The position numbers and the translations under genes were made by a program. The notes beneath the pieces were generated by a model, which ran no database searches, had not been told where the DNA came from, and was given only the letters and a program-made list of their open reading frames with translations. Positions 1-64,000 of a DNA stretch of 64,000 nt are shown here, piece by piece. Location of the stretch: assembly GCF_000380165.1 (NCBI RefSeq), contig NZ_KB904668.1, positions 1 to 64,000 on the forward strand. The letters are read 5' to 3'. This DNA comes from Wenjunlia vitaminophila DSM 41686. GTDB taxonomy: Bacteria > Actinomycetota > Actinomycetes > Streptomycetales > Streptomycetaceae. Every line of letters starts with the position of its first letter. Positions within the stretch are counted from its first letter, which is position 1.

Positions 1-246
1 GCCTATCTCCGCGGCCGAGGCATCAAAGCAGCGATCCCTGAACGGATCGACCAGATCAACGGCCGCATCCGGCGAGGCGAGAGCAGGTGCCGACTCAACC
101 GCGCGGCCTACCGCCGCCGCAACGTCGTCGAACGCTGCTTCAACCGGCTCAAGCACAACAAAGCCCTGGCCACCCGCTACGACAAACGCGCCCGCCACTA
201 CCAAGCCCTGGTCACCCTCGCCTGCCTGCGACTCTGGCTGCCCTGA
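1..246 (+). CDS. IS5-family transposase, C-terminal fragment (cut by window edge)
   Basis: The open frame enters from the left edge and ends at a TGA at 244-246, giving the last 81 residues of a DDE transposase. The C-terminal segment NVVERCFNRLKHNKALATRY, with the E and the R/K-rich helix after it, is typical of IS5-group transposases, where the glutamate completes the catalytic triad. The frame ends only 15 bp from the stop of the convergent DUF5063 gene, so the insertion sequence sits right at the 3' edge of the recR operon. I cannot see its 5' end or its left inverted repeat, and I could not place a clear right inverted repeat. Confidence 0.8.
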   Translation, partial: AYLRGRGIKAAIPERIDQINGRIRRGESRCRLNRAAYRRRNVVERCFNRLKHNKALATRYDKRARHYQALVTLACLRLWLP

Positions 247-261
247 CTTTGCGGACACGAC

Positions 262-930
262 CTAGCGCGGGCGCAGCCCCAGGGGTTCGGCGATCTCCGC
301 CGCCATCACCGCACCGGCCTCCCGCTCGATGTTCTCGTCCGCCGCGGCGCTGTCCGTGTCCATGCCGTCCACCAGAGCGTCCAGCGGGGTGTCCAGACGG
401 ACGTGGGCGACCAGCGACTGCAGGGCCCGCAGCACCGCGCTGGCGGTGGCGCCCCAGTTCGACAGGTACGAGAACTGCCACCACCACAGCGCCTCCGCGG
501 TGCGGCCGGCCTTGTAGTGGACCAGGCCGTGGGAGAGGTCGGTGACCACGTCCGCGATGTCGTCCGAGATCCGGCAGGTGACCGGTGTGGAACGGGGGAC
601 GTAGGGGTCGAAGACCTCCGAGTAGACGTCCACCGGCGCCAGCAGCTCGGCGAGGCGTTCCCGGAGCTGGTCGGCGTCCGGTTCCGGGCCGGCATCGGGC
701 TCGTACCGGTCGTCCGGCAGCACGTCCTCGACGGCCCCGAGCCGGCCGCCGGCCAGCAGGAGCTGGGAGACCTCAAGGAGCAGCATGGAGATCGCGCTGC
801 CCGGCTCGTCGCCCCTGGCGACCTCGCGCACCGCGACGATGAAACTCTCGATCTGGTCACTGATCTGGACGGCGAAGTCGGTTGGGCCGTCGGACGGCGG
901 AACGGAAGCGGTGATGGTCGTGTCAGACAT
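262..930 (-). CDS. DUF5063 domain protein
   Basis: This 222-residue protein begins [15 protein letters not shown] and carries the acidic, tryptophan-containing alpha-helical pattern ([16 protein letters not shown] near residue 165) of the actinobacterial DUF5063 family. The family has no established function. It regularly sits immediately after recR in actinomycetes, as here. The ATG at 930 overlaps the recR stop by 8 bp, which implies translational coupling. A longer upstream frame exists but would run into recR, and the ATG is the conserved-looking start. A GGGAG lies about 11 bases before it. Confidence 0.85.
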
Positions 931-1522
931 CGAGTAGTCGTCTCCCTTCGAAGGCCCGTCCCAGGGTGACCTCGTCGGCGTACTCCAGGTCTCCCCCCAC
1001 AGGCAGACCACTCGCCAGCCTGGTCACCTTCAAACCCATGGGCTTGACCATGCGGGCGAGATAGGTGGCGGTGGCCTCCCCCTCCAGGTTGGGGTCGGTG
1101 GCCAGAATTAGCTCGGTGACGGACCCGTCGGCGAGCCTGCCGAGGAGCTCCCGTATCCGCAGGTCGTCCGGTCCGACGCCCTCGATCGGGCTGATGGCCC
1201 CGCCCAGGACGTGGTAACGGCCGCGGAACTCCCGGGTGCGTTCGATGGCGACGACGTCCTTGGACTCCTCCACCACGCAGATCACCGCGGGGTCGCGGCG
1301 CGGGTCCTGGCAGACCCGGCACCGCTCGTCCTGGGCGACGTTCCCGCACACGACGCAGAACCGCACCTTGGCCTTGACCTCGGTGAGCGCGTGGGCGAGC
1401 CGACGCACGTCGGTGGGATCGGCCTGGAGGATGTGGAACGCGATCCGCTGCGCGCTCTTGGGACCGACGCCGGGCAGCCTGCCGAGCTCGTCGATGAGGT
1501 CCTGGACCACGCCCTCGTACAC
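923..1522 (-). CDS. recR: Recombination mediator RecR
   Basis: RecR helps load RecA at gaps within the RecF pathway of recombinational repair. The 199-residue protein has the helix-hairpin-helix segment [13 protein letters not shown] near residue 13, a zinc finger of four cysteines ([16 protein letters not shown], about residues 57-72), and a Toprim domain with IEE-type acidic residues and the [15 protein letters not shown] segment. The length matches the family. Translation starts at a GTG at 1522 preceded by AAGGAAGG at good spacing. It follows YbaB, the usual partner, and overlaps DUF5063 downstream. Confidence 0.97.
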
Positions 1523-1614
1523 GTTCGCCTTCCTTCCGTCGTTCGCCGTGCCGCCGCCCCGGTCCGCCCGTCACCGGCCCCCCCGCGTGCGGAGGTGCCC
1601 GTCCGCGGACGCGG

Positions 1615-1953
1615 CTAGAACGGCAGGCCGGGGATGCCGCCGCCGAGTCCCTGGGCGAGCGGGCCGAGCTTCTGCTGCTGGAGGTTCTGGGCTGCGTTGT
1701 TGGCGTCCCGGACGGCTGCCAGGACCAGGTCGGCCAGCGTCTCGGTGTCGTCCGGGTCCACGGCCTCCGGGGAGATGTACAGGCTCTGCAGCTCGCCCGC
1801 CCCGCTCACGGTGGCCTTCACCAGACCACCGCCGGCCGATCCCTCGACCATGGTCTCGGCGAGCTCCTGCTGGGCGGCAGCGAGGTCCTGCTGCATCTTC
1901 TGGGCCTGCTGGAGGAGCTGCTGCATGTTGGGCTGGCCACCGGGGAACACCAC
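1615..1953 (-). CDS. YbaB/EbfC family nucleoid-associated protein
   Basis: This is a small DNA-binding protein of 112 residues, normally encoded between dnaX and recR, and both neighbours are present here. The N-terminal part is a glutamine-rich helix ([20 protein letters not shown]), followed by the family's central beta region with [20 protein letters not shown] and an [16 protein letters not shown] helix. It forms dimers that bind DNA with little sequence preference. The GTG start at 1953 has AGGAG eight bases upstream. An internal ATG is possible but has no ribosome-binding site. The product should bind the chromosome and may work alongside RecR. Confidence 0.93.
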
Positions 1954-2138
1954 TGATCTTGCTCCTAGCTGACGACGGTGCGCGTAGCGCGGGTGCGAGT
2001 AGGGCGAGCCTACGTCGTCGAGCGGTTGATCGCCGTATCACCGTGCTGGAGCAACGAGAAGGACGTGCGCGGGCCGCCCGCCGGGGAGCGGGCGCCCCCG
2101 TGGCCGAGCGCGTCGGGGACCTGCGGGGGCGACCGGGG

Positions 2139-4442
2139 TCAGTCGCGCGGGATCTCCTCGACGACCACTCCGCCGAGCTCGCGCACGATGAGGTCGTGCC
2201 CGGTCAGCGCGGCCTCGTCGAGATCCGGGTCGTCCTCCTGGGGGATGTCGTCCTCCGGGGCCACCGGCGGCGGAACCGGCCCGGGCGGTGGCGCGGCGCG
2301 ACCCGGGGCGTTCCCCGGGGCGTTCCCCGACGTGGGTGGTGCCGGGGCGGGCGCCGGGACCGTGGGCGCGCTCGCCGTACCTGGCGGGCCCGCCAGCCCG
2401 GTCGCCGGTCCGGGGGCGGGACTCACCGGTCCGGGGCGGGACGGCGGGGGGGCGGTCGGCGCGGGGGCGCCCGAGCCGGCCCCGCCGGTGGCGGACGGGT
2501 CCACGATGGCCTCGACCCGCCACTGGTGGCCGAGGTCGCCCACGGCCTGGCGCAGCACCTCGTCGCTCCCGCCGTTGACGAAGCTGTCCCTGGCCCCGAC
2601 GTTCCCGAACGAGATCTGGAGGGTGCCGCCGTCGAACCCGGCGACCTGCGCGTTCTGGCTGAGCAGGATCCAGGTGAACCGGCGCCGGTGCTTCACCGCG
2701 TCGAGGATCTGCGGCCACATCTGGCGCACCGCCGCCGCGCCGCCGTCCACGGCCTGCGCCGTCGGTGCCGTGGCCGCGAAGGTCGTCGCGGCGGGGGGTG
2801 CGGGGGGTGTGCTGGACGCGGGGGGCGCGGTGGACGCGGGGGGTGCCACCGCCTGCCCGGCGGCGGCCCCCGCCGGCTGGGCCGCCTGCCCGGGCTGCGG
2901 GATTCCCGGTGCCGGCTGAGGCCCTCCCGGGGCGGGCTTGGGGCCCCGCGGTACCGGCCAGGCGCCCGGCCGACCCGTGGGAGGGGCGCCGGCCACCGAG
3001 CCCTCCGCCCCCACCCCCCCGTTCGGGGGCGGGACGACGTGCGCAGGGGACGGCGTCGCCGGGCCGCCCAGCACCAGCCCGCTGGTCGTGCGACCCCCCG
3101 CCCCCGCCCCCGTCTCCGGCCCGTCCGCCGCTGTGGTCGGTGCCGCCGGTGCTGTCAGTGCGGTCGGTGCGGTCGGTGCGGCTCCCGCGGGGTGGGCCGG
3201 GAACCCGCCCGGAGCCCCGCCGCGCACCGCGACCGACTCCGCGACACCGATCGTCGGCCCGACGGGCAGCACCCCCCCGCCCAGGGCGACGCCCCGCTCC
3301 AGCTTCTCCAGCCGGGCCTGGAGCGACCGCTCGTCGTCATACGCCCCGGGCAGCAGCACCCGGGCACAGATCAGCTCGAGCTGCAGCCGGGGCGAGGTCG
3401 CCCCGCGCATCTCGGTGAGCCCGGTGTTCACCAGGTCAGCGGCCCGGCTCAGCTCGGCCGACCCGAACACCGAGGCCTGGGCCTGCATCCGCTCCACCAC
3501 GTCCGCGGGCGCGTCGATCAGCCCCTTCTCGCCTGCGTCGGGCACCGCGGCAAGGATCACCAGGTCACGCAGCCGCTCCAGCAGGTCGGCGACGAACCGG
3601 CGCGGATCGTGCCCGCCCTCGATGACCCGGTCCACCACCTCGAACACCGCGGCGCCGTCGTGCGCCGCGAACGCGTCCACCACCTCGTCCAGCAGGGCGG
3701 CGTCGGTGTAGCCGAGCAGGGCCGTCGCCATGGCGTACGTCACGCCCTGCTCGCCCGCCCCCGCGAGCAACTGGTCCATCACGGACATGGAGTCCCGCAC
3801 CGAGCCCGCGCCCGCCCGGACCACCAGCGGCAGCACCCCGTCATCGACCGCGATGCCCTCCCGGGAGCACACCTCCCCCAGGTAGTCACGCAGCGTCCCC
3901 GGCGGAACCAACCGGAACGGGTAGTGGTGGGTGCGCGACCGGATGGTGCCGATGACCTTCTCCGGCTCGGTGGTCGCGAAGATGAACTTCAGGTGCTCCG
4001 GCGGCTCCTCGACCACCTTCAGCAGGGCGTTGAACCCCGCCGGGGTGACCATGTGCGCCTCGTCGATGATGTAGATCTTGTACCGACTGGACGCGGGCCC
4101 GAAGAACGCCTTCTCCCGCAGGTCACGGGCGTCATCCACACCACCGTGGGACGCCGCGTCGATCTCGATCACGTCGATCGACCCCGGCCCGTTCCGCGCC
4201 AGGTCCTGGCAGGACCTGCACTCCCCGCACGGGTCGGGGGTGGGCCCCCGCTCGCAGTTCAGGCAGCGGGCCAGGATGCGCGCACTGGTCGTCTTGCCAC
4301 AGCCCCGCGGGCCGCTGAACAGGTACGCGTGGTTCACCCGGTTGTTCCGCAGCGCCTGCTGGAGCGGACCGGTGACGTGCTCCTGACCGATGACCTCGGC
4401 GTAGGTCTCGGGGCGATAGCGGCGGTAGAGAGCGAGCGACAC
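2139..4442 (-). CDS. dnaX: DNA polymerase III subunit gamma/tau
   Basis: This is the clamp-loader ATPase of the replisome. From the chosen GTG (4442) the protein is 767 residues. VSLALYRRYRPETYAEVIGQ opens the AAA+ domain, with Walker A GPRGCGKTT near residue 44, zinc cysteines at about 63, 72, 75 and 78, Walker B IIDEAHM, and the sensor region FATTEPEKVIGTIRSR. A long proline/alanine/glycine linker (about 400-600) leads to a C-terminal tau-type domain (ILDAVKHRRRFTWILLSQNA). The frame stays open upstream through the SRP RNA gene; an ATG at 4472 is the alternative start. Neither start has a strong ribosome-binding site, and I prefer the GTG because homologues begin at SLALYRR. Confidence 0.95.
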   Translation of the reverse strand: MSLALYRRYRPETYAEVIGQEHVTGPLQQALRNNRVNHAYLFSGPRGCGKTTSARILARCLNCERGPTPDPCGECRSCQDLARNGPGSIDVIEIDAASHGGVDDARDLREKAFFGPASSRYKIYIIDEAHMVTPAGFNALLKVVEEPPEHLKFIFATTEPEKVIGTIRSRTHHYPFRLVPPGTLRDYLGEVCSREGIAVDDGVLPLVVRAGAGSVRDSMSVMDQLLAGAGEQGVTYAMATALLGYTDAALLDEVVDAFAAHDGAAVFEVVDRVIEGGHDPRRFVADLLERLRDLVILAAVPDAGEKGLIDAPADVVERMQAQASVFGSAELSRAADLVNTGLTEMRGATSPRLQLELICARVLLPGAYDDERSLQARLEKLERGVALGGGVLPVGPTIGVAESVAVRGGAPGGFPAHPAGAAPTAPTALTAPAAPTTAADGPETGAGAGGRTTSGLVLGGPATPSPAHVVPPPNGGVGAEGSVAGAPPTGRPGAWPVPRGPKPAPGGPQPAPGIPQPGQAAQPAGAAAGQAVAPPASTAPPASSTPPAPPAATTFAATAPTAQAVDGGAAAVRQMWPQILDAVKHRRRFTWILLSQNAQVAGFDGGTLQISFGNVGARDSFVNGGSDEVLRQAVGDLGHQWRVEAIVDPSATGGAGSGAPAPTAPPPSRPGPVSPAPGPATGLAGPPGTASAPTVPAPAPAPPTSGNAPGNAPGRAAPPPGPVPPPVAPEDDIPQEDDPDLDEAALTGHDLIVRELGGVVVEEIPRD

Positions 4443-4564
4443 GCTACCGACGATAACGGGACCGAAGGACATCCCGTCCCGCCCGCCGACCCCCGGCGGC
4501 CCTCGCGCCCCGGTCGGGACTCCGCCCACGCGAAGATCCCCACGCGAAGATCTCCCACGCGAAG

Positions 4565-4661
4565 ACCCCCCGTGCACCCGCCAGAGCTCACCTACCCTTG
4601 CTGCCTTCCGGCCCTGGGGGGGTTCAGCGAGATAGCGCCGCACGAGGGGCTTCCCCCAGCC
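4565..4661 (-). ncRNA. ffs: Signal recognition particle small RNA (4.5S type)
   Basis: Read on the minus strand, the segment contains the conserved SRP domain IV signature: GGGCCGGAAGGCAGCAAGGG, followed by GTAGGTGAGCTCTGG. The flanking 5' GGGGGAAGCCCC and 3' GTGCACGGGGGG arms close the long hairpin. The RNA binds Ffh and targets nascent membrane and secreted proteins. Its position just upstream of dnaX and beside a tRNA-Ser gene is the usual streptomycete arrangement. The ends are estimated from the base-pairing limits and may be off by several bases. Confidence 0.93.
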
Positions 4662-4748
4662 TAGCGGATCCCCGCCCCACCCCCGACCACGGTCCCGTTC
4701 CGGTAAGCGGTTCGCGAACACTCCCGCTCACCCTGTACCCTCTCCCAC

Positions 4749-4833
4749 GGAGGATTCGCCTAGAGGCCTAGGGCGCACGCTTGGAAAGCGTGTTGGGGGC
4801 AACCCCTCACGAGTTCGAATCTCGTATCCTCCG
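4749..4833 (+). tRNA. tRNA-Ser (anticodon GGA)
   Basis: The acceptor arms GGAGGAT (4749-4755) and ATCCTCC (4826-4832) pair fully, with G as discriminator base and no encoded CCA. The anticodon stem CACGC/GCGTG encloses the loop TTGGAAA, giving anticodon GGA (serine, UCC/UCU codons). A long variable arm (GGGGGCAACCCCT) and TTCGAAT in the T loop confirm a class II tRNA. The 3' half from the anticodon stem is the integration site of the adjoining island and is copied at 26181, 28818 and 31899. This is the only copy with a 5' half. Confidence 0.97.
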
Positions 4834-4841
4834 CAGCCGCC
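4780..4841 (+). repeat. attL: left 62-bp direct repeat at tRNA-Ser 3' end
   Basis: The 62 bases from the anticodon stem of tRNA-Ser to eight bases past its 3' end are repeated without a mismatch at 26181-26242. A tRNA-half direct repeat of this kind is the standard footprint of integration by a tyrosine recombinase, and incoming DNA restored the tRNA. The sequences diverge immediately outside both ends. The interval of about 21.4 kb between the copies is read as the integrated island. Confidence 0.9.
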
Positions 4842-4853
4842 CACCTGGGCAAA

Positions 4854-4888
4854 CGAAGGGTCCGACCGCTGAGCGGTCGGACCCTTCG
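4854..4888 (+). terminator. Hairpin terminator after tRNA-Ser
   Basis: A perfect 16-bp inverted repeat (CGAAGGGTCCGACCGC with its complement) encloses a 3-base loop TGA, 20 bases after the tRNA. It should end tRNA transcription. Structurally equivalent hairpins with a different stem core but the same CGAAGGG/CCCTTCG ends follow the second att copy (26256-26290), and a similar one follows the third. The terminator therefore appears to have been carried with each integration. Confidence 0.85.
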
Positions 4889-4897
4889 TCGTCGCGT

Positions 4898-4916
4898 GGT
4901 CTCAGTTTTGGTCTCA
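4898..4916 (+). repeat. 19-bp repeat near attL (paired GGTCTCA)
   Basis: The sequence GGTCTCAGTTTTGGTCTCA occurs here and again, identically, at 26067-26085 near the right end. Each copy contains two GGTCTCA heptamers on a 12-bp period. Read on the minus strand it encodes E-T-K-T-E-T, a composition seen at the C-terminus of some actinobacterial integrases, so it may be a relic of an integrase 3' end. Alternatively it may be an arm-type recombinase-binding site. The sequence alone does not decide. Confidence 0.5.
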
Positions 4917-5243
4917 GTTGCGTGGGGCGGACGGCCGTGGATCTCCACGGACAGGCTTCGGCTGCTCTCTGCCGACGACCAGGTCACCGGGGTCCTGATC
5001 GCCGACCGCATCGAGACCAAGATCCTTCTGAATGACCAACGTGAGGCTTCGCGGCAACGTGCGGGCCCCACCAGCCCGAGCCAGCTCCTTGAACCGGCCA
5101 GCGGAGAGGTCAACCAAGCGGCCCCGGTGCTACGAACACCGGGGCCGAAGTAGAGGCTCCACCGCACAACCATTTATCCCTGAACGATCGAAACCGGAGG
5201 CCGGGGTTGCCGCCCCGTAATGGCCTGCCGGATGAGGAGCTCT
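4917..5243. other. Island left end, no convincing gene
   Basis: About 330 bp between the paired GGTCTCA repeat and the first island gene. Short open frames exist on both strands (for example 4914-5117 minus and 5032-5220 plus), but none has a recognisable domain or a good ribosome-binding site. The place where an integrase or excisionase would be expected holds only these fragments. The last bases (5234-5239) carry the GAGGAG ribosome-binding site of the next gene. Confidence 0.5.
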
Positions 5244-6881
5244 ATGCCCCAAGGTACGACCCTGTCGCCCCAGATGCCATCCCACTTCGGTGAGGGCCCC
5301 ACTCCAATGGAGCCGCCCTGCAACGTGGACGCCGAGCGCGCGATCCTCGGCGCCTGCATGCACAAAGCCGACATCATCGATGAGGTCCGGCCCATCCTGG
5401 GCGACGACGCCTTCTACCGACCCGCGCACGAGACCATCTGGCGCGCGCTCCTCGCCCAGCACCGCGAGGACAAGCCGACTGACCCGATCGTCCTCACCGA
5501 GCCGCTCCAGCAGCAAGGTGACCTGCAGCAGGTCGGTGGTCACCCCTACATCTTCCAGCTCGCGGGCGCGCCCTACGGCACTAGCAGCGCGGAGCACCAC
5601 GCGGAGATCGTCCGCGAAAAGGCCGACCTGCGGCGCCTGGTGACCTCCGCCGTGCGTACCCTCCAGCGGGCCCAGGAGCCCGGTGCGGATCCGGAGGCGA
5701 TACGCAGCGAGGTCGAAGCCGAGGTACGCGCCGAACGCGATCGCGCACTCGCGTCGGGGCAGGGACGACTGTCCCGCTTCGCCACCGACGGGTGGTCGTT
5801 CGTTAAAGAGAGCGGCGCAGACGCCGAGCCCCTGTGGGGCAGGCGTGAGAAGACCGTCTGGGCCCCCGGCGAGAGCCTGATGATCGTCGGGGCTCCGGGC
5901 GTCGGCAAGACCACCTTGGCCCATCAGATGATCTTCGCCCGCCTCGGCTTGCAGGAGACCGTCCTGGAGATGCCAGTCGCGCCCAGCAGGCGGATCCTCT
6001 ACCTTGCGATGGACCGTCCCAAGCAGATCGCCAAGGCCATGGCCCGCCGCGTCTTCCCCACCGACGAGAAGATCCCGCGCGAGCGGCTCGTCGTCTGGGA
6101 GGGTCCGCTGCCTGCCACACCCGACAAGGAGCCCGACCTCCTCGCCGACCTCGCCGCCCACCAGGCAGACACAATCGTGATCGACAGTCTCAAGGATGCG
6201 GTCAGCACGATGGTCGACGACAGCCTCGCGGTCGCCTTCCACAACGCCCGCATGCGCGCCCTGCGAGGCGGCGTGGAGATCATGGAGCTGCACCACCAGC
6301 GCAAGGCCACCGCCGACGCACCGCGCGGCCAGCGCCCCAGCCTGGACCAGGTCTACGGCTCCACCTGGATCACCGCCGGCGCGGGCAGCGTCCTGTTCGT
6401 CACCGGCCGGGCAGGCGACCCAGCCGTCACCCTGCACCACCTCAAGACCCCCACCGGTGAAGTCGGCCCTCTGGACGTCACGCACGACCATGTGCGCGGC
6501 ACTACCACCGTCGACCCCACCAAGGACCCAGCCGCCCTGCTGCGTAACGCCCCCAATGGGCTGACCGCACGCGACCGGGCGACCATCCTCATCGGCGGGG
6601 GCGACCCCGAACGTGCCGACATCGAGAAGGCGCGACGCCACCTCAGCCGCCTCGTCGACAGCGGCCTGGCCACCAAGGCCGACGGCGTCGCCGGCGGAGC
6701 CGGAGGCGGCCAGCAGACCCGCTACTACGCCTCCGCACGCCATCTCACCGCCGTCGGCCGGGAGTGGGGCCGGTCGACCTCCGCATTGCGGAGCCCCTGC
6801 AACGGCAACAGCGAATCGAACACCATGCCGATCTTCGGGCGGAGCTGCTTATACCGAGGGACACTGACATCGCTCCCGTGA
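5244..6881 (+). CDS. DnaB N-terminal domain / RecA-fold ATPase
   Basis: This 545-residue protein combines a DnaB-type N-terminal helical domain (NVDAERAILGACMHKADIID from residue 28) with a RecA-fold ATPase: Walker A GAPGVGKTT at about 216-224 and Walker B TIVIDSLKD with D314. The ATPase part resembles RepA/AAA_25 proteins more than a full DnaB, and the canonical DnaB C-terminal motifs are not obvious. A winged-helix-like C-terminal segment (TARDRATILIGGGDPERADIEKARRHL) follows. I chose the ATG at 5244 because GAGGAG lies four bases upstream; an ATG at 5220 has none. It may be an element replication helicase, or an accessory ATPase of the defence genes that follow. Confidence 0.7.
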   Translation: MPQGTTLSPQMPSHFGEGPTPMEPPCNVDAERAILGACMHKADIIDEVRPILGDDAFYRPAHETIWRALLAQHREDKPTDPIVLTEPLQQQGDLQQVGGHPYIFQLAGAPYGTSSAEHHAEIVREKADLRRLVTSAVRTLQRAQEPGADPEAIRSEVEAEVRAERDRALASGQGRLSRFATDGWSFVKESGADAEPLWGRREKTVWAPGESLMIVGAPGVGKTTLAHQMIFARLGLQETVLEMPVAPSRRILYLAMDRPKQIAKAMARRVFPTDEKIPRERLVVWEGPLPATPDKEPDLLADLAAHQADTIVIDSLKDAVSTMVDDSLAVAFHNARMRALRGGVEIMELHHQRKATADAPRGQRPSLDQVYGSTWITAGAGSVLFVTGRAGDPAVTLHHLKTPTGEVGPLDVTHDHVRGTTTVDPTKDPAALLRNAPNGLTARDRATILIGGGDPERADIEKARRHLSRLVDSGLATKADGVAGGAGGGQQTRYYASARHLTAVGREWGRSTSALRSPCNGNSESNTMPIFGRSCLYRGTLTSLP

Positions 6882-7064
6882 CTGCGATCAGTTCAAGCCA
6901 CTTTCGGGCTTTTCGTCACGTGCCTTGACGATTGCGTGTTCTCCGGCGTGCTCCGTTTGACGAGGTGCGAGCCGAGCCAAGAGCGTGCTCGTCCCGTACC
7001 TAATCGGCTGAAAGGCGTGCACTCTGGCGGTCGCTTGCGGTGCCGTGGGTCACCCTGATCAGCC

Positions 7065-8231
7065 ATGGCGCGCGAACAGAAGGATGTGGCGCTGACCAAC
7101 GTGGTCGGCGCACGAACGGCCACAGTGAAGCTGGTTGGTGACCTGACGACGGCCGGGCTGCGTGCCGCCCAGGCATGGTCGGTTCGCCGGGAGCAGCCCG
7201 AGGCATGGCGAGAGGTCTCGCGCATGCACGGGGTGTTCCTCAGCCTGCTGTCTCCCGGCTGCGGGCCGGCGACACCGCGCGACCTGATCAAGTTTCTCCA
7301 CCGCCCCATGAGGGAGTGGGTGCCGCTCACCTGGGACTCGCTACCCGACGAGCTCGGCTCCTTCAAGATCCTTGGGGCGGACGACTTGCTGACCGGTGAT
7401 GCCGTCGAGTACGGGTCCGACTACAGCGAGGCCCTCTTCGAGAACCACGAGGCCGGCATCGATTGGGTACCCCGGTGGGCCAGGCAGACGTTCGAAAGAG
7501 TCGAGCGCTCCATCTACACGGTGCTGTCGTCAGCTGGGCAGGAGGAGTACGTCGCCACGAGGCAGATGCTGATCGAGGTACCGGCGGGGACAGCGGACCG
7601 CGTCAGCGACGAGCTGCACGCGCGCGGCGCGCTGCACACCGAGGCATATGAGCCGCTGCCACCGGACCGGCAGTTCGTGGTGGGGCACGAGTCCTGGTAC
7701 GTACCGTGTCCGACGTGCAAGTGGCCCATGCACGTCCAAGGCGCGTCGCTGGCGTGTCGGTATCCTCCACACTTCGGCCGGTTCCAGGTAACGGACGAGC
7801 GTGACGACAGCGGCGCGCCACGAGTTCGCGGTCCCGTGGCGGCGTGCGCATTCAGCGCCGCCGACGTGGTGTGCGTGCACGAGGCGGTCTGGCGCTACAT
7901 CACGGTCCCCGGCGTCACCGAGGTCGCCTTGATGACGTGGCTGGCGGATCAGCCTGGAATCGGCGACGACGCGGTGACGAAGTGGCCGCACAAAGACAGG
8001 TGGGACATTACCGTGCGGGCCGGCGCCACCGTCTTCGAGGTCGACCTCAAGGACACCAGATCCCCGTCGAAGATCACCGCCAGGCCACCCCGGGCCCGGC
8101 ACGTCGTGGTGCCCGACTACCGGGCCTGGCAGGTCGCCCAGCTGCGACGCTCACTGCCCGCGGGCTACGAGGTTCGTACGGTGCGCGCGTTCAAGACCGC
8201 GATCCGGAACGCCCTGAAGGAGGCGCGGTGA
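7065..8231 (+). CDS. pPIWI-RE island REase-like protein with zinc knuckle
   Basis: This 388-residue protein is the first gene of the three-gene pPIWI-RE set. The N-terminal 200 residues form the family's helical region of unknown role. A zinc-knuckle-like cluster follows (C215-P-T-C218, then C231 and CRYPPHFGRF). The C-terminal part fits a restriction-endonuclease fold: helix with E286, then WDITV with D314, then VFEVDLKD with D327 and K329, the usual D...DxK arrangement, and a conserved-looking RHVVVPDY strand. Its frame overlaps the helicase as GTGA. The ATG at 7065 lacks a clear ribosome-binding site; the GTG at 7086 has AGAAGGA but only about two bases before it. The nuclease assignment is by motif reading only. 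Confidence 0.75.
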   Translation: MAREQKDVALTNVVGARTATVKLVGDLTTAGLRAAQAWSVRREQPEAWREVSRMHGVFLSLLSPGCGPATPRDLIKFLHRPMREWVPLTWDSLPDELGSFKILGADDLLTGDAVEYGSDYSEALFENHEAGIDWVPRWARQTFERVERSIYTVLSSAGQEEYVATRQMLIEVPAGTADRVSDELHARGALHTEAYEPLPPDRQFVVGHESWYVPCPTCKWPMHVQGASLACRYPPHFGRFQVTDERDDSGAPRVRGPVAACAFSAADVVCVHEAVWRYITVPGVTEVALMTWLADQPGIGDDAVTKWPHKDRWDITVRAGATVFEVDLKDTRSPSKITARPPRARHVVVPDYRAWQVAQLRRSLPAGYEVRTVRAFKTAIRNALKEAR

Positions 8232-11200
8232 CCGGGCGCTCCCTGGCCACTATGAATGTGCAGCGTCTGAGCACACTGGCCGCGCTGGCTCTGGCGGCGC
8301 GACTGTTCCCGAACCGCTCGGAGGAGCCCTTCCGTCACGCTTCGGCGATCCGCGACGCGCATCTTCTCCTGTCCGGGCATACCCACCTGTGGAACCGCTA
8401 CGGGGAGCTGTCGTGCGAGGACACGCGGCGAGTCACCAGACTCCTGTGGCACCGCCCCGCTCGCCTCGCGATCCTCGCGGCCTTCCGCCGGGCGGTCGAA
8501 GACCTCTTCGACTCGCCCGATCTGCCCGAGGGATTCGCGGTTCTTGACGACGAGCACTACTTGATGACCGTCCAGCAACGTCTTGCATCGCTGGTGGACC
8601 AGGTGTTGGAGGAGCTCGATGGTCGCCGGTCAGCAGCCGACGAGGGACGGAGCCGGGAGCTGGCCCTCCAAGGTCACTTCCGCATTGGCACCCAGATCCC
8701 CGACCCGAGCCGCCCCGGCAACGGCGTAATCCAGGCCCACTACGTCCTCGACCTGCCCCAGATCCAAGCGCCGCTGCCGGACTTCGGTAAGCCCAAGGAT
8801 TGCCTCAGGCGGCAGGTGCCGATCGACGCGCTGCGCGCGATCGCGGACGCGCAGGACCACGCCTTCGGTCAGAGCCACCGGCGCAAGAGCCTGGAACGGA
8901 TCTTCAAGCACATCCGTCGAGCCGACGGCTCCCTGCTCGCCGACGGCTTCCTCATCCTGGACGCTGGCCTGATCCGCGTGCTGAGCGCCTGCACGGGTTC
9001 AGGCAAGAGCGTCCTGGCCAAGCTGCTCGCCGCGTGGGGCGTGAAGAACAATCTGGTGACCGGGATCGTTGTGCCACGCAACGACAGCGTGCTCTCCTTC
9101 ACCCGCGCGATCTGCAAAGAGCTGCACGCACTCGGTCTCCAGGACGCGGTCGTGGTGCCGCTGATCTCCCCGAACAGCATGCAGGAGGTGGCTGAGAAGG
9201 CCGCCCGCAGCCTCATTGAGGAAGGGCGAGCCCAGGAGGGGGATGAGGCGTACGGCGAGTTCGCCTATGGATGCGCCATGCAGGCGAAATCCACCAACAC
9301 GCAGGACGTCGACCTGTGGCAGCCCGGCCACGAGCGGTGCTCCGACTTCGAGGGCACCGATCCTGAGAGCGGTGAGACCCGGCGCCACCGCTGCCCGTGG
9401 TTCGCGCACTGCGGCAAGCATCGTCATCAGCTGAACCTCGACAAGGCCGACGTCATCATCACCAACCACATCAACCTGATGTCCGGACGCCTGCATATCC
9501 CCGTCCTGGCCGAAGGCCACGTGCGCAACCACATGACCGTCGAGGAAGCGCTCCTTCGGCTCACCCATGTTCTGCTCATCGATGAGGCGGACGCCTTCCA
9601 GGCCACTGGGTTCGCCAAGAGCGCCCACCACGTCACGCTGGCCCGCTACGGCAGCCGACAACCCAGCGCTCTGCAAGAGCTCCACGACCAGTTCAGCGTC
9701 CGCGCCGGTGCCCTGATGTACGAGCTGGAGCGGTACATCCACCCCAAGATCACCCAAGTGCGCTTCCTCGCCGAGAGCTACGTCAGCAACGCCGCGCACG
9801 GGCGTATCGCCCAGAGGGGACCCAACGAACGCAACCGCCAGCAGCTGGCCCGCCGTCGCCTGATCATCCCGCGCCGCTGGGACGCCTGGTGCACGGCACG
9901 CCTGTGGCGGTCACCTGACGGCGAGTCACCCACGCGCGAGCAGATCGATACCTTCCGCAAGCTGTTCAACCCGAAGGAGGAAGCACAGCTCGCGGGCGCG
10001 AAGGTCCCGGTCGTACCGGGGGTCGGCGAGAGCACTCGCGAACACCTGACCCAGTTGCGCACCGAGTTGCTCGACGCGACCGCGCTGCGCGAAGGCACTG
10101 ATCCCGTTTTCGACAACGTGCACGCGCGGATCGCCGCCGCTGCGCGTCCCCTCCTGGACGATCACCTTGCCGATGACGACCGCGAACTTCTCGTCGATCT
10201 CCTCGTGCGCAGGGCGTACCTGGAACAGATCCGCGCCCAGATCGAGTACGTGACCAGGTCAGGCACCTCACTGAAAGCCTCCGGTATCACGGCGGCCAAC
10301 GAGCTGACCGAAATGCTGGAGGACAACAACCAATGGCATGCTGCCCCCTACGGTCCTCTGGGGGCACCGGTATTCGGCTTCACGGCCATCCACGACATCG
10401 AGGACAAGCACCGCACCGAACTGGCCCTAACCTCCTTCGCGGGCGACCCGCACGCGTATACCGCACAACTCGGTGACACCACCGCGCTGGCGCTGTGCGG
10501 TCAGCGCCGCATCGTGCTCGGGCTGTCCGCAACCGCCTACATGCCCGGCGGGACCATGCACCACCTGATCACACCCCCTACCTGGTACGTCCCCGACGAC
10601 ATCACCGGCTCCCTCGTACTGCGGTCGCTCACATTGCGGGACGAGCGGAACAACCCCATCCGGATCTCGGGAACCTCGGACATCCACCGGGACCAGGCCC
10701 ATCAACAGATGGGCCGCGCACTGTGGTCCCAGCACATCGTCCAGCACTTGAAGAAGCTCGCCAGCCGACCTGCAACCGCACACCGCGCCCGCATCCTCGT
10801 CGCCTGCACCTCCTATGTCGGCGCCGCTCAACTCGCCGAAGGAATGATCTCCGCCGGCGCGGACCCGGAAATGATCGCAGTCGCCACCCGTGCGAGCGAT
10901 GAGAACACGGTGCCAGCCCACTACCGGCGCCGCCCCGCCTGGTACGAGATCCCCTCGGACGCGCTCGAACGCTTTCCCCACCACCCGACCGCCAAGGTCC
11001 TCATCGCGCCGCTCGCCATCGCCGAGCGCGGATTGAACATGGTCGACCACAGCGGCCGGTCCTTGGTGGGTGAGGTCATCCTCGCCGTCCGCCCGATCCC
11101 GCTCATGGACGAACCCGCCCAGCTCCTCGCCCTGATCTCGAGCCGCGCCTACAGCAGCGTCACCCACTCGGCCGACCCCGCCGAGACGCTCCGGGACCTG

Positions 11201-11533
11201 GCCATCACCTCCAGCTCCGTTCACGAGGAGCTGTTCCGCAGCCACCACTTCTTCCAGTCCCTGCCGAACAAGGTGCGGTTGTCGATCGTCGCCGAGATGC
11301 TCATCGGCATCATCCAGCTCGGTGGCCGAGTACGACGAGGCGGCGACCGAGGCGTCCTCTACCTGGCTGACTACGCCTTCCACAACCCCTCCAGCGGCAG
11401 CGACCTGCCACGCCTGATCCGCGAACTGCGGGAGGGATGGAGCCGGAGTGGCGAGCTGGAGCTCCTCCAGAACATCTACGGCAGCACCCTCCGGGCGATC
11501 TTCGACTTCGCCGACGAAAGGACCAGCAACTGA
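8228..11533 (+). CDS. pPIWI-RE-associated DinG/XPD-type helicase
   Basis: This is a superfamily 2 helicase of 1101 residues, starting at a GTG that overlaps the previous stop (GTGA). Residues 1-240 are an accessory helical domain. Walker A TGSGKS is at 256-261 and the DEAD box (LLIDEADAF) at 452-455. Four cysteines (349, 371, 389, 395) lie between them, followed by KADVIITNHINLM, the Fe-S cluster and strand layout of XPD/DinG helicases. Motif VI is QLGGRVRRGG near 1030. Such enzymes unwind DNA 5' to 3', or D-loops and RNA-DNA hybrids. In pPIWI-RE systems this helicase is one of three constant components. It ends one base into the PIWI gene (TGATG). Confidence 0.88.
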   Translation: MTGRSLATMNVQRLSTLAALALAARLFPNRSEEPFRHASAIRDAHLLLSGHTHLWNRYGELSCEDTRRVTRLLWHRPARLAILAAFRRAVEDLFDSPDLPEGFAVLDDEHYLMTVQQRLASLVDQVLEELDGRRSAADEGRSRELALQGHFRIGTQIPDPSRPGNGVIQAHYVLDLPQIQAPLPDFGKPKDCLRRQVPIDALRAIADAQDHAFGQSHRRKSLERIFKHIRRADGSLLADGFLILDAGLIRVLSACTGSGKSVLAKLLAAWGVKNNLVTGIVVPRNDSVLSFTRAICKELHALGLQDAVVVPLISPNSMQEVAEKAARSLIEEGRAQEGDEAYGEFAYGCAMQAKSTNTQDVDLWQPGHERCSDFEGTDPESGETRRHRCPWFAHCGKHRHQLNLDKADVIITNHINLMSGRLHIPVLAEGHVRNHMTVEEALLRLTHVLLIDEADAFQATGFAKSAHHVTLARYGSRQPSALQELHDQFSVRAGALMYELERYIHPKITQVRFLAESYVSNAAHGRIAQRGPNERNRQQLARRRLIIPRRWDAWCTARLWRSPDGESPTREQIDTFRKLFNPKEEAQLAGAKVPVVPGVGESTREHLTQLRTELLDATALREGTDPVFDNVHARIAAAARPLLDDHLADDDRELLVDLLVRRAYLEQIRAQIEYVTRSGTSLKASGITAANELTEMLEDNNQWHAAPYGPLGAPVFGFTAIHDIEDKHRTELALTSFAGDPHAYTAQLGDTTALALCGQRRIVLGLSATAYMPGGTMHHLITPPTWYVPDDITGSLVLRSLTLRDERNNPIRISGTSDIHRDQAHQQMGRALWSQHIVQHLKKLASRPATAHRARILVACTSYVGAAQLAEGMISAGADPEMIAVATRASDENTVPAHYRRRPAWYEIPSDALERFPHHPTAKVLIAPLAIAERGLNMVDHSGRSLVGEVILAVRPIPLMDEPAQLLALISSRAYSSVTHSADPAETLRDLAITSSSVHEELFRSHHFFQSLPNKVRLSIVAEMLIGIIQLGGRVRRGGDRGVLYLADYAFHNPSSGSDLPRLIRELREGWSRSGELELLQNIYGSTLRAIFDFADERTSN

Positions 11534-14163
11534 TGGCCGCCGCCCCCACGCGCCTCTACACCGCCGACTTCCCGCTCAGCCCGGACCTGATGGGGCAGGT
11601 GTGGCTCTACCCGCTCACCCCGGAGTTCGAAGACCTCTGGGAGAACTGCGAACGGCAGTGGGATCCCGAGGAAGGGTTCCGGACCCCACACGGCGCCCTG
11701 CGCGTCGCACTCGGCACGGTCACCGGCCGCATGATCGTTTTCACCGTCGCCCGCAGGCGCAACGTCCGGCCCGGCGAGGAACGGAGCCTGATCGTCGCCG
11801 ACGGCCCTCTGGACACCAGGCTCACCACGAGGTGCTTCGACGTCTGGCAGAAGCTGCACTTCCGCGGCGTCAGGGACGGGCAGCTCCTCAGCCACCACAT
11901 CGACTTCGAGCGCGCCGTATGCCGCCCCCTATCCGATGTCCTCAAGCGGGACGAAGTCGGATACGTCACCGGGCCCTGGTGGTGGAAAGACGCCGCCGGC
12001 TGGGCCGTCATCCAACGCCTCGCCGCACATCCCATGATCGACAAAGCCCATCCCGCCCAGCGCGCCACGACCTTCCGCGTCGGGCTGGCACACGACGCCA
12101 AAAGGCTGGTGGCCTGGGACTATCCCTACTACCGCACCATCTACCAGGGAAGGTCGAACGAACGAACGGGATGGGCGATGGCCTATGTCTCCGTCACCGG
12201 AGAAACCCAGCGCGGCCTGCCCGACCCGGTTCTCCGCTTCGACTGCCATGTCACGCGGGTTGCCGACCACTGGAGCAACGTCAAGACGGTCACCCTCAAC
12301 CACCCGCAGTTCGACACCCTCCTTCGCGTCCCGGTACGCCACGTCCCCCAGCGCGGCCCTGACGGCGAGAAGCTCCGAGACAAGAACGGCCGCCTCATCT
12401 GGAAGACGGAATTCCGCGGCCACACCGCCGCCATCGTCCAGGCGTGCGGCCTCACCCCAGTAACGTTGCCCGACAAGGCTGACGGGGACCTCGAACGCGT
12501 CCGCGCCGTCTTCCGCAACAAGGGCAGTCACCTCGTCGGCAAGGGCGTGGGCGCGTACTTCACCCTGCGCATGGCCACCCACATCGCTGACGTCCTGGGC
12601 ATCCAGCCGATCACATACGACAAGTCCCGCTACACGATCCCGGGTGCCACCATCACCCACGGCCCCATCCCGGTCAAGAAGCTGCCCCAGGCACTGGAGG
12701 CCGCCGGCTGGAAGTCCATGCGCCTGGTCGTCGTCCACGCCGCGGACACCACCCCCCGCCGCGTCATGCGCCAACTCCGCCTCGACTACGGAGTGCCGAT
12801 CCCCGAAGCTCTCGTCGGACCGGACGCCGGGTTCGACGCGAAGATCGTAGACCTCGCGCCTGCCATCACAGTGGAGTTCCGCAAGATCCCCGAACTGACC
12901 ATGCACGGCTCCCACGATCGCACGAGCATCGTCCAATCGAGTGGCTTCTTCCACTCTGACGACCCCGACCAACTCGTCGCCGCCATCTGCGAAACCACCT
13001 GGGACGGCAAGCCCATCCCCAACGACGGCAAGCCCTCCACCCGCAAGGCACTCGCCGCAGCCGGAGTCGTCAGCCAGTTCCTCACCGTGGCCGACGCCCC
13101 GACGAAAGACGAGGAGACGGACTTCCCCACCAGCGCGGCCTTGCGCCACATCTTCCAGAACGCCGGCATCATCGATGACCGGCTCGCGCGCGCGACGTGC
13201 GCCGCGCCGGACGTCCGCATGGAAGCGCCCCTCACCGAACCCGTCACCGTGGTCGGTATCCACCTGCGCCGGCACAACTACCGGCGTGTACGCGGCCAGG
13301 CACCCCGGCGACCCAAGCTCGTCGCTTGCCTGGTCGCGATGCACTTCACACCCGACACCGAGGCCCCGCCGTACACCGAGATGTACCACAATGGCCGGTG
13401 GCTGCGCTACGCCGAGGGACGGGCTGCCTACCACGCCAGCGAGATCGGCAACGAGAACTGGGGCCGGGACGGCAACGGGGCCCGCGCGGTCCGCGACCAC
13501 ATCGAGACCGCCTTGGACAGCCTCATCCTCCCAGAGGGTTACAACCGTGTTGTCCTCGTGCTCGACAAGGAGGGCAGCCGTAGCATCTACCCCGGCATGG
13601 GCGACAACCCGTTCGCCGGTGGTCTGCTTCCCGGTCGCGGCCTCGCCCAGGACGGCGTTGACGTGGCCGTTGTCCGGATCGCCTTCGGCCACCACGCGGC
13701 ACGGCCTGCCACGGTCTACCGCGCCGGCGCCGACGACCTCGCCACTATGAGCCCCAGCTACCGGCGGACCCTGATCTTCGAGAAGAGGCACCCCCACGAG
13801 ACCGTCTGGATGCTCACGCAGCAGTCGCGTCAGCAGGCCGGCAACTCACCCATGCTGCGCGAGGGCAACCGGCGGACCCGGGAAGACTTCCACACTCTCC
13901 CCTTCAATCCCATGAACAAGGACCTCCACGCCACCAGCCGCATCGAGATCGCTATCCCCCGCCCAGGTGGCTGGGAGTCCGGCGACCTCGTGGCTCTCAT
14001 CGCCCGCCAGTGCGACCAGGCCGTCGCGTGGGACCACCGCACCCTGCGCTCCGCCCCGCTTCACCTCGCCCACCACGCCGATAGGGACCACCCCGACTTC
14101 GGCAGCCACGATCCGGGGGACGGCGACGCAGGGGACGACGAGCTGGAAGAAGAGCTGCTGTAA
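11533..14163 (+). CDS. pPIWI-RE family PIWI/Argonaute-like protein
   Basis: This 876-residue protein is encoded as the third gene of the REase-helicase-PIWI set, its ATG overlapping the helicase stop by one base. The N-terminal half is the family-specific region, then a MID-like part (LVVVHAADTTPRRVMRQLR, about residues 400-420), then an RNase H-fold PIWI domain from about 570. The C-terminus RSAPLHLAHHADRDHPDF (about 839-856) matches the PLHxAxxA ending of PIWI domains. In the RNase H fold, the strand expected to carry the first catalytic aspartate reads LVACLVAMHF and has none, while the later strand VVLVLDKEG keeps D678. Slicing may therefore be lost. The family is known from genome analysis as a predicted defence against invasive DNA or RNA; the guide and target are unknown here. 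Confidence 0.85.
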   Translation: MAAAPTRLYTADFPLSPDLMGQVWLYPLTPEFEDLWENCERQWDPEEGFRTPHGALRVALGTVTGRMIVFTVARRRNVRPGEERSLIVADGPLDTRLTTRCFDVWQKLHFRGVRDGQLLSHHIDFERAVCRPLSDVLKRDEVGYVTGPWWWKDAAGWAVIQRLAAHPMIDKAHPAQRATTFRVGLAHDAKRLVAWDYPYYRTIYQGRSNERTGWAMAYVSVTGETQRGLPDPVLRFDCHVTRVADHWSNVKTVTLNHPQFDTLLRVPVRHVPQRGPDGEKLRDKNGRLIWKTEFRGHTAAIVQACGLTPVTLPDKADGDLERVRAVFRNKGSHLVGKGVGAYFTLRMATHIADVLGIQPITYDKSRYTIPGATITHGPIPVKKLPQALEAAGWKSMRLVVVHAADTTPRRVMRQLRLDYGVPIPEALVGPDAGFDAKIVDLAPAITVEFRKIPELTMHGSHDRTSIVQSSGFFHSDDPDQLVAAICETTWDGKPIPNDGKPSTRKALAAAGVVSQFLTVADAPTKDEETDFPTSAALRHIFQNAGIIDDRLARATCAAPDVRMEAPLTEPVTVVGIHLRRHNYRRVRGQAPRRPKLVACLVAMHFTPDTEAPPYTEMYHNGRWLRYAEGRAAYHASEIGNENWGRDGNGARAVRDHIETALDSLILPEGYNRVVLVLDKEGSRSIYPGMGDNPFAGGLLPGRGLAQDGVDVAVVRIAFGHHAARPATVYRAGADDLATMSPSYRRTLIFEKRHPHETVWMLTQQSRQQAGNSPMLREGNRRTREDFHTLPFNPMNKDLHATSRIEIAIPRPGGWESGDLVALIARQCDQAVAWDHRTLRSAPLHLAHHADRDHPDFGSHDPGDGDAGDDELEEELL

Positions 14164-14189
14164 CTATGCACGTCGTGCGCCGTGCTCAA

Positions 14190-14640
14190 GGCCAGTGCCA
14201 CGGTGCTCGCCGGTTGCTCCGAAGCAGGGTAGAGATTGCCGGTTGTCTCCCTGTCCACGGACATCGCCGCGTGGAGAGCTCGGCGAGGCGGGCACCTTCC
14301 CGGCCGCCAGGGGCCAGCGCGATGGCCTCCCCTATGGTGCGTAACAGCTTGGTGCACCGGCCATGGCGGAATGTCAGGTCCGGGATCTGCTCGGCGAACT
14401 CTGCTGCGGACAGCCCGAGTTGCCGCAGAAGAACCGGCGACCCGCAGGTGAAGAACCCTGAATCCGGTCCGTACGGCCTGCCATCCGGATCAACGCGACG
14501 TGCAGGGGGGACAAGTGCGGGAAGAGGGCACGACCTCGTGGCCGTTGTGGACGACGTGCTCGGGCAGGCCGGCGGCTGGTTGTGGGCTGGCTACAGGCGT
14601 GCCGGGGCGCCCTGAGCGTGAGGCGAGGGGGAGCCGCTCG
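14190..14640 (-). pseudogene. Degenerate ISL3-family transposase, N-terminal part
   Basis: On the minus strand the segment GRRFFCGNSGCP, followed in another frame by AEFAEQIPDLTFRHGR and then EAIALAPGGREGARLAEL, matches the order of the N-terminal zinc-finger and helix-turn-helix region of ISL3 transposases. It is broken by at least one frameshift, and no DDE catalytic domain follows; the frame ends near the stop of the PIWI gene. The remnant lies between the pPIWI-RE genes and the minus-strand operon, marking a junction between two cargo blocks. Limits are approximate. Confidence 0.6.
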
Positions 14641-14763
14641 GCGAGGTGGATGGGCGGGGCCACGGGGTGACCGAGGCTGTTCGACGGTGGTCATCGCGCT
14701 TGATCGGGCGGACGCGTCAACGAGCTGGTCAGTCTGCGGGTACCAACCCGTGAGTTCTCGGGG

Positions 14764-15516
14764 CTATCGACCGACTCGGACGTGCCCCATAGCTTCCGTG
14801 ACCGCCTGCCTCTCGGGAAGCGGCTGGCTCGGCGGAGCGACTGCTGCGGACGGGGAGAAGTGCATGAGATGCCCGGTGTGAGCCGGCTGCTCCAACCGTG
14901 TGCCCGGGTGGGAAGCCAGGTACTCGCGGAACGCCTGGGTCTCGCCGGGGAAGACGCCGTAGTTGTCCACGATCACGATGCCGCTCGGGGACACGAGGGG
15001 AACGAGTTCGGTGAGGCAGGTGACGGCTGGCTCGTAGAGGTCGGTGTCGATCACGAGTAGCGAGATGGCGAGTTCGGGGTGGTTGGCGACGTACTGCGGA
15101 ACCGTCTCGCACACGTCGCCGGGGACCAGGACCGTGTTCGCTTCGAGCCCGCGCCTCCGTTGCCCCAGGGTCTCAAGCAGCTGGTCTGCTCCGATGCAGT
15201 TGAGGCCGGCGACCTGCTGGATGTGGTCGACGATGCGCTGGTCGGATTCGGCGCTGGTGTGGGGGAATTCCCCGAACGTGTCGAAACCGATGAGGGGTCG
15301 GGTGTGCTCGGACTCCAGCAGGTGCCGCAGCATCGCCCACATGGTGAAGGATCCCCCGCGGAAGACACCGCACTCGACGATCGCGCCAGGGACCGTGCGG
15401 ATCCGCTGGTAAAGGTCATAAAGCGCGATTATCTTGCCGATGCGGCTGGGGCCGCAGGTCAGGAGGAAGTCCTCTTCGTGCTGGAATGCTGTGGCCGGAT
15501 CGGGAAGGTCGATCAT
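14764..15516 (-). CDS. TylF/MycF-type O-methyltransferase
   Basis: This is a 250-residue SAM-dependent methyltransferase of the macrocin O-methyltransferase family. The SAM loop is VECGVFRGGS (47-56), LIGFDTFGEF follows near residue 75, and the metal-binding aspartates are in IDTDLYEP (157, 159) and IVDNYG (184). Family members methylate sugar hydroxyls or small natural-product scaffolds, and act as Mg-dependent dimers or tetramers. Its ATG overlaps the stop of the LLM oxidoreductase by four bases (ATGA), so it is the last gene of the operon running left from about 22.1 kb. The substrate cannot be read from sequence. Confidence 0.88.
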   Translation of the reverse strand: MIDLPDPATAFQHEEDFLLTCGPSRIGKIIALYDLYQRIRTVPGAIVECGVFRGGSFTMWAMLRHLLESEHTRPLIGFDTFGEFPHTSAESDQRIVDHIQQVAGLNCIGADQLLETLGQRRRGLEANTVLVPGDVCETVPQYVANHPELAISLLVIDTDLYEPAVTCLTELVPLVSPSGIVIVDNYGVFPGETQAFREYLASHPGTRLEQPAHTGHLMHFSPSAAVAPPSQPLPERQAVTEAMGHVRVGR

Positions 15517-16481
15517 GCTGTTCCATACCTTTCTTCCTGGGTGAGTGGATTAGCGGTGGTAGTGGCTTCGGCCCGGCGAGCTGCGGCCGTGAGCAGGTCG
15601 ATCTGCTCGTCGTCGAACAGACCGAAGGGCATGCCGTGGGCGCACACGACGTGGTCGACCCCGAGGCTTTCCCATGCGGTGAGCCGGCTGTGCACCTCGT
15701 CAGGAGTGCCGATCAGCCCCCGTTTGCGCCACGCTTCGAAGCTGAGCCCGTCGAGGTGACCGCCAGGTACCCAACGGCGCAGCCTGGTCCACCGCTGGTG
15801 GAGATCGTCTTCGTCCGTTCCGATGACGGTGGTGAGCCCGACGGAGCGCAGGATGGGGGCTCTTTCCCGTGCCGACGGCTGCGCCGCATTCAGCCGTGCG
15901 AGACGCTGCCAGTAACTGGCAGGGGTGGGGTCCCAGGCCAGGTTCCAACCATCGGCGATGCGCGCGGCAACGCTCAGAATGCCGCTGCGTTTGCCCCCGA
16001 CCCAAACCGGCGGTGCCGTAGGACCCAGCTCGGTGCGGATCAGCGCAGCAGTCCGTTCCACGTCGGCGAGCCGGTCGGCGGCTGCGGAGAACCGGCGGCC
16101 TGCCGCTGCGAATTCCGCGGCATTCCAGCCGGCGCCGAGGCCGATGTCTAGGCGTTCTCCGGCGAGATCGGCAACCGTTGCGATCTGGTGGACGAGGAGT
16201 TCGGGTTCCCGCAGCGATGCGGGAGTGACTAGAGATCCGAGCCGGATGCGACGGGTGGTCGCGGCGATCGCGGCCAAGAGAGTCCAGCAGTCCGGGGAGC
16301 GGCGACGGTCCTGGGGGGCGACGTCCAGCCAGAGATGGTCGGATACCCAGAGCTGGTGCAGTCCGGCCTGCTCCGCTCTTTGGGCGTAGGCGAGTGCCCT
16401 GCGCGTCCGGTGTGCTCCGGTGACCTTTGGGTTAGGGAAGAACCCGTCGTAATGGGGCAGTGCCAGGCCGATCGTGATCAC
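15513..16481 (-). CDS. LLM-class (F420-dependent-type) oxidoreductase
   Basis: A 322-residue TIM-barrel protein of the luciferase-like/F420-dependent family: MITIGLALPHYDG at the start, LWVSDHLW, the GSLVTPASLREPELLVHQIATVADL segment, and GERLDIGLGAGWNAAEF. Streptomycete members usually use coenzyme F420, though FMN cannot be excluded. The GTG start overlaps the preceding kinase stop as GTGA, and the end overlaps the methyltransferase start as ATGA, so it is translated within the operon. It should supply a hydride-transfer or oxidation step in the same pathway; the substrate is unknown. Confidence 0.87.
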   Translation of the reverse strand: MITIGLALPHYDGFFPNPKVTGAHRTRRALAYAQRAEQAGLHQLWVSDHLWLDVAPQDRRRSPDCWTLLAAIAATTRRIRLGSLVTPASLREPELLVHQIATVADLAGERLDIGLGAGWNAAEFAAAGRRFSAAADRLADVERTAALIRTELGPTAPPVWVGGKRSGILSVAARIADGWNLAWDPTPASYWQRLARLNAAQPSARERAPILRSVGLTTVIGTDEDDLHQRWTRLRRWVPGGHLDGLSFEAWRKRGLIGTPDEVHSRLTAWESLGVDHVVCAHGMPFGLFDDEQIDLLTAAARRAEATTTANPLTQEERYGTA

Positions 16482-17566
16482 CCCAAGCTCCCCTCGGTCT
16501 GCTGCGGGTGGGTGAAGGCTTCCAGCAGCGGGTGCGGACGGTCGGAGTACGCGGAGTCGAGGATCCGGGCCGCCTCGCCCAGGAGTGGAGCGAACAGGTG
16601 GTGCCTTCCCTCCACGATGACCTTGGGTATTTCCCGGAACAGGAGCATCGCGGTGTGAACAGCGAGCGCACCGAAGTCCTCTTCGAGTTCGGCGGGCCGA
16701 CTCATCCGCCGGAAGGCGCGCACCGCCGGGGCGGTCCACCTGGAGAGAACGGCCGGGGGTGTGCTGCTGTAACTGAGCGCGAGTGCGGACCGTGTAGGCG
16801 TGATCCTGCCGTGCGTGCCGGCCAGGAGGCTCTCGACGTACCACCAGCCGACGAGGTGGCTTGTCATCATGCGCCAGTCCTGATGGTGGCCGGACCACTC
16901 CCAGTCCACCAGGTGCCACTGCCCCGCATGGTCGAGCAGGATGTTGCGGGGTTGTGGGTCTCCGTGGCAGGCGACGCGAATAGCGGGTGTTCGCAGGGCT
17001 GCCAGCCGATGCAGCATCCGGTCCAGGGATCCGTGGTCCGTGCCGTTGACGATGATGTGGTGCTGGCCGTCGATCGGTATTCGCAAGTGGTGCGCGGCGT
17101 GGTGTAAGCCGTGGCGGCCACGTTCCAGTCGCAGCGTGTGTTTTCTGGTGGCCAGCGCAGGCTCGAAGCCGGGCCGTGCGGACTGGAGCCATACCTGGCA
17201 GAGTGCCTCGGTCACCTCGGTCCATATTGCGGCTGCCTGGGTGGTGGGCCCGGGACGGAGGGCGGCGTCTGCCAGGGTGGTTACCGAGGGACAGCGAGTG
17301 ATCAGCGTGTCGCTGCCGTGGTGGTGGCCGGCGAAGAGGACCTCGGGAAGTCTGGCGCCGAAGTAGGGGGCGATGGTGTCCCGGGCGCGGGCCTGCTGGA
17401 TGGCGGGCACTCGCGGGTTGCGGGCGGTCTTGACGGCCACGAGCGTGCCGTCGGGGCGTTGGACGATGCGGACGAGGGCTCCCGAGGAGCCGGTGCGGAC
17501 GATACGGACGGTGTGGGCGGTGCGGGAGCTTAAGGACCGCTCCCGCACCGACGTGCCAGAAGGCAT
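16478..17566 (-). CDS. APH-family small-molecule kinase
   Basis: This 362-residue protein has an aminoglycoside-phosphotransferase fold: nucleotide-binding lysine in TLVAVKT (K46), the catalytic loop CHGDPQPRNILL (H201, D203, N208) and the metal-binding DWEWSG (D221). Family members phosphorylate hydroxyls of antibiotics, sugars, choline or homoserine-like substrates. It lies 17 bp after the auxiliary TrpRS gene and overlaps the LLM oxidoreductase. In this operon it could perform a biosynthetic phosphorylation or provide self-protection by modifying the product. No close functional subfamily is apparent to me. Confidence 0.82.
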   Translation of the reverse strand: MPSGTSVRERSLSSRTAHTVRIVRTGSSGALVRIVQRPDGTLVAVKTARNPRVPAIQQARARDTIAPYFGARLPEVLFAGHHHGSDTLITRCPSVTTLADAALRPGPTTQAAAIWTEVTEALCQVWLQSARPGFEPALATRKHTLRLERGRHGLHHAAHHLRIPIDGQHHIIVNGTDHGSLDRMLHRLAALRTPAIRVACHGDPQPRNILLDHAGQWHLVDWEWSGHHQDWRMMTSHLVGWWYVESLLAGTHGRITPTRSALALSYSSTPPAVLSRWTAPAVRAFRRMSRPAELEEDFGALAVHTAMLLFREIPKVIVEGRHHLFAPLLGEAARILDSAYSDRPHPLLEAFTHPQQTEGSLG

Positions 17567-17583
17567 GGGTCTCCCGGTGTCCT

Positions 17584-18645
17584 TCAGGGTGTTGTGTCTT
17601 CCCTGCTCTTGCGGGCTCGCTCGGCCTTGCGGCGCAGCTGGTTGTAGGCGGCGGTCAGGCCCATCGCCTTGCGGGCTTCAAAGACCACCTGCTGCACTTC
17701 GCGGCGGGTGCGTTCGGTGCCTTCGACGATGATTTCGTCGACGAGGCCGCTCTGCTCCTCGTAGTGTGCGCGGCGCTCCCGCATCGGGTCGAGGAAGCGG
17801 TTGATGGCGGCAGCCAGTTTGTCCTTGACCTCGACGTCGCCGACCTTGCCCGCTCGGTAGCGTTCCTTGAGGTCGGCGACCTCCGCGGCGTTGTCGTTGA
17901 AGACGTCGTGGTAGATGAAGACGGGGTTGCCTTCGACCGTGCCGGGAATGTCGGCGCGGATCCGCTTGGGGTCGGTGTACATGCCGGCGACTCGCTTGCG
18001 GACATCCTCGGCGCTGTCGGAGAGGTAGATGACGTTGCCGATGGACTTGCTCATCTTGCCCTGGCCGTCGGTGCCCACGAGAGTGGGCACCTCGCTCTCG
18101 ACGAGTTCGGGGACGGGGAAGGTCTCCCCGTAGAGGTAGTTGAACCGGCGGGCGATCTCCCGGGTGACCTCCACGTGAGCGTGGTTGTCCTTACCGACAG
18201 GAACGACATGCGCCTTGACGCAGAGGATGTCGGCCGCCTGGAGCACCGGGTAGCCGAGCAGGCCGTACGGCATCTCTTCCTTGCCCGCGTCCCGAGCCAT
18301 GTCCTTCAGGCTGGGCACGCGCTCCAGACGCGGCACGGTCACCAGGTTCTGGAACAGGGCGTTGAGCTCGGTGACCTCGGGGATGGCCGATTGCAGGTAG
18401 TAGGTCGCCCGGGTCGGGTCGATGCCGGCCGCGAGGGAGTCCAGGACCATGTCCCGGGCGTTGGTGGAGACCTTGGCGATGTCCTCCCGAGTGTTCTTGG
18501 TGGTGAGCATGTGCAGGTCGGCGATGATCAGGAAAGTCTCGTACTTGTGCTGGAGCTGCACCCGGTTGGCGATGCTGCCCACGTAGTGGCCGAGGTGCAG
18601 CTTTCCGGTGGGTCGGTCCCCAGTGAGCATGCGCTGGTCTGTCAT
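17584..18645 (-). CDS. trpS: Auxiliary-type tryptophanyl-tRNA synthetase
   Basis: This class I synthetase of 353 residues is complete, with HLGH (17-20) as the HIGH motif and KMSKS at 197-201. It opens LTGDRPTGKLHLGHYVGS, unlike housekeeping bacterial enzymes, which typically read SGIQPTGxLHLGNY. This is the pattern of the second TrpRS class found in streptomycetes, some members of which are inducible and resistant to indolmycin. It overlaps the synthetase-like/aminotransferase fusion by four bases (ATGA). Possible roles are self-resistance to a TrpRS inhibitor made by the operon, or supply of Trp-tRNA as a substrate. Both are inference. Confidence 0.92.
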   Translation of the reverse strand: MTDQRMLTGDRPTGKLHLGHYVGSIANRVQLQHKYETFLIIADLHMLTTKNTREDIAKVSTNARDMVLDSLAAGIDPTRATYYLQSAIPEVTELNALFQNLVTVPRLERVPSLKDMARDAGKEEMPYGLLGYPVLQAADILCVKAHVVPVGKDNHAHVEVTREIARRFNYLYGETFPVPELVESEVPTLVGTDGQGKMSKSIGNVIYLSDSAEDVRKRVAGMYTDPKRIRADIPGTVEGNPVFIYHDVFNDNAAEVADLKERYRAGKVGDVEVKDKLAAAINRFLDPMRERRAHYEEQSGLVDEIIVEGTERTRREVQQVVFEARKAMGLTAAYNQLRRKAERARKSREDTTP

Positions 18646-20684
18646 GGAACTGATGGCCCTTCAAAGGTCTTGTCATGCAACGACGGTCGATGAGATGAGG
18701 TCCCATTCTTGCCGGTCGTGTCCTGCTGAAGTGCCTCGATAAGTGGTTCGACGAAGGGCACGTCGATCAGATGGAGCTGTATCCAGCCGGGCATCGACCA
18801 CCGCCGGCCGTCTCGGAACGGCGTCCCACTGGATCGCAGGCGCCTGGTGACCGATGCGTGGCGCGTGCCGAGATCCATCAGGAGGAAGTTCCCCTCGGTG
18901 TGCACGTAGGCGATGCCGAGGTTCTGGAGGGTTGCCGTGAGCCGTGCCCGGGCTTCGTGGCTGGCCTGTACCGTCCGCTGATGGGACTGGTCGTCCCTCA
19001 GCGCGCTGTGCGCCGCGGCGATCGCCAGCGAGTCCATCGTGTAGGGGAGCCGCTGGGCGCGCAGCCGATCGGCCAAGGGGGTGACTCCGAGTGCGTAGCC
19101 GACTCGGGCGCCGAGCAGGCAGTGAGCCTTGGACATCGACCCGAACAGCACAGCGCGCGGATACCGGCTGAGCAGCAGCGAGGCTGGCTCGATGGGCGTG
19201 CGTATGAAGTCGGCGTAGACGAGGTCGAGCAGTACGACGGCGTCATCAGGCAGGGCCTCGAAGAGGCGGTCGAGCAGCTCGGTGACTTGGCCGACGGCTC
19301 CGGAGACGGAGTGCGGGACGTCGATGACGCAGAGTGCCGTGTCCTGGTCAGCCAGACGGGCCAAGGCCGAGCTGTCGTGGGTGAAGGTGCTCGGATCCCA
19401 CGCGGCAGCCGCGTACCGCAGGCGGTGGCGCTCGGCGAGCTCCTGGTACAGCTCGAACGTCGGCTCTGTTGCGACCACCTTTCCACCGGGACGGGCTTGG
19501 ATGCGGAAAAGCCAGTCCATGACCTCGGTGGAGCCGTGGCCCACCACAACCTGGTCACGGTGTACTCCGGAGCGTTCCGCGATGGCAGCCTCCAGGTCGG
19601 TGGCGTCGCGGGGTGGCGGGCGGTGCAGTGCGCCTGCGGCCTGCCTTACGGCGGGTCCCACCTGCGAGGAGGTGCCTGAGCGCAGGGGCGCCGTGGTGGC
19701 GGCGCGGAGCCCGGCGACGACCCCGGTCAGGTGCTCCGCCTTGCAGTCCCCGCAGCTCCGACCTGACAGGCAGCCGTCCAGCGCCCGCTGGGCGGTCTCC
19801 GGTGGACACAGCAGCTCGATCATGGCGAACGCCGAGCATCGCGTCGCATCCCCACCCAGGGAACACTGCTCTTCGACGCTCGCCCGACCACCCGTCCGTG
19901 AGCGCAGGAACTTACGCTGGACCGTCGCCTCGTCGTCGTCCACGAAGACCACGGAGGACGGCTCGCGGACACTGCCCCGCTCACCTTCCCGCCGCAGACT
20001 GGGAAAGAGCCGGCGGTAGAGCAGCTCCGGAACCTTGGCGTCGACAGCCCGTGCAGCTTGGGGAAGCAGGGCCGAGTGCGGTGCTTGCATGGCGTCGACC
20101 AGGGCGACACCTCCCTCCTCCATGCCTGCCGGGGTGTAGAGGAAGAAGCTGATCATGGCTTCCAGGTCGGTCAGTGCGCTCGCAGGTGTTCTGCTGTCCC
20201 AGCCGTAGAGGCGCCGCATCCTGTCCAGCCGCAGCCCGGACAGCGCCTGGTGCTGCCACCGCCGTAGATCGGGGCCGTACTCGATGAGCTGGTCGGGCAC
20301 CGAGGCTCCTGCGTAGTGGCAGACCGCGGTGCGGAAGCCATCGACGATGGAGGTGGAATCGTCCGAGGCGTCGAACAGCAGAAGGTGCGCACCGCTGTCG
20401 GCCATCTGAGCTGCTGTACGTGCCAGGCCGAGGTGGCCCAGGTGCAGGCGCCGACCAGCGAACCCTACGCGGATCGGAGAGGCGGCCGAGCGGGTGGACG
20501 GTTGCGAGGCACCGAGCGTCTGGGTTGCCCAGACTTCGCCGGGGAGCATCGGCTTTCCCGTCTGCTGCGCCCGGTCATCGGAACAGACGACCGGGCGCAG
20601 GCCGAACTGCCGTGAGCGGTGCTCTTCGCGCGCGGCGGTCTGCCGGTTGCATGCCGCGTGCCACGTCGCCAGGGCCGTGGTCAC
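18642..20684 (-). CDS. Synthetase-like (TrpRS/TyrRS-type) / PLP aminotransferase fusion
   Basis: The 680-residue protein joins two enzymes. Residues 70-330 resemble a class I aminoacyl-tRNA synthetase of the archaeal/eukaryotic TrpRS kind: HLGH at 81-84, then VVFVDDDEATVQRKFLRS and TGGRASVEEQCSLGGD. The KMSKS position reads RGSVR, so the catalytic lysine appears lost. Residues 340-655 are a fold-type I aminotransferase of HisC type: DLVYADF (D487, Y490), the PLP lysine in GSMSKAHCLLGARVGY (K519) and R527. The usual NPNNPTG motif is replaced by DVPHSVSG, and the C-terminal LRI arginine region reads IQLHLI. The GTG start has AGGAGG six bases upstream and overlaps the nucleotidyltransferase stop. 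The reaction is unknown. Confidence 0.85.
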   Translation of the reverse strand: MTTALATWHAACNRQTAAREEHRSRQFGLRPVVCSDDRAQQTGKPMLPGEVWATQTLGASQPSTRSAASPIRVGFAGRRLHLGHLGLARTAAQMADSGAHLLLFDASDDSTSIVDGFRTAVCHYAGASVPDQLIEYGPDLRRWQHQALSGLRLDRMRRLYGWDSRTPASALTDLEAMISFFLYTPAGMEEGGVALVDAMQAPHSALLPQAARAVDAKVPELLYRRLFPSLRREGERGSVREPSSVVFVDDDEATVQRKFLRSRTGGRASVEEQCSLGGDATRCSAFAMIELLCPPETAQRALDGCLSGRSCGDCKAEHLTGVVAGLRAATTAPLRSGTSSQVGPAVRQAAGALHRPPPRDATDLEAAIAERSGVHRDQVVVGHGSTEVMDWLFRIQARPGGKVVATEPTFELYQELAERHRLRYAAAAWDPSTFTHDSSALARLADQDTALCVIDVPHSVSGAVGQVTELLDRLFEALPDDAVVLLDLVYADFIRTPIEPASLLLSRYPRAVLFGSMSKAHCLLGARVGYALGVTPLADRLRAQRLPYTMDSLAIAAAHSALRDDQSHQRTVQASHEARARLTATLQNLGIAYVHTEGNFLLMDLGTRHASVTRRLRSSGTPFRDGRRWSMPGWIQLHLIDVPFVEPLIEALQQDTTGKNGTSSHRPSLHDKTFEGPSVP

Positions 20685-21538
20685 GGTGCGCCTCCTCCCT
20701 CGGCGATGCCATGGAGGAACTCCAAGGCCGAGTGCTGTTCGTGTGGCGTTGCATGAGCGTCCGTTTTGCCGAAGTACACATCCGGGAAGCCGGGGTCCGC
20801 CTCATGGCACACCGCTCCGAAGGCCCAGAACCGGGCCGTGCAGCGGGCACGTTCCCGGTCGGCGTCATCGACCGGTGTCAGCCCGGTGTACACCCAGCCG
20901 CCGTGGGTGCCCGCAGGCGCGACGTACCCATCAGCCCGGAGTGCTTCGAGGTACGTGTGGCGCTGGTGCCCCCATACGCGGGTCATCAGCGGGGGGTTTC
21001 GCAGGAGCCTGGCCAGGTAGCCCGCAGCGTCCGGGTAGAGGTCGAGGAACGCCAGATGAGCGTGGGCGAGCAGTTGGTCCGCGTTCCAGGCCGTGTCCGG
21101 CTGTCCCAGGGCGAGCAATTCAGCAAGGGGCGCCAGGAAGCGGGCGGTGTGCTGCGAAAGCAGCAGCTCATGCTCGGGCCGGTCGGTCACGAAGGGGCCA
21201 AAAAGCTTCAGCGTGAAGTATCCGCCGAACTGGCGCCTCAATCCGTCGTCTGCCAGATCTCCGTGCGACAGCACGTAGATCGTCACGGGCGTCGCACCCC
21301 ACGAGGCACTTCGCCTGTGCGGAGCACTGCTGAGGCTGCCGTCATGGAGGAGGAACGCATCGAGGTCGCTGCCCTCGCGCCCCTGGCCGAGCGGCAGGCT
21401 GCCGTAGAAGACCCACTGCCGGCCCTCGCGGGGGATGTCGGCCACGACAGGTTCCAGCAGGGCGATGAGATCGGGGATCCGGTCGACGAAGTCCTGGCTG
21501 ATCACCTCTTCCACCGGACCGGTCAGCATCCCAGCCAC
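20681..21538 (-). CDS. Pol-beta-fold nucleotidyltransferase-like protein
   Basis: From the GTG at 21538 the protein is 285 residues. The nucleotidyltransferase signature YGSLPLGQGREGSDLDAF places GS at 46-47 and the metal-binding aspartates at 58 and 60. A later helical domain (TARFLAPLAELLALGQPDTA) resembles substrate-binding halves of antibiotic nucleotidyltransferases. I chose this start because GGAGGAGG lies seven bases upstream; an ATG at 21559 and another at 21529 are possible. The start overlaps the HAD gene's 3' end. It could adenylylate a pathway intermediate or the product; which one is unknown. Confidence 0.75.
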   Translation of the reverse strand: MAGMLTGPVEEVISQDFVDRIPDLIALLEPVVADIPREGRQWVFYGSLPLGQGREGSDLDAFLLHDGSLSSAPHRRSASWGATPVTIYVLSHGDLADDGLRRQFGGYFTLKLFGPFVTDRPEHELLLSQHTARFLAPLAELLALGQPDTAWNADQLLAHAHLAFLDLYPDAAGYLARLLRNPPLMTRVWGHQRHTYLEALRADGYVAPAGTHGGWVYTGLTPVDDADRERARCTARFWAFGAVCHEADPGFPDVYFGKTDAHATPHEQHSALEFLHGIAEGGGAP

Positions 21539-22143
21539 GTGTCCACCTCCTCCGACCATCGTCCGTCGGCATCGGCCAGCAGGCTCGTGACGCCAAGTGA
21601 CTTTGCGGCAGCGACGTTCGCCGGCTTGTCGTCCACATAGAGGGTTCGGGCCAGGTCAGTGCTGCCGAGCACCCGGTCGTAGACCGCACGATCCGGCTTG
21701 ACCACTCCCGTGAGGCTGGAGATCCACACGTCCGAGAAATGGCCGGCCAGGGCGAGCGCCTCCAGCCTCGGGATGAGCCACTCGTGCCGGTGGTTCGAGA
21801 CCAGGATCAGGCGGGCCTGCCGTCCCCAGGACGGCAGCCGGCGGACCACAGGCATGGCCCGCATGGACTGGTCGAGGACCGTACGCCACTCTGCCGGAGC
21901 GCGCTCCAACCCGCAGGTCGCGGCCAGGGAGGTCCAGAAAGACGTCTCATCCATGCGGCCGGACCACAGGTCATCGCGGAACCGCTGCCTGAAGAGCTGG
22001 GCGACCACAGTGGGGCTCAGACCACTGGAAGACGCGACGGCGCGGAACAACGGCTCCATGGGTTCACCCAGCACGACTCCGCAGGCGTCCAGCAGCAGTG
22101 TCCGGTCCGGGGCTTCGCAGTGCAGCCGCGGTCGGCTCCTCAC
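21523..22143 (-). CDS. HAD-superfamily hydrolase
   Basis: This is a 206-residue HAD phosphatase-like protein, the first gene of the minus-strand operon. Motif I is LLLDACGVVLG with nucleophile D19; the residue two positions later, usually the acid/base aspartate, is cysteine. Motif II is LILVSNHRHEW, the motif III lysine is in VVKPDRAVYDR, and motif IV is LYVDDKPANVAAAKSLGV. The frame is open far upstream, but the GTG at 22143 has GGGAGG five bases before it and gives a normal family length. It probably removes a phosphate from an intermediate; alternatively it is a family member without phosphatase activity. Confidence 0.8.
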   Translation of the reverse strand: MRSRPRLHCEAPDRTLLLDACGVVLGEPMEPLFRAVASSSGLSPTVVAQLFRQRFRDDLWSGRMDETSFWTSLAATCGLERAPAEWRTVLDQSMRAMPVVRRLPSWGRQARLILVSNHRHEWLIPRLEALALAGHFSDVWISSLTGVVKPDRAVYDRVLGSTDLARTLYVDDKPANVAAAKSLGVTSLLADADGRWSEEVDTWLGC

Positions 22144-22599
22144 AGCGTCCTCCCGGCCAGCTCGCCACCGCTGCCATCGCCGGGAACGGCCGGCATGGCT
22201 GCAACCAATACGTCCCCCATTGAGTGGGTAGCGATCGCGGACGGCCCCGTCAACAAGGGGATGCACGTCTGCAGATAGCGCATGATGAAGCTCCATCAGT
22301 AGATCGGTGACCCGTGCGTAACCGGACTCTCCGGCTGAAGTGACCGTGCTGGCGCTACGGCCGTTCTCTGCTGGTTCGGTGACAGACTGGAACTGCGCAC
22401 CCTCTACACCTCCGTTCCGCGGGCCGTGCCCGCCTCCCGTTTGAGAAGCAGAGCCGAAGGTCAAAACGAGCCGACACAAGGGAGTTGATGACGTTGTCCT
22501 GCGGCTTTCTCGGTCTCCTGCGACAGTAGGCGGGGAGTCCCACGGCACCCCGGAAAATCCTTCCGGGGCCCCTTTCGGCCACGAGGTGATGTTCAGGTA
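22144..22599. promoter_or_regulatory. Divergent control region between the biosynthetic operon and the XRE regulator
   Basis: About 455 bp separate the starts of two divergent transcription units, the HAD-led operon to the left and the XRE-TPR regulator to the right. No gene with a recognisable domain lies here. Both promoters must be in this interval, and it is the obvious place for the regulator to act. I could not identify convincing -10/-35 pairs or a clear palindromic operator by eye. Confidence 0.55.
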
Positions 22600-23829
22600 A
22601 TGCGAGGAATCACAGAGCATTTGACCACCGGGGAGCGCGTCGCCTGGTACCGGCGCCGACGCGGCCTTTCTCAAGAGGTCCTGGCCGGCCTTGTCGGACG
22701 CACCACGGACTGGCTGAGCAAAGCGGAGAACAACCGGATAGAGCTCGACCGCCTCTCGGTGATCACTTCACTTGCCGAAGCCCTCGACGTCTCCCTCGGA
22801 GACTTGCTCGCAGAACCGACCCTCATGGAGTGGTCCAACGACAGCGGCCGGCATACAGTCCCAGCCTTGCGTAACGCCCTCATGGACTACAGGCAGCTCA
22901 CGCCCTCGTTGGGAGCCTTACCCGACGAGGAACCACCTGCTCTGGAGCGCTTGCGGGCCGACGTGAAGGAAGTTCTCGACGCCTACCAAGTCTCCCGGTA
23001 CGGCTTCGCCACTCGACGGCTTCCCTTTGTCCTGGCCGATGCCCTTGCCGCCTCCCGCGCGTACTCAGGGCGCGAACGGGAGGAGGCTCATGCCGAGCTC
23101 GCCCTGGCCTACCACGGTGCGGCAATGGTGCTGGGTAAGGTCGGCGAATCGGAACTGGCGTGGATCGCCGCCGACCGTGGGTTGGCAGCCGCGCAACAGA
23201 GCGGCCAGAACGCGGTGACGGGCTCGCTCTTCCGGGCGGTCACGCACTGTCTGATGGCTACCGGCCGCTTCACCGCGGCGATCCAGCTGGTGAACGATGC
23301 GGCAGCCGTCATGCAGCCCGATCTGGGCACCGCGAACAACGAGTACCTTTCTGTCTACGGCACGCTCTTCCTCGCCGGCGCTATGGCGGCCGCCCGAGCG
23401 GAAGACCGGGCAACCACACAGACCTTCCTTCGGGAGGCCGACGAAGCCGCGCAGCGGCTGGGCACCGACGCCAACCACCTATGGACGGCCTTCGGACCGA
23501 CCAATGTGGCCATCCACTGCGTTGCCACCGCCAGAGAGCTCGGTGACATCCAGATAGCCGTGGACCTCGGACAACGCGTCGACACCAGTGGCTTGCCTGT
23601 CGAACGGCGCGTGAGGCACAGCCTGGAAGTCGCCCGCGCACTCAGCGCCTGGAACCGGACCGACGAAGCCCTGGCCAGGTTGCTGGACGCCGAACGAGCC
23701 GCTCCCGAACAGGTGCGCCACCACTACCTGAGTCGGGAACTGGTCATCGGCTGGATCCGCGGCACCCGTGGCCGCCCGTCCCAACCTGTGGCGGACCTGG
23801 CACGCAGGCTCGGCGTCGTGGGTGGCTAG
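22600..23829 (+). CDS. XRE-type regulator with TPR-like helical domain
   Basis: This 409-residue protein has an N-terminal helix-turn-helix (ERVAWYRRRRGLSQEVLAGLVGRTTDWLSKAE, about residues 12-43) and then about 300 residues of repeated helical hairpins of TPR type, with LAYHGAAMVLGKVGESELAWIAADRGL as one example. Proteins of this build are common streptomycete regulators of neighbouring biosynthetic genes, often sensing a peptide or small molecule through the TPR part. It is transcribed away from the HAD-led operon, whose promoter it probably controls. It ends only 11 bp before the NUDIX start, so the two are likely one transcript. Confidence 0.85.
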   Translation: MRGITEHLTTGERVAWYRRRRGLSQEVLAGLVGRTTDWLSKAENNRIELDRLSVITSLAEALDVSLGDLLAEPTLMEWSNDSGRHTVPALRNALMDYRQLTPSLGALPDEEPPALERLRADVKEVLDAYQVSRYGFATRRLPFVLADALAASRAYSGREREEAHAELALAYHGAAMVLGKVGESELAWIAADRGLAAAQQSGQNAVTGSLFRAVTHCLMATGRFTAAIQLVNDAAAVMQPDLGTANNEYLSVYGTLFLAGAMAAARAEDRATTQTFLREADEAAQRLGTDANHLWTAFGPTNVAIHCVATARELGDIQIAVDLGQRVDTSGLPVERRVRHSLEVARALSAWNRTDEALARLLDAERAAPEQVRHHYLSRELVIGWIRGTRGRPSQPVADLARRLGVVGG

Positions 23830-23839
23830 AGTCCATCCC

Positions 23840-24322
23840 GTGAGCGAAAACGAGCACGAAGCGAAGATGGCCCACCCGCGCATGGCAGCAGGCGCACTCT
23901 TCTTCGACGACGCCGACCGAATCCTGCTCATCGAACCCTCGTACAAGGATTATCGCGATATCCCCGGCGGTTACGTCGAGCACGGGGAGTCACCTCTGCA
24001 AGCCTGCGTGCGCGAAGTCCACGAGGAGCTGGGCATCAAGCCCCCCATCGGTCGCCTGCTCGTTGTGGACTGGGCACCGAACCCGGGAGAGGGCGACAAG
24101 GTCCTCTATCTCTTCGATGGGGGCCGCCTCAGTGCAGGCCAACGCCAGCAGATCGCGCTGCAAGCCGACGAGCTCCGCGGCTTCGGCTTTCACCAAGCCG
24201 AAGAGCTGCCCGAGATCACCATCCCCCGCCTCATACGCCGAATCACTGCTGGCATCCAGGCCCGCGCGAGCGGCTTGACCGCCTACCTGGAACACGGGAA
24301 GTCCCCAGAACCAAACGGCTGA
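23840..24322 (+). CDS. NUDIX hydrolase
   Basis: This 160-residue protein has a complete NUDIX box: GGYVEHGESPLQACV followed by REVHEELGI, matching Gx5Ex7REUxEExGU. Such enzymes hydrolyse nucleoside diphosphates linked to another moiety, often as housecleaning or as a step in a pathway. Start codons GTG at 23822 and 23840 are both possible; I chose 23840 (MSENEHEAKM), which lies just after the regulator stop, though neither has a clear ribosome-binding site. It shares the transcript of the XRE-TPR regulator. Whether it acts on an intermediate of the divergent operon is not visible. Confidence 0.88.
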   Translation: MSENEHEAKMAHPRMAAGALFFDDADRILLIEPSYKDYRDIPGGYVEHGESPLQACVREVHEELGIKPPIGRLLVVDWAPNPGEGDKVLYLFDGGRLSAGQRQQIALQADELRGFGFHQAEELPEITIPRLIRRITAGIQARASGLTAYLEHGKSPEPNG

Positions 24323-24430
24323 CGAGGGAGCATGTCGGCGATGGAGGGGAAAGTGGCTCTGGCTCCCCTTGCCTGCCTGAGCCACGATTCAGGCATCACC
24401 GGAGAAGCTTGATCAGCGGGGCCGGGAGAG

Positions 24431-25885
24431 GTGGACGACACCCGCGGCGCGTCGCGGACCGCCGTCTACGCCGCCCTGAACGGTACTCGCCTGCCGAGCA
24501 TCCAGACTTTGGACACCATGGTCGAAGCCTGGACCGATGGTGGTGCGCCGGAGCTGCAGCGGTGGCGCGAACGACGTCGCGTCACCGAGGAGTCTCTGGC
24601 TGAGGCCACACGACTAAAAGGCGTTGCCACGGCACGTCGTACCCCCGAAGAGGAGGACTTCCATGAGCAGCTGTGCGCAATGTGGCAGGAGTGCGGCAGC
24701 CCCTCGACGGGGAGGGTGGCGCGGCACTGCGGCCTGAGCGCACGGAGTCTCGATTCCTACTTGGGAGGGCGGACGCTACCGACTGCCGCGCGCCTTCGCG
24801 AGCTCATCAACGGGCTCTCGGTGGTGCAGAGGGACAGTGAGGTCCCGTTGTCATCCCAACGCAAGGCACTGGTCGGTGAGGCGCTCTTCCGGGCACGTAC
24901 AGCCCACAAGGAAGAGCGGAGCAGGGTCCGTCAGCTGGCAAAAGCCCTACCCGGAGGACAGCCGACCGACTCAGACACTCCGCATTTCGACGGGTTCGGA
25001 GCCGTGCCGGGCGTTCGTCCCGGGCAACGGTTCGCCACCCGACGAGCGCTGGCCCAGACTGGCGTGCACCGGCAGTCCATCGCCGGCATCGCCGGCAGAG
25101 GGGATCGTGGAGCGGAATCAGTCGTACTCGCTGGCACACACGCCGATGACGACCACGGCGACGTGATCATCTACACCGGCGAGGGCTCGGTGGACCCGCG
25201 CCGGCAGACGCACGATCAGCAACTGACCCGGGGAAATGCGGCTCTCGCAGCGAGTGCCGCCACCGGCCTCCCCGTTCGAGTGACCCGACGGATCGCCACG
25301 GGTCCGCACGCTGGGTCGTACCGCTACGACGGACTGTACAGAGTCGAGGACTACTGGTCCGAGCAAGGTCCACACGGTCACAGGGTGTGGCGCTTCCGCC
25401 TCGTTCAGCTCCCAGCGGTGGAGCAAGGTGAAGTCGCCCAGCCAACGCCCGCGCTGACGGCGGGTACGCAGATGCGAGAGCGCGGTGATCGCCCCCGTTC
25501 GGTGTCCTCGGTACAGCGCGTCGTACGAAGCACCGCAACCGCGAACCTCGTCAAGCGCATGCACGACTACACGTGTCAGGTGTGTGGCATCCGCCTCCAG
25601 GGTGCGACAGGCGGATACGCCGAGGCAGCACACATTCGTCCGCTGGAGCCGCCGCACGACGGTCCGGACGCGGTGGAAAACGTGCTCTGTCTATGCCCCA
25701 ACCATCACGTGCTCCTCGACCAGGGCATGTTGATCATTAACGACGACCTCACCGTTGTGAACCGCGCGGACAGCACTCTGCTCGGCCGCCTCCACGAAAC
25801 CGCAGAACACCGGGTCGACAGGCGACACCTCGCACACCACCGGGTCCACCACGGGCTGCCTACGGATGTGACATACCAGGCATGA
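24431..25885 (+). CDS. HTH-SRA-HNH modification-dependent endonuclease
   Basis: This 484-residue protein has an SRA/YDG-like domain (about 186-330: FDGFGAVPGVRPGQRF, RQTHDQQLTRGNAALAAS, YRYDGLYRVEDYW) and a C-terminal HNH nuclease (C382-x2-C385, AAHIRP with H401, C420 and C422, PNHHVLLDQGM). SRA-HNH proteins cut DNA carrying 5-methylcytosine or hydroxymethylcytosine (type IV restriction). The N-terminal 130 residues look like one partial and one complete helix-turn-helix. The GTG at 24431 is the only start after an upstream stop at 24410, so the first helices of the first motif are missing and the gene may be 5'-truncated. It sits at the right end of the island, consistent with a defence role. 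Confidence 0.82.
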   Translation: MDDTRGASRTAVYAALNGTRLPSIQTLDTMVEAWTDGGAPELQRWRERRRVTEESLAEATRLKGVATARRTPEEEDFHEQLCAMWQECGSPSTGRVARHCGLSARSLDSYLGGRTLPTAARLRELINGLSVVQRDSEVPLSSQRKALVGEALFRARTAHKEERSRVRQLAKALPGGQPTDSDTPHFDGFGAVPGVRPGQRFATRRALAQTGVHRQSIAGIAGRGDRGAESVVLAGTHADDDHGDVIIYTGEGSVDPRRQTHDQQLTRGNAALAASAATGLPVRVTRRIATGPHAGSYRYDGLYRVEDYWSEQGPHGHRVWRFRLVQLPAVEQGEVAQPTPALTAGTQMRERGDRPRSVSSVQRVVRSTATANLVKRMHDYTCQVCGIRLQGATGGYAEAAHIRPLEPPHDGPDAVENVLCLCPNHHVLLDQGMLIINDDLTVVNRADSTLLGRLHETAEHRVDRRHLAHHRVHHGLPTDVTYQA

Positions 25886-26180
25886 CACACGCCCGTGACA
25901 GGCCCTATGGCCCGCATCTTCTCAACTAGCTGGCCTCATCGTGGACCGCACCGATGCAACAGCAGCCACGGGCACTCCGATACGGCAATGCGTGCGCGCG
26001 AGCGTCGGCCCAGCCACGCCCCTCCCTGGCGCCACGGCCTTCGGATAGGTAGACGCCGAGCCCCTCGGTCTCAGTTTTGGTCTCATTCACCCCTGTCCAG
26101 CCACGTACGTCGCCCACCCAACGATCCGCTCCACCACAGGTCAGAACGTACTCGTCTCTCCCCGAACCTCCAGACGAACA
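25886..26180. other. Right end of the island, non-coding
   Basis: About 295 bp between the SRA-HNH gene and attR hold no supportable gene. The identical copy of the 19-bp paired-GGTCTCA repeat lies at 26067-26085, 95 bp inside attR. No excisionase or integrase reading frame is visible on either strand. Confidence 0.55.
26067..26085 (+). repeat. 19-bp repeat near attR (paired GGTCTCA)
   Basis: Identical to 4898-4916 and in the same orientation. At the left end the repeat lies 57 bp inside the att repeat; here it lies 95 bp inside. The paired heptamers near both ends fit recombinase arm sites, but could also be relics of an integrase coding sequence. Confidence 0.5.
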
Positions 26181-26242
26181 CTTGGAAAGCGTGTTGGGGG
26201 CAACCCCTCACGAGTTCGAATCTCGTATCCTCCGCAGCCGCC
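26181..26242 (+). repeat. attR: right 62-bp direct repeat
   Basis: A perfect copy of 4780-4841, containing the anticodon stem-loop to the 3' end of tRNA-Ser plus eight bases. There is no 5' half of a tRNA upstream, so it cannot be a functional tRNA gene. It marks the original chromosomal site, or the junction to an older integrated segment, since two further copies follow. Confidence 0.9.
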
Positions 26243-26255
26243 TGAACAGGCAAGA

Positions 26256-26290
26256 CGAAGGGCCCCGCCGATCACCGGCGGGGCCCTTCG
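26256..26290 (+). terminator. Hairpin after attR
   Basis: Inverted repeat CGAAGGGCCCCGCCG with its complement around a short ATCAC-type loop, 13 bp after attR. It has the same outer bases as the hairpin after the real tRNA but a different core, so it is a homologous terminator that diverged with the site. Confidence 0.8.
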
Positions 26291-26783
26291 TGATGTTCCT
26301 CAGCCCTCGTTGTCCTGGTCTTTCTCCACAGGCGGCGCCTCGAACGACGTCCTTCCGAGGGCCTGGGGAGTGCGGCGTGGGAGGCGTCTGGGCTCGGTGC
26401 CCCGCCGATGTCGAGACACCCACCCGCCGGATCGGTGAGGTGGACGCGGCCTCAGGGTCCCATCTCGCCGCACCTCGGCTCACAGGTCACTTGGACCGTC
26501 GGGCATCGCACAGGCCGGGGGCTGGGTAACATCCTCACCCTGGTCCCGGCACTCGGCGAGGTGTTCCATTGCGGCAGCGGATGGCGGTTTCGGTCGTCGG
26601 GTTAACAGGTCCCAAACTGCGCTCTGCGATGTGTTCCGACTCCGGGGAGGGGGAGTCGCCGACGCAATCGCGTGTTGATGTGGCCGGGCTCGCCAACCGC
26701 ATAGCCGCGGGCGGGCGGGTCCAAGGGACGGACGGTCTCTCGTACGCGCGCACCGGGGGACGGGCAACCCGAGGGTGGCACAG
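26291..26783. other. Intergenic, no gene seen
   Basis: About 490 bp between the hairpin after attR and the lipoprotein gene. Fragmentary open frames on both strands show no recognisable domain. The last bases carry GAGGG at 26771-26775, the likely ribosome-binding site of the lipoprotein gene. Confidence 0.45.
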
Positions 26784-28676
26784 GTGAGACGGCGCCTCCT
26801 CGCACTGACCGCGCCCCTCCAAGTCCTCGCCCTGGCCCTCGCGGGCTGCTCGGGGCTGTCGTCAGGCGACTCCACGAAGCTGCGGATCACTGTCACCGGC
26901 CTTCCGAAAGGCGCCGACGCCAAGGTCACCGTGACCGGCCCCGAGGGCGACACGTTCACCCTCACCGAAAGCGAGACGCGCGATGTCGCGCCCGGCAAGT
27001 ACGTGGTCGCCGCCAGCAGCGTCGAGCATGACGGCACCACGCACCATGCGGCCTCCGACCGGGCCACCGTCAACGTCAACGACGGCACTGTCGCCAAGCA
27101 GACCGTGAACTACGACATCGCCGTGCCTGACAGCACCACCGTGGTGAAGACGCAGGAGCGGTCAGAGATAGTCGACATCACCAAGGACACCATCGTCTTC
27201 ACGCGCGGCAAGGCCGCCGAACACCTCACGGACGACGGCTTCGTCATTGCCCCCGATGACACGGCGCCAGCCGGCCTGCTCGTGCGCCGGATCACCAGCC
27301 TCCGCAACGAGGGTGACACCACCGTGGCCCGCACGGAGAAGGCCACTCTCCCCGAGGCCATCCCGGAGGGAGTCATCGAATTCGGCCTTCCCGATCGCGG
27401 CGGTGAGGCTGCCTCCCGTTCCGCCTCCCGCGCCCCGTCCGTCGGCACTGCGAACTACGCTTCCCTGCCGGCGCAGAGGGAATCCGACCCGCTGTTCGAG
27501 GTCGGCTTCGGGGGCCTGCAGGCTGGCGTCGAGCGGCAACAGCGGGACCGGCAGAACAAGCCGAACGGCAAGAAGGGCGTCTGCGCCCTCGAGACGCCTC
27601 CGGTGAAGATCGCGCTGAACGACGTGAATGTCGGCTACACCGGCAAGTTCAGCTGGAGCTCTCTGACGGAGCGCCCGGAGCTCGATATGTCGCTGACCAT
27701 GGGTGCCGATATCGAGACGTCCGCCGAGGGTCGCTTCGATGCGAAGTGCAGTGTCGAGGCGTCCACCAAGCACATGCAGGTCGACAAGATCTGCGAGTAC
27801 GGCGTGGCCAAGCTTGTCAGACTGGGCCTGATCCTCAACCTGAGCTGTGACGCCAAGGTCGTGATGAAGTCGAACATGAACTTCCCGTTCGGTGACGTCA
27901 AGTTCTCCTCCACTTACGGGATAGATTTCGGCGTCGGCGTGAAATCCACCCGTGACACCCCGCCGACCGGCCACATCAAGCGTCTGGCCAGCCGCGACTT
28001 CAAAAGCGAGACGGAGGGTAAGCACTTCACGCTGGGAATGGAGATCGCTCTGGAAGTCCAGCTCGGCGCCGAGTTGGCAGAGGTGGTGGGTGAACACCTC
28101 GTACTCGAACAGTCGATCGCCATGGAAGGCACCAGTGGGGAATTCAAAGTCCCTGCCAAGGGGAAAATCTTCCACCGGCACACCTCCGGGATCGGCCGGT
28201 ACGAGACCTTCAAGGACACCCAGCTCTTCCACTGGGGCAAGGACGTCCTCGTGCACAGGAACAAAACGAAGGACGTGCCTCCAAAACCGCAGGAGAAACA
28301 GCCGTCGAAGGACGACCTGGCTGGCTACCGCGTGCTGACCATGGAGGACTCGGCGAATGAGTCCAAGGTGGACGACCTCGAGAGATATCTGCTGTCCCGC
28401 GCTCCGGAATACAACCCGAACGCCGACGGGAAGCCGGTGGCTCTGCACATCGAAGCCCAGGACCACGCCAATGCCCTCGTCGAGGGCAACACGCTGACTC
28501 TCAACTCCTCCTGCCCGAGGTCGGACAGCACCTGCCAACGACTGGTTCTGGAACTCGATCACCCGCTGGACACTGCCGGTGTGAGCGACATCCAGATCCA
28601 CGGAAGGTACAAGGTGACCATGACGTCCGGTCGGCACGGAGTGACCTTCCTCAAGCTGACGAACGCGGAGGCCTGA
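26784..28676 (+). CDS. Large lipoprotein of unknown function
   Basis: This 630-residue protein begins MRRRLLALTAPLQVLALALA and has the lipobox LAGC with C22, so it should be lipid-anchored outside the membrane. A beta-rich region with a PEGA-like stretch (VTGLPKGADAKVTVTGPEG) comes first. The central part contains three short cysteine-bearing segments (KGVCALE, AKCSVEAS, LSCDAK), and a C-terminal part near residue 500 is hydrophilic. I do not recognise a catalytic family. The GTG at 26784 follows GAGGG by eight bases; a GTG at 26775 is less likely. It is alone between the second and third tRNA-Ser 3' copies, as the cargo of that segment. Confidence 0.7.
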   Translation: MRRRLLALTAPLQVLALALAGCSGLSSGDSTKLRITVTGLPKGADAKVTVTGPEGDTFTLTESETRDVAPGKYVVAASSVEHDGTTHHAASDRATVNVNDGTVAKQTVNYDIAVPDSTTVVKTQERSEIVDITKDTIVFTRGKAAEHLTDDGFVIAPDDTAPAGLLVRRITSLRNEGDTTVARTEKATLPEAIPEGVIEFGLPDRGGEAASRSASRAPSVGTANYASLPAQRESDPLFEVGFGGLQAGVERQQRDRQNKPNGKKGVCALETPPVKIALNDVNVGYTGKFSWSSLTERPELDMSLTMGADIETSAEGRFDAKCSVEASTKHMQVDKICEYGVAKLVRLGLILNLSCDAKVVMKSNMNFPFGDVKFSSTYGIDFGVGVKSTRDTPPTGHIKRLASRDFKSETEGKHFTLGMEIALEVQLGAELAEVVGEHLVLEQSIAMEGTSGEFKVPAKGKIFHRHTSGIGRYETFKDTQLFHWGKDVLVHRNKTKDVPPKPQEKQPSKDDLAGYRVLTMEDSANESKVDDLERYLLSRAPEYNPNADGKPVALHIEAQDHANALVEGNTLTLNSSCPRSDSTCQRLVLELDHPLDTAGVSDIQIHGRYKVTMTSGRHGVTFLKLTNAEA

Positions 28677-28817
28677 CGACGGAGGAGTCGACCGGCCTAC
28701 ACCGGAAGGCCCCCAACGAACGCCTCAGGCCGTGCTGCACGGCCTTCGCCACCAGGTGCACGAGGTCGTTGGGCGCGCCGCCTATCGGCCGGATCGCCCG
28801 AACGGCTGTGTGAACAG
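28677..28817. other. Short intergenic stretch before the third att copy
   Basis: About 140 bp between the lipoprotein stop and the third tRNA-Ser 3' copy. No gene or strong hairpin is apparent. Confidence 0.4.
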
Positions 28818-28877
28818 TTGGAAAGCGTGCCGGGGCAACCCCTCGCGAGTTCGAATCTCGTATCCTCCGCACCCGCC
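28818..28877 (+). repeat. Third, diverged copy of tRNA-Ser 3' half (att relic)
   Basis: From TTGGAAAGCGTG through TTCGAATCTCGTATCCTCCG the sequence follows the 62-bp att core, with a handful of substitutions and a one-base deletion in the variable arm. There is no tRNA 5' half. It delimits the lipoprotein segment on its right. The greater divergence compared with attR suggests an older integration event. Confidence 0.8.
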
Positions 28878-28889
28878 CAGCAGGGCAGA

Positions 28890-28924
28890 CGAAGGGCCCG
28901 ACCTCGACGTTGTCGGGCCCCTCG
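28890..28924 (+). terminator. Hairpin after third att copy
   Basis: CGAAGGGCCCGAC pairs with GTCGGGCCCCTCG, with one G-T pair, around a short loop 12 bp after the att relic. It is the counterpart of the hairpins following the first two copies. Confidence 0.7.
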
Positions 28925-29257
28925 TGATCCCCAGTCTCGGTTTCCGTTCCGGGTGGTTCCCGGGAGCTGCCGTAGCACCCGCCGACCTGCTGCGCGACCC
29001 CGCGGAGCACGGCCACGGTCACACGCGCGTTCCGTGCGTGCACCCGAGCCACCTCGTGAGGGTCGCGGGTCCGAACCCCGCCGGGTGCGCACAGGATCAC
29101 GTGCCCCGGAGTGGTCCGGGACCTCCGGCGTTCACAGGCTTGGGCTAACGGACGGCCGCCGAGCGGGGTAACCGGCCGCGCCGGGCGCCGGACCCCGTGG
29201 TGTTCGGCTGCATGCTGTGCTCGAGGGACATTCCGGACTCGTGAAGAGAGCGCGACC
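28925..29257. other. Intergenic before the esterase gene
   Basis: About 330 bp without a supportable gene. CAGTCTCGGTTTCCGTTCC near 28930 resembles the paired-GGTCTCA repeat beside attL and encodes T-E-T-E-T on the minus strand, again suggesting a vestige of an integrase end or recombinase site. The region should hold the promoter of the next gene. Confidence 0.4.
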
Positions 29258-30622
29258 GTGCAGCTCCTGCCCCGCATGCCGAACCACCGCCGCCTGTCCG
29301 CGTCCGCCGCGGCCCTGCTGCTCGCCGTGCTGTCCGTGCTGTGCGTTCCGCCCGCCCGGGCGGGCGGGGCCTCGCCGGACCCGGTCGTCGCGGCGCTGAC
29401 CCGCGCCGCGCACCCGTTGCGCACCACCGAGCCGACCGGTGGGACGGCTGATCTCGCGCCGCTGGGGCGTGCGGTCGGCTCCTCCGTGATCGTGTCCGTG
29501 GGCGAGGCCACCCACGGCAGCCACCAGTTCTTCACCCTCCAGGACCGCGTCTTCCGGTACCTGGTGCGGCACAAACACTTCACGTCCTTCGCCCGGGAAG
29601 CGGGCTGGAACGCCGGACAGCGGATCAACGACTGGGTGCTCACCGGCCGCGGCGACATCCGGCAGATCATGCGGGAGGTGTTCCAGAGCTCGGACCGCCT
29701 GTGGAACAACCAGGAGTACCTGGACCTGTTCCGGTGGATGCGGGCCCACAACGTCCTGCACGCCCGGAAGGTGCAGTTCACCGGGAACGACATCGCCCCC
29801 GTCGAGCCCCAGCTCTACGACAGGGTGCTGGACTACGTGGCCCGTGAGCTGCCGGAGCTGTACCCGGCCGTGGAGGAGCTGTACAGCGGGCACCCGACCG
29901 GGAGCGTGCTGGCCGCGACCCGGGAGTTCACCGCCCGGCCCCAGGACGAGCGCCTGGACCTGGCCCGACGCGCACAGCAGGTGTACGCGTTGTTGAAGGC
30001 CCATCGGCCCGCCCGGTACAGCGCGGCCTTCGAATGGGTCCTGCAGGACGCCCGTGTCATCGCCCAGGACACCCGCTTCTACTCGTTCGACTCCTCCGAC
30101 GACGCCCAGCTCATCCAGCAGGACCTCTACCGCGACTCCCAGATGGCCGCCAACCTCACCTGGTGGTACGAGCACACCCGCAGCAAGACGCTGCTGGCCG
30201 CCCACGACGGCCATGTCGCCTACGTCAGCAACAGCCCGTACTACCCGCGGCCTGAGGGCGCGTTCCTGCGCGACCAGTTCGGCAAGCGCTACACCAGCAT
30301 CCGCACCAGCTTCGGCGGCGGCTCGTTCCTGGCCTACGACGCCGACAGCGTTCAGACCCCGGTGCCCCTGGACGTCTTCACCGTGGGACCCCCCGCGCCG
30401 GACTCCAACGAGTACACGCTGAACAAGGTGCCGTACCGCGACTACCTCCTGGACCTGCGGACCGTCCGGCCCCCCGCCCGCAAGTGGCTGACCGTGGCCC
30501 GGCCCACCTACGAGATCGGGGTGCTGTGGCCGGTCCCGCTGCCCGACACCGCGCTACGCCCGAGTTCCGACCTGCTGATCCACCTGCGCCACGTCGACGC
30601 GGCACACCTCCTGCCGGAGTGA
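29258..30622 (+). CDS. Secreted erythromycin-esterase family protein
   Basis: From a GTG at 29258 the protein is 454 residues, with a signal peptide (RLSASAAALLLAVLSVLC, cleavage likely after ARA near residue 35). The family signature VGEATHGSHQFF carries the conserved E and H; a second acidic residue is in FAREAGWNAG, and HDGHVAYVSN supplies the later histidine. Relatives include macrolide esterases and succinoglycan-biosynthesis-like hydrolases, and most actinobacterial members are uncharacterised. GAAGAGAG precedes the start by about seven bases. It lies in the cargo segment between the third and fourth tRNA-Ser copies with the serine hydrolase that follows 86 bp later. Confidence 0.82.
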   Translation: MQLLPRMPNHRRLSASAAALLLAVLSVLCVPPARAGGASPDPVVAALTRAAHPLRTTEPTGGTADLAPLGRAVGSSVIVSVGEATHGSHQFFTLQDRVFRYLVRHKHFTSFAREAGWNAGQRINDWVLTGRGDIRQIMREVFQSSDRLWNNQEYLDLFRWMRAHNVLHARKVQFTGNDIAPVEPQLYDRVLDYVARELPELYPAVEELYSGHPTGSVLAATREFTARPQDERLDLARRAQQVYALLKAHRPARYSAAFEWVLQDARVIAQDTRFYSFDSSDDAQLIQQDLYRDSQMAANLTWWYEHTRSKTLLAAHDGHVAYVSNSPYYPRPEGAFLRDQFGKRYTSIRTSFGGGSFLAYDADSVQTPVPLDVFTVGPPAPDSNEYTLNKVPYRDYLLDLRTVRPPARKWLTVARPTYEIGVLWPVPLPDTALRPSSDLLIHLRHVDAAHLLPE

Positions 30623-30708
30623 CGGCCGCCGCGGCGCCGCCACCCGACGGCGACCACCACAGGTCCGTGAACCGGCGCACCTCGTCACCGGCCGTCGAAG
30701 GGATCCCC

Positions 30709-31887
30709 ATGCACCGACCACCGCTGCTGACCGCCGTCCTCAGGGGACTCGCCCTCGTGCTCGGCCTCGGGCTGCTCTGCCCCCCGGCCTCGGCCGCGGG
30801 CGGTCAGGGCGGCGTCGCAGGCCGCCCCGGAGGCGGTGGCGGCCTCCTCAGCGTCCTCGAGGAGGCCGTCCAGCAGGGCTCGCCCGGAGCCCTCGCCCAG
30901 TCGCGCAGGGGCTCCCACGTCCGGAACCTGGCGGCCGGCGTCGCCGACATCCGGACCGGTGAACGGCCCAGGGCGCCCATGCGGTTCCGCATCGGCAGCG
31001 TCACCAAGACGTTCGTGGCGACCGCGGTCCTCCAACTCGTCGCCGACCACCGCCTCCGGCTGGACGAGACCGTTGCGGACGTCCTTCCCGGCGTCGTGGA
31101 CCGCAACGGCAACGACGGCTCGGCCATCACGATCCGCATGCTGCTCAACGACACCAGTGGGCTGTACGAGTACACGCAGGACCCGCGCGTCGAGCAGATC
31201 GTGCTGCGGGACCCGGCGCACTGCTTCACCCCGCGGGAACTGGTGGACATCGCGGTCGACCACCCGCCGGTCTTCGCCCCCGGGACCTCCTGGGAGTACT
31301 CCAACACCAACTACTCGCTGCTGGCCATGGTCATCGAGAAGGTCACCGGCCAGTCCTACGGCGACCGGATCACCCGCCGTATCCTGCGCCCCCTCGGCCT
31401 GGCCGCCACGTCGTTCCCCGGCTGCTCACCCCGCCTGCCCCGTCCCCGCCTGCACGGCTACACCAAACCCGACACGGCCGGCCCGGAGATCCAGGACGTC
31501 ACGGACTACAACCCCTCCTTCGCTGCGGGCAACGGCGACATGATCTCCACGGTCGGCGACCTGAACCGCTTCGACTCCGCCCTCCTCGGTGGTCGGCTGC
31601 TGCCCGAACGGCTGCTGCGCATGATGCTGACCCCGACCCCGGGCTCGTTCCCCAACACCGACGCGTTCCGCTACGGCTTCGGAGTGGTGATCGCGCGGAC
31701 GGCCTGCGGTGTCACCGTGTACGGCAACGCGGGCTCGATCCAGGGCTACGAAACGTGGATGAGCGGCACGCGCAGCGGTCGGCACACCATGTCCCTGGCC
31801 CTCAACAACGACTGGCTGGACCCGACCGACACCATCCTCCAGGCGATCACGGCGGAGTTCTGCGCCCGTCGAGCAACGGGGCACTGA
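30709..31887 (+). CDS. Secreted serine hydrolase, class C beta-lactamase/DD-peptidase fold
   Basis: This 392-residue exported protein has a signal peptide ending near PASAAG. The nucleophile motif is GSVTKTF (SxxK), the second is YSNTNY (YxN), and the third, normally HxG or KTG, reads YGNAGSIQGY. The family includes D-alanyl-D-alanine carboxypeptidases and esterases. The NAG variant suggests a peptidase or esterase rather than an efficient beta-lactamase. GAAGGG lies upstream of the ATG at workable spacing. Its stop lies 11 bp before the fourth tRNA-Ser 3' relic, so the segment boundary follows directly. Confidence 0.85.
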   Translation: MHRPPLLTAVLRGLALVLGLGLLCPPASAAGGQGGVAGRPGGGGGLLSVLEEAVQQGSPGALAQSRRGSHVRNLAAGVADIRTGERPRAPMRFRIGSVTKTFVATAVLQLVADHRLRLDETVADVLPGVVDRNGNDGSAITIRMLLNDTSGLYEYTQDPRVEQIVLRDPAHCFTPRELVDIAVDHPPVFAPGTSWEYSNTNYSLLAMVIEKVTGQSYGDRITRRILRPLGLAATSFPGCSPRLPRPRLHGYTKPDTAGPEIQDVTDYNPSFAAGNGDMISTVGDLNRFDSALLGGRLLPERLLRMMLTPTPGSFPNTDAFRYGFGVVIARTACGVTVYGNAGSIQGYETWMSGTRSGRHTMSLALNNDWLDPTDTILQAITAEFCARRATGH

Positions 31888-31898
31888 TCGGCGAGGGA

Positions 31899-31942
31899 GA
31901 AGCGTGGTGGGGGGGCGACCCTCACGAGTTCGAGTTCCGTAT
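31899..31942 (+). repeat. Fourth, strongly degraded copy of tRNA-Ser 3' end
   Basis: AAGCGTGGTGGGGGGGCGACCC followed by TCACGAGTTCGAGTTCCGTATG aligns with the core from the anticodon stem through the T loop, with several substitutions and indels. It retains GAGTTCGA of the T arm but has lost the acceptor end. As the most degraded copy it is the best candidate for the oldest att junction and probably marks the outer limit of the accreted region. Confidence 0.65.
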
Positions 31943-32010
31943 GTGAGCTGTCGTGCCTCGCGGCGCCATGAAGAAGGACGAGCCACGCCACTCTTTGTAT
32001 GGTCTCTTGC

Positions 32011-32319
32011 ATGGCGGCGACCAGGAAGATGACGGTCACGATCCGCGCGGATCTCCTCGACGAGATCCGGGCTGAGGCGGCGGAACGGGGCCTGTCGGCA
32101 TACGTCGCCGAGGCCCTGCGCTTCGAGCGCGACCGGGACCAGCTACGGGAAGTGGCGGACTGGCTCCAGGAGGAGCACGGTGCTCTCACCGAGCAGGAGC
32201 GCACGGCGGCCTTCGATGAACTGGGGGAACTTGACGCCGAGCACGAGCGCCGCCGCGCTGCCGGGAAGCTCACCGGAAAGTTCGCCGGAGGCTCCGCCCC
32301 TGAGGAGGCGGGCCGCTGA
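32011..32319 (+). CDS. Type II antitoxin-like protein
   Basis: A 102-residue protein opening MAATRKMTVTIRADLLDEIRAEAAERGLSAYV, the ribbon-helix-helix-like start of actinobacterial antitoxins paired with PIN-domain toxins, with an acidic, charged C-terminal half that would wrap the toxin. The ATG at 31999 is an alternative start, and neither has a clear ribosome-binding site. The partner toxin directly downstream is only a fragment, so this is an orphan antitoxin. It lies just outside the last tRNA-Ser relic. Confidence 0.75.
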   Translation: MAATRKMTVTIRADLLDEIRAEAAERGLSAYVAEALRFERDRDQLREVADWLQEEHGALTEQERTAAFDELGELDAEHERRRAAGKLTGKFAGGSAPEEAGR

Positions 32320-32335
32320 ACCCGGGCGGAGGCGA

Positions 32336-32410
32336 CTGCGCGTCTGCGTGCTCGACCGCGAAGGCCTGACCCTGGCCGTACGGGGCTGCCGTTCGCGTCC
32401 GGCAGCATGA
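32336..32410 (+). pseudogene. Remnant of a PIN-domain toxin (N-terminus)
   Basis: In the frame after the antitoxin stop, VCVLDREGLTLAVRG resembles the opening of PIN toxins of the actinobacterial family usually paired with this antitoxin type, with the first catalytic aspartate present. The frame ends after about 25 residues at 32410. No ATG and no remaining catalytic acids are found, so the toxin is inactive. Confidence 0.55.
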
Positions 32411-32565
32411 CGGACACCTCCGCGTGACCTTCGCCCGTCGGGCCGGCCCAGCCGCGCGGAGCGGGCCCGTGGGGGCGGTGCCCGCTGCCCAGGTGGCGGT
32501 TCGGCGGATATCGTGACCGGCGCGTAGCCGTTGGTCCGGACCAATGCCGAGGAGCGTGAGACGCC

Positions 32566-33489
32566 ATGCTCGACGATCCCGTGCCCATGCACCGGCTGGA
32601 CGTTCCCGCCCCGCAGTTCCTGCCGTTCGCCATCGGGTCGTTCGACAGGATCGGCCCGCTGTCCCGCGCGGGTTTCCCCCACCGGCACACCTTCCACGAG
32701 ATCGTGTACGTCCGTCAGGGACGGGGCAGCCACGTCGTGGACACCCGTCGGTGGCCGCTCGACCCGCCCCATCTCGCCTTCGTCGCGCCGGGCCAGGTCC
32801 ACTTCTGGGAGGGGGTGCGGGACCTCGAGGGGTGGGTGGTGCTCTTCACCGAGGACTTCCTCGTCGTCCATCCCGAGGACCGGGACGTGCTGCACGAGCT
32901 GGCCGAGCTCCCCTGGCTGTGTCCCGGGCGGAGCCTGGCCCCGGCCCTGTCAGGACTGGTGGCGGAGATGGAACGGGAGTACCTGGGGCGGGCCCCCGAC
33001 TTCGTCAGCGTTCTCCAGGCCTACCTGCACGTCCTGCTGGTCCGCGCCCGCCGGTTGTCCCGGTCGGCGGCGCCGTGGACCGCCCCGGCCCGCCCGGAGG
33101 AGGAGCGGGCCAGGTCCATCACCCGTCGGTTCAACCGGCTGCTGGGCGAGTCGGGGCCCGCGGTGGCGGAGCTGTCCGTACGGGGCTGCGCGGCCGAGGT
33201 GGGCATCTCGACGGGGTACCTCAACGAGGCCGTGAAGCGGGTCACCGGGCGCACCCCCGGCCAGTTGATCCGGCAGGCGCAGGCGCGGGAGGCCAAGCGG
33301 CTGCTGGCGACGACTGAGCTGACGGTGGCGCAGGTGGCGCGGCTGGCCGGGTTCACGGACGCCGCGTACTTCTGTCGTTTCTTCAGGCGTGAGACGGGCA
33401 CCAGCCCGGGCAACTTCCGCCGGATGACCCGTGCCGATCACCATGACCACCGGGTCTGGTCCATCGACTCCCCGACGGCGGCCGAATAG
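32566..33489 (+). CDS. AraC-family transcriptional regulator (cupin sensor)
   Basis: A 307-residue regulator. The N-terminal 150 residues form a cupin-type sensor (FPHRHTFHEIVYVRQGRGSHVVD, with the histidines of the cupin fold). The C-terminal 100 residues carry two helix-turn-helices (CAAEVGISTGYLNEAVKRVTGRTP, then VAQVARLAGFTDAAYFCRFFRRETG). GAGGAG lies upstream of the ATG. The gene runs in the same direction as the secreted dioxygenase that begins about 85 bp later, so it is a plausible regulator of it, though the ligand is unknown. Confidence 0.9.
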   Translation: MLDDPVPMHRLDVPAPQFLPFAIGSFDRIGPLSRAGFPHRHTFHEIVYVRQGRGSHVVDTRRWPLDPPHLAFVAPGQVHFWEGVRDLEGWVVLFTEDFLVVHPEDRDVLHELAELPWLCPGRSLAPALSGLVAEMEREYLGRAPDFVSVLQAYLHVLLVRARRLSRSAAPWTAPARPEEERARSITRRFNRLLGESGPAVAELSVRGCAAEVGISTGYLNEAVKRVTGRTPGQLIRQAQAREAKRLLATTELTVAQVARLAGFTDAAYFCRFFRRETGTSPGNFRRMTRADHHDHRVWSIDSPTAAE

Positions 33490-33574
33490 CGTTTCACGCG
33501 TCCCCCCGTGATGGCGCCTGCCCCGCCGTTCCGACGTGGGTTCCCACGCCCCCTCCTCAAGGAGCCGTGAAGCC

Positions 33575-34399
33575 GTGACCACACAGGAGAACTCCCCGGA
33601 CCAGCAGCAGACCCCCTCGGGCATCAGGCGCAAGGACCTGTTGAAGGCGGCGCTCGTGGCGCCGTTGCCGCTGATCATCGCCGGCGCGGTCCCCGCGCTC
33701 GCCCGTGACCGCGCCTCCTCGGGCAAGCCGCTGGTGCCGACGCCGGCCGCCTGCGAACCGGGAGAAGCCCCGACGCACTCGCAGATGGAGGGCCCGTACT
33801 TCAAGCCCAACTCCCCGGAGCGCACCTCACTGATCGAACCGGGCACCCAGGGGACCCGGCTCACCGTCAGCGGGTACGTCTTCGGACTGTCCTGCCAGCC
33901 GATAGCCAACGCCCTGCTGGACTTCTGGCAGGCCGACGTGTACGGCGCCTACGACAACGCCGGCTACCGGTTCCGCGGGCACCAGTTCACCGATTCCCAG
34001 GGCGCGTTCAGGCTCGCCACGATCGTGCCGGGGCTGTACCCGGGCCGCACCCGGCACATCCACGTCAAGGTCCAGGCGCCCAACAAGCCCATCCTCACCA
34101 CACAGCTCTACTTCCCGGGCGAGCCGCGGAACAACACCGACTCGCTCTTCGACCCCGCGTTGCTGATGAACATCAGGACGGTCGGTTCGGAACAGGAGGG
34201 CACCTTCGACTTCGTGCTGAACGTGGACGGGGGCGGGGGGCCCACGGACCCGCCCGGCGGCACCTGGCAGCCGGGGGTGAGCTACTCCGTCGGGTCCACC
34301 GTCACGTACGGCAGCGGCACCTACCGGTGCCTCCAGGCGCACACCTCCGTCGTCGGCTGGGAACCGCCGAACGCCCCCGCGCTCTGGCAGCCCGTCTGA
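33575..34399 (+). CDS. Tat-exported intradiol dioxygenase with CBM5/12 module
   Basis: The 274-residue protein opens with a twin-arginine signal (RRKDLLKAALVAPLPLII). The dioxygenase core has EGPYFKP and QADVYGAYDN, and the iron ligands are probably one of Y123/Y126 plus Y155, H161 and H163 (GLYPGRTRHIHVKV). The last 45 residues (GGTWQPGVSYSVGSTVTYGSGTY) form a family 5/12 carbohydrate-binding module. A secreted dioxygenase with such a module is known from the cellulolytic strain Streptomyces sp. SirexAA-E, where it acts on lignin-type catechols. The GTG start follows AAGGAG by ten bases. It probably attacks plant phenolics bound to a polymer. Confidence 0.9.
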   Translation: MTTQENSPDQQQTPSGIRRKDLLKAALVAPLPLIIAGAVPALARDRASSGKPLVPTPAACEPGEAPTHSQMEGPYFKPNSPERTSLIEPGTQGTRLTVSGYVFGLSCQPIANALLDFWQADVYGAYDNAGYRFRGHQFTDSQGAFRLATIVPGLYPGRTRHIHVKVQAPNKPILTTQLYFPGEPRNNTDSLFDPALLMNIRTVGSEQEGTFDFVLNVDGGGGPTDPPGGTWQPGVSYSVGSTVTYGSGTYRCLQAHTSVVGWEPPNAPALWQPV

Positions 34400-34408
34400 C
34401 GTTTGAAC

Positions 34409-34443
34409 GGCCGTGCCACCGCCGCCGGGAGGGTGGCACGGCC
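34409..34443 (+). terminator. Terminator after the dioxygenase gene
   Basis: GGCCGTGCCACC and its perfect complement GGTGGCACGGCC enclose a ten-base loop, starting 10 bp after the stop at 34399. It also lies downstream of the convergent cupin gene, which ends at 34516, so it may serve both strands. Confidence 0.8.
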
Positions 34444-34515
34444 CGGAAGGGGTGCCGGCACCGAACGACCGGGGTGCTCGGGGCCGGCACCCGCCCGCGT
34501 CCCGGGTGGTGGGGC

Positions 34516-35004
34516 TCAGCCGGGGGTTCCGGTGTCCCCCGGGCCCGGGTGTCCGCCGGCGGGGCGGTGCTCCTCATCGGACAGGCGCGGGGACCCGGAC
34601 GGGCGCCGGGACTCGGACGGGCGCTGGATTCGCATGCCCGGCCGACGGCGGTGCACCGTCAGGTACGCCATGCCGCGCCCGCCCGCCACCATGGCGCGGG
34701 TCGAGCCGTGTGGGAGCCAGACCAGCTCACCCGCGCCGAGGGGCCGTGGACCCTCCGTGGTGACGAGGGTGCCGTCACCGGCGATGACCAGGACGAGGAC
34801 GTCCAGGTCCGGCTCGGTGTGGGTGTCGATCCGCTCCCCGGGGTGAACGCGGATGACGTTGGCGTCGAGTTGCCGTCCCGGCTCGGACAGCCGCCACACC
34901 GCGCCCGCCGCCGTGTCGAGGTCGGTGAGTGCCCCCGTGTCGCACAGCACCCGGGGGACCGGGGCGTCGGCCGGTTCCGGGGAGGCGGTGCCTGTCTCAG
35001 TCAT
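34516..35004 (-). CDS. Small cupin-domain protein
   Basis: A 162-residue protein with a single cupin: HPGERIDTHTEPDLDVLVLVIAG supplies the first metal-type motif, and LGAGELVWLPHGSTRAM the second. The C-terminal 40 residues are low complexity, rich in P, G and R. The family includes metal-dependent sensors and small enzymes, and no reaction can be assigned. It is divergent from the NsrR-like regulator with about 170 bp between starts, so it shares a control region and may belong to the same nitrosative-stress response. Confidence 0.78.
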   Translation of the reverse strand: MTETGTASPEPADAPVPRVLCDTGALTDLDTAAGAVWRLSEPGRQLDANVIRVHPGERIDTHTEPDLDVLVLVIAGDGTLVTTEGPRPLGAGELVWLPHGSTRAMVAGGRGMAYLTVHRRRPGMRIQRPSESRRPSGSPRLSDEEHRPAGGHPGPGDTGTPG

Positions 35005-35171
35005 GCGTTGCCACCGTTCGACGTGTCCTCGTTCTTCTGGTGTGCCCTCAGGTTCCCGGACCCTCGGGACAGGTGCCCGGGGCCGGTGCGCGGCGCCGGC
35101 CACCGTGGCGCATCCCACACTGCCATGCGCCCATTCTAAATAGGAATCAGGCATGCGCATTTGATAGCGTC

Positions 35172-35624
35172 ATGGTTGTGCGGCTGACAAAGTTCACCGA
35201 CCTGGCGCTCCGTGCCGTGATGCGTCTGGCGGTATCCGACGAAGGTGGCGCCTTACCCACCACCCGCAAGGTGGCAGAGGTCGTGGACGTCCCCTACACC
35301 CACATGGCGAAGGTGATCTCCCGGCTCCAGCACCTCGGCGTGGTCGAGGCCAGGCGTGGTCGAGGCGGCGGGCTCACGTTGACCGGGCTGGGACGGCGCG
35401 CCTCGGTCGGCTGGCTGGTGCGCACGCTGGAGGGGGAGGGGGAGGTCGTCGCCTGCGAGGACGATCCGCCCTGTCCGCTGCGCGGGGCCTGTCGACTCAG
35501 ACGGGCGCTGCGGGACGCGCAGGAGGCCTTCTACGCCACGCTCGATCCGCTCACCGTGGACGACCTGGTGGCGTCGCCCACCGGCCCGGTCCTGATCGGT
35601 CTGGTCGGCCGCGGTCCGAAGTGA
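35172..35624 (+). CDS. nsrR: Rrf2-family NO sensor NsrR
   Basis: This 150-residue Rrf2 regulator has a winged-helix N-terminus (LTKFTDLALRAVMRLA, KVAEVVDVPYTHMAKVISRLQ) and the cysteine trio CEDDPPCPLRGAC, with five residues between each pair, the Fe-S ligand spacing of Streptomyces NsrR. NO damages the cluster and releases DNA. It is directly upstream of a flavohemoglobin, its classical target. The ATG at 35172 was chosen; a GTG at 35178 would shorten it by two residues. A short palindrome ATGCGCAT just upstream is a possible part of its own operator. Confidence 0.9.
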   Translation: MVVRLTKFTDLALRAVMRLAVSDEGGALPTTRKVAEVVDVPYTHMAKVISRLQHLGVVEARRGRGGGLTLTGLGRRASVGWLVRTLEGEGEVVACEDDPPCPLRGACRLRRALRDAQEAFYATLDPLTVDDLVASPTGPVLIGLVGRGPK

Positions 35625-35694
35625 CCGATATTCCGTGCGCGGGCTTTTATCGCGACGGAAAATACGAAGATCATGTACCAGTTAGGAGTTCGGC

Positions 35695-36891
35695 ATGCTC
35701 TCCGAACAGTCCGCTCCGGTCATCCGTGCCACGCTTCCCGCGGTCGGTGCCGCCATCGGTGAGATCGCCGAGCGGTTCTACCACCGGCTCTTCACGAACC
35801 ACCCGGAACTGCTCCGCGACCTGTTCAACCGCGGCAACCAGGCCAACGGAGAGCAGCAGAAGGCGTTGGCGGGCTCCATCGCGGCGTTCGCCGGCATGCT
35901 CCTGGAGCACCCCGACACCCGGCCTGACGCCCTGCTCGACCGGATCGCGCACAAGCACGCCTCGCTCGGCATCACCTCCGACCAGTACAAGATCGTCCAC
36001 CGTCACCTCTCGGCGGCGATAGCCGAGGTGCTCGGCGACGCCGTCACCCCCGAGGTCGCCGAGGCCTGGGACGAGGTCTACTGGTTGATGGCCAACGCGC
36101 TGATCGCCATCGAGGCCCGTCTCTACCGGGAAGCCGGCGTCGCCGAGGGCGAGGTCTGGCAGCGCCTGGAGATCGCCGAGCGGCACGAGGTGACGCCGGA
36201 CGTGGTGTCCTTCGTCCTGCGGCGTCCCGACGGCCGGCCCCTCGCCTCCTTCCGCCCCGGCCAGTACGTCAGCGTCCAGGTGGAACTCCCCGACGGGGCC
36301 CGGCAGATCCGTCAGTACAGCCTCTCCACCGCCCCAGGCCGCCCGCAGTGGCGCATCACCGTCAAGCGCGTGGTGGGCGGGGAGGAGCCGGAGGGCGAGG
36401 TCTCGACCTGGCTGCACCGGAACGCCCGGGTGGGGGACGAGCTCACCGTGTCGGTCCCGTTCGGTGACCTGGTCCTGCCCGAGGGGGACGGCCCGCTGCT
36501 GCTGGCGTCCGCCGGGATCGGCAGCACGCCGATGCTCTCCATGCTCGACCACCTGGCCACCGCCGGATCGCCCCGTCCGGTGACCGTCGTCCACGCCGAC
36601 CGCAGCCCTGCCGACCACGCCCATCGGGAGGAGCTGCGCAGCCTCGTCCGGGCGTGCCCGAGGGCGGAGCTGCACCTGTGGTACGAGGAGCCCGGTGACC
36701 AGGCGCCCGAGGCGGCGTCCGGCCAGGCGGACATCGGCGCGGTGGAACTCCCGGAGGGCCTGACCGCCTACCTGTGCGGCCCGCTGCCCTTCATGCGCTC
36801 GACGCGTGCGGACCTGTTGGCCCGGGGGGTGCCCGCGGAGGCCGTCCACTACGAGGTCTTCGGTCCTGACCTGTGGCTCGGGCAGCAGTGA
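35695..36891 (+). CDS. hmp: Flavohemoglobin, nitric oxide dioxygenase
   Basis: The enzyme oxidises NO to nitrate using O2 and NAD(P)H. The 398 residues comprise a globin domain (1-145, with the proximal histidine in IAHKHASLGI), an FAD domain (GQYVSVQVELPDGARQIRQYSLS), and an NAD domain (PLLLASAGIGSTPMLSML, then YLCGPLPFM). The ATG follows AGGAG at six-base spacing. NsrR is encoded 70 bp upstream, and the small membrane protein follows. This is the standard actinobacterial NO-detoxification pair. Confidence 0.96.
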   Translation: MLSEQSAPVIRATLPAVGAAIGEIAERFYHRLFTNHPELLRDLFNRGNQANGEQQKALAGSIAAFAGMLLEHPDTRPDALLDRIAHKHASLGITSDQYKIVHRHLSAAIAEVLGDAVTPEVAEAWDEVYWLMANALIAIEARLYREAGVAEGEVWQRLEIAERHEVTPDVVSFVLRRPDGRPLASFRPGQYVSVQVELPDGARQIRQYSLSTAPGRPQWRITVKRVVGGEEPEGEVSTWLHRNARVGDELTVSVPFGDLVLPEGDGPLLLASAGIGSTPMLSMLDHLATAGSPRPVTVVHADRSPADHAHREELRSLVRACPRAELHLWYEEPGDQAPEAASGQADIGAVELPEGLTAYLCGPLPFMRSTRADLLARGVPAEAVHYEVFGPDLWLGQQ

Positions 36892-36967
36892 GGGCACCGG
36901 CCCGCCACCCGTACGGTGGTCCACGGCCGGGCGGCGCCCCGGAACCGGTGGAGAAGGAGGGCATCGA

Positions 36968-37393
36968 TTGAACGCCATGTCGGCCGTGGCCGCTGCGGGC
37001 ACCTTCGTCTGGTTGGGGATGGTGCTGGGCATCTCCTTCCTGGAGGCGCCGTTGAAGTTCCGCGCGCCCGGGGTGACGGTGCAGATCGGGCTGGGCATCG
37101 GACGGGTGGTGTTCCGGGCGCTCAACCGGGTCGAGGCGGTGCTGGCCGTGGTCGTGGTCGTGGCCGTCGCCTTCGGGGAGCCCTCGGCCGTCGAGGGGGT
37201 GCTCGCCGCCGTCACCGCGGTGCTGCTGGCCACGCAGCTCATCGCGGTCCGGCCCGCGCTCAACCGCAGGTCCGATCGGGTCCTCTCTGGAGAAACGCTT
37301 CCGCGGTCCCGGACCCACCTGGTGTACGTGGCCCTCGAGGTGGCCAAGGTCGTCGCCCTGCTCACCCTCGGCGTCGCGGTCCTCGCGGGGTGA
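36968..37393 (+). CDS. Small integral membrane protein, TTG start
   Basis: A 141-residue protein with about four membrane segments (GTFVWLGMVLGISFLEAPLK, AVLAVVVVVAVAF, VEGVLAAVTAVLLATQLIA, VALLTLGVAVLAG). I do not recognise a named family beyond conserved actinobacterial membrane proteins. The start is a TTG at 36968 because AAGGAGG ends seven bases upstream; the in-frame ATG at 36977 would be 16 bases away. It follows the flavohemoglobin in the same direction. Its 3' end overlaps the convergent SDR gene by 32 bp. Confidence 0.72.
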   Translation: MNAMSAVAAAGTFVWLGMVLGISFLEAPLKFRAPGVTVQIGLGIGRVVFRALNRVEAVLAVVVVVAVAFGEPSAVEGVLAAVTAVLLATQLIAVRPALNRRSDRVLSGETLPRSRTHLVYVALEVAKVVALLTLGVAVLAG

Positions 37394-38900
37394 GGACGGG
37401 GCCGCGGCCCGACCGGGCGGCGTTGGCGATGTTCCTGGCCATCCCGCCGAACACCACGGCGTGCGACGGGGCCAGGGACCACCAGTAGGCGTGCCCGGCG
37501 AATCCGCGCGGGTGGAACAGCGCCCGCTGGCGGTAGACGGTCCGGCCCTCGGGGTCCCGGCCCACGTGGAGTTCCAGCCAGGCGAGTCCCGGCAGGCGCA
37601 TCTCCGCCCGCAACCGCAGGAGCTCCCCGGGGACGATCTCCTCGACCCGCCAGAAGTCGAGGCAGTCCCCGACCCGCAGTCGGGCCGGGTCCCGGCGCCC
37701 CCGGAGCAGCCCGACCCCACCCACCAGGGTGTCGAGCCACCCCCTGAGGGACCAGGCGATCGGCGACGAGTACCAGCCGTGCTCGCCGCCGATCCCCTCC
37801 ACCACCCGCCACAGCGTCTCCGGCGTGGCGTCCACGACGCGCTCGCGGTGGTCGGTGTAGAGGCTCCCGCCGGCCCAGTCGGGGTCCGTGGGCAGGGGGT
37901 CGCTCGGGGCCCCGGGGGTGGAGGCGGAGGTCCAACGGGTGGCCACGTCCGCCTCGCGCACCCTCTTGAGGGCCAGTCGGATCGCCTCGTCCAGCCCGAC
38001 GAGGGGACGCGGTGGGCCCGGGAGGTAGTCGGCGAGGTCCAGCTCGGCGCAGGTCACCTCGTGTTTGAGGGACTCGACCAACGGTCGGGCGATGCCGCTC
38101 GGCACCGGGGTGACCAGGCCGATCCAGAGGCTGGACAACCGGAGGGTGAGCACCGGCACCGGAATCACCAGCCGTCGTGGCAGACCTGCCACCGCCGCGT
38201 ACCGCCGCATCATCTCCCGGTAGGTGACGGTGTCGGGCCCGCAGATGTCGAAGGTGCGGTTGACGTCGGCGGGCAGCCGCGTGCACGCCGCGAGCAGGCG
38301 CAGCACGTCGCGGATCGCGATGGGCTGGATGCGGGTCCGCAGCCAGCTCGGGGTCACCATCACCGGCAGGCGCTCGGTCAGGTAACGCAGCATCTCGAAC
38401 GAGGCGGAACCAGAGCCGATGATCACGGCCGCCCGCAGCGCGGCCGTCGGCACCCCCGAGGCCAGCAGGACCCGGCCCACCTCGGCCCGGGACCGCAGGT
38501 GCGGTGACAGCTCCTGCTCGGGGACCCCGGACGGGTTGAGACCACCGAGGTAGACGATGCGGCGGACCCCGGCGAGGCGCGCCTGCTCGCCGAAGGTCCG
38601 GGCCGCACGCCGGTCGGTCTCCTCGAAGTCGGGTCCGGTCCCCAACGCGTGCACCAGGTAGTAGGCGACGTCGATCCCGGCCATCGCCGCGGCGACGGAC
38701 CCGGCGTCCGTCACGTCCCCGCGGACCACCTCCACCCGTTCCCTCCAGGGGTGGTCACGCAGCTTCTCGGGCGAGCGGGCCAGGCAGCGCACCGTGTGTC
38801 CCCCGGCCAGCAGCTCGGGCACCAGTCGGCCGCCGACGTAGCCGGTGGCCCCGGTCACCAGGCAGCGCAGCGGTGGCCGCTCACCGTCCACGCCGGTCAC
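37362..38900 (-). CDS. NAD(P)-binding SDR with DUF2867 domain
   Basis: From the GTG at 38900 (GGAGG eight bases upstream) the protein is 512 residues. An atypical SDR domain opens LVTGATGYVGGRLVPELL, with VYLGGLNPSG near residue 120. A C-terminal DUF2867 domain follows (from about 350: ERVVDATPETLWRVVEGIGG, WRVEEIVPGELLRLRAEMRLP). Such fusions are widespread in actinobacteria without a fixed function; roles in lipid or quinone chemistry have been suggested. Longer starts are open upstream but lack ribosome-binding sites. The stop lies inside the convergent membrane-protein gene. Confidence 0.85.
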   Translation of the reverse strand: MTGVDGERPPLRCLVTGATGYVGGRLVPELLAGGHTVRCLARSPEKLRDHPWRERVEVVRGDVTDAGSVAAAMAGIDVAYYLVHALGTGPDFEETDRRAARTFGEQARLAGVRRIVYLGGLNPSGVPEQELSPHLRSRAEVGRVLLASGVPTAALRAAVIIGSGSASFEMLRYLTERLPVMVTPSWLRTRIQPIAIRDVLRLLAACTRLPADVNRTFDICGPDTVTYREMMRRYAAVAGLPRRLVIPVPVLTLRLSSLWIGLVTPVPSGIARPLVESLKHEVTCAELDLADYLPGPPRPLVGLDEAIRLALKRVREADVATRWTSASTPGAPSDPLPTDPDWAGGSLYTDHRERVVDATPETLWRVVEGIGGEHGWYSSPIAWSLRGWLDTLVGGVGLLRGRRDPARLRVGDCLDFWRVEEIVPGELLRLRAEMRLPGLAWLELHVGRDPEGRTVYRQRALFHPRGFAGHAYWWSLAPSHAVVFGGMARNIANAARSGRGPVLTPRGPRRRG

Positions 38901-39224
38901 CGGCCCCGCCTCCGGCCCCGGCCCCGGCCCCGACCCCGGCTCCGGAGCCGATGCCGGTGACCGTGACGGCTGGCTGCGTGGATCGGTCGGGTGTGTGACG
39001 TCGTCCCATGTCGCTCCCCGGGAGGTGGGTCGGTGCGGGCTCCCACCGGCCATGTTTGGCCCCGCGGTGTCCGGCCGCAACCGCGCGGTGGGGAGGGTCC
39101 GGCGGTTGATCCCACCGCGGCCGGTCCGCGGGCGCCCGCCCCGGGATCGGCTAATGCTTGTTTTGTGTAAGCTAATAACATTAGCTTCGGCATGCTGGGC
39201 GACTACGGAAGGACGGGGCAGCCC
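38901..39224. promoter_or_regulatory. Divergent intergenic region (SDR gene / hydrolase-TetR operon)
   Basis: About 320 bp between divergent starts. The right half contains an AT-rich stretch unusual for this GC-rich window, including CTAATGCTTGTTTTGTG and the palindrome at 39169-39187. No gene is supported here. The GGAAGGA ribosome-binding site of the hydrolase lies at 39207-39213. Confidence 0.6.
39169..39187. promoter_or_regulatory. Palindromic operator, probably for the TetR regulator
   Basis: AAGCTAAT, a 3-base AAC spacer and ATTAGCTT form a perfect inverted repeat 38 bp upstream of the hydrolase GTG. A partly matching CTAATGCTT lies just upstream at 39151. Short palindromes at operon promoters are typical TetR operators, and the TetR gene is the second gene of the operon. 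Confidence 0.7.
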
Positions 39225-40040
39225 GTGAACACGACCACCACGGAGTTCCTGGAGACGGCGGGCGGCCGACTCGCGTACGACGACACCGGAGGCGACGGCC
39301 CGCTGGTGATCTGCACTCCCGGGCTCGGTGACCTGCGCGGCGAGTACCGGTTCGTCGTCCCGGCCCTCGCCGCCGCCGGGAGGCGCGTGGCCACCATGGA
39401 CCTGCGCGGCCACGGCGAGTCCTCCACCGGGTGGAACGACCACTCGCCGCAGGCGGTCGGCGCGGACGTCCTCGCGCTGGTGCGGCACCTCGACGCCGGG
39501 CCGGCCGTGCTGATCGGTGAGTCGGTGACCGCGGCCTCCGCGATCTGGGCGGCTGCCGAGGCGCCGGAACTGGTCACGGCCCTGGTGCTCAGCGGCCCGT
39601 TCGCCCGGGACCTCCCGCTGAGCCCGGTCCAGCGGGCCGCGGTGCCGCTCCTCGGCCGGTTCGTTCCGCTGTGGACGGCCTACTGGTCGTCGCTGATGCC
39701 GAGCGCCAAGCCCTCCGACTTCGCCGCCTACCGGGCCGCGCTCGCGGCCAACCTGCGCGAACCGGGCCGCCGGGCCGCGCTCCGCACCATGCTCGCCGCG
39801 TCCAAGGCCGCCTGCTCGGCCCGGGCCGAACAGGTGCGCTGCCCCGCGCTGGTGGTGATGGGCGGCAAGGACCGCGACTTCAAGGACCCGGCCGCCGAGG
39901 CCGCCCACGTCGCCGGCATGGTGCGCGGCAGCGTCACCGTGATCGAGGACGCCGGCCACTACCCCCAGGTCGAGTACCCCAGGGCCTTCGTCGCGGCGGT
40001 CGAGGAGTTCCTCGCGGGCACCGGGGCCGGGAGCGCGTGA
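39225..40040 (+). CDS. Alpha/beta hydrolase
   Basis: This 271-residue protein has the alpha/beta-hydrolase order: ICTPGLGDLRGEYRF (oxyanion region), ATMDLRGHGES, the nucleophile elbow LIGESVTAASA with serine, VVMGGKDRDFKDP with the acid, and EDAGHYPQ with histidine. The substrate is unknown. The GTG at 39225 follows GGAAGGA by eleven bases; the ATG at 39192 would place the start close to the likely operator and lacks a ribosome-binding site. It is translationally coupled to the TetR gene (TGATG). Confidence 0.86.
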   Translation: MNTTTTEFLETAGGRLAYDDTGGDGPLVICTPGLGDLRGEYRFVVPALAAAGRRVATMDLRGHGESSTGWNDHSPQAVGADVLALVRHLDAGPAVLIGESVTAASAIWAAAEAPELVTALVLSGPFARDLPLSPVQRAAVPLLGRFVPLWTAYWSSLMPSAKPSDFAAYRAALAANLREPGRRAALRTMLAASKAACSARAEQVRCPALVVMGGKDRDFKDPAAEAAHVAGMVRGSVTVIEDAGHYPQVEYPRAFVAAVEEFLAGTGAGSA

Positions 40041-40615
40041 TGGCCCGGGCAGGACTCACCCCACGGGTCGTGGTGGACGTGGCCTTGGACCTCGTGGACG
40101 AGCGGGGGGCGGACGCACTGACGCTGGCGGCCGTGGCCAAGCGGGCGGGAGTCGCCACACCCTCCCTGTACAAGCACATCGGCGGACTCGCCGACCTGCG
40201 GCGCATGGTCGCGACGCGGGTCGTGGAGGGGCTGGCGCAGGAACTGAACGCGGCGGTGCTCGGCCTCTCCGGCCGGGACGCCGTCCGCGCGCTGCTCCGC
40301 GCCTACCGGTCCCACGTCAGGAGCCGGCCGCACCGCGTGCGGTTCCTGGAGACCGCCCCCACCCCTGACGACCCCGAGGCGTCGCGGGCGTACCGGGTCG
40401 CGGTTGACGTGATGTTCGCCGCCCTGCGCACCTACGACCTGGTCGAGGGCGAGCGGGTGCGCACCACGCGCCTGTTGCGCTCGATGGTCCACGGCTTCGT
40501 GGTGCTGGAGGTGGCGGGCGGGTTCGGGCTGCCCGAGGACGTGGACGCCACCTTCGAGGAACTGCTGGACGACGCGGAGGCGCTGCTGGACCGCCGCGCC
40601 CCCTCGACCGCCTGA
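40040..40615 (+). CDS. TetR-family repressor
   Basis: A 191-residue TetR-type regulator: DNA-binding domain in the first 50 residues (ALTLAAVAKRAGVATPSLYKHIGGLADLRRMVATRV), then an all-helical ligand domain resembling the TetR_C WHG type (VHGFVVLEVAGGFG). Its ATG overlaps the hydrolase stop by one base, so the pair is one operon. It most likely represses this operon at the 39169-39187 palindrome and responds to a substrate of the hydrolase. Confidence 0.92.
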   Translation: MARAGLTPRVVVDVALDLVDERGADALTLAAVAKRAGVATPSLYKHIGGLADLRRMVATRVVEGLAQELNAAVLGLSGRDAVRALLRAYRSHVRSRPHRVRFLETAPTPDDPEASRAYRVAVDVMFAALRTYDLVEGERVRTTRLLRSMVHGFVVLEVAGGFGLPEDVDATFEELLDDAEALLDRRAPSTA

Positions 40616-40702
40616 CGCCCGGCGGGGTGGTGGACACCGTCGGTCGTCGGTCCCCGGACGTGCCATCCTGGTCAGCACGAGCGGAACGAACTCGGGGGAG
40701 AC

Positions 40703-42160
40703 GTGCGGGAGTTGACGTCGGACGATCCGGTGACCATCGGTCCCTACCGGCTGACGGGCCGGCTCGGTGAGGGCGGCATGGGCCGCGTCTACCTGGGAGA
40801 GTCGCGAGGCGGGCGGCGGGTGGCGGTGAAGGTGGTGCGGCCCGAGGTCGCCGCCGACCCCGGGTTCCGCTCGCGTTTCCGGCGCGAGGTGGAGGCGGCG
40901 AAGACGGTGGGGGGCTTCTGGACGGCGCCGGTGGTGGACGCCGACCCGGACGCCACCGTGCCGTGGGTCGCCAGCGACTACCTGCCGGCGCCCGACCTGG
41001 CCACCCTGGTCAGTGAGCGCGGACCGCTGGACGAGTCCGCCGTGCTGGCCCTCGCCAGGGGGCTGGCCGAGGCGTTGGAGGCGATCCACCGCGCCGGTCT
41101 GGTCCACCGGGACCTCAAGCCGTCGAACGTCCTGGTCACCGGGGACGGACCACGGGTCATCGACTTCGGGATCTCCAAGGCGCTGGAGGGCGCGACGGCG
41201 CTCACCGGGACGGGTTCCGTCATCGGCACCCCCGGGTTCATGTCGCCCGAGCAGGCGTCGGGCGGGACGGTGGGGGCGGCGAGCGACATCTTCTCGCTGG
41301 GCGCCGTGCTGGCCTTCGCGGCCACCGGACGGGAGCCGTTCGGTGGGGGCAGCGCGCCGGCACTGCTCTACCGGGTGGTGCACGACTCCCCCCGTCTCGA
41401 GGGGGTGCCGCCGCGGCTGGTGCACGCGCTGGCGCGGTGTCTGGACAAGGCCCCCGAACGCCGCCCGACGGCGGGGGAACTGCTTGACCTCCTGGTGGGC
41501 GACGGGCAGCGGACGTCAACGGTCCGGATACGGGCCCAGGACTCCGTCCCGCCGACGACCCCCTCCACCCCCGCGTACTCGCCCACCGCCCCGGTGAGCA
41601 GCTCCGGGCAGCAGCCGCCCGCGTCCACGACGGACCCGGACCAGGCCCCGGGCGCGTCCGTCGAGGTGGACTGTGGCCGGCACAGAGGGGGCTGGAAGCG
41701 CGGCGTTCTCGGGGTGGCGGGCGTCCTCGCCGGCTTCGTGTTCCCCAGCGGCCTGGTCTTCGCCGTGGTCGGCGGCGTGCTCCTGCTCTGGGGCCTTGTC
41801 CTGCTGACGAGGCCGTTCCACAGCCGGGTCCTGGCATCCGCACAGGGGCTGGAGTACCGGTTCCGCAAGTCCGTGTGGAGCGGCACCTGGCAGCAACTCG
41901 ACCAGAAGGTGACCCTGGAACCGATGTACCGGGGGAGCACCCGGGCCTGGCGGCTCACCGCCGTCGTCCCCCGCACCACCAAGGTTCCGTTCCGCTTCAA
42001 CCACGTGGCCGGGGGGCAGCGGTTCGCGGCGCAGGTCCTGCGGTTCCGGACGGACACGGACGCGCGCCTGGAACTGACGCGACTGGACGCCGCGCTGCGC
42101 AGGCACGCCCCGGCGTCGTACCGCAGGGATCCGGCTCTGGAGGACCTGCTGGCCCGCTGA
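40703..42160 (+). CDS. Membrane-anchored Ser/Thr protein kinase
   Basis: This 485-residue Hanks-type kinase has a glycine loop RLGEGGMGRVYLGE, VAVKVV lysine, catalytic loop HRDLKPSN, DFGIS and GTPGFMSPEQASGG. A proline/serine/threonine-rich linker (about 275-325) leads to two hydrophobic stretches (GVLGVAGVLAGFVF and LVFAVVGGVLLLWGLVLL) and a cytoplasmic-looking C-terminal domain with no PASTA repeats. The GTG start follows GGGGGAGA. It is a single gene, convergent with gltX and separated from it by a shared hairpin. The signal it senses is not apparent. Confidence 0.9.
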   Translation: MRELTSDDPVTIGPYRLTGRLGEGGMGRVYLGESRGGRRVAVKVVRPEVAADPGFRSRFRREVEAAKTVGGFWTAPVVDADPDATVPWVASDYLPAPDLATLVSERGPLDESAVLALARGLAEALEAIHRAGLVHRDLKPSNVLVTGDGPRVIDFGISKALEGATALTGTGSVIGTPGFMSPEQASGGTVGAASDIFSLGAVLAFAATGREPFGGGSAPALLYRVVHDSPRLEGVPPRLVHALARCLDKAPERRPTAGELLDLLVGDGQRTSTVRIRAQDSVPPTTPSTPAYSPTAPVSSSGQQPPASTTDPDQAPGASVEVDCGRHRGGWKRGVLGVAGVLAGFVFPSGLVFAVVGGVLLLWGLVLLTRPFHSRVLASAQGLEYRFRKSVWSGTWQQLDQKVTLEPMYRGSTRAWRLTAVVPRTTKVPFRFNHVAGGQRFAAQVLRFRTDTDARLELTRLDAALRRHAPASYRRDPALEDLLAR

Positions 42161-42171
42161 GCCGGGCCGGC

Positions 42172-42216
42172 CGCCCCCGGACCGCGTTCCGGTCAACGGC
42201 ACCCGGTCCGGGGGCG
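42172..42216. terminator. Bidirectional terminator between the kinase and gltX
   Basis: CGCCCCCGGACC and its perfect complement GGTCCGGGGGCG, 21 bases apart, lie between the convergent stops at 42160 and 42222. The 12-bp stem can terminate transcription from both sides. Confidence 0.8.
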
Positions 42217-42221
42217 GTGCG

Positions 42222-43637
42222 TCACTCCCCCGCCAGCCGCCCGAGGGCGTGGTCGAGGCGGGCCAGGGTGCGGTCGCGACCCAGCGTGGCCAGGGACTCG
42301 AACAGGGGCAGGCCCACGGTGCGGCCCATCACCGCCACCCGGACCGGCGCCTGGGCCTTGCCCAGCTTCAGGCCGTGCCCGGCGGCCACCGCCTCCATCG
42401 CGGCCTTGAGCGGCTCGGGCTCCCAGGCGGCGTCGGCCAGGGTCGCGCGGGCGTCGCCCAGCAGCTCGGCGGCGCCCGGCTTCATCGCCTTGTTCCACGA
42501 CGGCTCGTCGTGCACCGGCTCGTCGAGGAACAGGAAGTCCACATAGCTGGTGATCTCCGAGAGCAGCGCCAGGCGGGTCTGTGCCAGCGGTGCCACCGCC
42601 TCGAAGACGCCCTGGTCGAAGGCGTCCGGGCGCCACGGGGCGTAGGGGGCGGCGAGCCACGGGGCGCAGGCGGTGACGAACGCCTCGGGTGACAGCGCCC
42701 GGATGTACTCGCCGTTGAACGCGGTGAGCTTCTTGACGTCGAAGAAGGCCGGGGAGGTGTTGACGTCCTCGATCCGGAACATCCGCTCCAGCTCGGGGTA
42801 GGGACGGACCTCCACGTCGTCACCCGGGCCCCAGCCGAGCAGCATCAGGTAGTTGGCCATGGCGTCGGGGAGGTAACCCTCGACGAGGTAGTCCTCGAGG
42901 GCCACCTTGTCGCGGCGCTTGGACAGCTTCTGCCGCTTCTCGTTGACGATCACCGGGAGGTGCGCCCACAGCGGTGGCCTGGCGCCGAGCGCCTCCCACA
43001 TGAGCTGCTGCTTCGGTGTGTTCGACAGGTGCTCCTCGCCCCGGATCACATGGGTGATCCGCTGGTCGAGGTCATCGACCACGTTGGCGAGCAGGAACAC
43101 CGGCGACCCGTCCCCGCGGGCGATCACGAAGTCCTCGATGGCGTTGTTGGGGAACGTGGGCGTGCCGCGGACCAGGTCGGTCACCACGGTCTCGCCCTGG
43201 TCCGGGGTGCGGAACCGCAGCGCCCGGCCCGGGGCGTACTCGAGGGCGCGGTCCCGGCAGAACCCGTCGTAGCCCAGGTGCTCCGAGCCGGTTCGTTCCT
43301 TGAGCGCCTCGCGGGTGCAGTCGCAGTAGTAGGCGTGCCCCTCGGCGAAAAGCCGTTCGGTGGCCTCGCGTTGCCGCTCGGCGTTCTGCGACTGGAAGTA
43401 AGGGCCCTCGAAGGTCGGGTCGGACTCGTTGATCCCGATCGCCGCCAGGGCGCTGATGATCCCGTCCACCCATTCGGGCTTGTTCCGCGCGGCGTCGGTG
43501 TCCTCGATCCGCAGGACGAACGTGCCTCCGGACTGTCGCGCCACCGCCCAGTTGTACAGGGCGGACCGGGCGCCACCGACGTGGAACATGCCGGTCGGAG
43601 ACGGAGCGAAGCGAACGCGAACCGGGGTTGCAGACAT
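42222..43637 (-). CDS. gltX: Glutamyl-tRNA synthetase
   Basis: The enzyme charges tRNA-Glu for protein synthesis and tetrapyrrole formation. The 471-residue class I synthetase has [20 protein letters not shown] (HIGH-type motif), the insert with [23 protein letters not shown], and KLSKR as the KMSKS equivalent. The C-terminal anticodon-binding helical domain is complete. The length is normal for actinobacteria. It is a monocistronic-looking gene with its own terminator. Confidence 0.97.
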
Positions 43638-43709
43638 GCTGCCAGCCTACCCACCCCCGGTTTCGCCCGCCGCGCTGGCGGGCGGGTGCGCGGGCCTGCT
43701 CAGTGGGGT

Positions 43710-44765
43710 TCAGGGACCCGCCTCGTCGGCCGCGCAGTCGGCCGTGGCGCGGTCGGCGGTGACGCCGCCGTCCCCGTCCCCGTTCCCCTCCCGGGCACCG
43801 GTCGGCCGGCTGGCCGGTGCCGGGGGCGGCGCGGTGACGCCACCGGTGCCCCTCCGGGACGCGGTGGCCAGCACCGACCCCACGAGGATCACCAGGAACG
43901 CGATCCCGGTGGTGGCGTCGAGCGGCTCGTCGAGGAGTATGACGCCGGCGGTGACCGCGACGACGGGGTTGACGTAGGTGAACACCGTGGCGCGGGACGG
44001 TCCGACCTCCCGGATGAGTTCGAAGAACACCAGGAACGCCAGGGCGGTGCAGACCACGCCGAGGGTGACGAGCGCCGCCAGCACCCGTGCGGAGGGCATC
44101 TCCTGCGGCCAGGTGGCGCTGGCCGCCGGGGCGTAGACCAGCGCCGCCAGGGTGAGGCAGGAGGCGGTCAGGGTCAGGTTGGGCACGTCGTTGAGCTTCC
44201 GCGCGGCGATCAGCGGAGCGGTCGCGTAGCCGAGCGCCACCAGCAGCACCTCGGTGATGGGCCAGCCGCTGCCGCCGCCGAGGTGCGGGCCGGCCAGCAG
44301 GGACACGCCCAGCAGGCCCAGGCCCAGACCGCACCAGCGGGCCGGGCCGATCCGCTCCCCGCCGGGGTCGCCGGCCGTGCCCGGCGCTCCGCCGCCGCGC
44401 CGGGCGTCGATCCGCGCGGCGACCCGGGACAGCGCCATGGCCAGGATCGGCACCGTCGCGATCAGCAGTCCGGTGAACGAGCTGGACAGTTCGCGTTCCG
44501 CGTCCGAGAGCAGCCACCAGGGGCCCAGGATCTCCAGTGCGGCGAAGACGAGCAGGGGCCGCCAGTGCCGGCGCACCGTTCCCATGCCCCCGGCCCTGAC
44601 GGCGGCGGGCAGCAGCACCGCGGCGCCTATCGCGGTCCGGGTGAACACCAGCACCGGCACCGAGACGCCCTCGACAGCGACTTTGATCAGCAGGTAGGGG
44701 ATGCCCCACACCAGGGACATCACGGCGAACAGGACCCAGCCTCGTGCACTCACCAACGACTCCAT
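43710..44765 (-). CDS. EamA/DMT-superfamily exporter
   Basis: A 351-residue protein with two EamA repeats, about ten membrane segments: LFAVMSLVWGIPYLLIKVAV and PVLVFTRTAIGAAVLLPAAV in the first, ALVTLGVVCTALAFLVFFEL and IAFLVILVGSVLATAS in the second. The cytoplasmic C-terminal tail is long and hydrophilic (about 40 residues). Such carriers export amino acids or small metabolites. The AraC-family gene lies immediately upstream on the same strand with about 60 bp between, so it probably regulates this exporter. Confidence 0.92.
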   Translation of the reverse strand: MESLVSARGWVLFAVMSLVWGIPYLLIKVAVEGVSVPVLVFTRTAIGAAVLLPAAVRAGGMGTVRRHWRPLLVFAALEILGPWWLLSDAERELSSSFTGLLIATVPILAMALSRVAARIDARRGGGAPGTAGDPGGERIGPARWCGLGLGLLGVSLLAGPHLGGGSGWPITEVLLVALGYATAPLIAARKLNDVPNLTLTASCLTLAALVYAPAASATWPQEMPSARVLAALVTLGVVCTALAFLVFFELIREVGPSRATVFTYVNPVVAVTAGVILLDEPLDATTGIAFLVILVGSVLATASRRGTGGVTAPPPAPASRPTGAREGNGDGDGGVTADRATADCAADEAGP

Positions 44766-44826
44766 GTGCTACCGGACGGGTGACCGTACCGACTGCCGGA
44801 CGGGTCACCGGGGGGACCCCCGCGGA

Positions 44827-45729
44827 TCACCCGGGGTCAGCGTGCGCGGTGGCGCCCGAGACGTCTTGAACGCTGTTGCGCCCGCCGTCCACGCGGGTGC
44901 GGTACCGGGCGGTGCTCTCCCGGTAGGCGCCCGGCGTCACCCCCACCACCCGCCGGAACCACCGGGTCAGGTGGGCCTGGTCGGCGAAGCCCACCGCCGC
45001 CGCCACCTCGGCCGGCCGCGCTCCGGCCTCCAGCAGCCGCCGGGCGCGGGTGACCCGGTGCTGGGCCAGCCACGCGTACGGCGGCATGCCCACCCGTTCC
45101 CGGAAGGCGCGCAGCGTCTGGTAGCGGGAGAGCCCGAGGTCCTGGGCGATCTCGGCGAGGGTGGGCGGGTGGGTCATCCGGTCGGCGAGCTGGGCCATGA
45201 CCCGCTCGGCGATTCGGTCCGTCCCGCGGACGGCGACGGACGGGCGTGCCGGCGCGGCGTGCCGCCTGACCAGGTGGCCCAGTAGCCAGGTCAGTCCGGA
45301 CTCGGCCGCCAGCGGTTCCAGTCCGCTGGTCATCGCGGAGTGCAACGCGGTCAGGGCGGACGCCAACGCGGGGTCGTGGATCACCGGCTCGGGGAAGTGC
45401 GGCGTGCCGCCGGACGCCTCGAGCAGCAGGGCCCCGCGCGGGTACATGGCCCGGTAGGAGAACCCGGTGGCCAGGGCCGGCCCCCCGGTGTGCGCCTCGC
45501 CCGGCTCCAGCACGACCAGGGCGCCGGGACCGGTGCGGTACTGGGTGCGGCGGTACCGGATCACCTCCAGGCCGTCCTGGCAGACCCCCACCGCGAACTG
45601 CTCGTGGAGGTGCGGGGCGTAGTGCTGGCGCAGGATCCTGGCGTGCAGCAGGTCCAGGGGGTGCCCGTCGCCGTCGGTGAGACGGGTCCAGGCCACCTGG
45701 TCGGTGCGTGCGGCGGTGCTGGGCACCCG
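44827..45729 (-). CDS. AraC-family regulator
   Basis: A 300-residue AraC protein: cupin-type sensor in the N-terminal half (LRQHYAPHLHEQFAVGVCQDGLEVIRYR, then PGALVVLEPGEAH), and two C-terminal helix-turn-helices (LAEIAQDLGLSRYQTLRAFRERVGMPP, then PAEVAAAVGFADQAHLTRWFRRVVGVTP). The GTG at 45729 follows AGGGGGA; a GTG at 45747 is also open. This architecture is common beside EamA or RhtB exporters, which it likely activates in response to the exported amino acid or toxin. Confidence 0.9.
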   Translation of the reverse strand, partial: RVPSTAARTDQVAWTRLTDGDGHPLDLLHARILRQHYAPHLHEQFAVGVCQDGLEVIRYRRTQYRTGPGALVVLEPGEAHTGGPALATGFSYRAMYPRGALLLEASGGTPHFPEPVIHDPALASALTALHSAMTSGLEPLAAESGLTWLLGHLVRRHAAPARPSVAVRGTDRIAERVMAQLADRMTHPPTLAEIAQDLGLSRYQTLRAFRERVGMPPYAWLAQHRVTRARRLLEAGARPAEVAAAVGFADQAHLTRWFRRVVGVTPGAYRESTARYRTRVDGGRNSVQDVSGATAHADPG

Positions 45730-46040
45730 AATCGTCCCCCTTCCCACTTCTTTCGGGATTCTCCCTCATGGGCTCACCGGTGAGCCCGGGCGGGGCGTGG
45801 GATGCTGCTGGTTCGACGGGCCCGGTGCGGCACGAGTGGGCCTTGGTCGGGCGGGGAAGGCGCGCCCGCGGCGGGAGCGGCACCGGGTGCGGGTGGCTGG
45901 TGCACCGTTCTGTCTCAGTATGTGATATTTCGGGAGTCGGCGATGGCCGCTCGTTAGACTGAACCGACCGCACAGCCCCCGCGGGGGTCCGGGGGCTCGA
46001 CGCGGCCCCTGGTAGACCAGCAAGTTTGCGAGGAGCGCAC
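45730..46040. promoter_or_regulatory. Divergent region upstream of lysC
   Basis: About 310 bp between the divergent AraC gene and lysC. It contains a relatively AT-rich GTCTCAGTATGTGATATTTC and a TAGACT hexamer at 45955-45960 that could be the lysC -10 box; no matching -35 is clear. AGGAG at 46031-46035 is the lysC ribosome-binding site. Confidence 0.5.
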
Positions 46041-47312
46041 GTGGGCCTTGTCGTGCAGAAGTACGGCGGCTCCTCCGTCGCCGATGCCGATGGCATCAAG
46101 CGGGTTGCCAAGCGAATCGTCGATGCCAAGAAGACCGGTAACGAAGTGGTCGTCGTGGTGTCCGCGATGGGTGACACCACGGACGAGCTGATCGATCTCG
46201 CCGAACAGGTATCTCCGATGCCCACCGGTCGGGAGTTCGACATGCTGCTGACCGCAGGAGAGCGGATCTCCATGGCGCTGCTGGCCATGGCGATCAAAAA
46301 CCTGGGCCACGAGGCGCTGTCCTTCACCGGGAGCCAGGCGGGCGTCATCACCGACTCGGTCCACAACAGGGCCCGGATCATCGACGTGACGCCCGGACGC
46401 ATCCGGGACGCGCTCGACTCCGGGGCCGTGGCCATCGTCGCCGGCTTCCAGGGCGTGTCCCAGGAGAGCAAGGACATCACCACGCTGGGCAGGGGCGGCT
46501 CCGACACCACGGCGGTGGCCCTCGCCGCCGCGCTGCGGGCCGAGGTCTGCGAGATCTACACCGACGTGGACGGCGTGTTCACCGCCGACCCCCGGGTGGT
46601 GAAGAAGGCCCGGAAGATCGACCAGATCCCCTACGAGGACATGCTCGAGCTGGCGGCCAGCGGCTCCAAGGTGCTGCTGCACCGCTGTGTGGAGTACGCC
46701 CGCCGCTACGACATGCCCATCCATGTGAGGTCGTCGTTCTCCGGCCACACGGGCACCTGGGTGCGCAACAACCCCGAAGGAGCGGATTCCATGGAGCAGG
46801 CGATCATCTCGGGGGTCGCCCACGACACCTCAGAGGCCAAGATCACGGTGGTCGGGGTACCGGACAAGCCGGGGGAGGCCGCCAGGATCTTCCGGGCCAT
46901 CGCCGACGCCGAGTTGAACATCGACATGGTGGTGCAGAACGTCTCCGCGGCGTCCACCGGTCTGACCGACATCTCCTTCACGCTCCCGAAGGCCGACGGG
47001 CACAAGGCGATCGAGGCGCTGCGCAGGGCGCAGGGCGGGATCGGCTTCGAGACGCTGCGCTTCGACGACCAGATCGGCAAGATCTCCCTGGTGGGCGCCG
47101 GGATGCGGAGCAACCCCGGGGTGACGGCGACCTTCTTCGAGGCGCTGTCCGCCGCCGGGGTCAACATCGAGCTGATCTCCACCTCGGAGATCCGCATCTC
47201 GGTGGTCACCCGGGAGGACGAGGTGAAGGACGCGGTGCGCGCCGTGCACACCGCCTTCGGGCTGGACAGCGAGTCCGACGAGGCCGTGGTGTACGGAGGG
47301 ACAGGCCGATGA
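46041..47312 (+). CDS. lysC: Aspartate kinase
   Basis: First step of the aspartate pathway (lysine, threonine, methionine, diaminopimelate). The 423-residue protein has [50 protein letters not shown] and two ACT domains ([18 protein letters not shown] and [14 protein letters not shown]) that bind lysine and threonine for feedback inhibition. A GTG start at 46041 has AGGAG upstream. It overlaps asd by four bases (ATGA), the classic operon. An internal start (46791) probably yields the regulatory beta subunit. Confidence 0.97.
46791..47312 (+). other. Probable internal start: aspartokinase beta subunit
   Basis: An in-frame ATG at 46791 ([12 protein letters not shown]) is preceded by GAAGGAG at good spacing. 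It would produce the two ACT domains alone, as in the alpha2beta2 aspartokinases of corynebacteria, mycobacteria and Bacillus. The ribosome-binding site inside the reading frame is the evidence here; production of the beta chain is inferred from the family. Confidence 0.65.
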
Positions 47313-48367
47313 GCAGCACACGGAACAAGCCCACCCTGGCGGTGGTCGGTGCGACCGGCGCGGTCGGCACCGTCATGCTGGACCTGTTGTCCACCCGTGA
47401 GGACGTGTGGGGGGAGATCAGGCTGATCGCCTCGCCCCGGTCGGCCGGGCGCCGGCTGCGGGTGCGCGGTGAGGAGGTCGAGGTCGTCGCACTGGGCGAG
47501 GAGTGCTTCGAGGGCGTGGACGTCGCCGTGTTCGACGTGCCCGACGAACTCTCCGCGCAGTGGGCGCCGGTGGCCGCGGCCAAGGGCGCGGTGGCGGTGG
47601 ACAACTCGGGCGCGTTCCGGCTCGACGACGACGTGCCGCTGGTGGTGCCCGAGGTGAACGCGCACGCGGCCCGGGTGCGTCCGCGCGGGATCATCGCCAA
47701 CCCCAACTGCACCACCCTCTCCATGATCGTGGCGATGGGCGCGCTGCACGCCGAGTTCGGGCTCAGCGAGCTGATCGTCTCCTCCTACCAGGCGGTCTCC
47801 GGCGCCGGCCAGGCGGGCATCGACACCCTGCGGGACCAGATCTCCAAGGTGGCCGGGTCCACCCTGGGCACCCAACCGGGTGACGTGCGCCGGGCGGTGG
47901 GCGACTTCGGTCCGTTCCCGGCGCCGATGGCGCTGAACGTGGTCCCGTGGGCCGGCTCGTTGAAGGACGACGGCTGGTCGTCCGAGGAGCTGAAGGTCCG
48001 CAACGAGTCCCGCAAGATCCTGGGCCTGCCCAACCTGCGGGTCACCGCCACCTGCGTCCGGGTCCCGGTGATCACCACGCACTCGCTGACCGTGCACGCC
48101 CGCTTCGAGCGGGAGGTCACCGTGGCGCACGCGCAGGAGATCCTGCGGGACGCCCCCGGTGTGGTGCTGTACGACAACCCGGCGGCCGGGGAGTTCCCGA
48201 CGCCGGCCGACGTGGTGGGCACCGACCCGACCTGGGTCGGCCGGGTGCGGCGTTCCATGGACGACCCGACCGCGCTGGAGCTGTTCGTCTGCGGGGACAA
48301 CCTCCGCAAGGGAGCCGCCCTGAACACCGCGCAGATCGCCGAGCTCGTCGCGGCCGACCTGGGCTGA
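47309..48367 (+). CDS. asd: Aspartate-semialdehyde dehydrogenase
   Basis: This enzyme reduces aspartyl phosphate to the semialdehyde, the branch-point step after LysC. The 352-residue protein has the NADP loop [16 protein letters not shown], the active-site cysteine in [25 protein letters not shown] and the substrate histidine region ([15 protein letters not shown]). Length and motifs are complete. The ATG overlaps the lysC TGA. A strong hairpin 92 bp downstream ends the operon. Confidence 0.97.
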
Positions 48368-48459
48368 ACCGTCCCGGCCGCGTCACCTCGACGACGTGCC
48401 TGAGTGGACCCCTGCCCCGGCGGCCGGCTTGAACCGAACGGCCTTCCGGGCGAAGAATG

Positions 48460-48501
48460 CGTCCTCGTGCCCTTCCCGCAACCGGGGAGGGCACGAGGAC
48501 G
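48460..48501 (+). terminator. Terminator after lysC-asd
   Basis: CGTCCTCGTGCCC and its complement GGGCACGAGGACG form the base of a hairpin that extends through CCC/GGG near the tip with a one-base bulge. TCTTTGTCC follows. It lies 92 bp after the asd stop. Confidence 0.82.
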
Positions 48502-48755
48502 TCTTTGTCCTTGGTCCGCCCCGGTGCGCGGCGCCGGTCGGCGGCGGGTGGTCGGCGGCACGGCGCGTCACACGGGGTGGCTGTCGCGAGACGGGAGTGG
48601 AACGTGCCGCTGAGAACGGGGTCGGGAGAGCACAACCTTCGCGGGGGGCGGCGTGTCCAACGAGTGTGGCAACCGAAGCACTGGCAAGGGAAAAGGCCGG
48701 TACCCGCGGCGCCCGACAGACGCCGGGGGCGCTGCGTGCCCCAAGCGGTCTGCCG
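48502..48755. promoter_or_regulatory. Region upstream of the ECF sigma gene
   Basis: About 250 bp between the asd terminator and the sigma factor start. GGCAACC at 48668-48674 resembles the -35 of ECF-type promoters, which would fit autoregulation, but a matching -10 is not evident. No gene is supported. Confidence 0.4.
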
Positions 48756-49319
48756 GTGATCGCCTCCTGGTCCGCCGTGCGGCTCTCGGCTGACCGGGAG
48801 GAGCGGGACAGGGCCCCGGTGGTGGGAACCACAGTCGATCACCTGACGGAGACCTACCGTGCCCACTACCGATCGCTGCTGGGGCTCGCCGCCCTGCTGT
48901 TGGACGACACGGCATCCTGCGAGGACGTCGTCCAGGAGGCGTTCATCCGGGTGCACTCCGCCCGCAACCGGGTGCGGGACCCGGACAAGACGCTGGCCTA
49001 CCTGCGCCAGACGGTGGTCAACCTCTCCCGCTCCGCGCTGCGCCGCCGCATCCTCGGGCTGCGGCTGCTGTCCAAGCCGATGCCCGACATGGCCAGCGCC
49101 GAGGAGGGCGCGTACGAGCAGTTGGAACGGGACCAGTTGGTCAAGGCGCTGCGTGGCCTGCAGCGCCGGCAGCGTGAGGTGTTGGTGTTGCGCTACTTCG
49201 CGGACATGACCGAGGCCCAGACGGCGGAGACACTGGGCATCTCGGTCGGATCGGTCAAGGCGTACGGCTCCCGCGGCATCGCGGCGCTGCGCGTCGCCAT
49301 GGAGGCGCAGCAGGCATGA
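48756..49319 (+). CDS. ECF-type RNA polymerase sigma factor
   Basis: A 187-residue sigma-70 family protein with region 2 (YRAHYRSLLGLAALLLDDTASCEDVVQEAFIRVH) and region 4 (LRGLQRRQREVLVLRYFADMTEAQTAETLGISVGSVKAYGSRG) and no region 3, as in the ECF class. I took the GTG at 48756 (preceded by CTGCCG); a GTG at about 48819, preceded by GGAGGAG at a longer distance, is the alternative. It overlaps the next gene by four bases (ATGA); the downstream membrane-anchored protein is the likely anti-sigma factor. The inducing signal is unknown. Confidence 0.88.
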   Translation: MIASWSAVRLSADREERDRAPVVGTTVDHLTETYRAHYRSLLGLAALLLDDTASCEDVVQEAFIRVHSARNRVRDPDKTLAYLRQTVVNLSRSALRRRILGLRLLSKPMPDMASAEEGAYEQLERDQLVKALRGLQRRQREVLVLRYFADMTEAQTAETLGISVGSVKAYGSRGIAALRVAMEAQQA

Positions 49320-50389
49320 CGTCAGACAACGAGTTCGGGCAGGGACCCGGGGAGGACTCCCCGGGCGGTCCCGGTCCCGGATCCGAGGCTCCCCGCGTCC
49401 CGGACTCCGAGGCCCGTCCCAGTCTGGAGTCCGAGGAGGAGGTCCTGCGGCGTCTGCTACAGGACTCCGTGCAGGACGTCAGGCCGTCGCCCGCCGCCCT
49501 GGACCACCTGCGCCGTGCCATCCCGGCCCGGCGGGCGCGGCGCCGGCAGGCCCTGGTGGGCGCGGTGGCGTCGGTGCTGCTCGTGGGGACCGCGGTGCCG
49601 GCGCTGGTGCACACCGCCGGCTCCTCCGACACCCCGTCCAACGCCGCCCGGGGCACCCACCCCACCATCGACCAGCAGGGCGACCAGGGCGATCCGGCGC
49701 GCAGGCGGACGCCGGCCCCGAAGGACCGTCCGTCCGACCGGGCCACCGGCCGGGGCGAGGGCCACTCGGACCCGGACCCGGGGCAGAGCCGGAAGCCGTC
49801 GCGGGAGGTGACGCCGGACCGGCCCCCGCCCCGCAACGACGACGATGGCGAGACCGTGTCGGCAGGGCCAGCGGCGTGCGCCGCCGACCAACTCGGCAAC
49901 AGCACCGTCGAGGTGGGCGAGCCGGACGGCGAGGGCAAGCGCTACGGCACCTTCTGGGTGATGAACGTGTCGTCCGAGTCGTGCCTGCTCGACGCGCCCG
50001 GCACGGTCCAGGCCGTCGCCCAGGGGTCCGCGGACCCGGCCCGCGTGCTGACCAGCCCGCACAGCGAGGGAGGCCCCGCGGCCGGGCTGCCGCTGGTGTC
50101 GGACGAACAGATCGTCCTGGCCCCGGGCACCTCCTTCTCGGTGAGGTTCGGTTGGGTTCCGGAGTCGGGAACCACCGGTTGTCCGACGACGTCGGTACCT
50201 CCGGACGGTCAGGCGGCGGACGGCTCGGGCGAGGGGGAGGACCCGGGGGGCGACCCGCCGCCGGACCCGCCCGCCGGCAGCGTGGCGATCACCTACACAC
50301 CCGCCGGCGGTGGGTCGAGCGCGACCGGCACGGTGAACGACGCCTGCGCCGGCACCGTCTACTACACGCCGCCCATCGCGGCGGCGTGA
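49316..50389 (+). CDS. Single-pass membrane protein, probable anti-sigma/partner
   Basis: This 357-residue protein has a cytoplasmic N-terminal part of about 75 residues (EEEVLRRLLQDSVQDVRPSPAALDHLRRAIPARRARRRQ), one membrane helix (ALVGAVASVLLVGTAVPALV), a long acidic, proline-rich linker, and an extracellular domain from about residue 180 with two cysteine-containing segments (PAACAAD and SSESCLLD) of DUF4232-like character. It is coupled to the ECF sigma gene by an ATGA overlap. The arrangement suggests a membrane-tethered anti-sigma factor, though no zinc anti-sigma HxxxCxxC motif is present. I cannot name a family. Confidence 0.7.
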   Translation: MTSDNEFGQGPGEDSPGGPGPGSEAPRVPDSEARPSLESEEEVLRRLLQDSVQDVRPSPAALDHLRRAIPARRARRRQALVGAVASVLLVGTAVPALVHTAGSSDTPSNAARGTHPTIDQQGDQGDPARRRTPAPKDRPSDRATGRGEGHSDPDPGQSRKPSREVTPDRPPPRNDDDGETVSAGPAACAADQLGNSTVEVGEPDGEGKRYGTFWVMNVSSESCLLDAPGTVQAVAQGSADPARVLTSPHSEGGPAAGLPLVSDEQIVLAPGTSFSVRFGWVPESGTTGCPTTSVPPDGQAADGSGEGEDPGGDPPPDPPAGSVAITYTPAGGGSSATGTVNDACAGTVYYTPPIAAA

Positions 50390-50491
50390 CCGCACGGCCC
50401 GAGTGACCTCGGAGGGGGAGGAGAGCGGGGGCGGGGCCGACGGCACCCGCCCCCGCGGTACGCCGGCCGGCGCGGAGGCTACCGTGGAGTC

Positions 50492-51352
50492 GTGTACCGG
50501 TTCCTGATGACCCCGCGCTGGCTGGGCGGCACCCTCGTCGCCGTGCTCGCCATCGTGGTGTGCGTGCTCATGGGCACCTGGCAGCTCGGGCGGTTCGGGG
50601 ACCGGGTGGAGACCCACCGGAGCACCCAGGACAGCGCCGCCAGGGCCGGCGACCGGGCGGTGCCGCTGACCGACCTGGTCGGCGACGGCGGCCCCGACGA
50701 GTTCGTGGCCCCGGAGGAGGCGGGTGAGCCGGTCACCGTCTCCGGCCGGTACGACGCCGACCACCAGCTCATCGTTCCTGAGCGCTCGCTGGACGGCGAG
50801 GAGGGCTACTACGTGCTCACCCCGCTGCGCACCGGCTCGGGCCCGGCGGTCCCCGTGGTGCGCGGGTGGCACGCCGGCCCGGCGCCGGCGACGGCTCCCG
50901 CCCCGCCGTCGGGCACGGTGGCCGTGCGGGGCGCCCTCCAGCAGCCGGAGAGCAACGAGTCCGCGGGCGTGCACACCGGTGGTGGCCTGCCCGCGGGCCA
51001 GGTGGGTGTGATCCGTGCCTCCGCGCTGGTGAACCTGTTGCCGTACCCGGTGTACGACGCCTGGATCACCCTCGACCGGGCCAGCGCCGGGCTGACCGCG
51101 GTTCCCCCGGCCAAGCCGCGCGGCGGTGGGCTGGACAAGAAGGCGTTCCAGAACCTCGGCTACACCTGGGAGTGGTTCGCCTTCGCCGGCTTCGTGGTGT
51201 TCATGTGGTTCCGCTTCGCCCGCCGGGAGGCGGAGGTCCAGCGCGACCTGGAACTGGGCCTGGTGACCTCGGCCGTCCCCGGTCAGGAGCCGCCCCGCGC
51301 CGCGGAGCCGGTGGGCTCGCCGACGGGGGACGTCCCGGCGCGCTCGGGCTGA
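50492..51352 (+). CDS. SURF1-family cytochrome oxidase assembly protein
   Basis: A 286-residue protein with a membrane helix at each end: WLGGTLVAVLAIVVCVLMGTWQLGRF (with the GxWQLxR signature of SURF1) and TWEWFAFAGFVVFMWFRFAR. Between them are VSGRYDADHQLIVPERSLDG and GYYVLTPLRT, the conserved extracytoplasmic core. SURF1 helps haem insertion into the aa3-type oxidase. A C-terminal tail of about 40 residues is hydrophilic and unusual in length. It starts at a GTG. It is a monocistronic-looking gene. Confidence 0.92.
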   Translation: MYRFLMTPRWLGGTLVAVLAIVVCVLMGTWQLGRFGDRVETHRSTQDSAARAGDRAVPLTDLVGDGGPDEFVAPEEAGEPVTVSGRYDADHQLIVPERSLDGEEGYYVLTPLRTGSGPAVPVVRGWHAGPAPATAPAPPSGTVAVRGALQQPESNESAGVHTGGGLPAGQVGVIRASALVNLLPYPVYDAWITLDRASAGLTAVPPAKPRGGGLDKKAFQNLGYTWEWFAFAGFVVFMWFRFARREAEVQRDLELGLVTSAVPGQEPPRAAEPVGSPTGDVPARSG

Positions 51353-51580
51353 GTCGGGCGGGGCCCGGCCGCCGCGGTCGTGCCGGTCGGCCGCCGGGGC
51401 CTTTCGTGCGGGGGACCGGTCTGTCATAGTTCTGGCATCGTCACGGCCCCGCTGTCGTCGCGAACCCCTTGTCCGGACAACGTTGTCAGAGTCGGGGAGG
51501 GGCAGGTACTGGCGTGCGCCGCGGAGTCGTCAGTGAATGTCATGCTCATGACGCGCGACCAACCAGTCCGGGAGACTTCC

Positions 51581-52804
51581 GTGATCTCACGCAGAGTGTT
51601 CCTCGCCGGTGCCGCCACCGCCGCGGGTGCCGCCAGCCTGCCGGTGTCGGCGAGCGCCGCCCCCACCAGTGCCGCCGCGCCGGCCACCTGCGAGCTCGCG
51701 CTGACCAACACGTCGCTGCCGGGCCAGGTCAACGCCTATGTCACCGGCCGCGAGCAGGGCACCGACCGCTGGGTGCTGCTGCGGGCCGACGGCAGCCTCT
51801 ACCGGCCCGAGTCCCCGTCGCAGACGCAGACCCCGTTACCCGTGGACTGCGCCATCCCGCTGCGCGCCGCCGGCGCCGGCCCCGTGGTGCTGACCCTGCC
51901 CCAGATGTACGGAGCCCGGATCTACTTCGTCCGTGACGACCGGCTGGACTTCTACCTCAACCCCGGGCCGGCACTGGTCGAGCCGGCGTTCGCCAACCCC
52001 GCCGACCCGAACTACCACCGCGTCTGGTCGTTCTGCGAGTTCACCTTCAACCCCTTCCAGCTCTACGCCAACATCAGTTACGTGGACCTGGTCACCGCGC
52101 TGCCCATCGGCATGCGCCTGGACGGGGACGCCACCCACACCGTCGCCCCCCTGCCGGACGGTGCCACCGGCCGGATCGCCGACGAGCTCACCGCCCAGAC
52201 CGCCCGGGACGGTCAACCGTGGGAGCGGCTGGTCATCCGCCGACCCAACGGCGAGGTACTGCGCGTGATCTCGCCGCAGAACCTGATGGCGCCCTACTTC
52301 GACCGCCCCGACCTGATGCCGTTCCGCGACCTGTGGAACGGCTACGTGGACCGGGCGTGGGAGAAGTACCGCACCACCGACCTGCGGATCGACCTCCAGG
52401 GGGGCCGAGGGGTGCGTGTCGGGCGGGTCGTCGGCGACACCCTCGTCTTCCAGGGCGGCCACAGCTTCGGCAAACCCAGCTCCAAGGACGTCTTCACCTG
52501 CAACCACGGCCCGTTCGCCAACAACCCGGCCGACCCCGACGACAAGAAGGCACTGCTGGCCCGGCTGGCCGCGGGCTTCAACCGCAGCCTGATGCTCACC
52601 CACCCCGACCAGCCGAACGGCGCCACGGCGACCGACTACTACCGCGACCCGGTCACCAACCACTACGCGCGCGCGGTCCACGTCCACTCGCCCATCGGCT
52701 ACGCCTTCCCCTACGACGACGTGCGCCCGGACGGGCAGCCGGACGTGTCCGGGGCGGCCAACGACCCGAACCCGCGGCGGTACACGGTGAGCGTGGGGTC
52801 CTGA
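51581..52804 (+). CDS. Tat-exported GH64 beta-1,3-glucanase
   Basis: From the GTG at 51581 (GGGAG six bases upstream) the protein is 407 residues. It opens with a twin-arginine signal (MISRRVFLAGAATAAGAA). The mature part matches glycoside hydrolase family 64: ITNTSLP-like LTNTSLPGQVNAYVTG, FCEFTFNPFQLYANISYVD with the catalytic glutamate, and the C-terminal CNHGPFANNPADPDDKKALLARLAAGFNRS. GH64 enzymes cut beta-1,3-glucan of fungal walls, releasing pentasaccharide. A longer frame upstream has no ribosome-binding site. It is a single gene. Confidence 0.9.
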   Translation: MISRRVFLAGAATAAGAASLPVSASAAPTSAAAPATCELALTNTSLPGQVNAYVTGREQGTDRWVLLRADGSLYRPESPSQTQTPLPVDCAIPLRAAGAGPVVLTLPQMYGARIYFVRDDRLDFYLNPGPALVEPAFANPADPNYHRVWSFCEFTFNPFQLYANISYVDLVTALPIGMRLDGDATHTVAPLPDGATGRIADELTAQTARDGQPWERLVIRRPNGEVLRVISPQNLMAPYFDRPDLMPFRDLWNGYVDRAWEKYRTTDLRIDLQGGRGVRVGRVVGDTLVFQGGHSFGKPSSKDVFTCNHGPFANNPADPDDKKALLARLAAGFNRSLMLTHPDQPNGATATDYYRDPVTNHYARAVHVHSPIGYAFPYDDVRPDGQPDVSGAANDPNPRRYTVSVGS

Positions 52805-52820
52805 GCCCGGCCGGGCCCCA

Positions 52821-52961
52821 GTGCGGGGCGCCGCCGTCGCCGTTGACCTCACCACCCTCACCGACGGGCGCCTTGCCGCCGGCGAGCTCCTCGGCACCGT
52901 CGACGCGGAGACCATGGACAGGATCTCCGCCGCCCTGCGCGTCACCCTGGACCTCACCTGA
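52821..52961 (+). pseudogene. C-terminal fragment of a MazF/PemK-type toxin
   Basis: VDLTTLTDGRLAAGELLGTV followed by ETMDRISAALRVTLDL and a stop matches the last helix and strand of MazF-like endoribonucleases (usually ...LGRLSPEEMERVDEALRVVLGL). The N-terminal catalytic part is absent, so it is inactive. It lies between the glucanase and the S9 peptidase, 17 bp after the glucanase stop. No antitoxin is nearby. Confidence 0.6.
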
Positions 52962-53019
52962 CGACCGGCCACCGCGGGTCAGCGGCGACGGCGCCCGGAC
53001 CACCACTCAACCACCCGGA

Positions 53020-54858
53020 CTAAGGACGCCGTCCGCCGTCCAGGTGCCGCCGGACGAAGTCCAGCTCCAGCCGCATCTGCTTGATCCGTTCCTCCACCAC
53101 CAGCGACCCGTGTCCGGCGTCGTAGCGGTAGACCTCGTGCGGCGCCCCCAGCTCGTCGAGCCGCCGCAGGTAGTTCTCGACCTGCCGGATCGGGCAGCGC
53201 GGGTCGTTCATCCCGGCGCTGACGAACACCGGCGCGCGGACCCGGTCCACGTACGTCAACGGGGAGGACGCCGCGTACCGCTCCGGGACCTCGTCGGGGG
53301 AACCGCCGAACAGCGTGCGGTCGATCGCCTTCAGCGCCTCCATCTCGTCGTGGTACGCGGTGACGTAGTCGGCCACCGGAACCGCGGCGAGGCCCAGCGT
53401 CCAGTCGTCCGGCTGGGTGCCCAGGCCCAGCAGCGTCAGGTACCCGCCCCATGACCCGCCGGACAGCACCAGCCGCCGGGGGTCGGCGAGGCCGGAGGTG
53501 ACGGCCCACTCGCGGACGGCGGCGACGTCCTCGAGCTCGATCAGCCCCACCCGCTCCCGCAGGGCGTCGGTCCACTCCCGGCCGTAGCCGGTGGAACCGC
53601 GGTAGTTGACCCGCACCACCGCGAACCCGTGGTCCAGCCAGGCGGCGGGGCCGGCGGCGAACGCGTCGCTGTCGTGCCACGCCGGACCGCCGTGCAGCTC
53701 GAACACGGTGGGGAAGGGCCCGTCCCCCTCCGGCCGCTGCACCAGCGCGTGGATCGGACCACCGGGACCCGTCACCCACACGTCCCGCACGGGCACCGAC
53801 TCGGGCGCCCGCGGCCCCGGGGGCTCCAGCACCACGTTCCCGCTGGTGGAGCGCACCTGCGGCGGCCGGGCCGCCGACGACCAGAGGAACTCCACCTCCC
53901 CGTCCGGCCGTGCCGTCGCGCCCGACACCGAGCCGGGCGGGGTGTCCAGGGCGGTGAGCTTCCCGGTGGCGAGCTCGTACCGGAAGAGTTCGCTGCGCGC
54001 CCGGTAGGCGTGGACGACCAGCAGCGACCGGCCGTCGGGGTACCACTCGGCGACCACGTCCCCGGGCAGGTCGAACTCCAGCGGCTGCTCCTCGCCGGTG
54101 GCGGTGTCCCAGACCAGCGGCTCCCAACGGCCGTTGCGCTGGTGCCCGACGAGCAGCCGGCCGTCCCCGGCCACCGGCGCGAACCCCAGGCACTCCAGGC
54201 CGAGCGGCTCGGCCCCGCACCGGCTGTCGTCCAACTCCGCGACGGTGGCGCCGTCGAGGTCCACCACCCGCAGCGCCGCGTGCATGGCGTCCCCGTGCTC
54301 GGTGTGCTCGATCGCCACCAGGCGACCGTCGAGCGACAGGTCCCCGACCCCGGCCGACTCCCGGTGCCGGTAGATCTCCACCGGTTCCGCACCCGGCCGG
54401 ACCACGTGCACCGTCGTCCCGTCCTCCTCGGTGGACCGCCCCACCACGGCGAGCCCGTCCCGGCCCAGCGCCAGGCCGGCCGGGTAGGACGGTGCGAGGC
54501 CGGGAGCCGCGGGCTGGTCCTCACCACCGCCGAAGGACTGCCGGACCCAGGTCCCGAACTCGTCCCCGTCGGTGTCCGAGAACCACCACACCCACGCGCC
54601 GTCCGGGGTCAGCGCCCCGTCGGTGGTGCCGTTGGGCCGGTCGGTGACCTGCCGCCGCTCGCCGGTGACCCGGTCCCAGGCGTAGATCTCGTACGTCCCC
54701 GTGACGTTCGACACGAACAGCGCCCGGTCCGGCGCGTCCCACGCCCACTCGGGCAGTCCCACTCTGGCCGCTCGGAACCTCTGCTCCCAGGCGGGGACGG
54801 CGGACGCGGGCGGCTGGGCAGGGAGGTTCTGCCCCCTGCGGATCTCGTCGTTGCTCAC
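53020..54858 (-). CDS. S9-family prolyl oligopeptidase-type peptidase
   Basis: This 612-residue serine peptidase has an N-terminal beta-propeller (1-350, repeats such as TGTYEIYAWDRVTGERRQVT) and a C-terminal alpha/beta-hydrolase domain. The nucleophile motif is LSGGSWGGYLTLLG, the acid is in FVSAGMNDPRCPIRQ, and the histidine in DAGHGSLVVEE. Acyl-aminoacyl peptidases and dipeptidyl peptidases share this plan. There is no signal peptide, so it should be cytoplasmic and degrade short peptides. The start at 54858 is an ATG (MSNDEIRRGQNLP). Confidence 0.92.
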   Translation of the reverse strand: MSNDEIRRGQNLPAQPPASAVPAWEQRFRAARVGLPEWAWDAPDRALFVSNVTGTYEIYAWDRVTGERRQVTDRPNGTTDGALTPDGAWVWWFSDTDGDEFGTWVRQSFGGGEDQPAAPGLAPSYPAGLALGRDGLAVVGRSTEEDGTTVHVVRPGAEPVEIYRHRESAGVGDLSLDGRLVAIEHTEHGDAMHAALRVVDLDGATVAELDDSRCGAEPLGLECLGFAPVAGDGRLLVGHQRNGRWEPLVWDTATGEEQPLEFDLPGDVVAEWYPDGRSLLVVHAYRARSELFRYELATGKLTALDTPPGSVSGATARPDGEVEFLWSSAARPPQVRSTSGNVVLEPPGPRAPESVPVRDVWVTGPGGPIHALVQRPEGDGPFPTVFELHGGPAWHDSDAFAAGPAAWLDHGFAVVRVNYRGSTGYGREWTDALRERVGLIELEDVAAVREWAVTSGLADPRRLVLSGGSWGGYLTLLGLGTQPDDWTLGLAAVPVADYVTAYHDEMEALKAIDRTLFGGSPDEVPERYAASSPLTYVDRVRAPVFVSAGMNDPRCPIRQVENYLRRLDELGAPHEVYRYDAGHGSLVVEERIKQMRLELDFVRRHLDGGRRP

Positions 54859-54995
54859 CCGTCCATCAAACCGGACGGGACGCGCGAGTCGTGCCCCGCT
54901 TCCACACCGACATGGTGCCGTGGCCCACTGCTGCCGGCCGGAATGTGGGGAGGCGACACATCGGACGGCGAACTGGCGCTGCTTAGCCTGCTGCC

Positions 54996-55787
54996 ATGGA
55001 TCACACCCGTGCCCGTCCCCTTCCGGACCTCGACCTCGCCGGTCGCACCGCCCTGGTCACCGGCGCCGCCGGTGGCATCGGCCGGGCCTGCGCGCTGCGC
55101 CTGGCCGGGGCCGGGGCCCGGGTCCTCGCCGTGGACGTGGACGCGAACGGGCTGGCCGCGCTGCGGGGCGAAGCCGAGGGGGTGGCCGGCGCCCTCGAAC
55201 CGCGGGTGCTCGACCTCACCGACCTCGACGCCGCCGAGCGGCTCGCCGCCGGCACCGACGTCCTGGTCAACAACGCCGGGCTGCAACTCGTCCGCCCCAT
55301 CGAGGAGTTCCCGCCCGAGGTCTTCACCGAGGTGCTCACGGTGATGCTCCAGGCACCGTTCCGGCTGCTGCGCGGCGCGCTGCCGCACATGTACCGCCGG
55401 GGCTGGGGCCGCGTCGTCAACATCTCCTCGGTGCACGGGCTGCGCGCCTCCGCCTACAAGTCGGCGTACGTCGCCGCCAAGCACGGTCTGGAGGGACTGT
55501 CCAAGACAGCGGCCCTCGAGGGCGCCGCGCACGGGGTCACCTCCAACTGCGTGTGTCCCGGGTACGTCAGGACCCCGCTGGTGGAGCGGCAGATCGCGGA
55601 CCAGGCGCGGGCCCACGGCATCCCCGCGGAACGGGTCGTCTCCGACGTGCTGCTGGCCGACTCCGCGGTCAAGCGGCTGGTCGAGCCGGCCGAGGTCGCC
55701 GAGGCGGTGGCCTACCTGTGCAGCCCCCAGGCCTCCTTCGTCACCGGCACCTCACTGGTGATGGACGGCGGGTGGACGGCGCACTGA
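54996..55787 (+). CDS. 3-Hydroxybutyrate dehydrogenase-type SDR
   Basis: A 263-residue classical SDR: ALVTGAAGGIGRACALRL (NAD loop), DVLVNNAGLQLVRPIEEFP, VVNISSVHGLRASAYKSAYVAAKHG with the catalytic Ser and YxxxK, and CPGYVRTPLVERQI. The combination HGLRASAYKSAYVAAKHGLEG and PGYVRTPLVE is characteristic of D-beta-hydroxybutyrate dehydrogenases, which interconvert 3-hydroxybutyrate and acetoacetate. The GAF/PucR-type regulator is 129 bp downstream in the same direction, and an MHS carrier beyond, suggesting a regulated carbon-use cluster. Confidence 0.9.
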   Translation: MDHTRARPLPDLDLAGRTALVTGAAGGIGRACALRLAGAGARVLAVDVDANGLAALRGEAEGVAGALEPRVLDLTDLDAAERLAAGTDVLVNNAGLQLVRPIEEFPPEVFTEVLTVMLQAPFRLLRGALPHMYRRGWGRVVNISSVHGLRASAYKSAYVAAKHGLEGLSKTAALEGAAHGVTSNCVCPGYVRTPLVERQIADQARAHGIPAERVVSDVLLADSAVKRLVEPAEVAEAVAYLCSPQASFVTGTSLVMDGGWTAH

Positions 55788-55916
55788 CCGTCCGCGCCCC
55801 CACCGGACCGCTCGGCGTGGGGGCGGCGCCGACGGAGACAGGCGGTCCCCGCTCCGGGGCCGGTGACGGGCGGCGCACCGGCGGTACGGTACGGCCGCGC
55901 CGGGTAGTGCAGTGAC

Positions 55917-57743
55917 ATGTGGGGGCAGCTTCCAGAGGTACCGTTCCTCGAACTCCTCGCCCGTGGCGCCGCCGCGGGCGAGTACGAACAACCCGCGCTG
56001 CGGGCCCGCGCCGCCGGCGCCTGGCCGGACGAGCTGGCCGCGTTGGAACGCGCCCGGACGCTGGCGCTGCGCGTCCGGGCCGAACTCGAGGGCAGGCGGC
56101 GCCGCGAGGCGGAACTGTCGGCGCTGTTCCAGACCGCCCACGACCTCGCCGGGCTGCGCGACCTGGACGCCGTGCTGCGGGCGATCACGCAGCGGGCGCG
56201 GTCACTGCTCGGCACCGAGGTCGCCTACCTCACCCTGAACGACCCGGCGGCCGGCGACACCTACATGCGGGTCACCGTGGGCTCGGTCTCCGCCCGCTTC
56301 CAACAGTTGCGGCTGCGGATGGGCGAGGGGCTCGGTGGACTCGTCGCGCAGACCGCCCGGCCCTACGTCACCGACGACTACTTCCAGGACGGCCGCTTCC
56401 ACCACACGGGCACCATCGACACCGCCGTGCGCGAGGAGGGCCTGGTGGCGATCCTGGGTGTGCCGCTGACCCTCGGCAACCAGGTGATCGGTGTCCTGTT
56501 CGCCGCGGACCGGCGGGAACGCGTCTTCGAACGGGAGCAGATCGCGCTCCTCGCCTCGTTCGCCGCGCACGCCGCGGTCGCCATCGACAGCGCGAACCTC
56601 CTCGCCGAGACCCGCGCGGCGCTCGCCGAACTGGCGGCTGCCAAGGAGGCCATCGAGCGTGCCTCCGAGGTCCACGACCGGCTCACCGGCCTGGCGCTGC
56701 GCGGCGGCGGGGTGCCGGACGTCGCGGACGCGCTGGCCGAGGTGCTCAGGGGCCGGGTGGAGTTCGTCGAGGCGGCCCAGGTGCCGGTGCGCGCCGAGGG
56801 TCACGCCGTCCGGCACGGCGAGCGTTGGATCGCGCCGGTGGCCGCGGGCGGGCAGGTGCTGGGCGCCCTGATCCTGCACGGACACCCCCGGCTCGACCCG
56901 GTGGACCAGCGCACCCTGGAGCGGGCCGCCACGGTCACCTCGCTGCTTCTGTTGGCGCGCCGCTCCGCGGAGGAGGCCGAACGGCGGGTGCGCGGCGAGC
57001 TGATGGACGACCTGCTCGACGCCCCGGACCGGGAGCCACGGCTGTTGCGCGAGCGCGCGGCCCGACTCGGCGCCGACCTCGACGGGGACCACGTGGTGCT
57101 GGCCGCCCGGGCCTCCCGGGCGGAGGCGGCCGGGCGCGGGCGGTTGATCGCCGCCGCCAGCCACCTCGCGGCGACCCGGCACGGCCTGGCCGCCTCCCGC
57201 GGCGCGGGCACCGTGCTGCTCCTGCCGCTGCCGCCGGGTGAGACCGCCTCGAGCACCGCGGAGCACGTCGCCCGGCACCTGGGCACCGCGGTGCACGCCC
57301 CGGTCACGGTGGGCGCGTCCGCCGTCGTGGGGGACCCGGCGGAGCACCCCGGCGCGGTCGCCGCGGCCCACGCGGAGGCGCTGCGCTGTCTCGACGCGCT
57401 GCGCGCCCTGGGCCGCGACGGCCAGGGCGCGGCAGCCGAGGACTTCGGCTTCCTCGGGCTGCTGCTCGCCGAGGGTCGGGACGTGGAGGGCTTCGTGGAC
57501 CGCACCATCGGCGCGGTCGCCGCGTACGACACGCGCCGGGGGACCGAGCTGCTGCGCACCCTCGACGCCTACTTCGCCGCCGGGATGAGCCCGGCGCGGA
57601 CCAAGGACCTGCTGCACGTCCATGTCAACACCGTCGCCCAGCGCCTGGAGCGGGTCGGGCGGCTGCTGGGCGCCGACTGGCAGGAGCCGTCGCGGGCGCT
57701 GGAGATCCAGCTCGCCCTGCGGCTGCGACGGTTGTCCGGGTGA
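55917..57743 (+). CDS. GAF-domain PucR-type transcriptional regulator
   Basis: This 608-residue regulator has a coiled N-terminus, a GAF domain (about 70-215: LFQTAHDLAGLRDLDAVLRAITQRARSLLGTEVAY, VAILGVPLTLGNQVIGVLFAAD) and a C-terminal PucR/CdaR-type helix-turn-helix (ELLRTLDAYFAAGMSPARTKDLLHVHVNTVAQRLERVGRLLG). The ligand that binds GAF is unknown. It lies between the hydroxybutyrate dehydrogenase and the MHS transporter, and probably regulates one or both. An ATG starts at 55917 but has no strong ribosome-binding site. Confidence 0.87.
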   Translation: MWGQLPEVPFLELLARGAAAGEYEQPALRARAAGAWPDELAALERARTLALRVRAELEGRRRREAELSALFQTAHDLAGLRDLDAVLRAITQRARSLLGTEVAYLTLNDPAAGDTYMRVTVGSVSARFQQLRLRMGEGLGGLVAQTARPYVTDDYFQDGRFHHTGTIDTAVREEGLVAILGVPLTLGNQVIGVLFAADRRERVFEREQIALLASFAAHAAVAIDSANLLAETRAALAELAAAKEAIERASEVHDRLTGLALRGGGVPDVADALAEVLRGRVEFVEAAQVPVRAEGHAVRHGERWIAPVAAGGQVLGALILHGHPRLDPVDQRTLERAATVTSLLLLARRSAEEAERRVRGELMDDLLDAPDREPRLLRERAARLGADLDGDHVVLAARASRAEAAGRGRLIAAASHLAATRHGLAASRGAGTVLLLPLPPGETASSTAEHVARHLGTAVHAPVTVGASAVVGDPAEHPGAVAAAHAEALRCLDALRALGRDGQGAAAEDFGFLGLLLAEGRDVEGFVDRTIGAVAAYDTRRGTELLRTLDAYFAAGMSPARTKDLLHVHVNTVAQRLERVGRLLGADWQEPSRALEIQLALRLRRLSG

Positions 57744-57771
57744 CGGCGGGAGCTGCGTCGCGGGCCGGCCC

Positions 57772-59157
57772 TCACGGACTCCGCGCGGGCACCGGCTCCG
57801 GTGTCTCCGGGTCGCCGGCGGCCCCCACCCCGGCCAGGTCGCGGTCCCGGGTCTCCCGCGCGACACCGACCGCGAGCAGGGTGAGGGCCACCGCGGCGAG
57901 CAGGTACAGGGAGATCGGCGTGGAACTGTCGTGGTCGGCCAGGAGCGCCGTCGCGATCAGCGGGGCCGGCGCGCCCGCGGCCACCGAGGCGAACTGGGCA
58001 CCGATGGACGCGCCCGAGTAGCGCATCCGGGTCGCGAACATCTCGGAGAAGAACGCGGCCTGCGGCGCGTACATCGCACCGTGGAAGACGAGACCCACGG
58101 TGACCGCGAGGACCAGCGCGCCGAAGTCCCCGGTGTCCACCAGCGCGAAGAACGGGAAGGCCCACGCCCCGATGCCGGCCGCGCCCAGCAGGTAGACGGG
58201 GCGCCGTCCGAGCCGGTCGGACAGCGCGCCCCACAGCGGGATCACGGCGAAGTGCACCGCGGAGCCGATGAGGACGGCGTTGAGCGCGGTCTGCTTCGAC
58301 AGGTCCACGTGGTCCACGGCGTAGACGAGGACGAAGGCGGTGATCACGTAGTACGAGATGTTCTCCGCCATCCGGGCGCCCATCGCGACCAGCACGTCCC
58401 GCCAGTGGTGCCTGAGCACCGCGACCAGTGGCATCCGTTCCACCGCGTCCTGCTCCTCGCGCGCCCGGGCCTGTTCCATCGCGGCCTTGAAGACCGGGGA
58501 CTCGTCCACCGACAGCCGGACCCACAGGCCGACCAGCACCAGCACGCCGGACAGCAGGAACGGCACCCGCCAGCCCCACGACTCGAACGCGTCGTCGCTG
58601 AGCAGCGCGGTGAGCGCGGACAGGGCGCCGGTGGCCAGCAACTGCCCCGCGGGGGCGCCGGTCTGCGGCCAGGACGCCCAGAAGCCGCGGTGCCGGGCGT
58701 CCCCGTGCTCGGAGACCAGCAGCACCGCCCCGCCCCACTCGCCACCGACGGCGAACCCCTGCACCAGACGGAGCGCGGTGAGCAGCACGGGCGCGGCGGA
58801 GCCGACGGTGGCGTGGGTGGGCAGCAGGCCGATGGCGAAGGTGGCGGCGCCCATCAGCAGCAGGCTCAGCACCAACAGCCGTTTGCGGCCGAGCCGGTCA
58901 CCGTAGTGCCCGAAGACCAGGGCGCCGATCGGCCTCGCGGCGAACCCGACCGAGTAGGTGAGGAACGACAGCAGCGTCCCGACGAGCGGGTCGGAGTCCG
59001 GGAAGAACAACTCGTTGAAGACGAGCGCGGCGGCGGCGCCGTAGAGGAAGAAGTCGTACCACTCGATGGTGGTCCCGATCAGGCTCGCGGCGACCACCCG
59101 ACGGAGCGAGCCCGGGTCGGGCGGTGTCACGGAAGGAGAGGAGGCCGAGGCAGCCAT
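57772..59157 (-). CDS. MHS-family MFS transporter
   Basis: A 461-residue major facilitator with twelve membrane segments and the MHS signatures: LIGTTIEWYDFFLYGAAAAL at the first helix, FGHYGDRLGRKRLLVLSLL after helix two, and RLVQGFAVGGEWGGAVLLVSE. Members import metabolites such as shikimate, proline betaine, dicarboxylates or other organic acids with protons. The gene faces the GAF/PucR regulator and the hydroxybutyrate dehydrogenase, so a C4 organic acid is a reasonable guess but no more. Confidence 0.92.
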   Translation of the reverse strand: MAASASSPSVTPPDPGSLRRVVAASLIGTTIEWYDFFLYGAAAALVFNELFFPDSDPLVGTLLSFLTYSVGFAARPIGALVFGHYGDRLGRKRLLVLSLLLMGAATFAIGLLPTHATVGSAAPVLLTALRLVQGFAVGGEWGGAVLLVSEHGDARHRGFWASWPQTGAPAGQLLATGALSALTALLSDDAFESWGWRVPFLLSGVLVLVGLWVRLSVDESPVFKAAMEQARAREEQDAVERMPLVAVLRHHWRDVLVAMGARMAENISYYVITAFVLVYAVDHVDLSKQTALNAVLIGSAVHFAVIPLWGALSDRLGRRPVYLLGAAGIGAWAFPFFALVDTGDFGALVLAVTVGLVFHGAMYAPQAAFFSEMFATRMRYSGASIGAQFASVAAGAPAPLIATALLADHDSSTPISLYLLAAVALTLLAVGVARETRDRDLAGVGAAGDPETPEPVPARSP

Positions 59158-59433
59158 GGGTCACCGCTTCCAGGACGGGGACGGGGAGGGAATGCCGATC
59201 TCGCCACACCGTAGGAACGCGACCGGGATTCACCCATGTGGTCGGGCCCCACACTCTGAGCGCGACCTGTGCGCTGACACACCATGTGCCGGGCGCCGCG
59301 GCCCGGTGTGCGGAGGGGCTCCGGGACGCCGGCCGCCCGCTCGGCCCCGGCGGGGGCCCCCGCCCCCGGCCGCCCGACCAGGCTCCTTCCGGGCGGACGC
59401 CAGTACTTTGGACTCCCCGCGGAAGGAGTTTCG

Positions 59434-60129
59434 TTGAGCGCTCGCATACTGGTCGCCGAGGATGACGTGAAACAGGCGCGGCTGATACGGATCTACCTCG
59501 AGCGTGAGGGCAACGAGGTCCAGGTCGTCGCCGACGGCCGCTCGGCGATCGACCGCGCCAGGTCCTCCCGTCCCGACCTCGTGGTGCTCGACGTGATGAT
59601 GCCGAACGTCGACGGCCTCGACGTGTGCCGCGTCCTGCGCGCCGAGTCCCAGGTGCCGATCCTGCTGCTCACCGCGCGCACCACCGAGGAGGACATGCTG
59701 CTCGGCCTCGACCTCGGGGCCGACGACTACATGACCAAGCCGTACAGCCCCCGGGAGCTCACCGCCCGGGTCAGGGCGCTGCTGCGCCGGGCGCGGGCGC
59801 TCGCACGCACGGAACCCACCGTGCTGACGGTCCACGACCTGCGGATCGACACCGCCCGCTACGAGGTGCGGGTGGCCGGGGAGCCGGTCGCGCTGACCGG
59901 CAAGGAGTTCGCCATCCTCACCGTGCTCGCGGGGGAGCCGGGGCGGGTGTTCACCAGGGCCCAGATCATCGACCGGGTCTTCGGGTTCGACCAGAACGTC
60001 CTGGAGCGCACCGTGGACGCCCATGTGATGAACCTCCGACGGAAGCTGGAACGGGGCCGCCCGCGGTACGTGGAGACCGTCTACGGGCGGGGATACCGGC
60101 TCGCGCCCCCGAGCGGCGCGGACCGGTGA
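59434..60129 (+). CDS. OmpR/PhoB-type response regulator, TTG start
   Basis: The 231-residue regulator has a receiver domain (ARILVAEDDVKQARLIRIY, phospho-acceptor D53 in LVVLDVMMPNVDG, LLTARTTEEDMLLGLDLGADDYMTKPYSP) and a winged-helix domain (VALTGKEFAILTVLAGEPGRVFTRAQII, VDAHVMNLRRKLE). The start is a TTG at 59434 because GGAAGGAG ends five bases upstream. It overlaps the sensor kinase gene (GTGA), forming the usual pair. The adjacent ABC exporter on the opposite strand, convergent with the pair, may be among its targets. Confidence 0.94.
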   Translation: MSARILVAEDDVKQARLIRIYLEREGNEVQVVADGRSAIDRARSSRPDLVVLDVMMPNVDGLDVCRVLRAESQVPILLLTARTTEEDMLLGLDLGADDYMTKPYSPRELTARVRALLRRARALARTEPTVLTVHDLRIDTARYEVRVAGEPVALTGKEFAILTVLAGEPGRVFTRAQIIDRVFGFDQNVLERTVDAHVMNLRRKLERGRPRYVETVYGRGYRLAPPSGADR

Positions 60130-61772
60130 GCTTCCGGCTGCGGGCCCTCGGCCTGCTGATGCTCGTCGCGATGGCCGCCACGGCTGCGACCGCCTGGCTG
60201 ACTCTGCGTCAGGCCAACCGCCAGGTCAGGGACTCGGTCACCGCGGGGCGACAGGACATCGCCAGGATCACCGACGAGCTGTACGCGTACGGGTTCGCGC
60301 ACGGCACCTGGGACGGGGTCTCGTCCACGGTCGGCCGACTGTCCCGGGACACCGGCCAGCGCGTCCGGGTCACCACCGAGAACGACGTGCTGCTCGCCGA
60401 CTCCGACGCCCTGGCGGGCCGCGAACCCCGCCCGGTGACCCGCCAGCCCCCGGTCCTGGTCGATCCCCGGCCCAGACTGCGGCTGCCCGAGAACGCGGTG
60501 CCGTTGGCGTCCGTGAAGCTGACGGGCACCGCGATCCTCCAGTACCGGGCGGCGACGGCCCAGGCCGCCTGCCTGACCCGGGCGGGGGTCGAGGTGACGG
60601 CCACCCCGAACACGTTCGGCGTACCCGACGTCCACGCCGACCGGGTGCCGGCGCGGTGCCGGGAGGAACCCGAGTGGAACCAGCCGGAGGCGAACACGGA
60701 CGCCGAGGCGGTCTCCCGGTGCATGTCGGCGCCGGAGCTGTTGCCGTGCCTCCGGCGGACCTTCACCGAGCGGATCGGCCCCGCCGCACCACCCCGGCTC
60801 CAGGTCCGCATCGGGGTCAGGGACGAGTCCCCACCCACCCTCACCGCGGCACCCACGGTGGCCGTCGCGGTCGGCGTCGCCCTCGCGGCCATCCTCGGCG
60901 CGCTGCTGTTGAGCAGGGCGGTGCTGCGGCCGGTCCGGGCGCTGACCGTGGCCTCAAGGGACCTGGCCGAGGGGGACCTGGGCCGGCGGGTCAACGTCTC
61001 GGGCCGGGACGAGATCGCCGAACTCGGACGGTCCTTCAACCGGATGGCCGGCGCCCTCCAGGCCGCCGAGGAGAGCCAGCGCCGCCTCACCGGCGACATC
61101 GCCCACGAGTTGCGGACCCCCCTGGCCAACCTGCGCGGCTACCTGGAGGCGCTGCGCGACGGCGTGGTCGAACCGACTCCGGAGCTGCTGGACTCCCTCC
61201 ACGAGGAGGCGGTGCTCCAGCAACGGATCGTGGACGACCTGCAGGACCTGGCGCTCGCCGAGGCCGGCGCGCTCACCTACCACCGTGCCGACGTGGACCT
61301 GCGGGACCTGCTGGAGACCTGCCGCACCGCCCACCAGGCCAAGGCGAGGGACGCCGGTGTCACCCTCGCGGTGGAGGCGCCGGCGCCGGTGCACGTGGTC
61401 GCCGACGCGGACCGGCTGCGCCAGGTGCTCGGCAACCTGGTCGGGAACGCGCTGCGGGCCACCGCGCCCGGCGACACCGTGACCCTGGCCCTGGAGGGCC
61501 ACGGCGACCGGGCGACGGTCCGGGTCACGGACACCGGCAGGGGGATCCCCGGGGAGGACCTGCCGCACCTGTTCGACCGGTTCTGGCGGGCGGACCCGGC
61601 CCGGGGCCGCGCCACCGGCGGCAGCGGCCTCGGCCTCTCCATCGCCCGGCAGATCGTCACCGACCACCGGGGAACGATCGACGTGGCGAGCACGGTGGGC
61701 GCCGGCACCACCTTCACGGTCGCCCTCCCCACCGGACGCGCCGACCGGCCGGCCCCGGACGACGCCCGCTGA
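60126..61772 (+). CDS. Sensor histidine kinase with cysteine-bearing extracellular domain
   Basis: A 548-residue membrane kinase: membrane helix near residue 10-25, a 200-residue extracellular domain, a second helix (VAVAVGVALAAILGALLLSR, about 247-266), HAMP (RPVRALTVASRDLAEGDLG), the phospho-acceptor H327 in IAHELRTPLANLRG, and the ATP lid (NLVGNALRA, DTGRGIPGEDLPHLFDRFWR, GGSGLGLSI). The extracellular part contains four cysteines (in AQAACLTRAG, PARCREE, VSRCMSAP and LPCLRRTF), which may form disulfides. It starts at a GTG overlapping the regulator. The ligand is unknown. Confidence 0.93.
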   Translation: MSFRLRALGLLMLVAMAATAATAWLTLRQANRQVRDSVTAGRQDIARITDELYAYGFAHGTWDGVSSTVGRLSRDTGQRVRVTTENDVLLADSDALAGREPRPVTRQPPVLVDPRPRLRLPENAVPLASVKLTGTAILQYRAATAQAACLTRAGVEVTATPNTFGVPDVHADRVPARCREEPEWNQPEANTDAEAVSRCMSAPELLPCLRRTFTERIGPAAPPRLQVRIGVRDESPPTLTAAPTVAVAVGVALAAILGALLLSRAVLRPVRALTVASRDLAEGDLGRRVNVSGRDEIAELGRSFNRMAGALQAAEESQRRLTGDIAHELRTPLANLRGYLEALRDGVVEPTPELLDSLHEEAVLQQRIVDDLQDLALAEAGALTYHRADVDLRDLLETCRTAHQAKARDAGVTLAVEAPAPVHVVADADRLRQVLGNLVGNALRATAPGDTVTLALEGHGDRATVRVTDTGRGIPGEDLPHLFDRFWRADPARGRATGGSGLGLSIARQIVTDHRGTIDVASTVGAGTTFTVALPTGRADRPAPDDAR

Positions 61773-61782
61773 GCCGACCGGT

Positions 61783-62994
61783 TCAGACCCCCGCGAGGGC
61801 CTCGGTGGGCGGGAGCCGTCCGGCCCGCAGCGCCGGGTAGAGGCCGGCGACGGCCCCGATCAGCAGCGTCACGGCGATCCCGGCGACCGCGGCCCACATC
61901 GGCACCTCGGTCGGCCAGCCCCGCGTGGCGGCGTACCCGGCGGTGACGACCGTGCCGAGCACCGTGCCGCCGAGCCCGCCGAGCGCGGACAACAGCAGTG
62001 ACTCGGCGACGAACTGCCCCCGAATCTGCCCCCTGGTGGCGCCCAGGGCCCGGCGCAGGCCGATCTCCGGGCGGCGCTCCAGGACCGAGATGACCATGGT
62101 GTTGCCCACGCCGACCCCTCCCACGAGCAGCGCCACCCCGCCGAGACCCAGCAGCAGCCCGGTCAGCGCCGACTCGGTGGCCTCCCGTGCGGCCAGCGCG
62201 TCGGAGGGCCGGGAGACCGTCACCTCGCTCGGCGCCCGCGGGTTGGCCGTCGCCGCGAGCACACCGCGTACCGCCGTCACCCGGTCGTCGTCGGCCCGGA
62301 CGTAGACGGTCGAGGGATGGCCGTCGAAGCGCAGGTAGGTCCGTGCCGTCTCCCAGCCGACCAGCGCCGAACCGTCGATCTCCGGCGCGAGCGGCACCGG
62401 GTCCAGCACACCGACCAGGGAGAACCATTTCTTCCCGAGCCACAGGCGGGTGCCCGGGGTGTGGACGTCCAGCCGCCGGGCCGCCTCGGAGCCGAGGACC
62501 ACGGCCGGGTACTCCTCGGTCGCCTCCGCGAGCCACCTGCCGGTCCGCACGTTCGCGCCGACCGCCGGAAGCAACCGCGTCCCGGCCGCGGCCACCTGGA
62601 CACTGCTGGTCCGCCCGGCCGGCATGTGCTCGTTGCGGTAGACCGCGGCGTCTTCGATCACCCCGATCGCCGCCACCCGCTGCACCGGGCCCACCCGTTG
62701 CACCATGGACACCGACTCCTCGGGCAGGCGGCTCGGCGTGCCGTCGGCGGTCTCGGCCGCCGCGATCCGCAGCATGTTGGTGCCCAAGCTGTCCAGCCGG
62801 CGGTCCACTTCCGCCCTGCTGGAGCTGGAGATGCCCACCACCGCGACCATCGCGGCCACCCCGATGGCGATGCCCAGCGCCGAGAGGAACACCCGCAGGG
62901 GCCGGGTCCGCAGACCCGTTCCCCCCAGCCGGTACAGGTCGGCGGGACGCAGCCGGGCCGGGCGCAGGCCGGTGGCGGCCCGTCGCCGGCTCAC
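61783..62994 (-). CDS. MacB-type ABC transporter permease
   Basis: This 403-residue FtsX/MacB-like permease has one membrane helix at the N-terminus ([32 protein letters not shown]), a large extracytoplasmic domain, and three C-terminal helices ([80 protein letters not shown]). The GTG start overlaps the ATPase stop (GTGA). With the ATPase and adaptor it forms a tripartite-like exporter for antibiotics or peptides. It lies convergent with, and 10 bp after, the sensor kinase gene. Confidence 0.93.
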
Positions 62995-63791
62995 CGCTCC
63001 ACCCCGGCGCGGGACACGGACGCGCTGTCGGCGGTGATCCGACCGTCGCGCACCTCCACCCTGCGGTCGAACGCCCCGGCCATCTCCCGGTCGTGGGTGA
63101 TGACCACCACCGTGGTGCCGCCCGCGTGCAGCTCGCGCAGCAACTCGAGCACTGCGGCCCCGGACGCCGAGTCCAGGTTGCCGGTGGGCTCGTCGGCGAG
63201 CAGCAGCGCCGGCTCGCCGATCACCGCCCGGGCCACCGCGGCCCGTTGCCTCTCACCACCGGAGAGCTGGTGGGGAAGGTGGTCTACGCGGTGACCGAGA
63301 CCCACCCGGTCCAGCGCCTCGGCCGCCCTGCGCCGGCGTTCCCGGATGGGCACGCCCGCGTACAGCAGGCCGTCGGCGACCGTGTCCAACACGGGGACGC
63401 CCACGGCCAGGTGGAACTGCTGGAAGACGAAACCGATGCGCTGGGCCCGCAACGCAGATATCTCACGGTCCGTCAGTTCGTCGATGTGGTGGCCGTCCAC
63501 GGTGACCCGACCGCGCGACGGCCGGTCGAGGGTGCCCATCAGGTGGAGCATGGTGGACTTCCCCGACCCGGAGTGACCGACGACGGCGACCAACTCGCCG
63601 TACTCGATGACCAGGTCCACCTCACTGACCGCGGTGACCTGCCCGGGGTAGGACTTGGAGACGGCCTCGAACTCCACGACCGGGGCGCTGCCGTCCGGCG
63701 TCGGTGTCCGCACCGCCCGGCGCCGCCGAACGTCCGGGGAAGCGGCCCACGGGTCCCATGAGGACCCGTCCAGCGGGTTCGCCTGGGTCAC
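62991..63791 (-). CDS. MacB-type ABC transporter ATP-binding protein
   Basis: A 266-residue ABC ATPase of the LolD/MacB group: Walker [17 protein letters not shown]-loop FVFQQFHL, signature [14 protein letters not shown], Walker [15 protein letters not shown] and the H-loop in [11 protein letters not shown]. The N-terminal 45 residues are an extension before the ABC core ([14 protein letters not shown]). It is coupled to the permease downstream and to the adaptor upstream by four-base overlaps. Confidence 0.95.
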
Positions 63792-64000
63792 TTGGGAATC
63801 CTCACCTTCATGCCCTCGCGCACCCCGGGCCCGCTCACCTCGACCTGGCCGTTGGCGAACAGGCCGGTCCTGACCGGCAGGAAACGGCCCGGGCCTTCGG
63901 AGTCCCCCTCGACCAGCTCGAGGCCGTGGCCGCCCTCGGCCAGCGCCACCAGCGCCGACACCGGCACGGTGAGCACGTCCTTGCGCTCGCCGACCACGTA
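63788..64000 (-). CDS. Periplasmic adaptor-like exporter subunit, C-terminal part (cut by window edge)
   Basis: The visible 70 residues end with [24 protein letters not shown], then [32 protein letters not shown], the C-terminal beta-barrel and membrane-proximal pattern of HlyD/MacA-type adaptors. In Gram-positive exporters this protein is a membrane-anchored extracytoplasmic partner. The gene is first in the operon with the ATPase and permease. The N-terminus lies beyond the right edge. Confidence 0.88.

What the first reader, a model, noticed from the sequence alone, without database searches (positions are those of the whole stretch)
7065..14163. Complete pPIWI-RE three-gene system in a tRNA-Ser island
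A REase-like protein, a DinG/XPD-type Fe-S helicase and a PIWI-fold protein are encoded in that order with overlaps of 4 bp (GTGA) and 1 bp (TGATG). Seen: the D...DxK motif with an upstream zinc knuckle, the helicase motifs with four cysteines, and the PIWI C-terminus. Known: this is the gene set of the pPIWI-RE systems described computationally by Burroughs, Iyer and Aravind (2013) and proposed as defence against invasive nucleic acids. Inference: this copy is an intact Streptomyces example, carried on a mobile island with an SRA-HNH nuclease.
Basis: partly seen in the sequence, partly recalled or inferred. Interest (0 to 1): 0.85.

Follow-up and report, generated by a model that had tools for sequence, protein, structure and literature searches.

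The report
pPIWI-RE defence operon with inert PIWI
This is a complete copy of a known but barely tested bacterial gene trio (a DNA-cutting enzyme, a helicase and an Argonaute-like protein that has lost its own cutting site), sitting in a tRNA-anchored genomic island; it probably finds and destroys invading DNA, and some relatives sit right beside the telomeres of linear Streptomyces replicons.

Summary
Window 7065-8231, 8228-11533 and 11533-14163 (+) encode the pPIWI-RE trio (Y+REase, DinG helicase, X+MID+PIWI), with overlaps of 4 and 1 bp. It lies in a 21.4-kb module bounded by 55-bp repeats of tRNA-Ser(GGA). Pfam and PADLOC models match all three proteins, and the PIWI model folds like long Argonautes (Z about 19). 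It is an ordinary member of a known family. A 96% identical 7.4-kb block sits in unrelated surroundings in Streptomyces sp. NRRL S-340.

Added here: (1) the PIWI is almost certainly nuclease-dead. The first catalytic Asp is His577 and is absent in all 77 actinobacterial trio PIWIs aligned, while the REase D-x12-DxK and helicase motifs are invariant. The architecture is thus inert guide-binder plus Fe-S helicase plus PD-(D/E)XK nuclease, as in DdmDE and ApsAB. (2) No phage-type integrase lies in the island. (3) The genome has a second, larger pPIWI-RE locus. (4) In at least ten streptomycete genomes from three trio lineages, relatives lie 0.5 to 14 kb inside one palindromic telomere type; other replicons with that telomere have Gabija/Wadjet or CRISPR genes there.

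Function (plasmid or phage DNA destruction) is inferred, not shown.

The parts
7065..8231 (+). Gene 1: pPIWI-RE Y domain + zinc knuckle + PD-(D/E)XK REase (388 aa); active site D314-x12-D327-x-K329 at about 8004-8051
   Evidence: Pfam PF18156 2.4e-13, PF18154 1.4e-14; invariant residues in 46 homologues; AF2 pLDDT 87
8228..11533 (+). Gene 2: DinG/XPD-type Fe-S SF2 helicase (1101 aa; GTG start overlaps gene 1 stop by 4 bp); Walker A at about 8993-9007, four Cys at about 9272-9412
   Evidence: PADLOC PprDinG 8.5e-182; invariant helicase motifs and Cys
11533..14163 (+). Gene 3: pPIWI-RE X + MID + RNase H-fold PIWI (876 aa); starts on last base of gene 2 stop; R715 and E805 present
   Evidence: Pfam PF13032 1.8e-33, PF13111 1.7e-18, PF18157 2.2e-5; AF2 pTM 0.90, Argonaute fold Z about 19
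13261..13263 (+). His577 codon at the first catalytic Asp position of the PIWI (second Asp, D678, kept at about 13564-13566)
   Evidence: 0 of 77 actinobacterial trio PIWIs have Asp here: H59 W13 S2 F1 N1 R1
6820..14213 (+). 7.4-kb block shared with Streptomyces sp. NRRL S-340 (96.4% identity), flanks unrelated: the trio moves as a unit
   Evidence: block edges read
4749..4834 (+). tRNA-Ser(GGA), attachment site; repeat unit about 4780-4834, beginning near the anticodon loop
   Evidence: ARAGORN; exact repeats
26181..26235 (+). 55-bp exact copy of tRNA-Ser 3' part: right boundary of the 21.4-kb module holding the trio
28818..28870 (+). Second downstream tRNA-Ser 3' copy (25 bp exact, about 93% over 54 bp); bounds a 2.6-kb module with one 633-aa ORF
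24431..25885 (+). HTH-SRA-HNH endonuclease (type IV restriction-like) in the same module; neighbour, not part of the system
   Evidence: Pfam SAD_SRA 9.3e-45, HNH_2 2e-12
5220..6881 (+). DnaB-N + AAA_25 ATPase gene upstream of the trio; not conserved with it
   Evidence: Pfam; no homologue beside other trios

Best explanation
It is a compact actinobacterial pPIWI-RE operon that most likely acts as a guided DNA-destruction system against incoming DNA. Proposed mechanism: the PIWI protein binds a short guide (or an R-loop) and a matching target but cannot cut, because its catalytic Asp pair is broken. Target binding then recruits or activates the Fe-S DinG helicase, which unwinds the DNA, and the PD-(D/E)XK protein of gene 1 cleaves the exposed DNA. 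This is the division of labour known from DdmDE and ApsAB: inactive Argonaute-like sensor plus helicase plus nuclease. Shown: gene content, family membership, conserved REase and helicase catalytic residues, loss of the PIWI first Asp, and horizontal movement of the trio. Inferred: guide use, order of events, target type (plasmid or conjugative DNA at least as likely as phage), and the defence function itself.
For: HMM matches to all three family-specific protein models. REase and helicase motifs are invariant while Asp is absent at the first PIWI position in 77 of 77 trio PIWIs. The predicted PIWI fold matches long Argonautes across 3..858 (T. thermophilus Ago Z 19.4, 533 aligned). The REase model's best, though weak, matches include several DdmD C-terminal regions (9bf1 Z 6.4 over 185 residues), and ApsA's nuclease motif D1420...D1433-V-K1435 (PMC11096173) has the same spacing as D314/D327/K329 here. 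Patchy distribution, a near-identical block in an unrelated site and a decayed relic in the sister species fit gain and loss of a defence gene. Near telomeres, trios lie where Gabija, Wadjet or type I-E CRISPR genes lie on other replicons. Plasmid destruction by such sensor-helicase-nuclease sets is documented (PMC11096173).
Against: No experiment on a trio of this kind was found in the library. The only tested relative, PsPIWI-RE, is catalytically active, and its deletion changed ciprofloxacin sensitivity and cell division, which the authors read as a replication role (PMC10991935). DdmD similarity is structural only and below Z 8, and profile searches of the PDB sequences with each protein's alignment found no DdmD or DdmE. 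The DdmD helicase fold could not be compared because the helicase was not modelled. No guide source is known.
Confidence: 0.55

Rival explanations
1. The trio acts on host or replicon DNA metabolism (R-loop removal, replication-transcription conflict or telomere upkeep/exchange of linear replicons) rather than in defence.
For: PsPIWI-RE deletion phenotype (ciprofloxacin, division; PMC10991935). DinG helicases resolve R-loops (Burroughs 2013). Relatives lie 0.5 to 14 kb inside one palindromic telomere type in several lineages, transcribed inward like ttrA. Telomere classes lacking tap/tpg have unknown end-patching proteins (PMC8743542).
Against: The window copy and most relatives are not telomeric. 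The same telomere type occurs without an intact trio (G100, G295, G341, NZ_CP108691). Presence is patchy and copies decay.
Confidence: 0.2
2. RNA-guided DNA nuclease in which the PIWI itself cuts, as in PsPIWI-RE.
For: D678 is retained; some family members are active (PMC10991935).
Against: The first catalytic Asp is His577 and is absent from all 77 actinobacterial trio PIWIs; D525A or D610A each abolished PsPIWI-RE cleavage.
Confidence: 0.05
3. Modification-dependent restriction: the trio, with the neighbouring SRA-HNH protein, restricts modified DNA like Mcr systems.
For: SRA-HNH lies in the same module; Burroughs 2013 noted the likeness of a methylase-free REase to Mcr.
Against: SRA-HNH does not travel with the trio: absent beside the 96% identical trio of NRRL S-340 and nearly all relatives.
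Confidence: 0.08
4. A decayed passenger: expressed poorly or not at all after the island lost its integrase.
For: No phage-type integrase on the contig; relic copies exist elsewhere in the genus.
Against: All three frames are open with overlapping starts and coding-type GC3; family-invariant catalytic residues are intact in genes 1 and 2.
Confidence: 0.08

Closest known systems
pPIWI-RE three-gene system (Burroughs, Iyer and Aravind 2013, PMC3702460; PADLOC PprRE/PprDinG/PprPIWI)
   Same: Gene order REase-DinG-PIWI, overlapping ends, Y+zinc knuckle+REase, Fe-S helicase, X+MID+RNase H PIWI, R and E present, no adjacent methylase
   Different: Divergent compact branch: MID match just under cut-off and helicase Z domain not detected by Pfam; PIWI catalytic Asp lost in the whole actinobacterial set
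Streptomyces sp. NRRL S-340 trio (L073)
   Same: 95-97% identical proteins, same gene order
   Different: Unrelated flanks; no tRNA-Ser module, SRA-HNH or DnaB-like gene beside it
PsPIWI-RE of Pseudomonas stutzeri (PMC10991935)
   Same: Same protein family, PIWI gene overlapping a dinG gene
   Different: Active DNA/RNA-guided nuclease with both Asp; window protein lacks the first Asp
DdmDE (V. cholerae) and ApsAB (E. coli)
   Same: Inactive Argonaute-like sensor with SF2 helicase and PD-(D/E)XK nuclease; REase resembles DdmD C-terminus by fold (Z 6.4); same D-x12-DxK spacing as ApsA
   Different: Helicase and nuclease are one protein there, two here; no sequence similarity found; helicase here is Fe-S DinG type
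Second pPIWI-RE locus of this genome (G000:C46, L171)
   Same: Y-REase, DinG, X-MID-PIWI
   Different: Larger; flanked by PprPDDEXK nuclease, N6 DNA methylase and Ser/Thr kinases; much stronger Pfam scores

Membership tests
pPIWI-RE three-gene system | PIWI protein with X, MID and RNase H domains of the family | tested here: met
   PF13032 1.8e-33, PF13111 1.7e-18; PF18157 2.2e-5 at 25.2 bits vs cut-off 26.6; PprPIWI 9e-111
pPIWI-RE three-gene system | Conserved Arg and Glu of the PIWI domain | tested here: met
   R715 (65 of 77) and E805 (61 of 77) in the alignment; assignment to the R/E pair by position, not by superposition on a reference
pPIWI-RE three-gene system | Y domain + zinc ribbon + REase protein encoded first | tested here: met
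   PF18156 and PF18154 matches; Zn ligands and D-x12-DxK conserved
pPIWI-RE three-gene system | DinG-clade helicase with Cys-rich Fe-S region encoded second | tested here: met
   PprDinG 8.5e-182; four invariant Cys
pPIWI-RE three-gene system | Z domain N-terminal to the helicase | tested here: inconclusive
   No PF18155 match at E<=1 in the window protein, though a 240-residue N-terminal region is present; detected in relatives L161 and L171
pPIWI-RE three-gene system | Strict order with overlapping or abutting genes | tested here: met
   4-bp and 1-bp overlaps
pPIWI-RE three-gene system | RNA-guided restriction of invading DNA | not testable with these tools
   Needs experiment
Catalytically active PIWI/Argonaute | Catalytic Asp on RNase H strands 1 and 4 | tested here: not met
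   Position 1 is His577; 0 of 77 relatives have Asp
DdmDE / ApsAB | Sequence homology to DdmD/ApsA or DdmE/ApsB | tested here: inconclusive
   No DdmD/DdmE chain among PDB sequence hits of the three profiles; weak fold match of REase to DdmD; ApsAB sequences not searched
DdmDE / ApsAB | Helicase and nuclease fused in one protein | tested here: not met
   Separate genes 7065-8231 and 8228-11533
tRNA-integrated mobile element | Direct repeat of tRNA 3' end at both boundaries | tested here: met
   55-bp exact repeat at 4780 and 26181
tRNA-integrated mobile element | Own integrase | tested here: not met
   PF00589 search finds no match on contig C34; integrases from the same site in relatives have no trace; serine recombinases not searched

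The most novel reading that the evidence does not exclude
The actinobacterial pPIWI-RE trios are DdmDE-like guided plasmid/conjugation barriers built around an inert PIWI, and they are specifically tied to linear replicons: one palindromic telomere type repeatedly carries them as its end-proximal, inward-transcribed operon, so they may police telomere-led conjugative transfer or exchange of chromosome ends. The window copy would be a branch of that telomere-linked clade that moved into a tRNA island.
Probability: 0.2. Interest if true: 0.8.

Novelty: new member of a known kind. Interest (0 to 1): 0.45.

Why it matters
pPIWI-RE systems have stood as a computational prediction since 2013, with one biochemical study of a catalytically active relative. 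This copy and its relatives give a consistent, testable division of labour (inert PIWI, live helicase and nuclease) that links the family to the plasmid-destroying DdmDE/ApsAB logic, and show that the REase marker occurs in about a quarter of sampled Streptomycetaceae genomes. The repeated telomere-adjacent placement would bear on how linear Streptomyces replicons keep out or exchange DNA, if it is functional.

Tried and rejected
Searches of phage records and IMG/VR viral contigs found no relative, so no sign of phage carriage. PDB sequence searches with single proteins and with profiles gave no relevant homologue beyond short helicase Walker-region matches. DnaB-like gene 5220-6881 and SRA-HNH as system components: rejected, not conserved with the trio. 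Idea that the telomere-proximal helicase is ttrA itself: not pursued, as no TtrA sequence was compared. Idea that trios are strictly telomeric: rejected. Among 65 loci on contigs of 50 kb or more, 8 start within 3 kb of the upstream contig end against 1.1 expected (3 on the downstream side), but most of the 8 are one clade and one of them (L134) has no palindromes. NCBIfam gave nothing useful for the trio. Foldseek on the REase model gave no significant hit; only the second-look aligner ranked DdmD and PD-(D/E)XK nucleases first, all under Z 8.
Full report
Observation. The window holds three + strand genes at 7065-8231, 8228-11533 and 11533-14163. The second starts on a GTG that overlaps the first stop by 4 bp, and the third ATG shares one base with the second stop. 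Family models match all three far above chance: pPIWI_RE_Y and pPIWI_RE_REase on gene 1, PprDinG (8.5e-182) on gene 2, and pPIWI_RE_X, RNaseH_pPIWI_RE and, just under its cut-off, MID_pPIWI_RE on gene 3. NCBIfam has no model for the set.

Residues. In 46 REase homologues D311, D314, D327, K329, C215, C231 and H236 never vary, and C218 is kept in at least 90%. In 14 to 16 helicases the Walker A, DEAD box, four cysteines (349, 371, 389, 395), SAT and QxxGRxRR motifs never vary. In the PIWI, R715 and E805 are present, by position the R/E pair of the family. The first catalytic Asp of the RNase H fold is His577. In an alignment of 77 actinobacterial trio PIWIs this column holds His 59, Trp 13, Ser 2, Phe 1, Asn 1, Arg 1 and never Asp; the second Asp (D678) is kept in 58. 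Either Asp mutation abolished cleavage by PsPIWI-RE (PMC10991935), so the window PIWI is very probably unable to cut. I did not have the PsPIWI-RE sequence, so this mapping rests on the strand-1 and strand-4 motifs, not on a direct alignment to it.

Structure. An AlphaFold2 model of the PIWI protein from a 50-sequence alignment reached pLDDT 87 and pTM 0.90. Foldseek finds Argonautes and PIWIs at E about 1e-13, and the second aligner puts T. thermophilus Argonaute first (Z 19.4, 533 aligned, spanning 4..858). The REase protein model (pLDDT 87) has no significant Foldseek hit. The second look ranks DdmD of V. cholerae first (Z 6.4, 185 residues), followed by Can2, Card1 and type II restriction enzymes. 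All these are below Z 8 and therefore only suggestive. ApsA, the E. coli antiplasmid helicase-nuclease, has its nuclease Asp-Asp-x-Lys at 1420, 1433 and 1435 (PMC11096173), the same spacing as 314, 327 and 329 here.

Surroundings. tRNA-Ser(GGA) lies at 4749-4834 beside dnaX, ybaB and recR. A 55-bp exact copy of its 3' part recurs at 26181, a shorter copy at 28847 and a degenerate one near 31900, so the trio lies in a 21.4-kb module followed by a 2.6-kb and possibly a 3-kb module. The repeat begins near the anticodon, as expected for tyrosine-integrase attachment. Relatives carry integrases beside the same tRNA (G001, G003; a broken one in G009), but the window contig has none, and no remnant of those integrases is found. 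The module also holds a DnaB-N/AAA ATPase, a putative biosynthetic cluster, HTH and NUDIX genes and an HTH-SRA-HNH endonuclease. In Streptomyces sp. NRRL S-340 a 7.4-kb block (window 6820-14213) is 96.4% identical while both flanks are unrelated. So the trio moves on its own and its neighbours are not part of it. The only other genome of the genus keeps a relic: 78 bp of dinG joined to 111 bp of the PIWI gene at 80% identity, at another place.

Distribution. A genome-contig scan with the helicase alignment returned 77 loci in Actinomycetota, nearly all full trios in the same order. The REase model occurs in 95 of 395 sampled Streptomycetaceae genomes; the PIWI search found 42 of 395, a lower bound because few candidates per genome were scored. 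Seventeen Streptomyces plasmid records hold a PIWI relative, and phage records hold none. In a helicase tree the window and NRRL S-340 form a pair that joins a clade of Streptomyces and Kitasatospora trios with full support; the tree was a quick one, and the tool warned of long branches at this join.

Telomeres. That sister clade is unusual. In nine assemblies the trio starts about 0.2-1.1 kb from the contig end, and in eight of them the end sequence is an array of perfect hairpins with TGNC loops (4 to 10 in the first 300 bp against 0.2 to 0.8 per 300 bp further in; folding z -5.4 and -6.1 for two of them). The same sequence type occurs at bases 1-119 of the complete linear plasmid NZ_CP108691.1 and in the last 106 bases of the complete linear plasmid NZ_CP134205.1, so it is a real replicon end. 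NZ_CP134205.1 carries a divergent pPIWI-RE trio 2.3 kb from that end, transcribed inward. A third lineage (L120; L144/L145 at both ends of one strain) also has it 2 to 6 kb inside. Other genomes with this telomere have only a stub of the REase gene (G034, G217) or no trio (G341, G100, G295). NZ_CP108691.1 has Gabija and Wadjet genes and NZ_CP120993.1 has type I-E CRISPR genes in the corresponding place. The plain reading is that the telomere-proximal zone of linear replicons is a defence locus in which pPIWI-RE is one occupant; a telomere-specific role is possible but not needed. The window genome has no telomere of this type and its trio is internal.

Second locus. The same genome carries a stronger-scoring pPIWI-RE locus on contig C46: Y-REase, DinG with Z domain and X-MID-PIWI, preceded by PprPDDEXK (2.4e-174), a divergent Ser/Thr kinase gene and an N6 DNA methylase. 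Of 26 sampled loci with that nuclease, 23 have the methylase and 23 the kinase nearby. Burroughs et al. described the trio as lacking a methylase. This larger form is in PADLOC as far as the nuclease goes; I found no paper on the methylase and kinase association in the library held. Its PIWI also lacks Asp at both positions in most members.

Mechanism. Shown: membership, intact helicase and nuclease residues, lost PIWI nuclease residue, mobility of the trio. Inferred: guide binding by the PIWI, recruitment of helicase and REase, destruction of invading DNA. The arrangement matches DdmDE and ApsAB in composition (inactive Argonaute-like sensor, SF2 helicase, PD-(D/E)XK nuclease), and their known targets are plasmids (PMC11096173, PMC12904381). 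I therefore think plasmid or conjugative DNA is at least as likely a target as phage. Against this stands the replication-related phenotype of PsPIWI-RE deletion (PMC10991935).

Verdict. A correctly recognised, complete pPIWI-RE trio; a new member of a known kind, with a close copy in another genome. The interest lies in the family-wide inert PIWI, the DdmDE-like logic and the telomere-adjacent relatives, rather than in this copy itself.

Noticed in passing
G000 contig C46, L171:1262-14796: Second pPIWI-RE locus in the same genome, with N6 DNA methylase, Ser/Thr kinase and PprPDDEXK nuclease genes upstream of REase-DinG-PIWI; methylase and kinase each near 23 of 26 sampled loci with the PprPDDEXK gene.
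   Followed up: partly
L081, L082, L083, L084, L088, L100, L106, L114, L120, L144/L145, L161: pPIWI-RE trios lie 0.5 to 6 kb inside a palindromic telomere type of streptomycete linear replicons; NZ_CP108691 with the same telomere has Gabija and Wadjet there, NZ_CP120993 type I-E CRISPR.
   Followed up: partly
window 4749-31942; L067-L070 (G007:C34): The dnaX-linked tRNA-Ser is an accretion site: 3 to 4 tRNA 3'-end copies in the window and 11 over about 70 kb in G007, bounding modules of 2 to 25 kb; no phage-type integrase was found on either contig.
   Followed up: partly
window 14764-22674 (-): Putative biosynthetic cluster inside the island: TylF-type methyltransferase, luciferase-like monooxygenase, APH-like kinase, a class I Trp/Tyr-tRNA synthetase (possible self-resistance enzyme) and an aminotransferase fusion.
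   Followed up: no
window 26775-28676 (+): A lone 633-aa ORF with no Pfam match fills the 2.6-kb module between two tRNA-Ser repeat copies.
   Followed up: no
L046:9759-9967 (G001): Relic of the trio in the only other genome of the genus: 78 bp of dinG joined to 111 bp of the PIWI gene, 80% identical, at another locus.
   Followed up: yes
L165:18803-18967 and L166:397-528: Telomere ends that keep only the first ~45-55 residues of the REase gene: scars of lost trios.
   Followed up: partly
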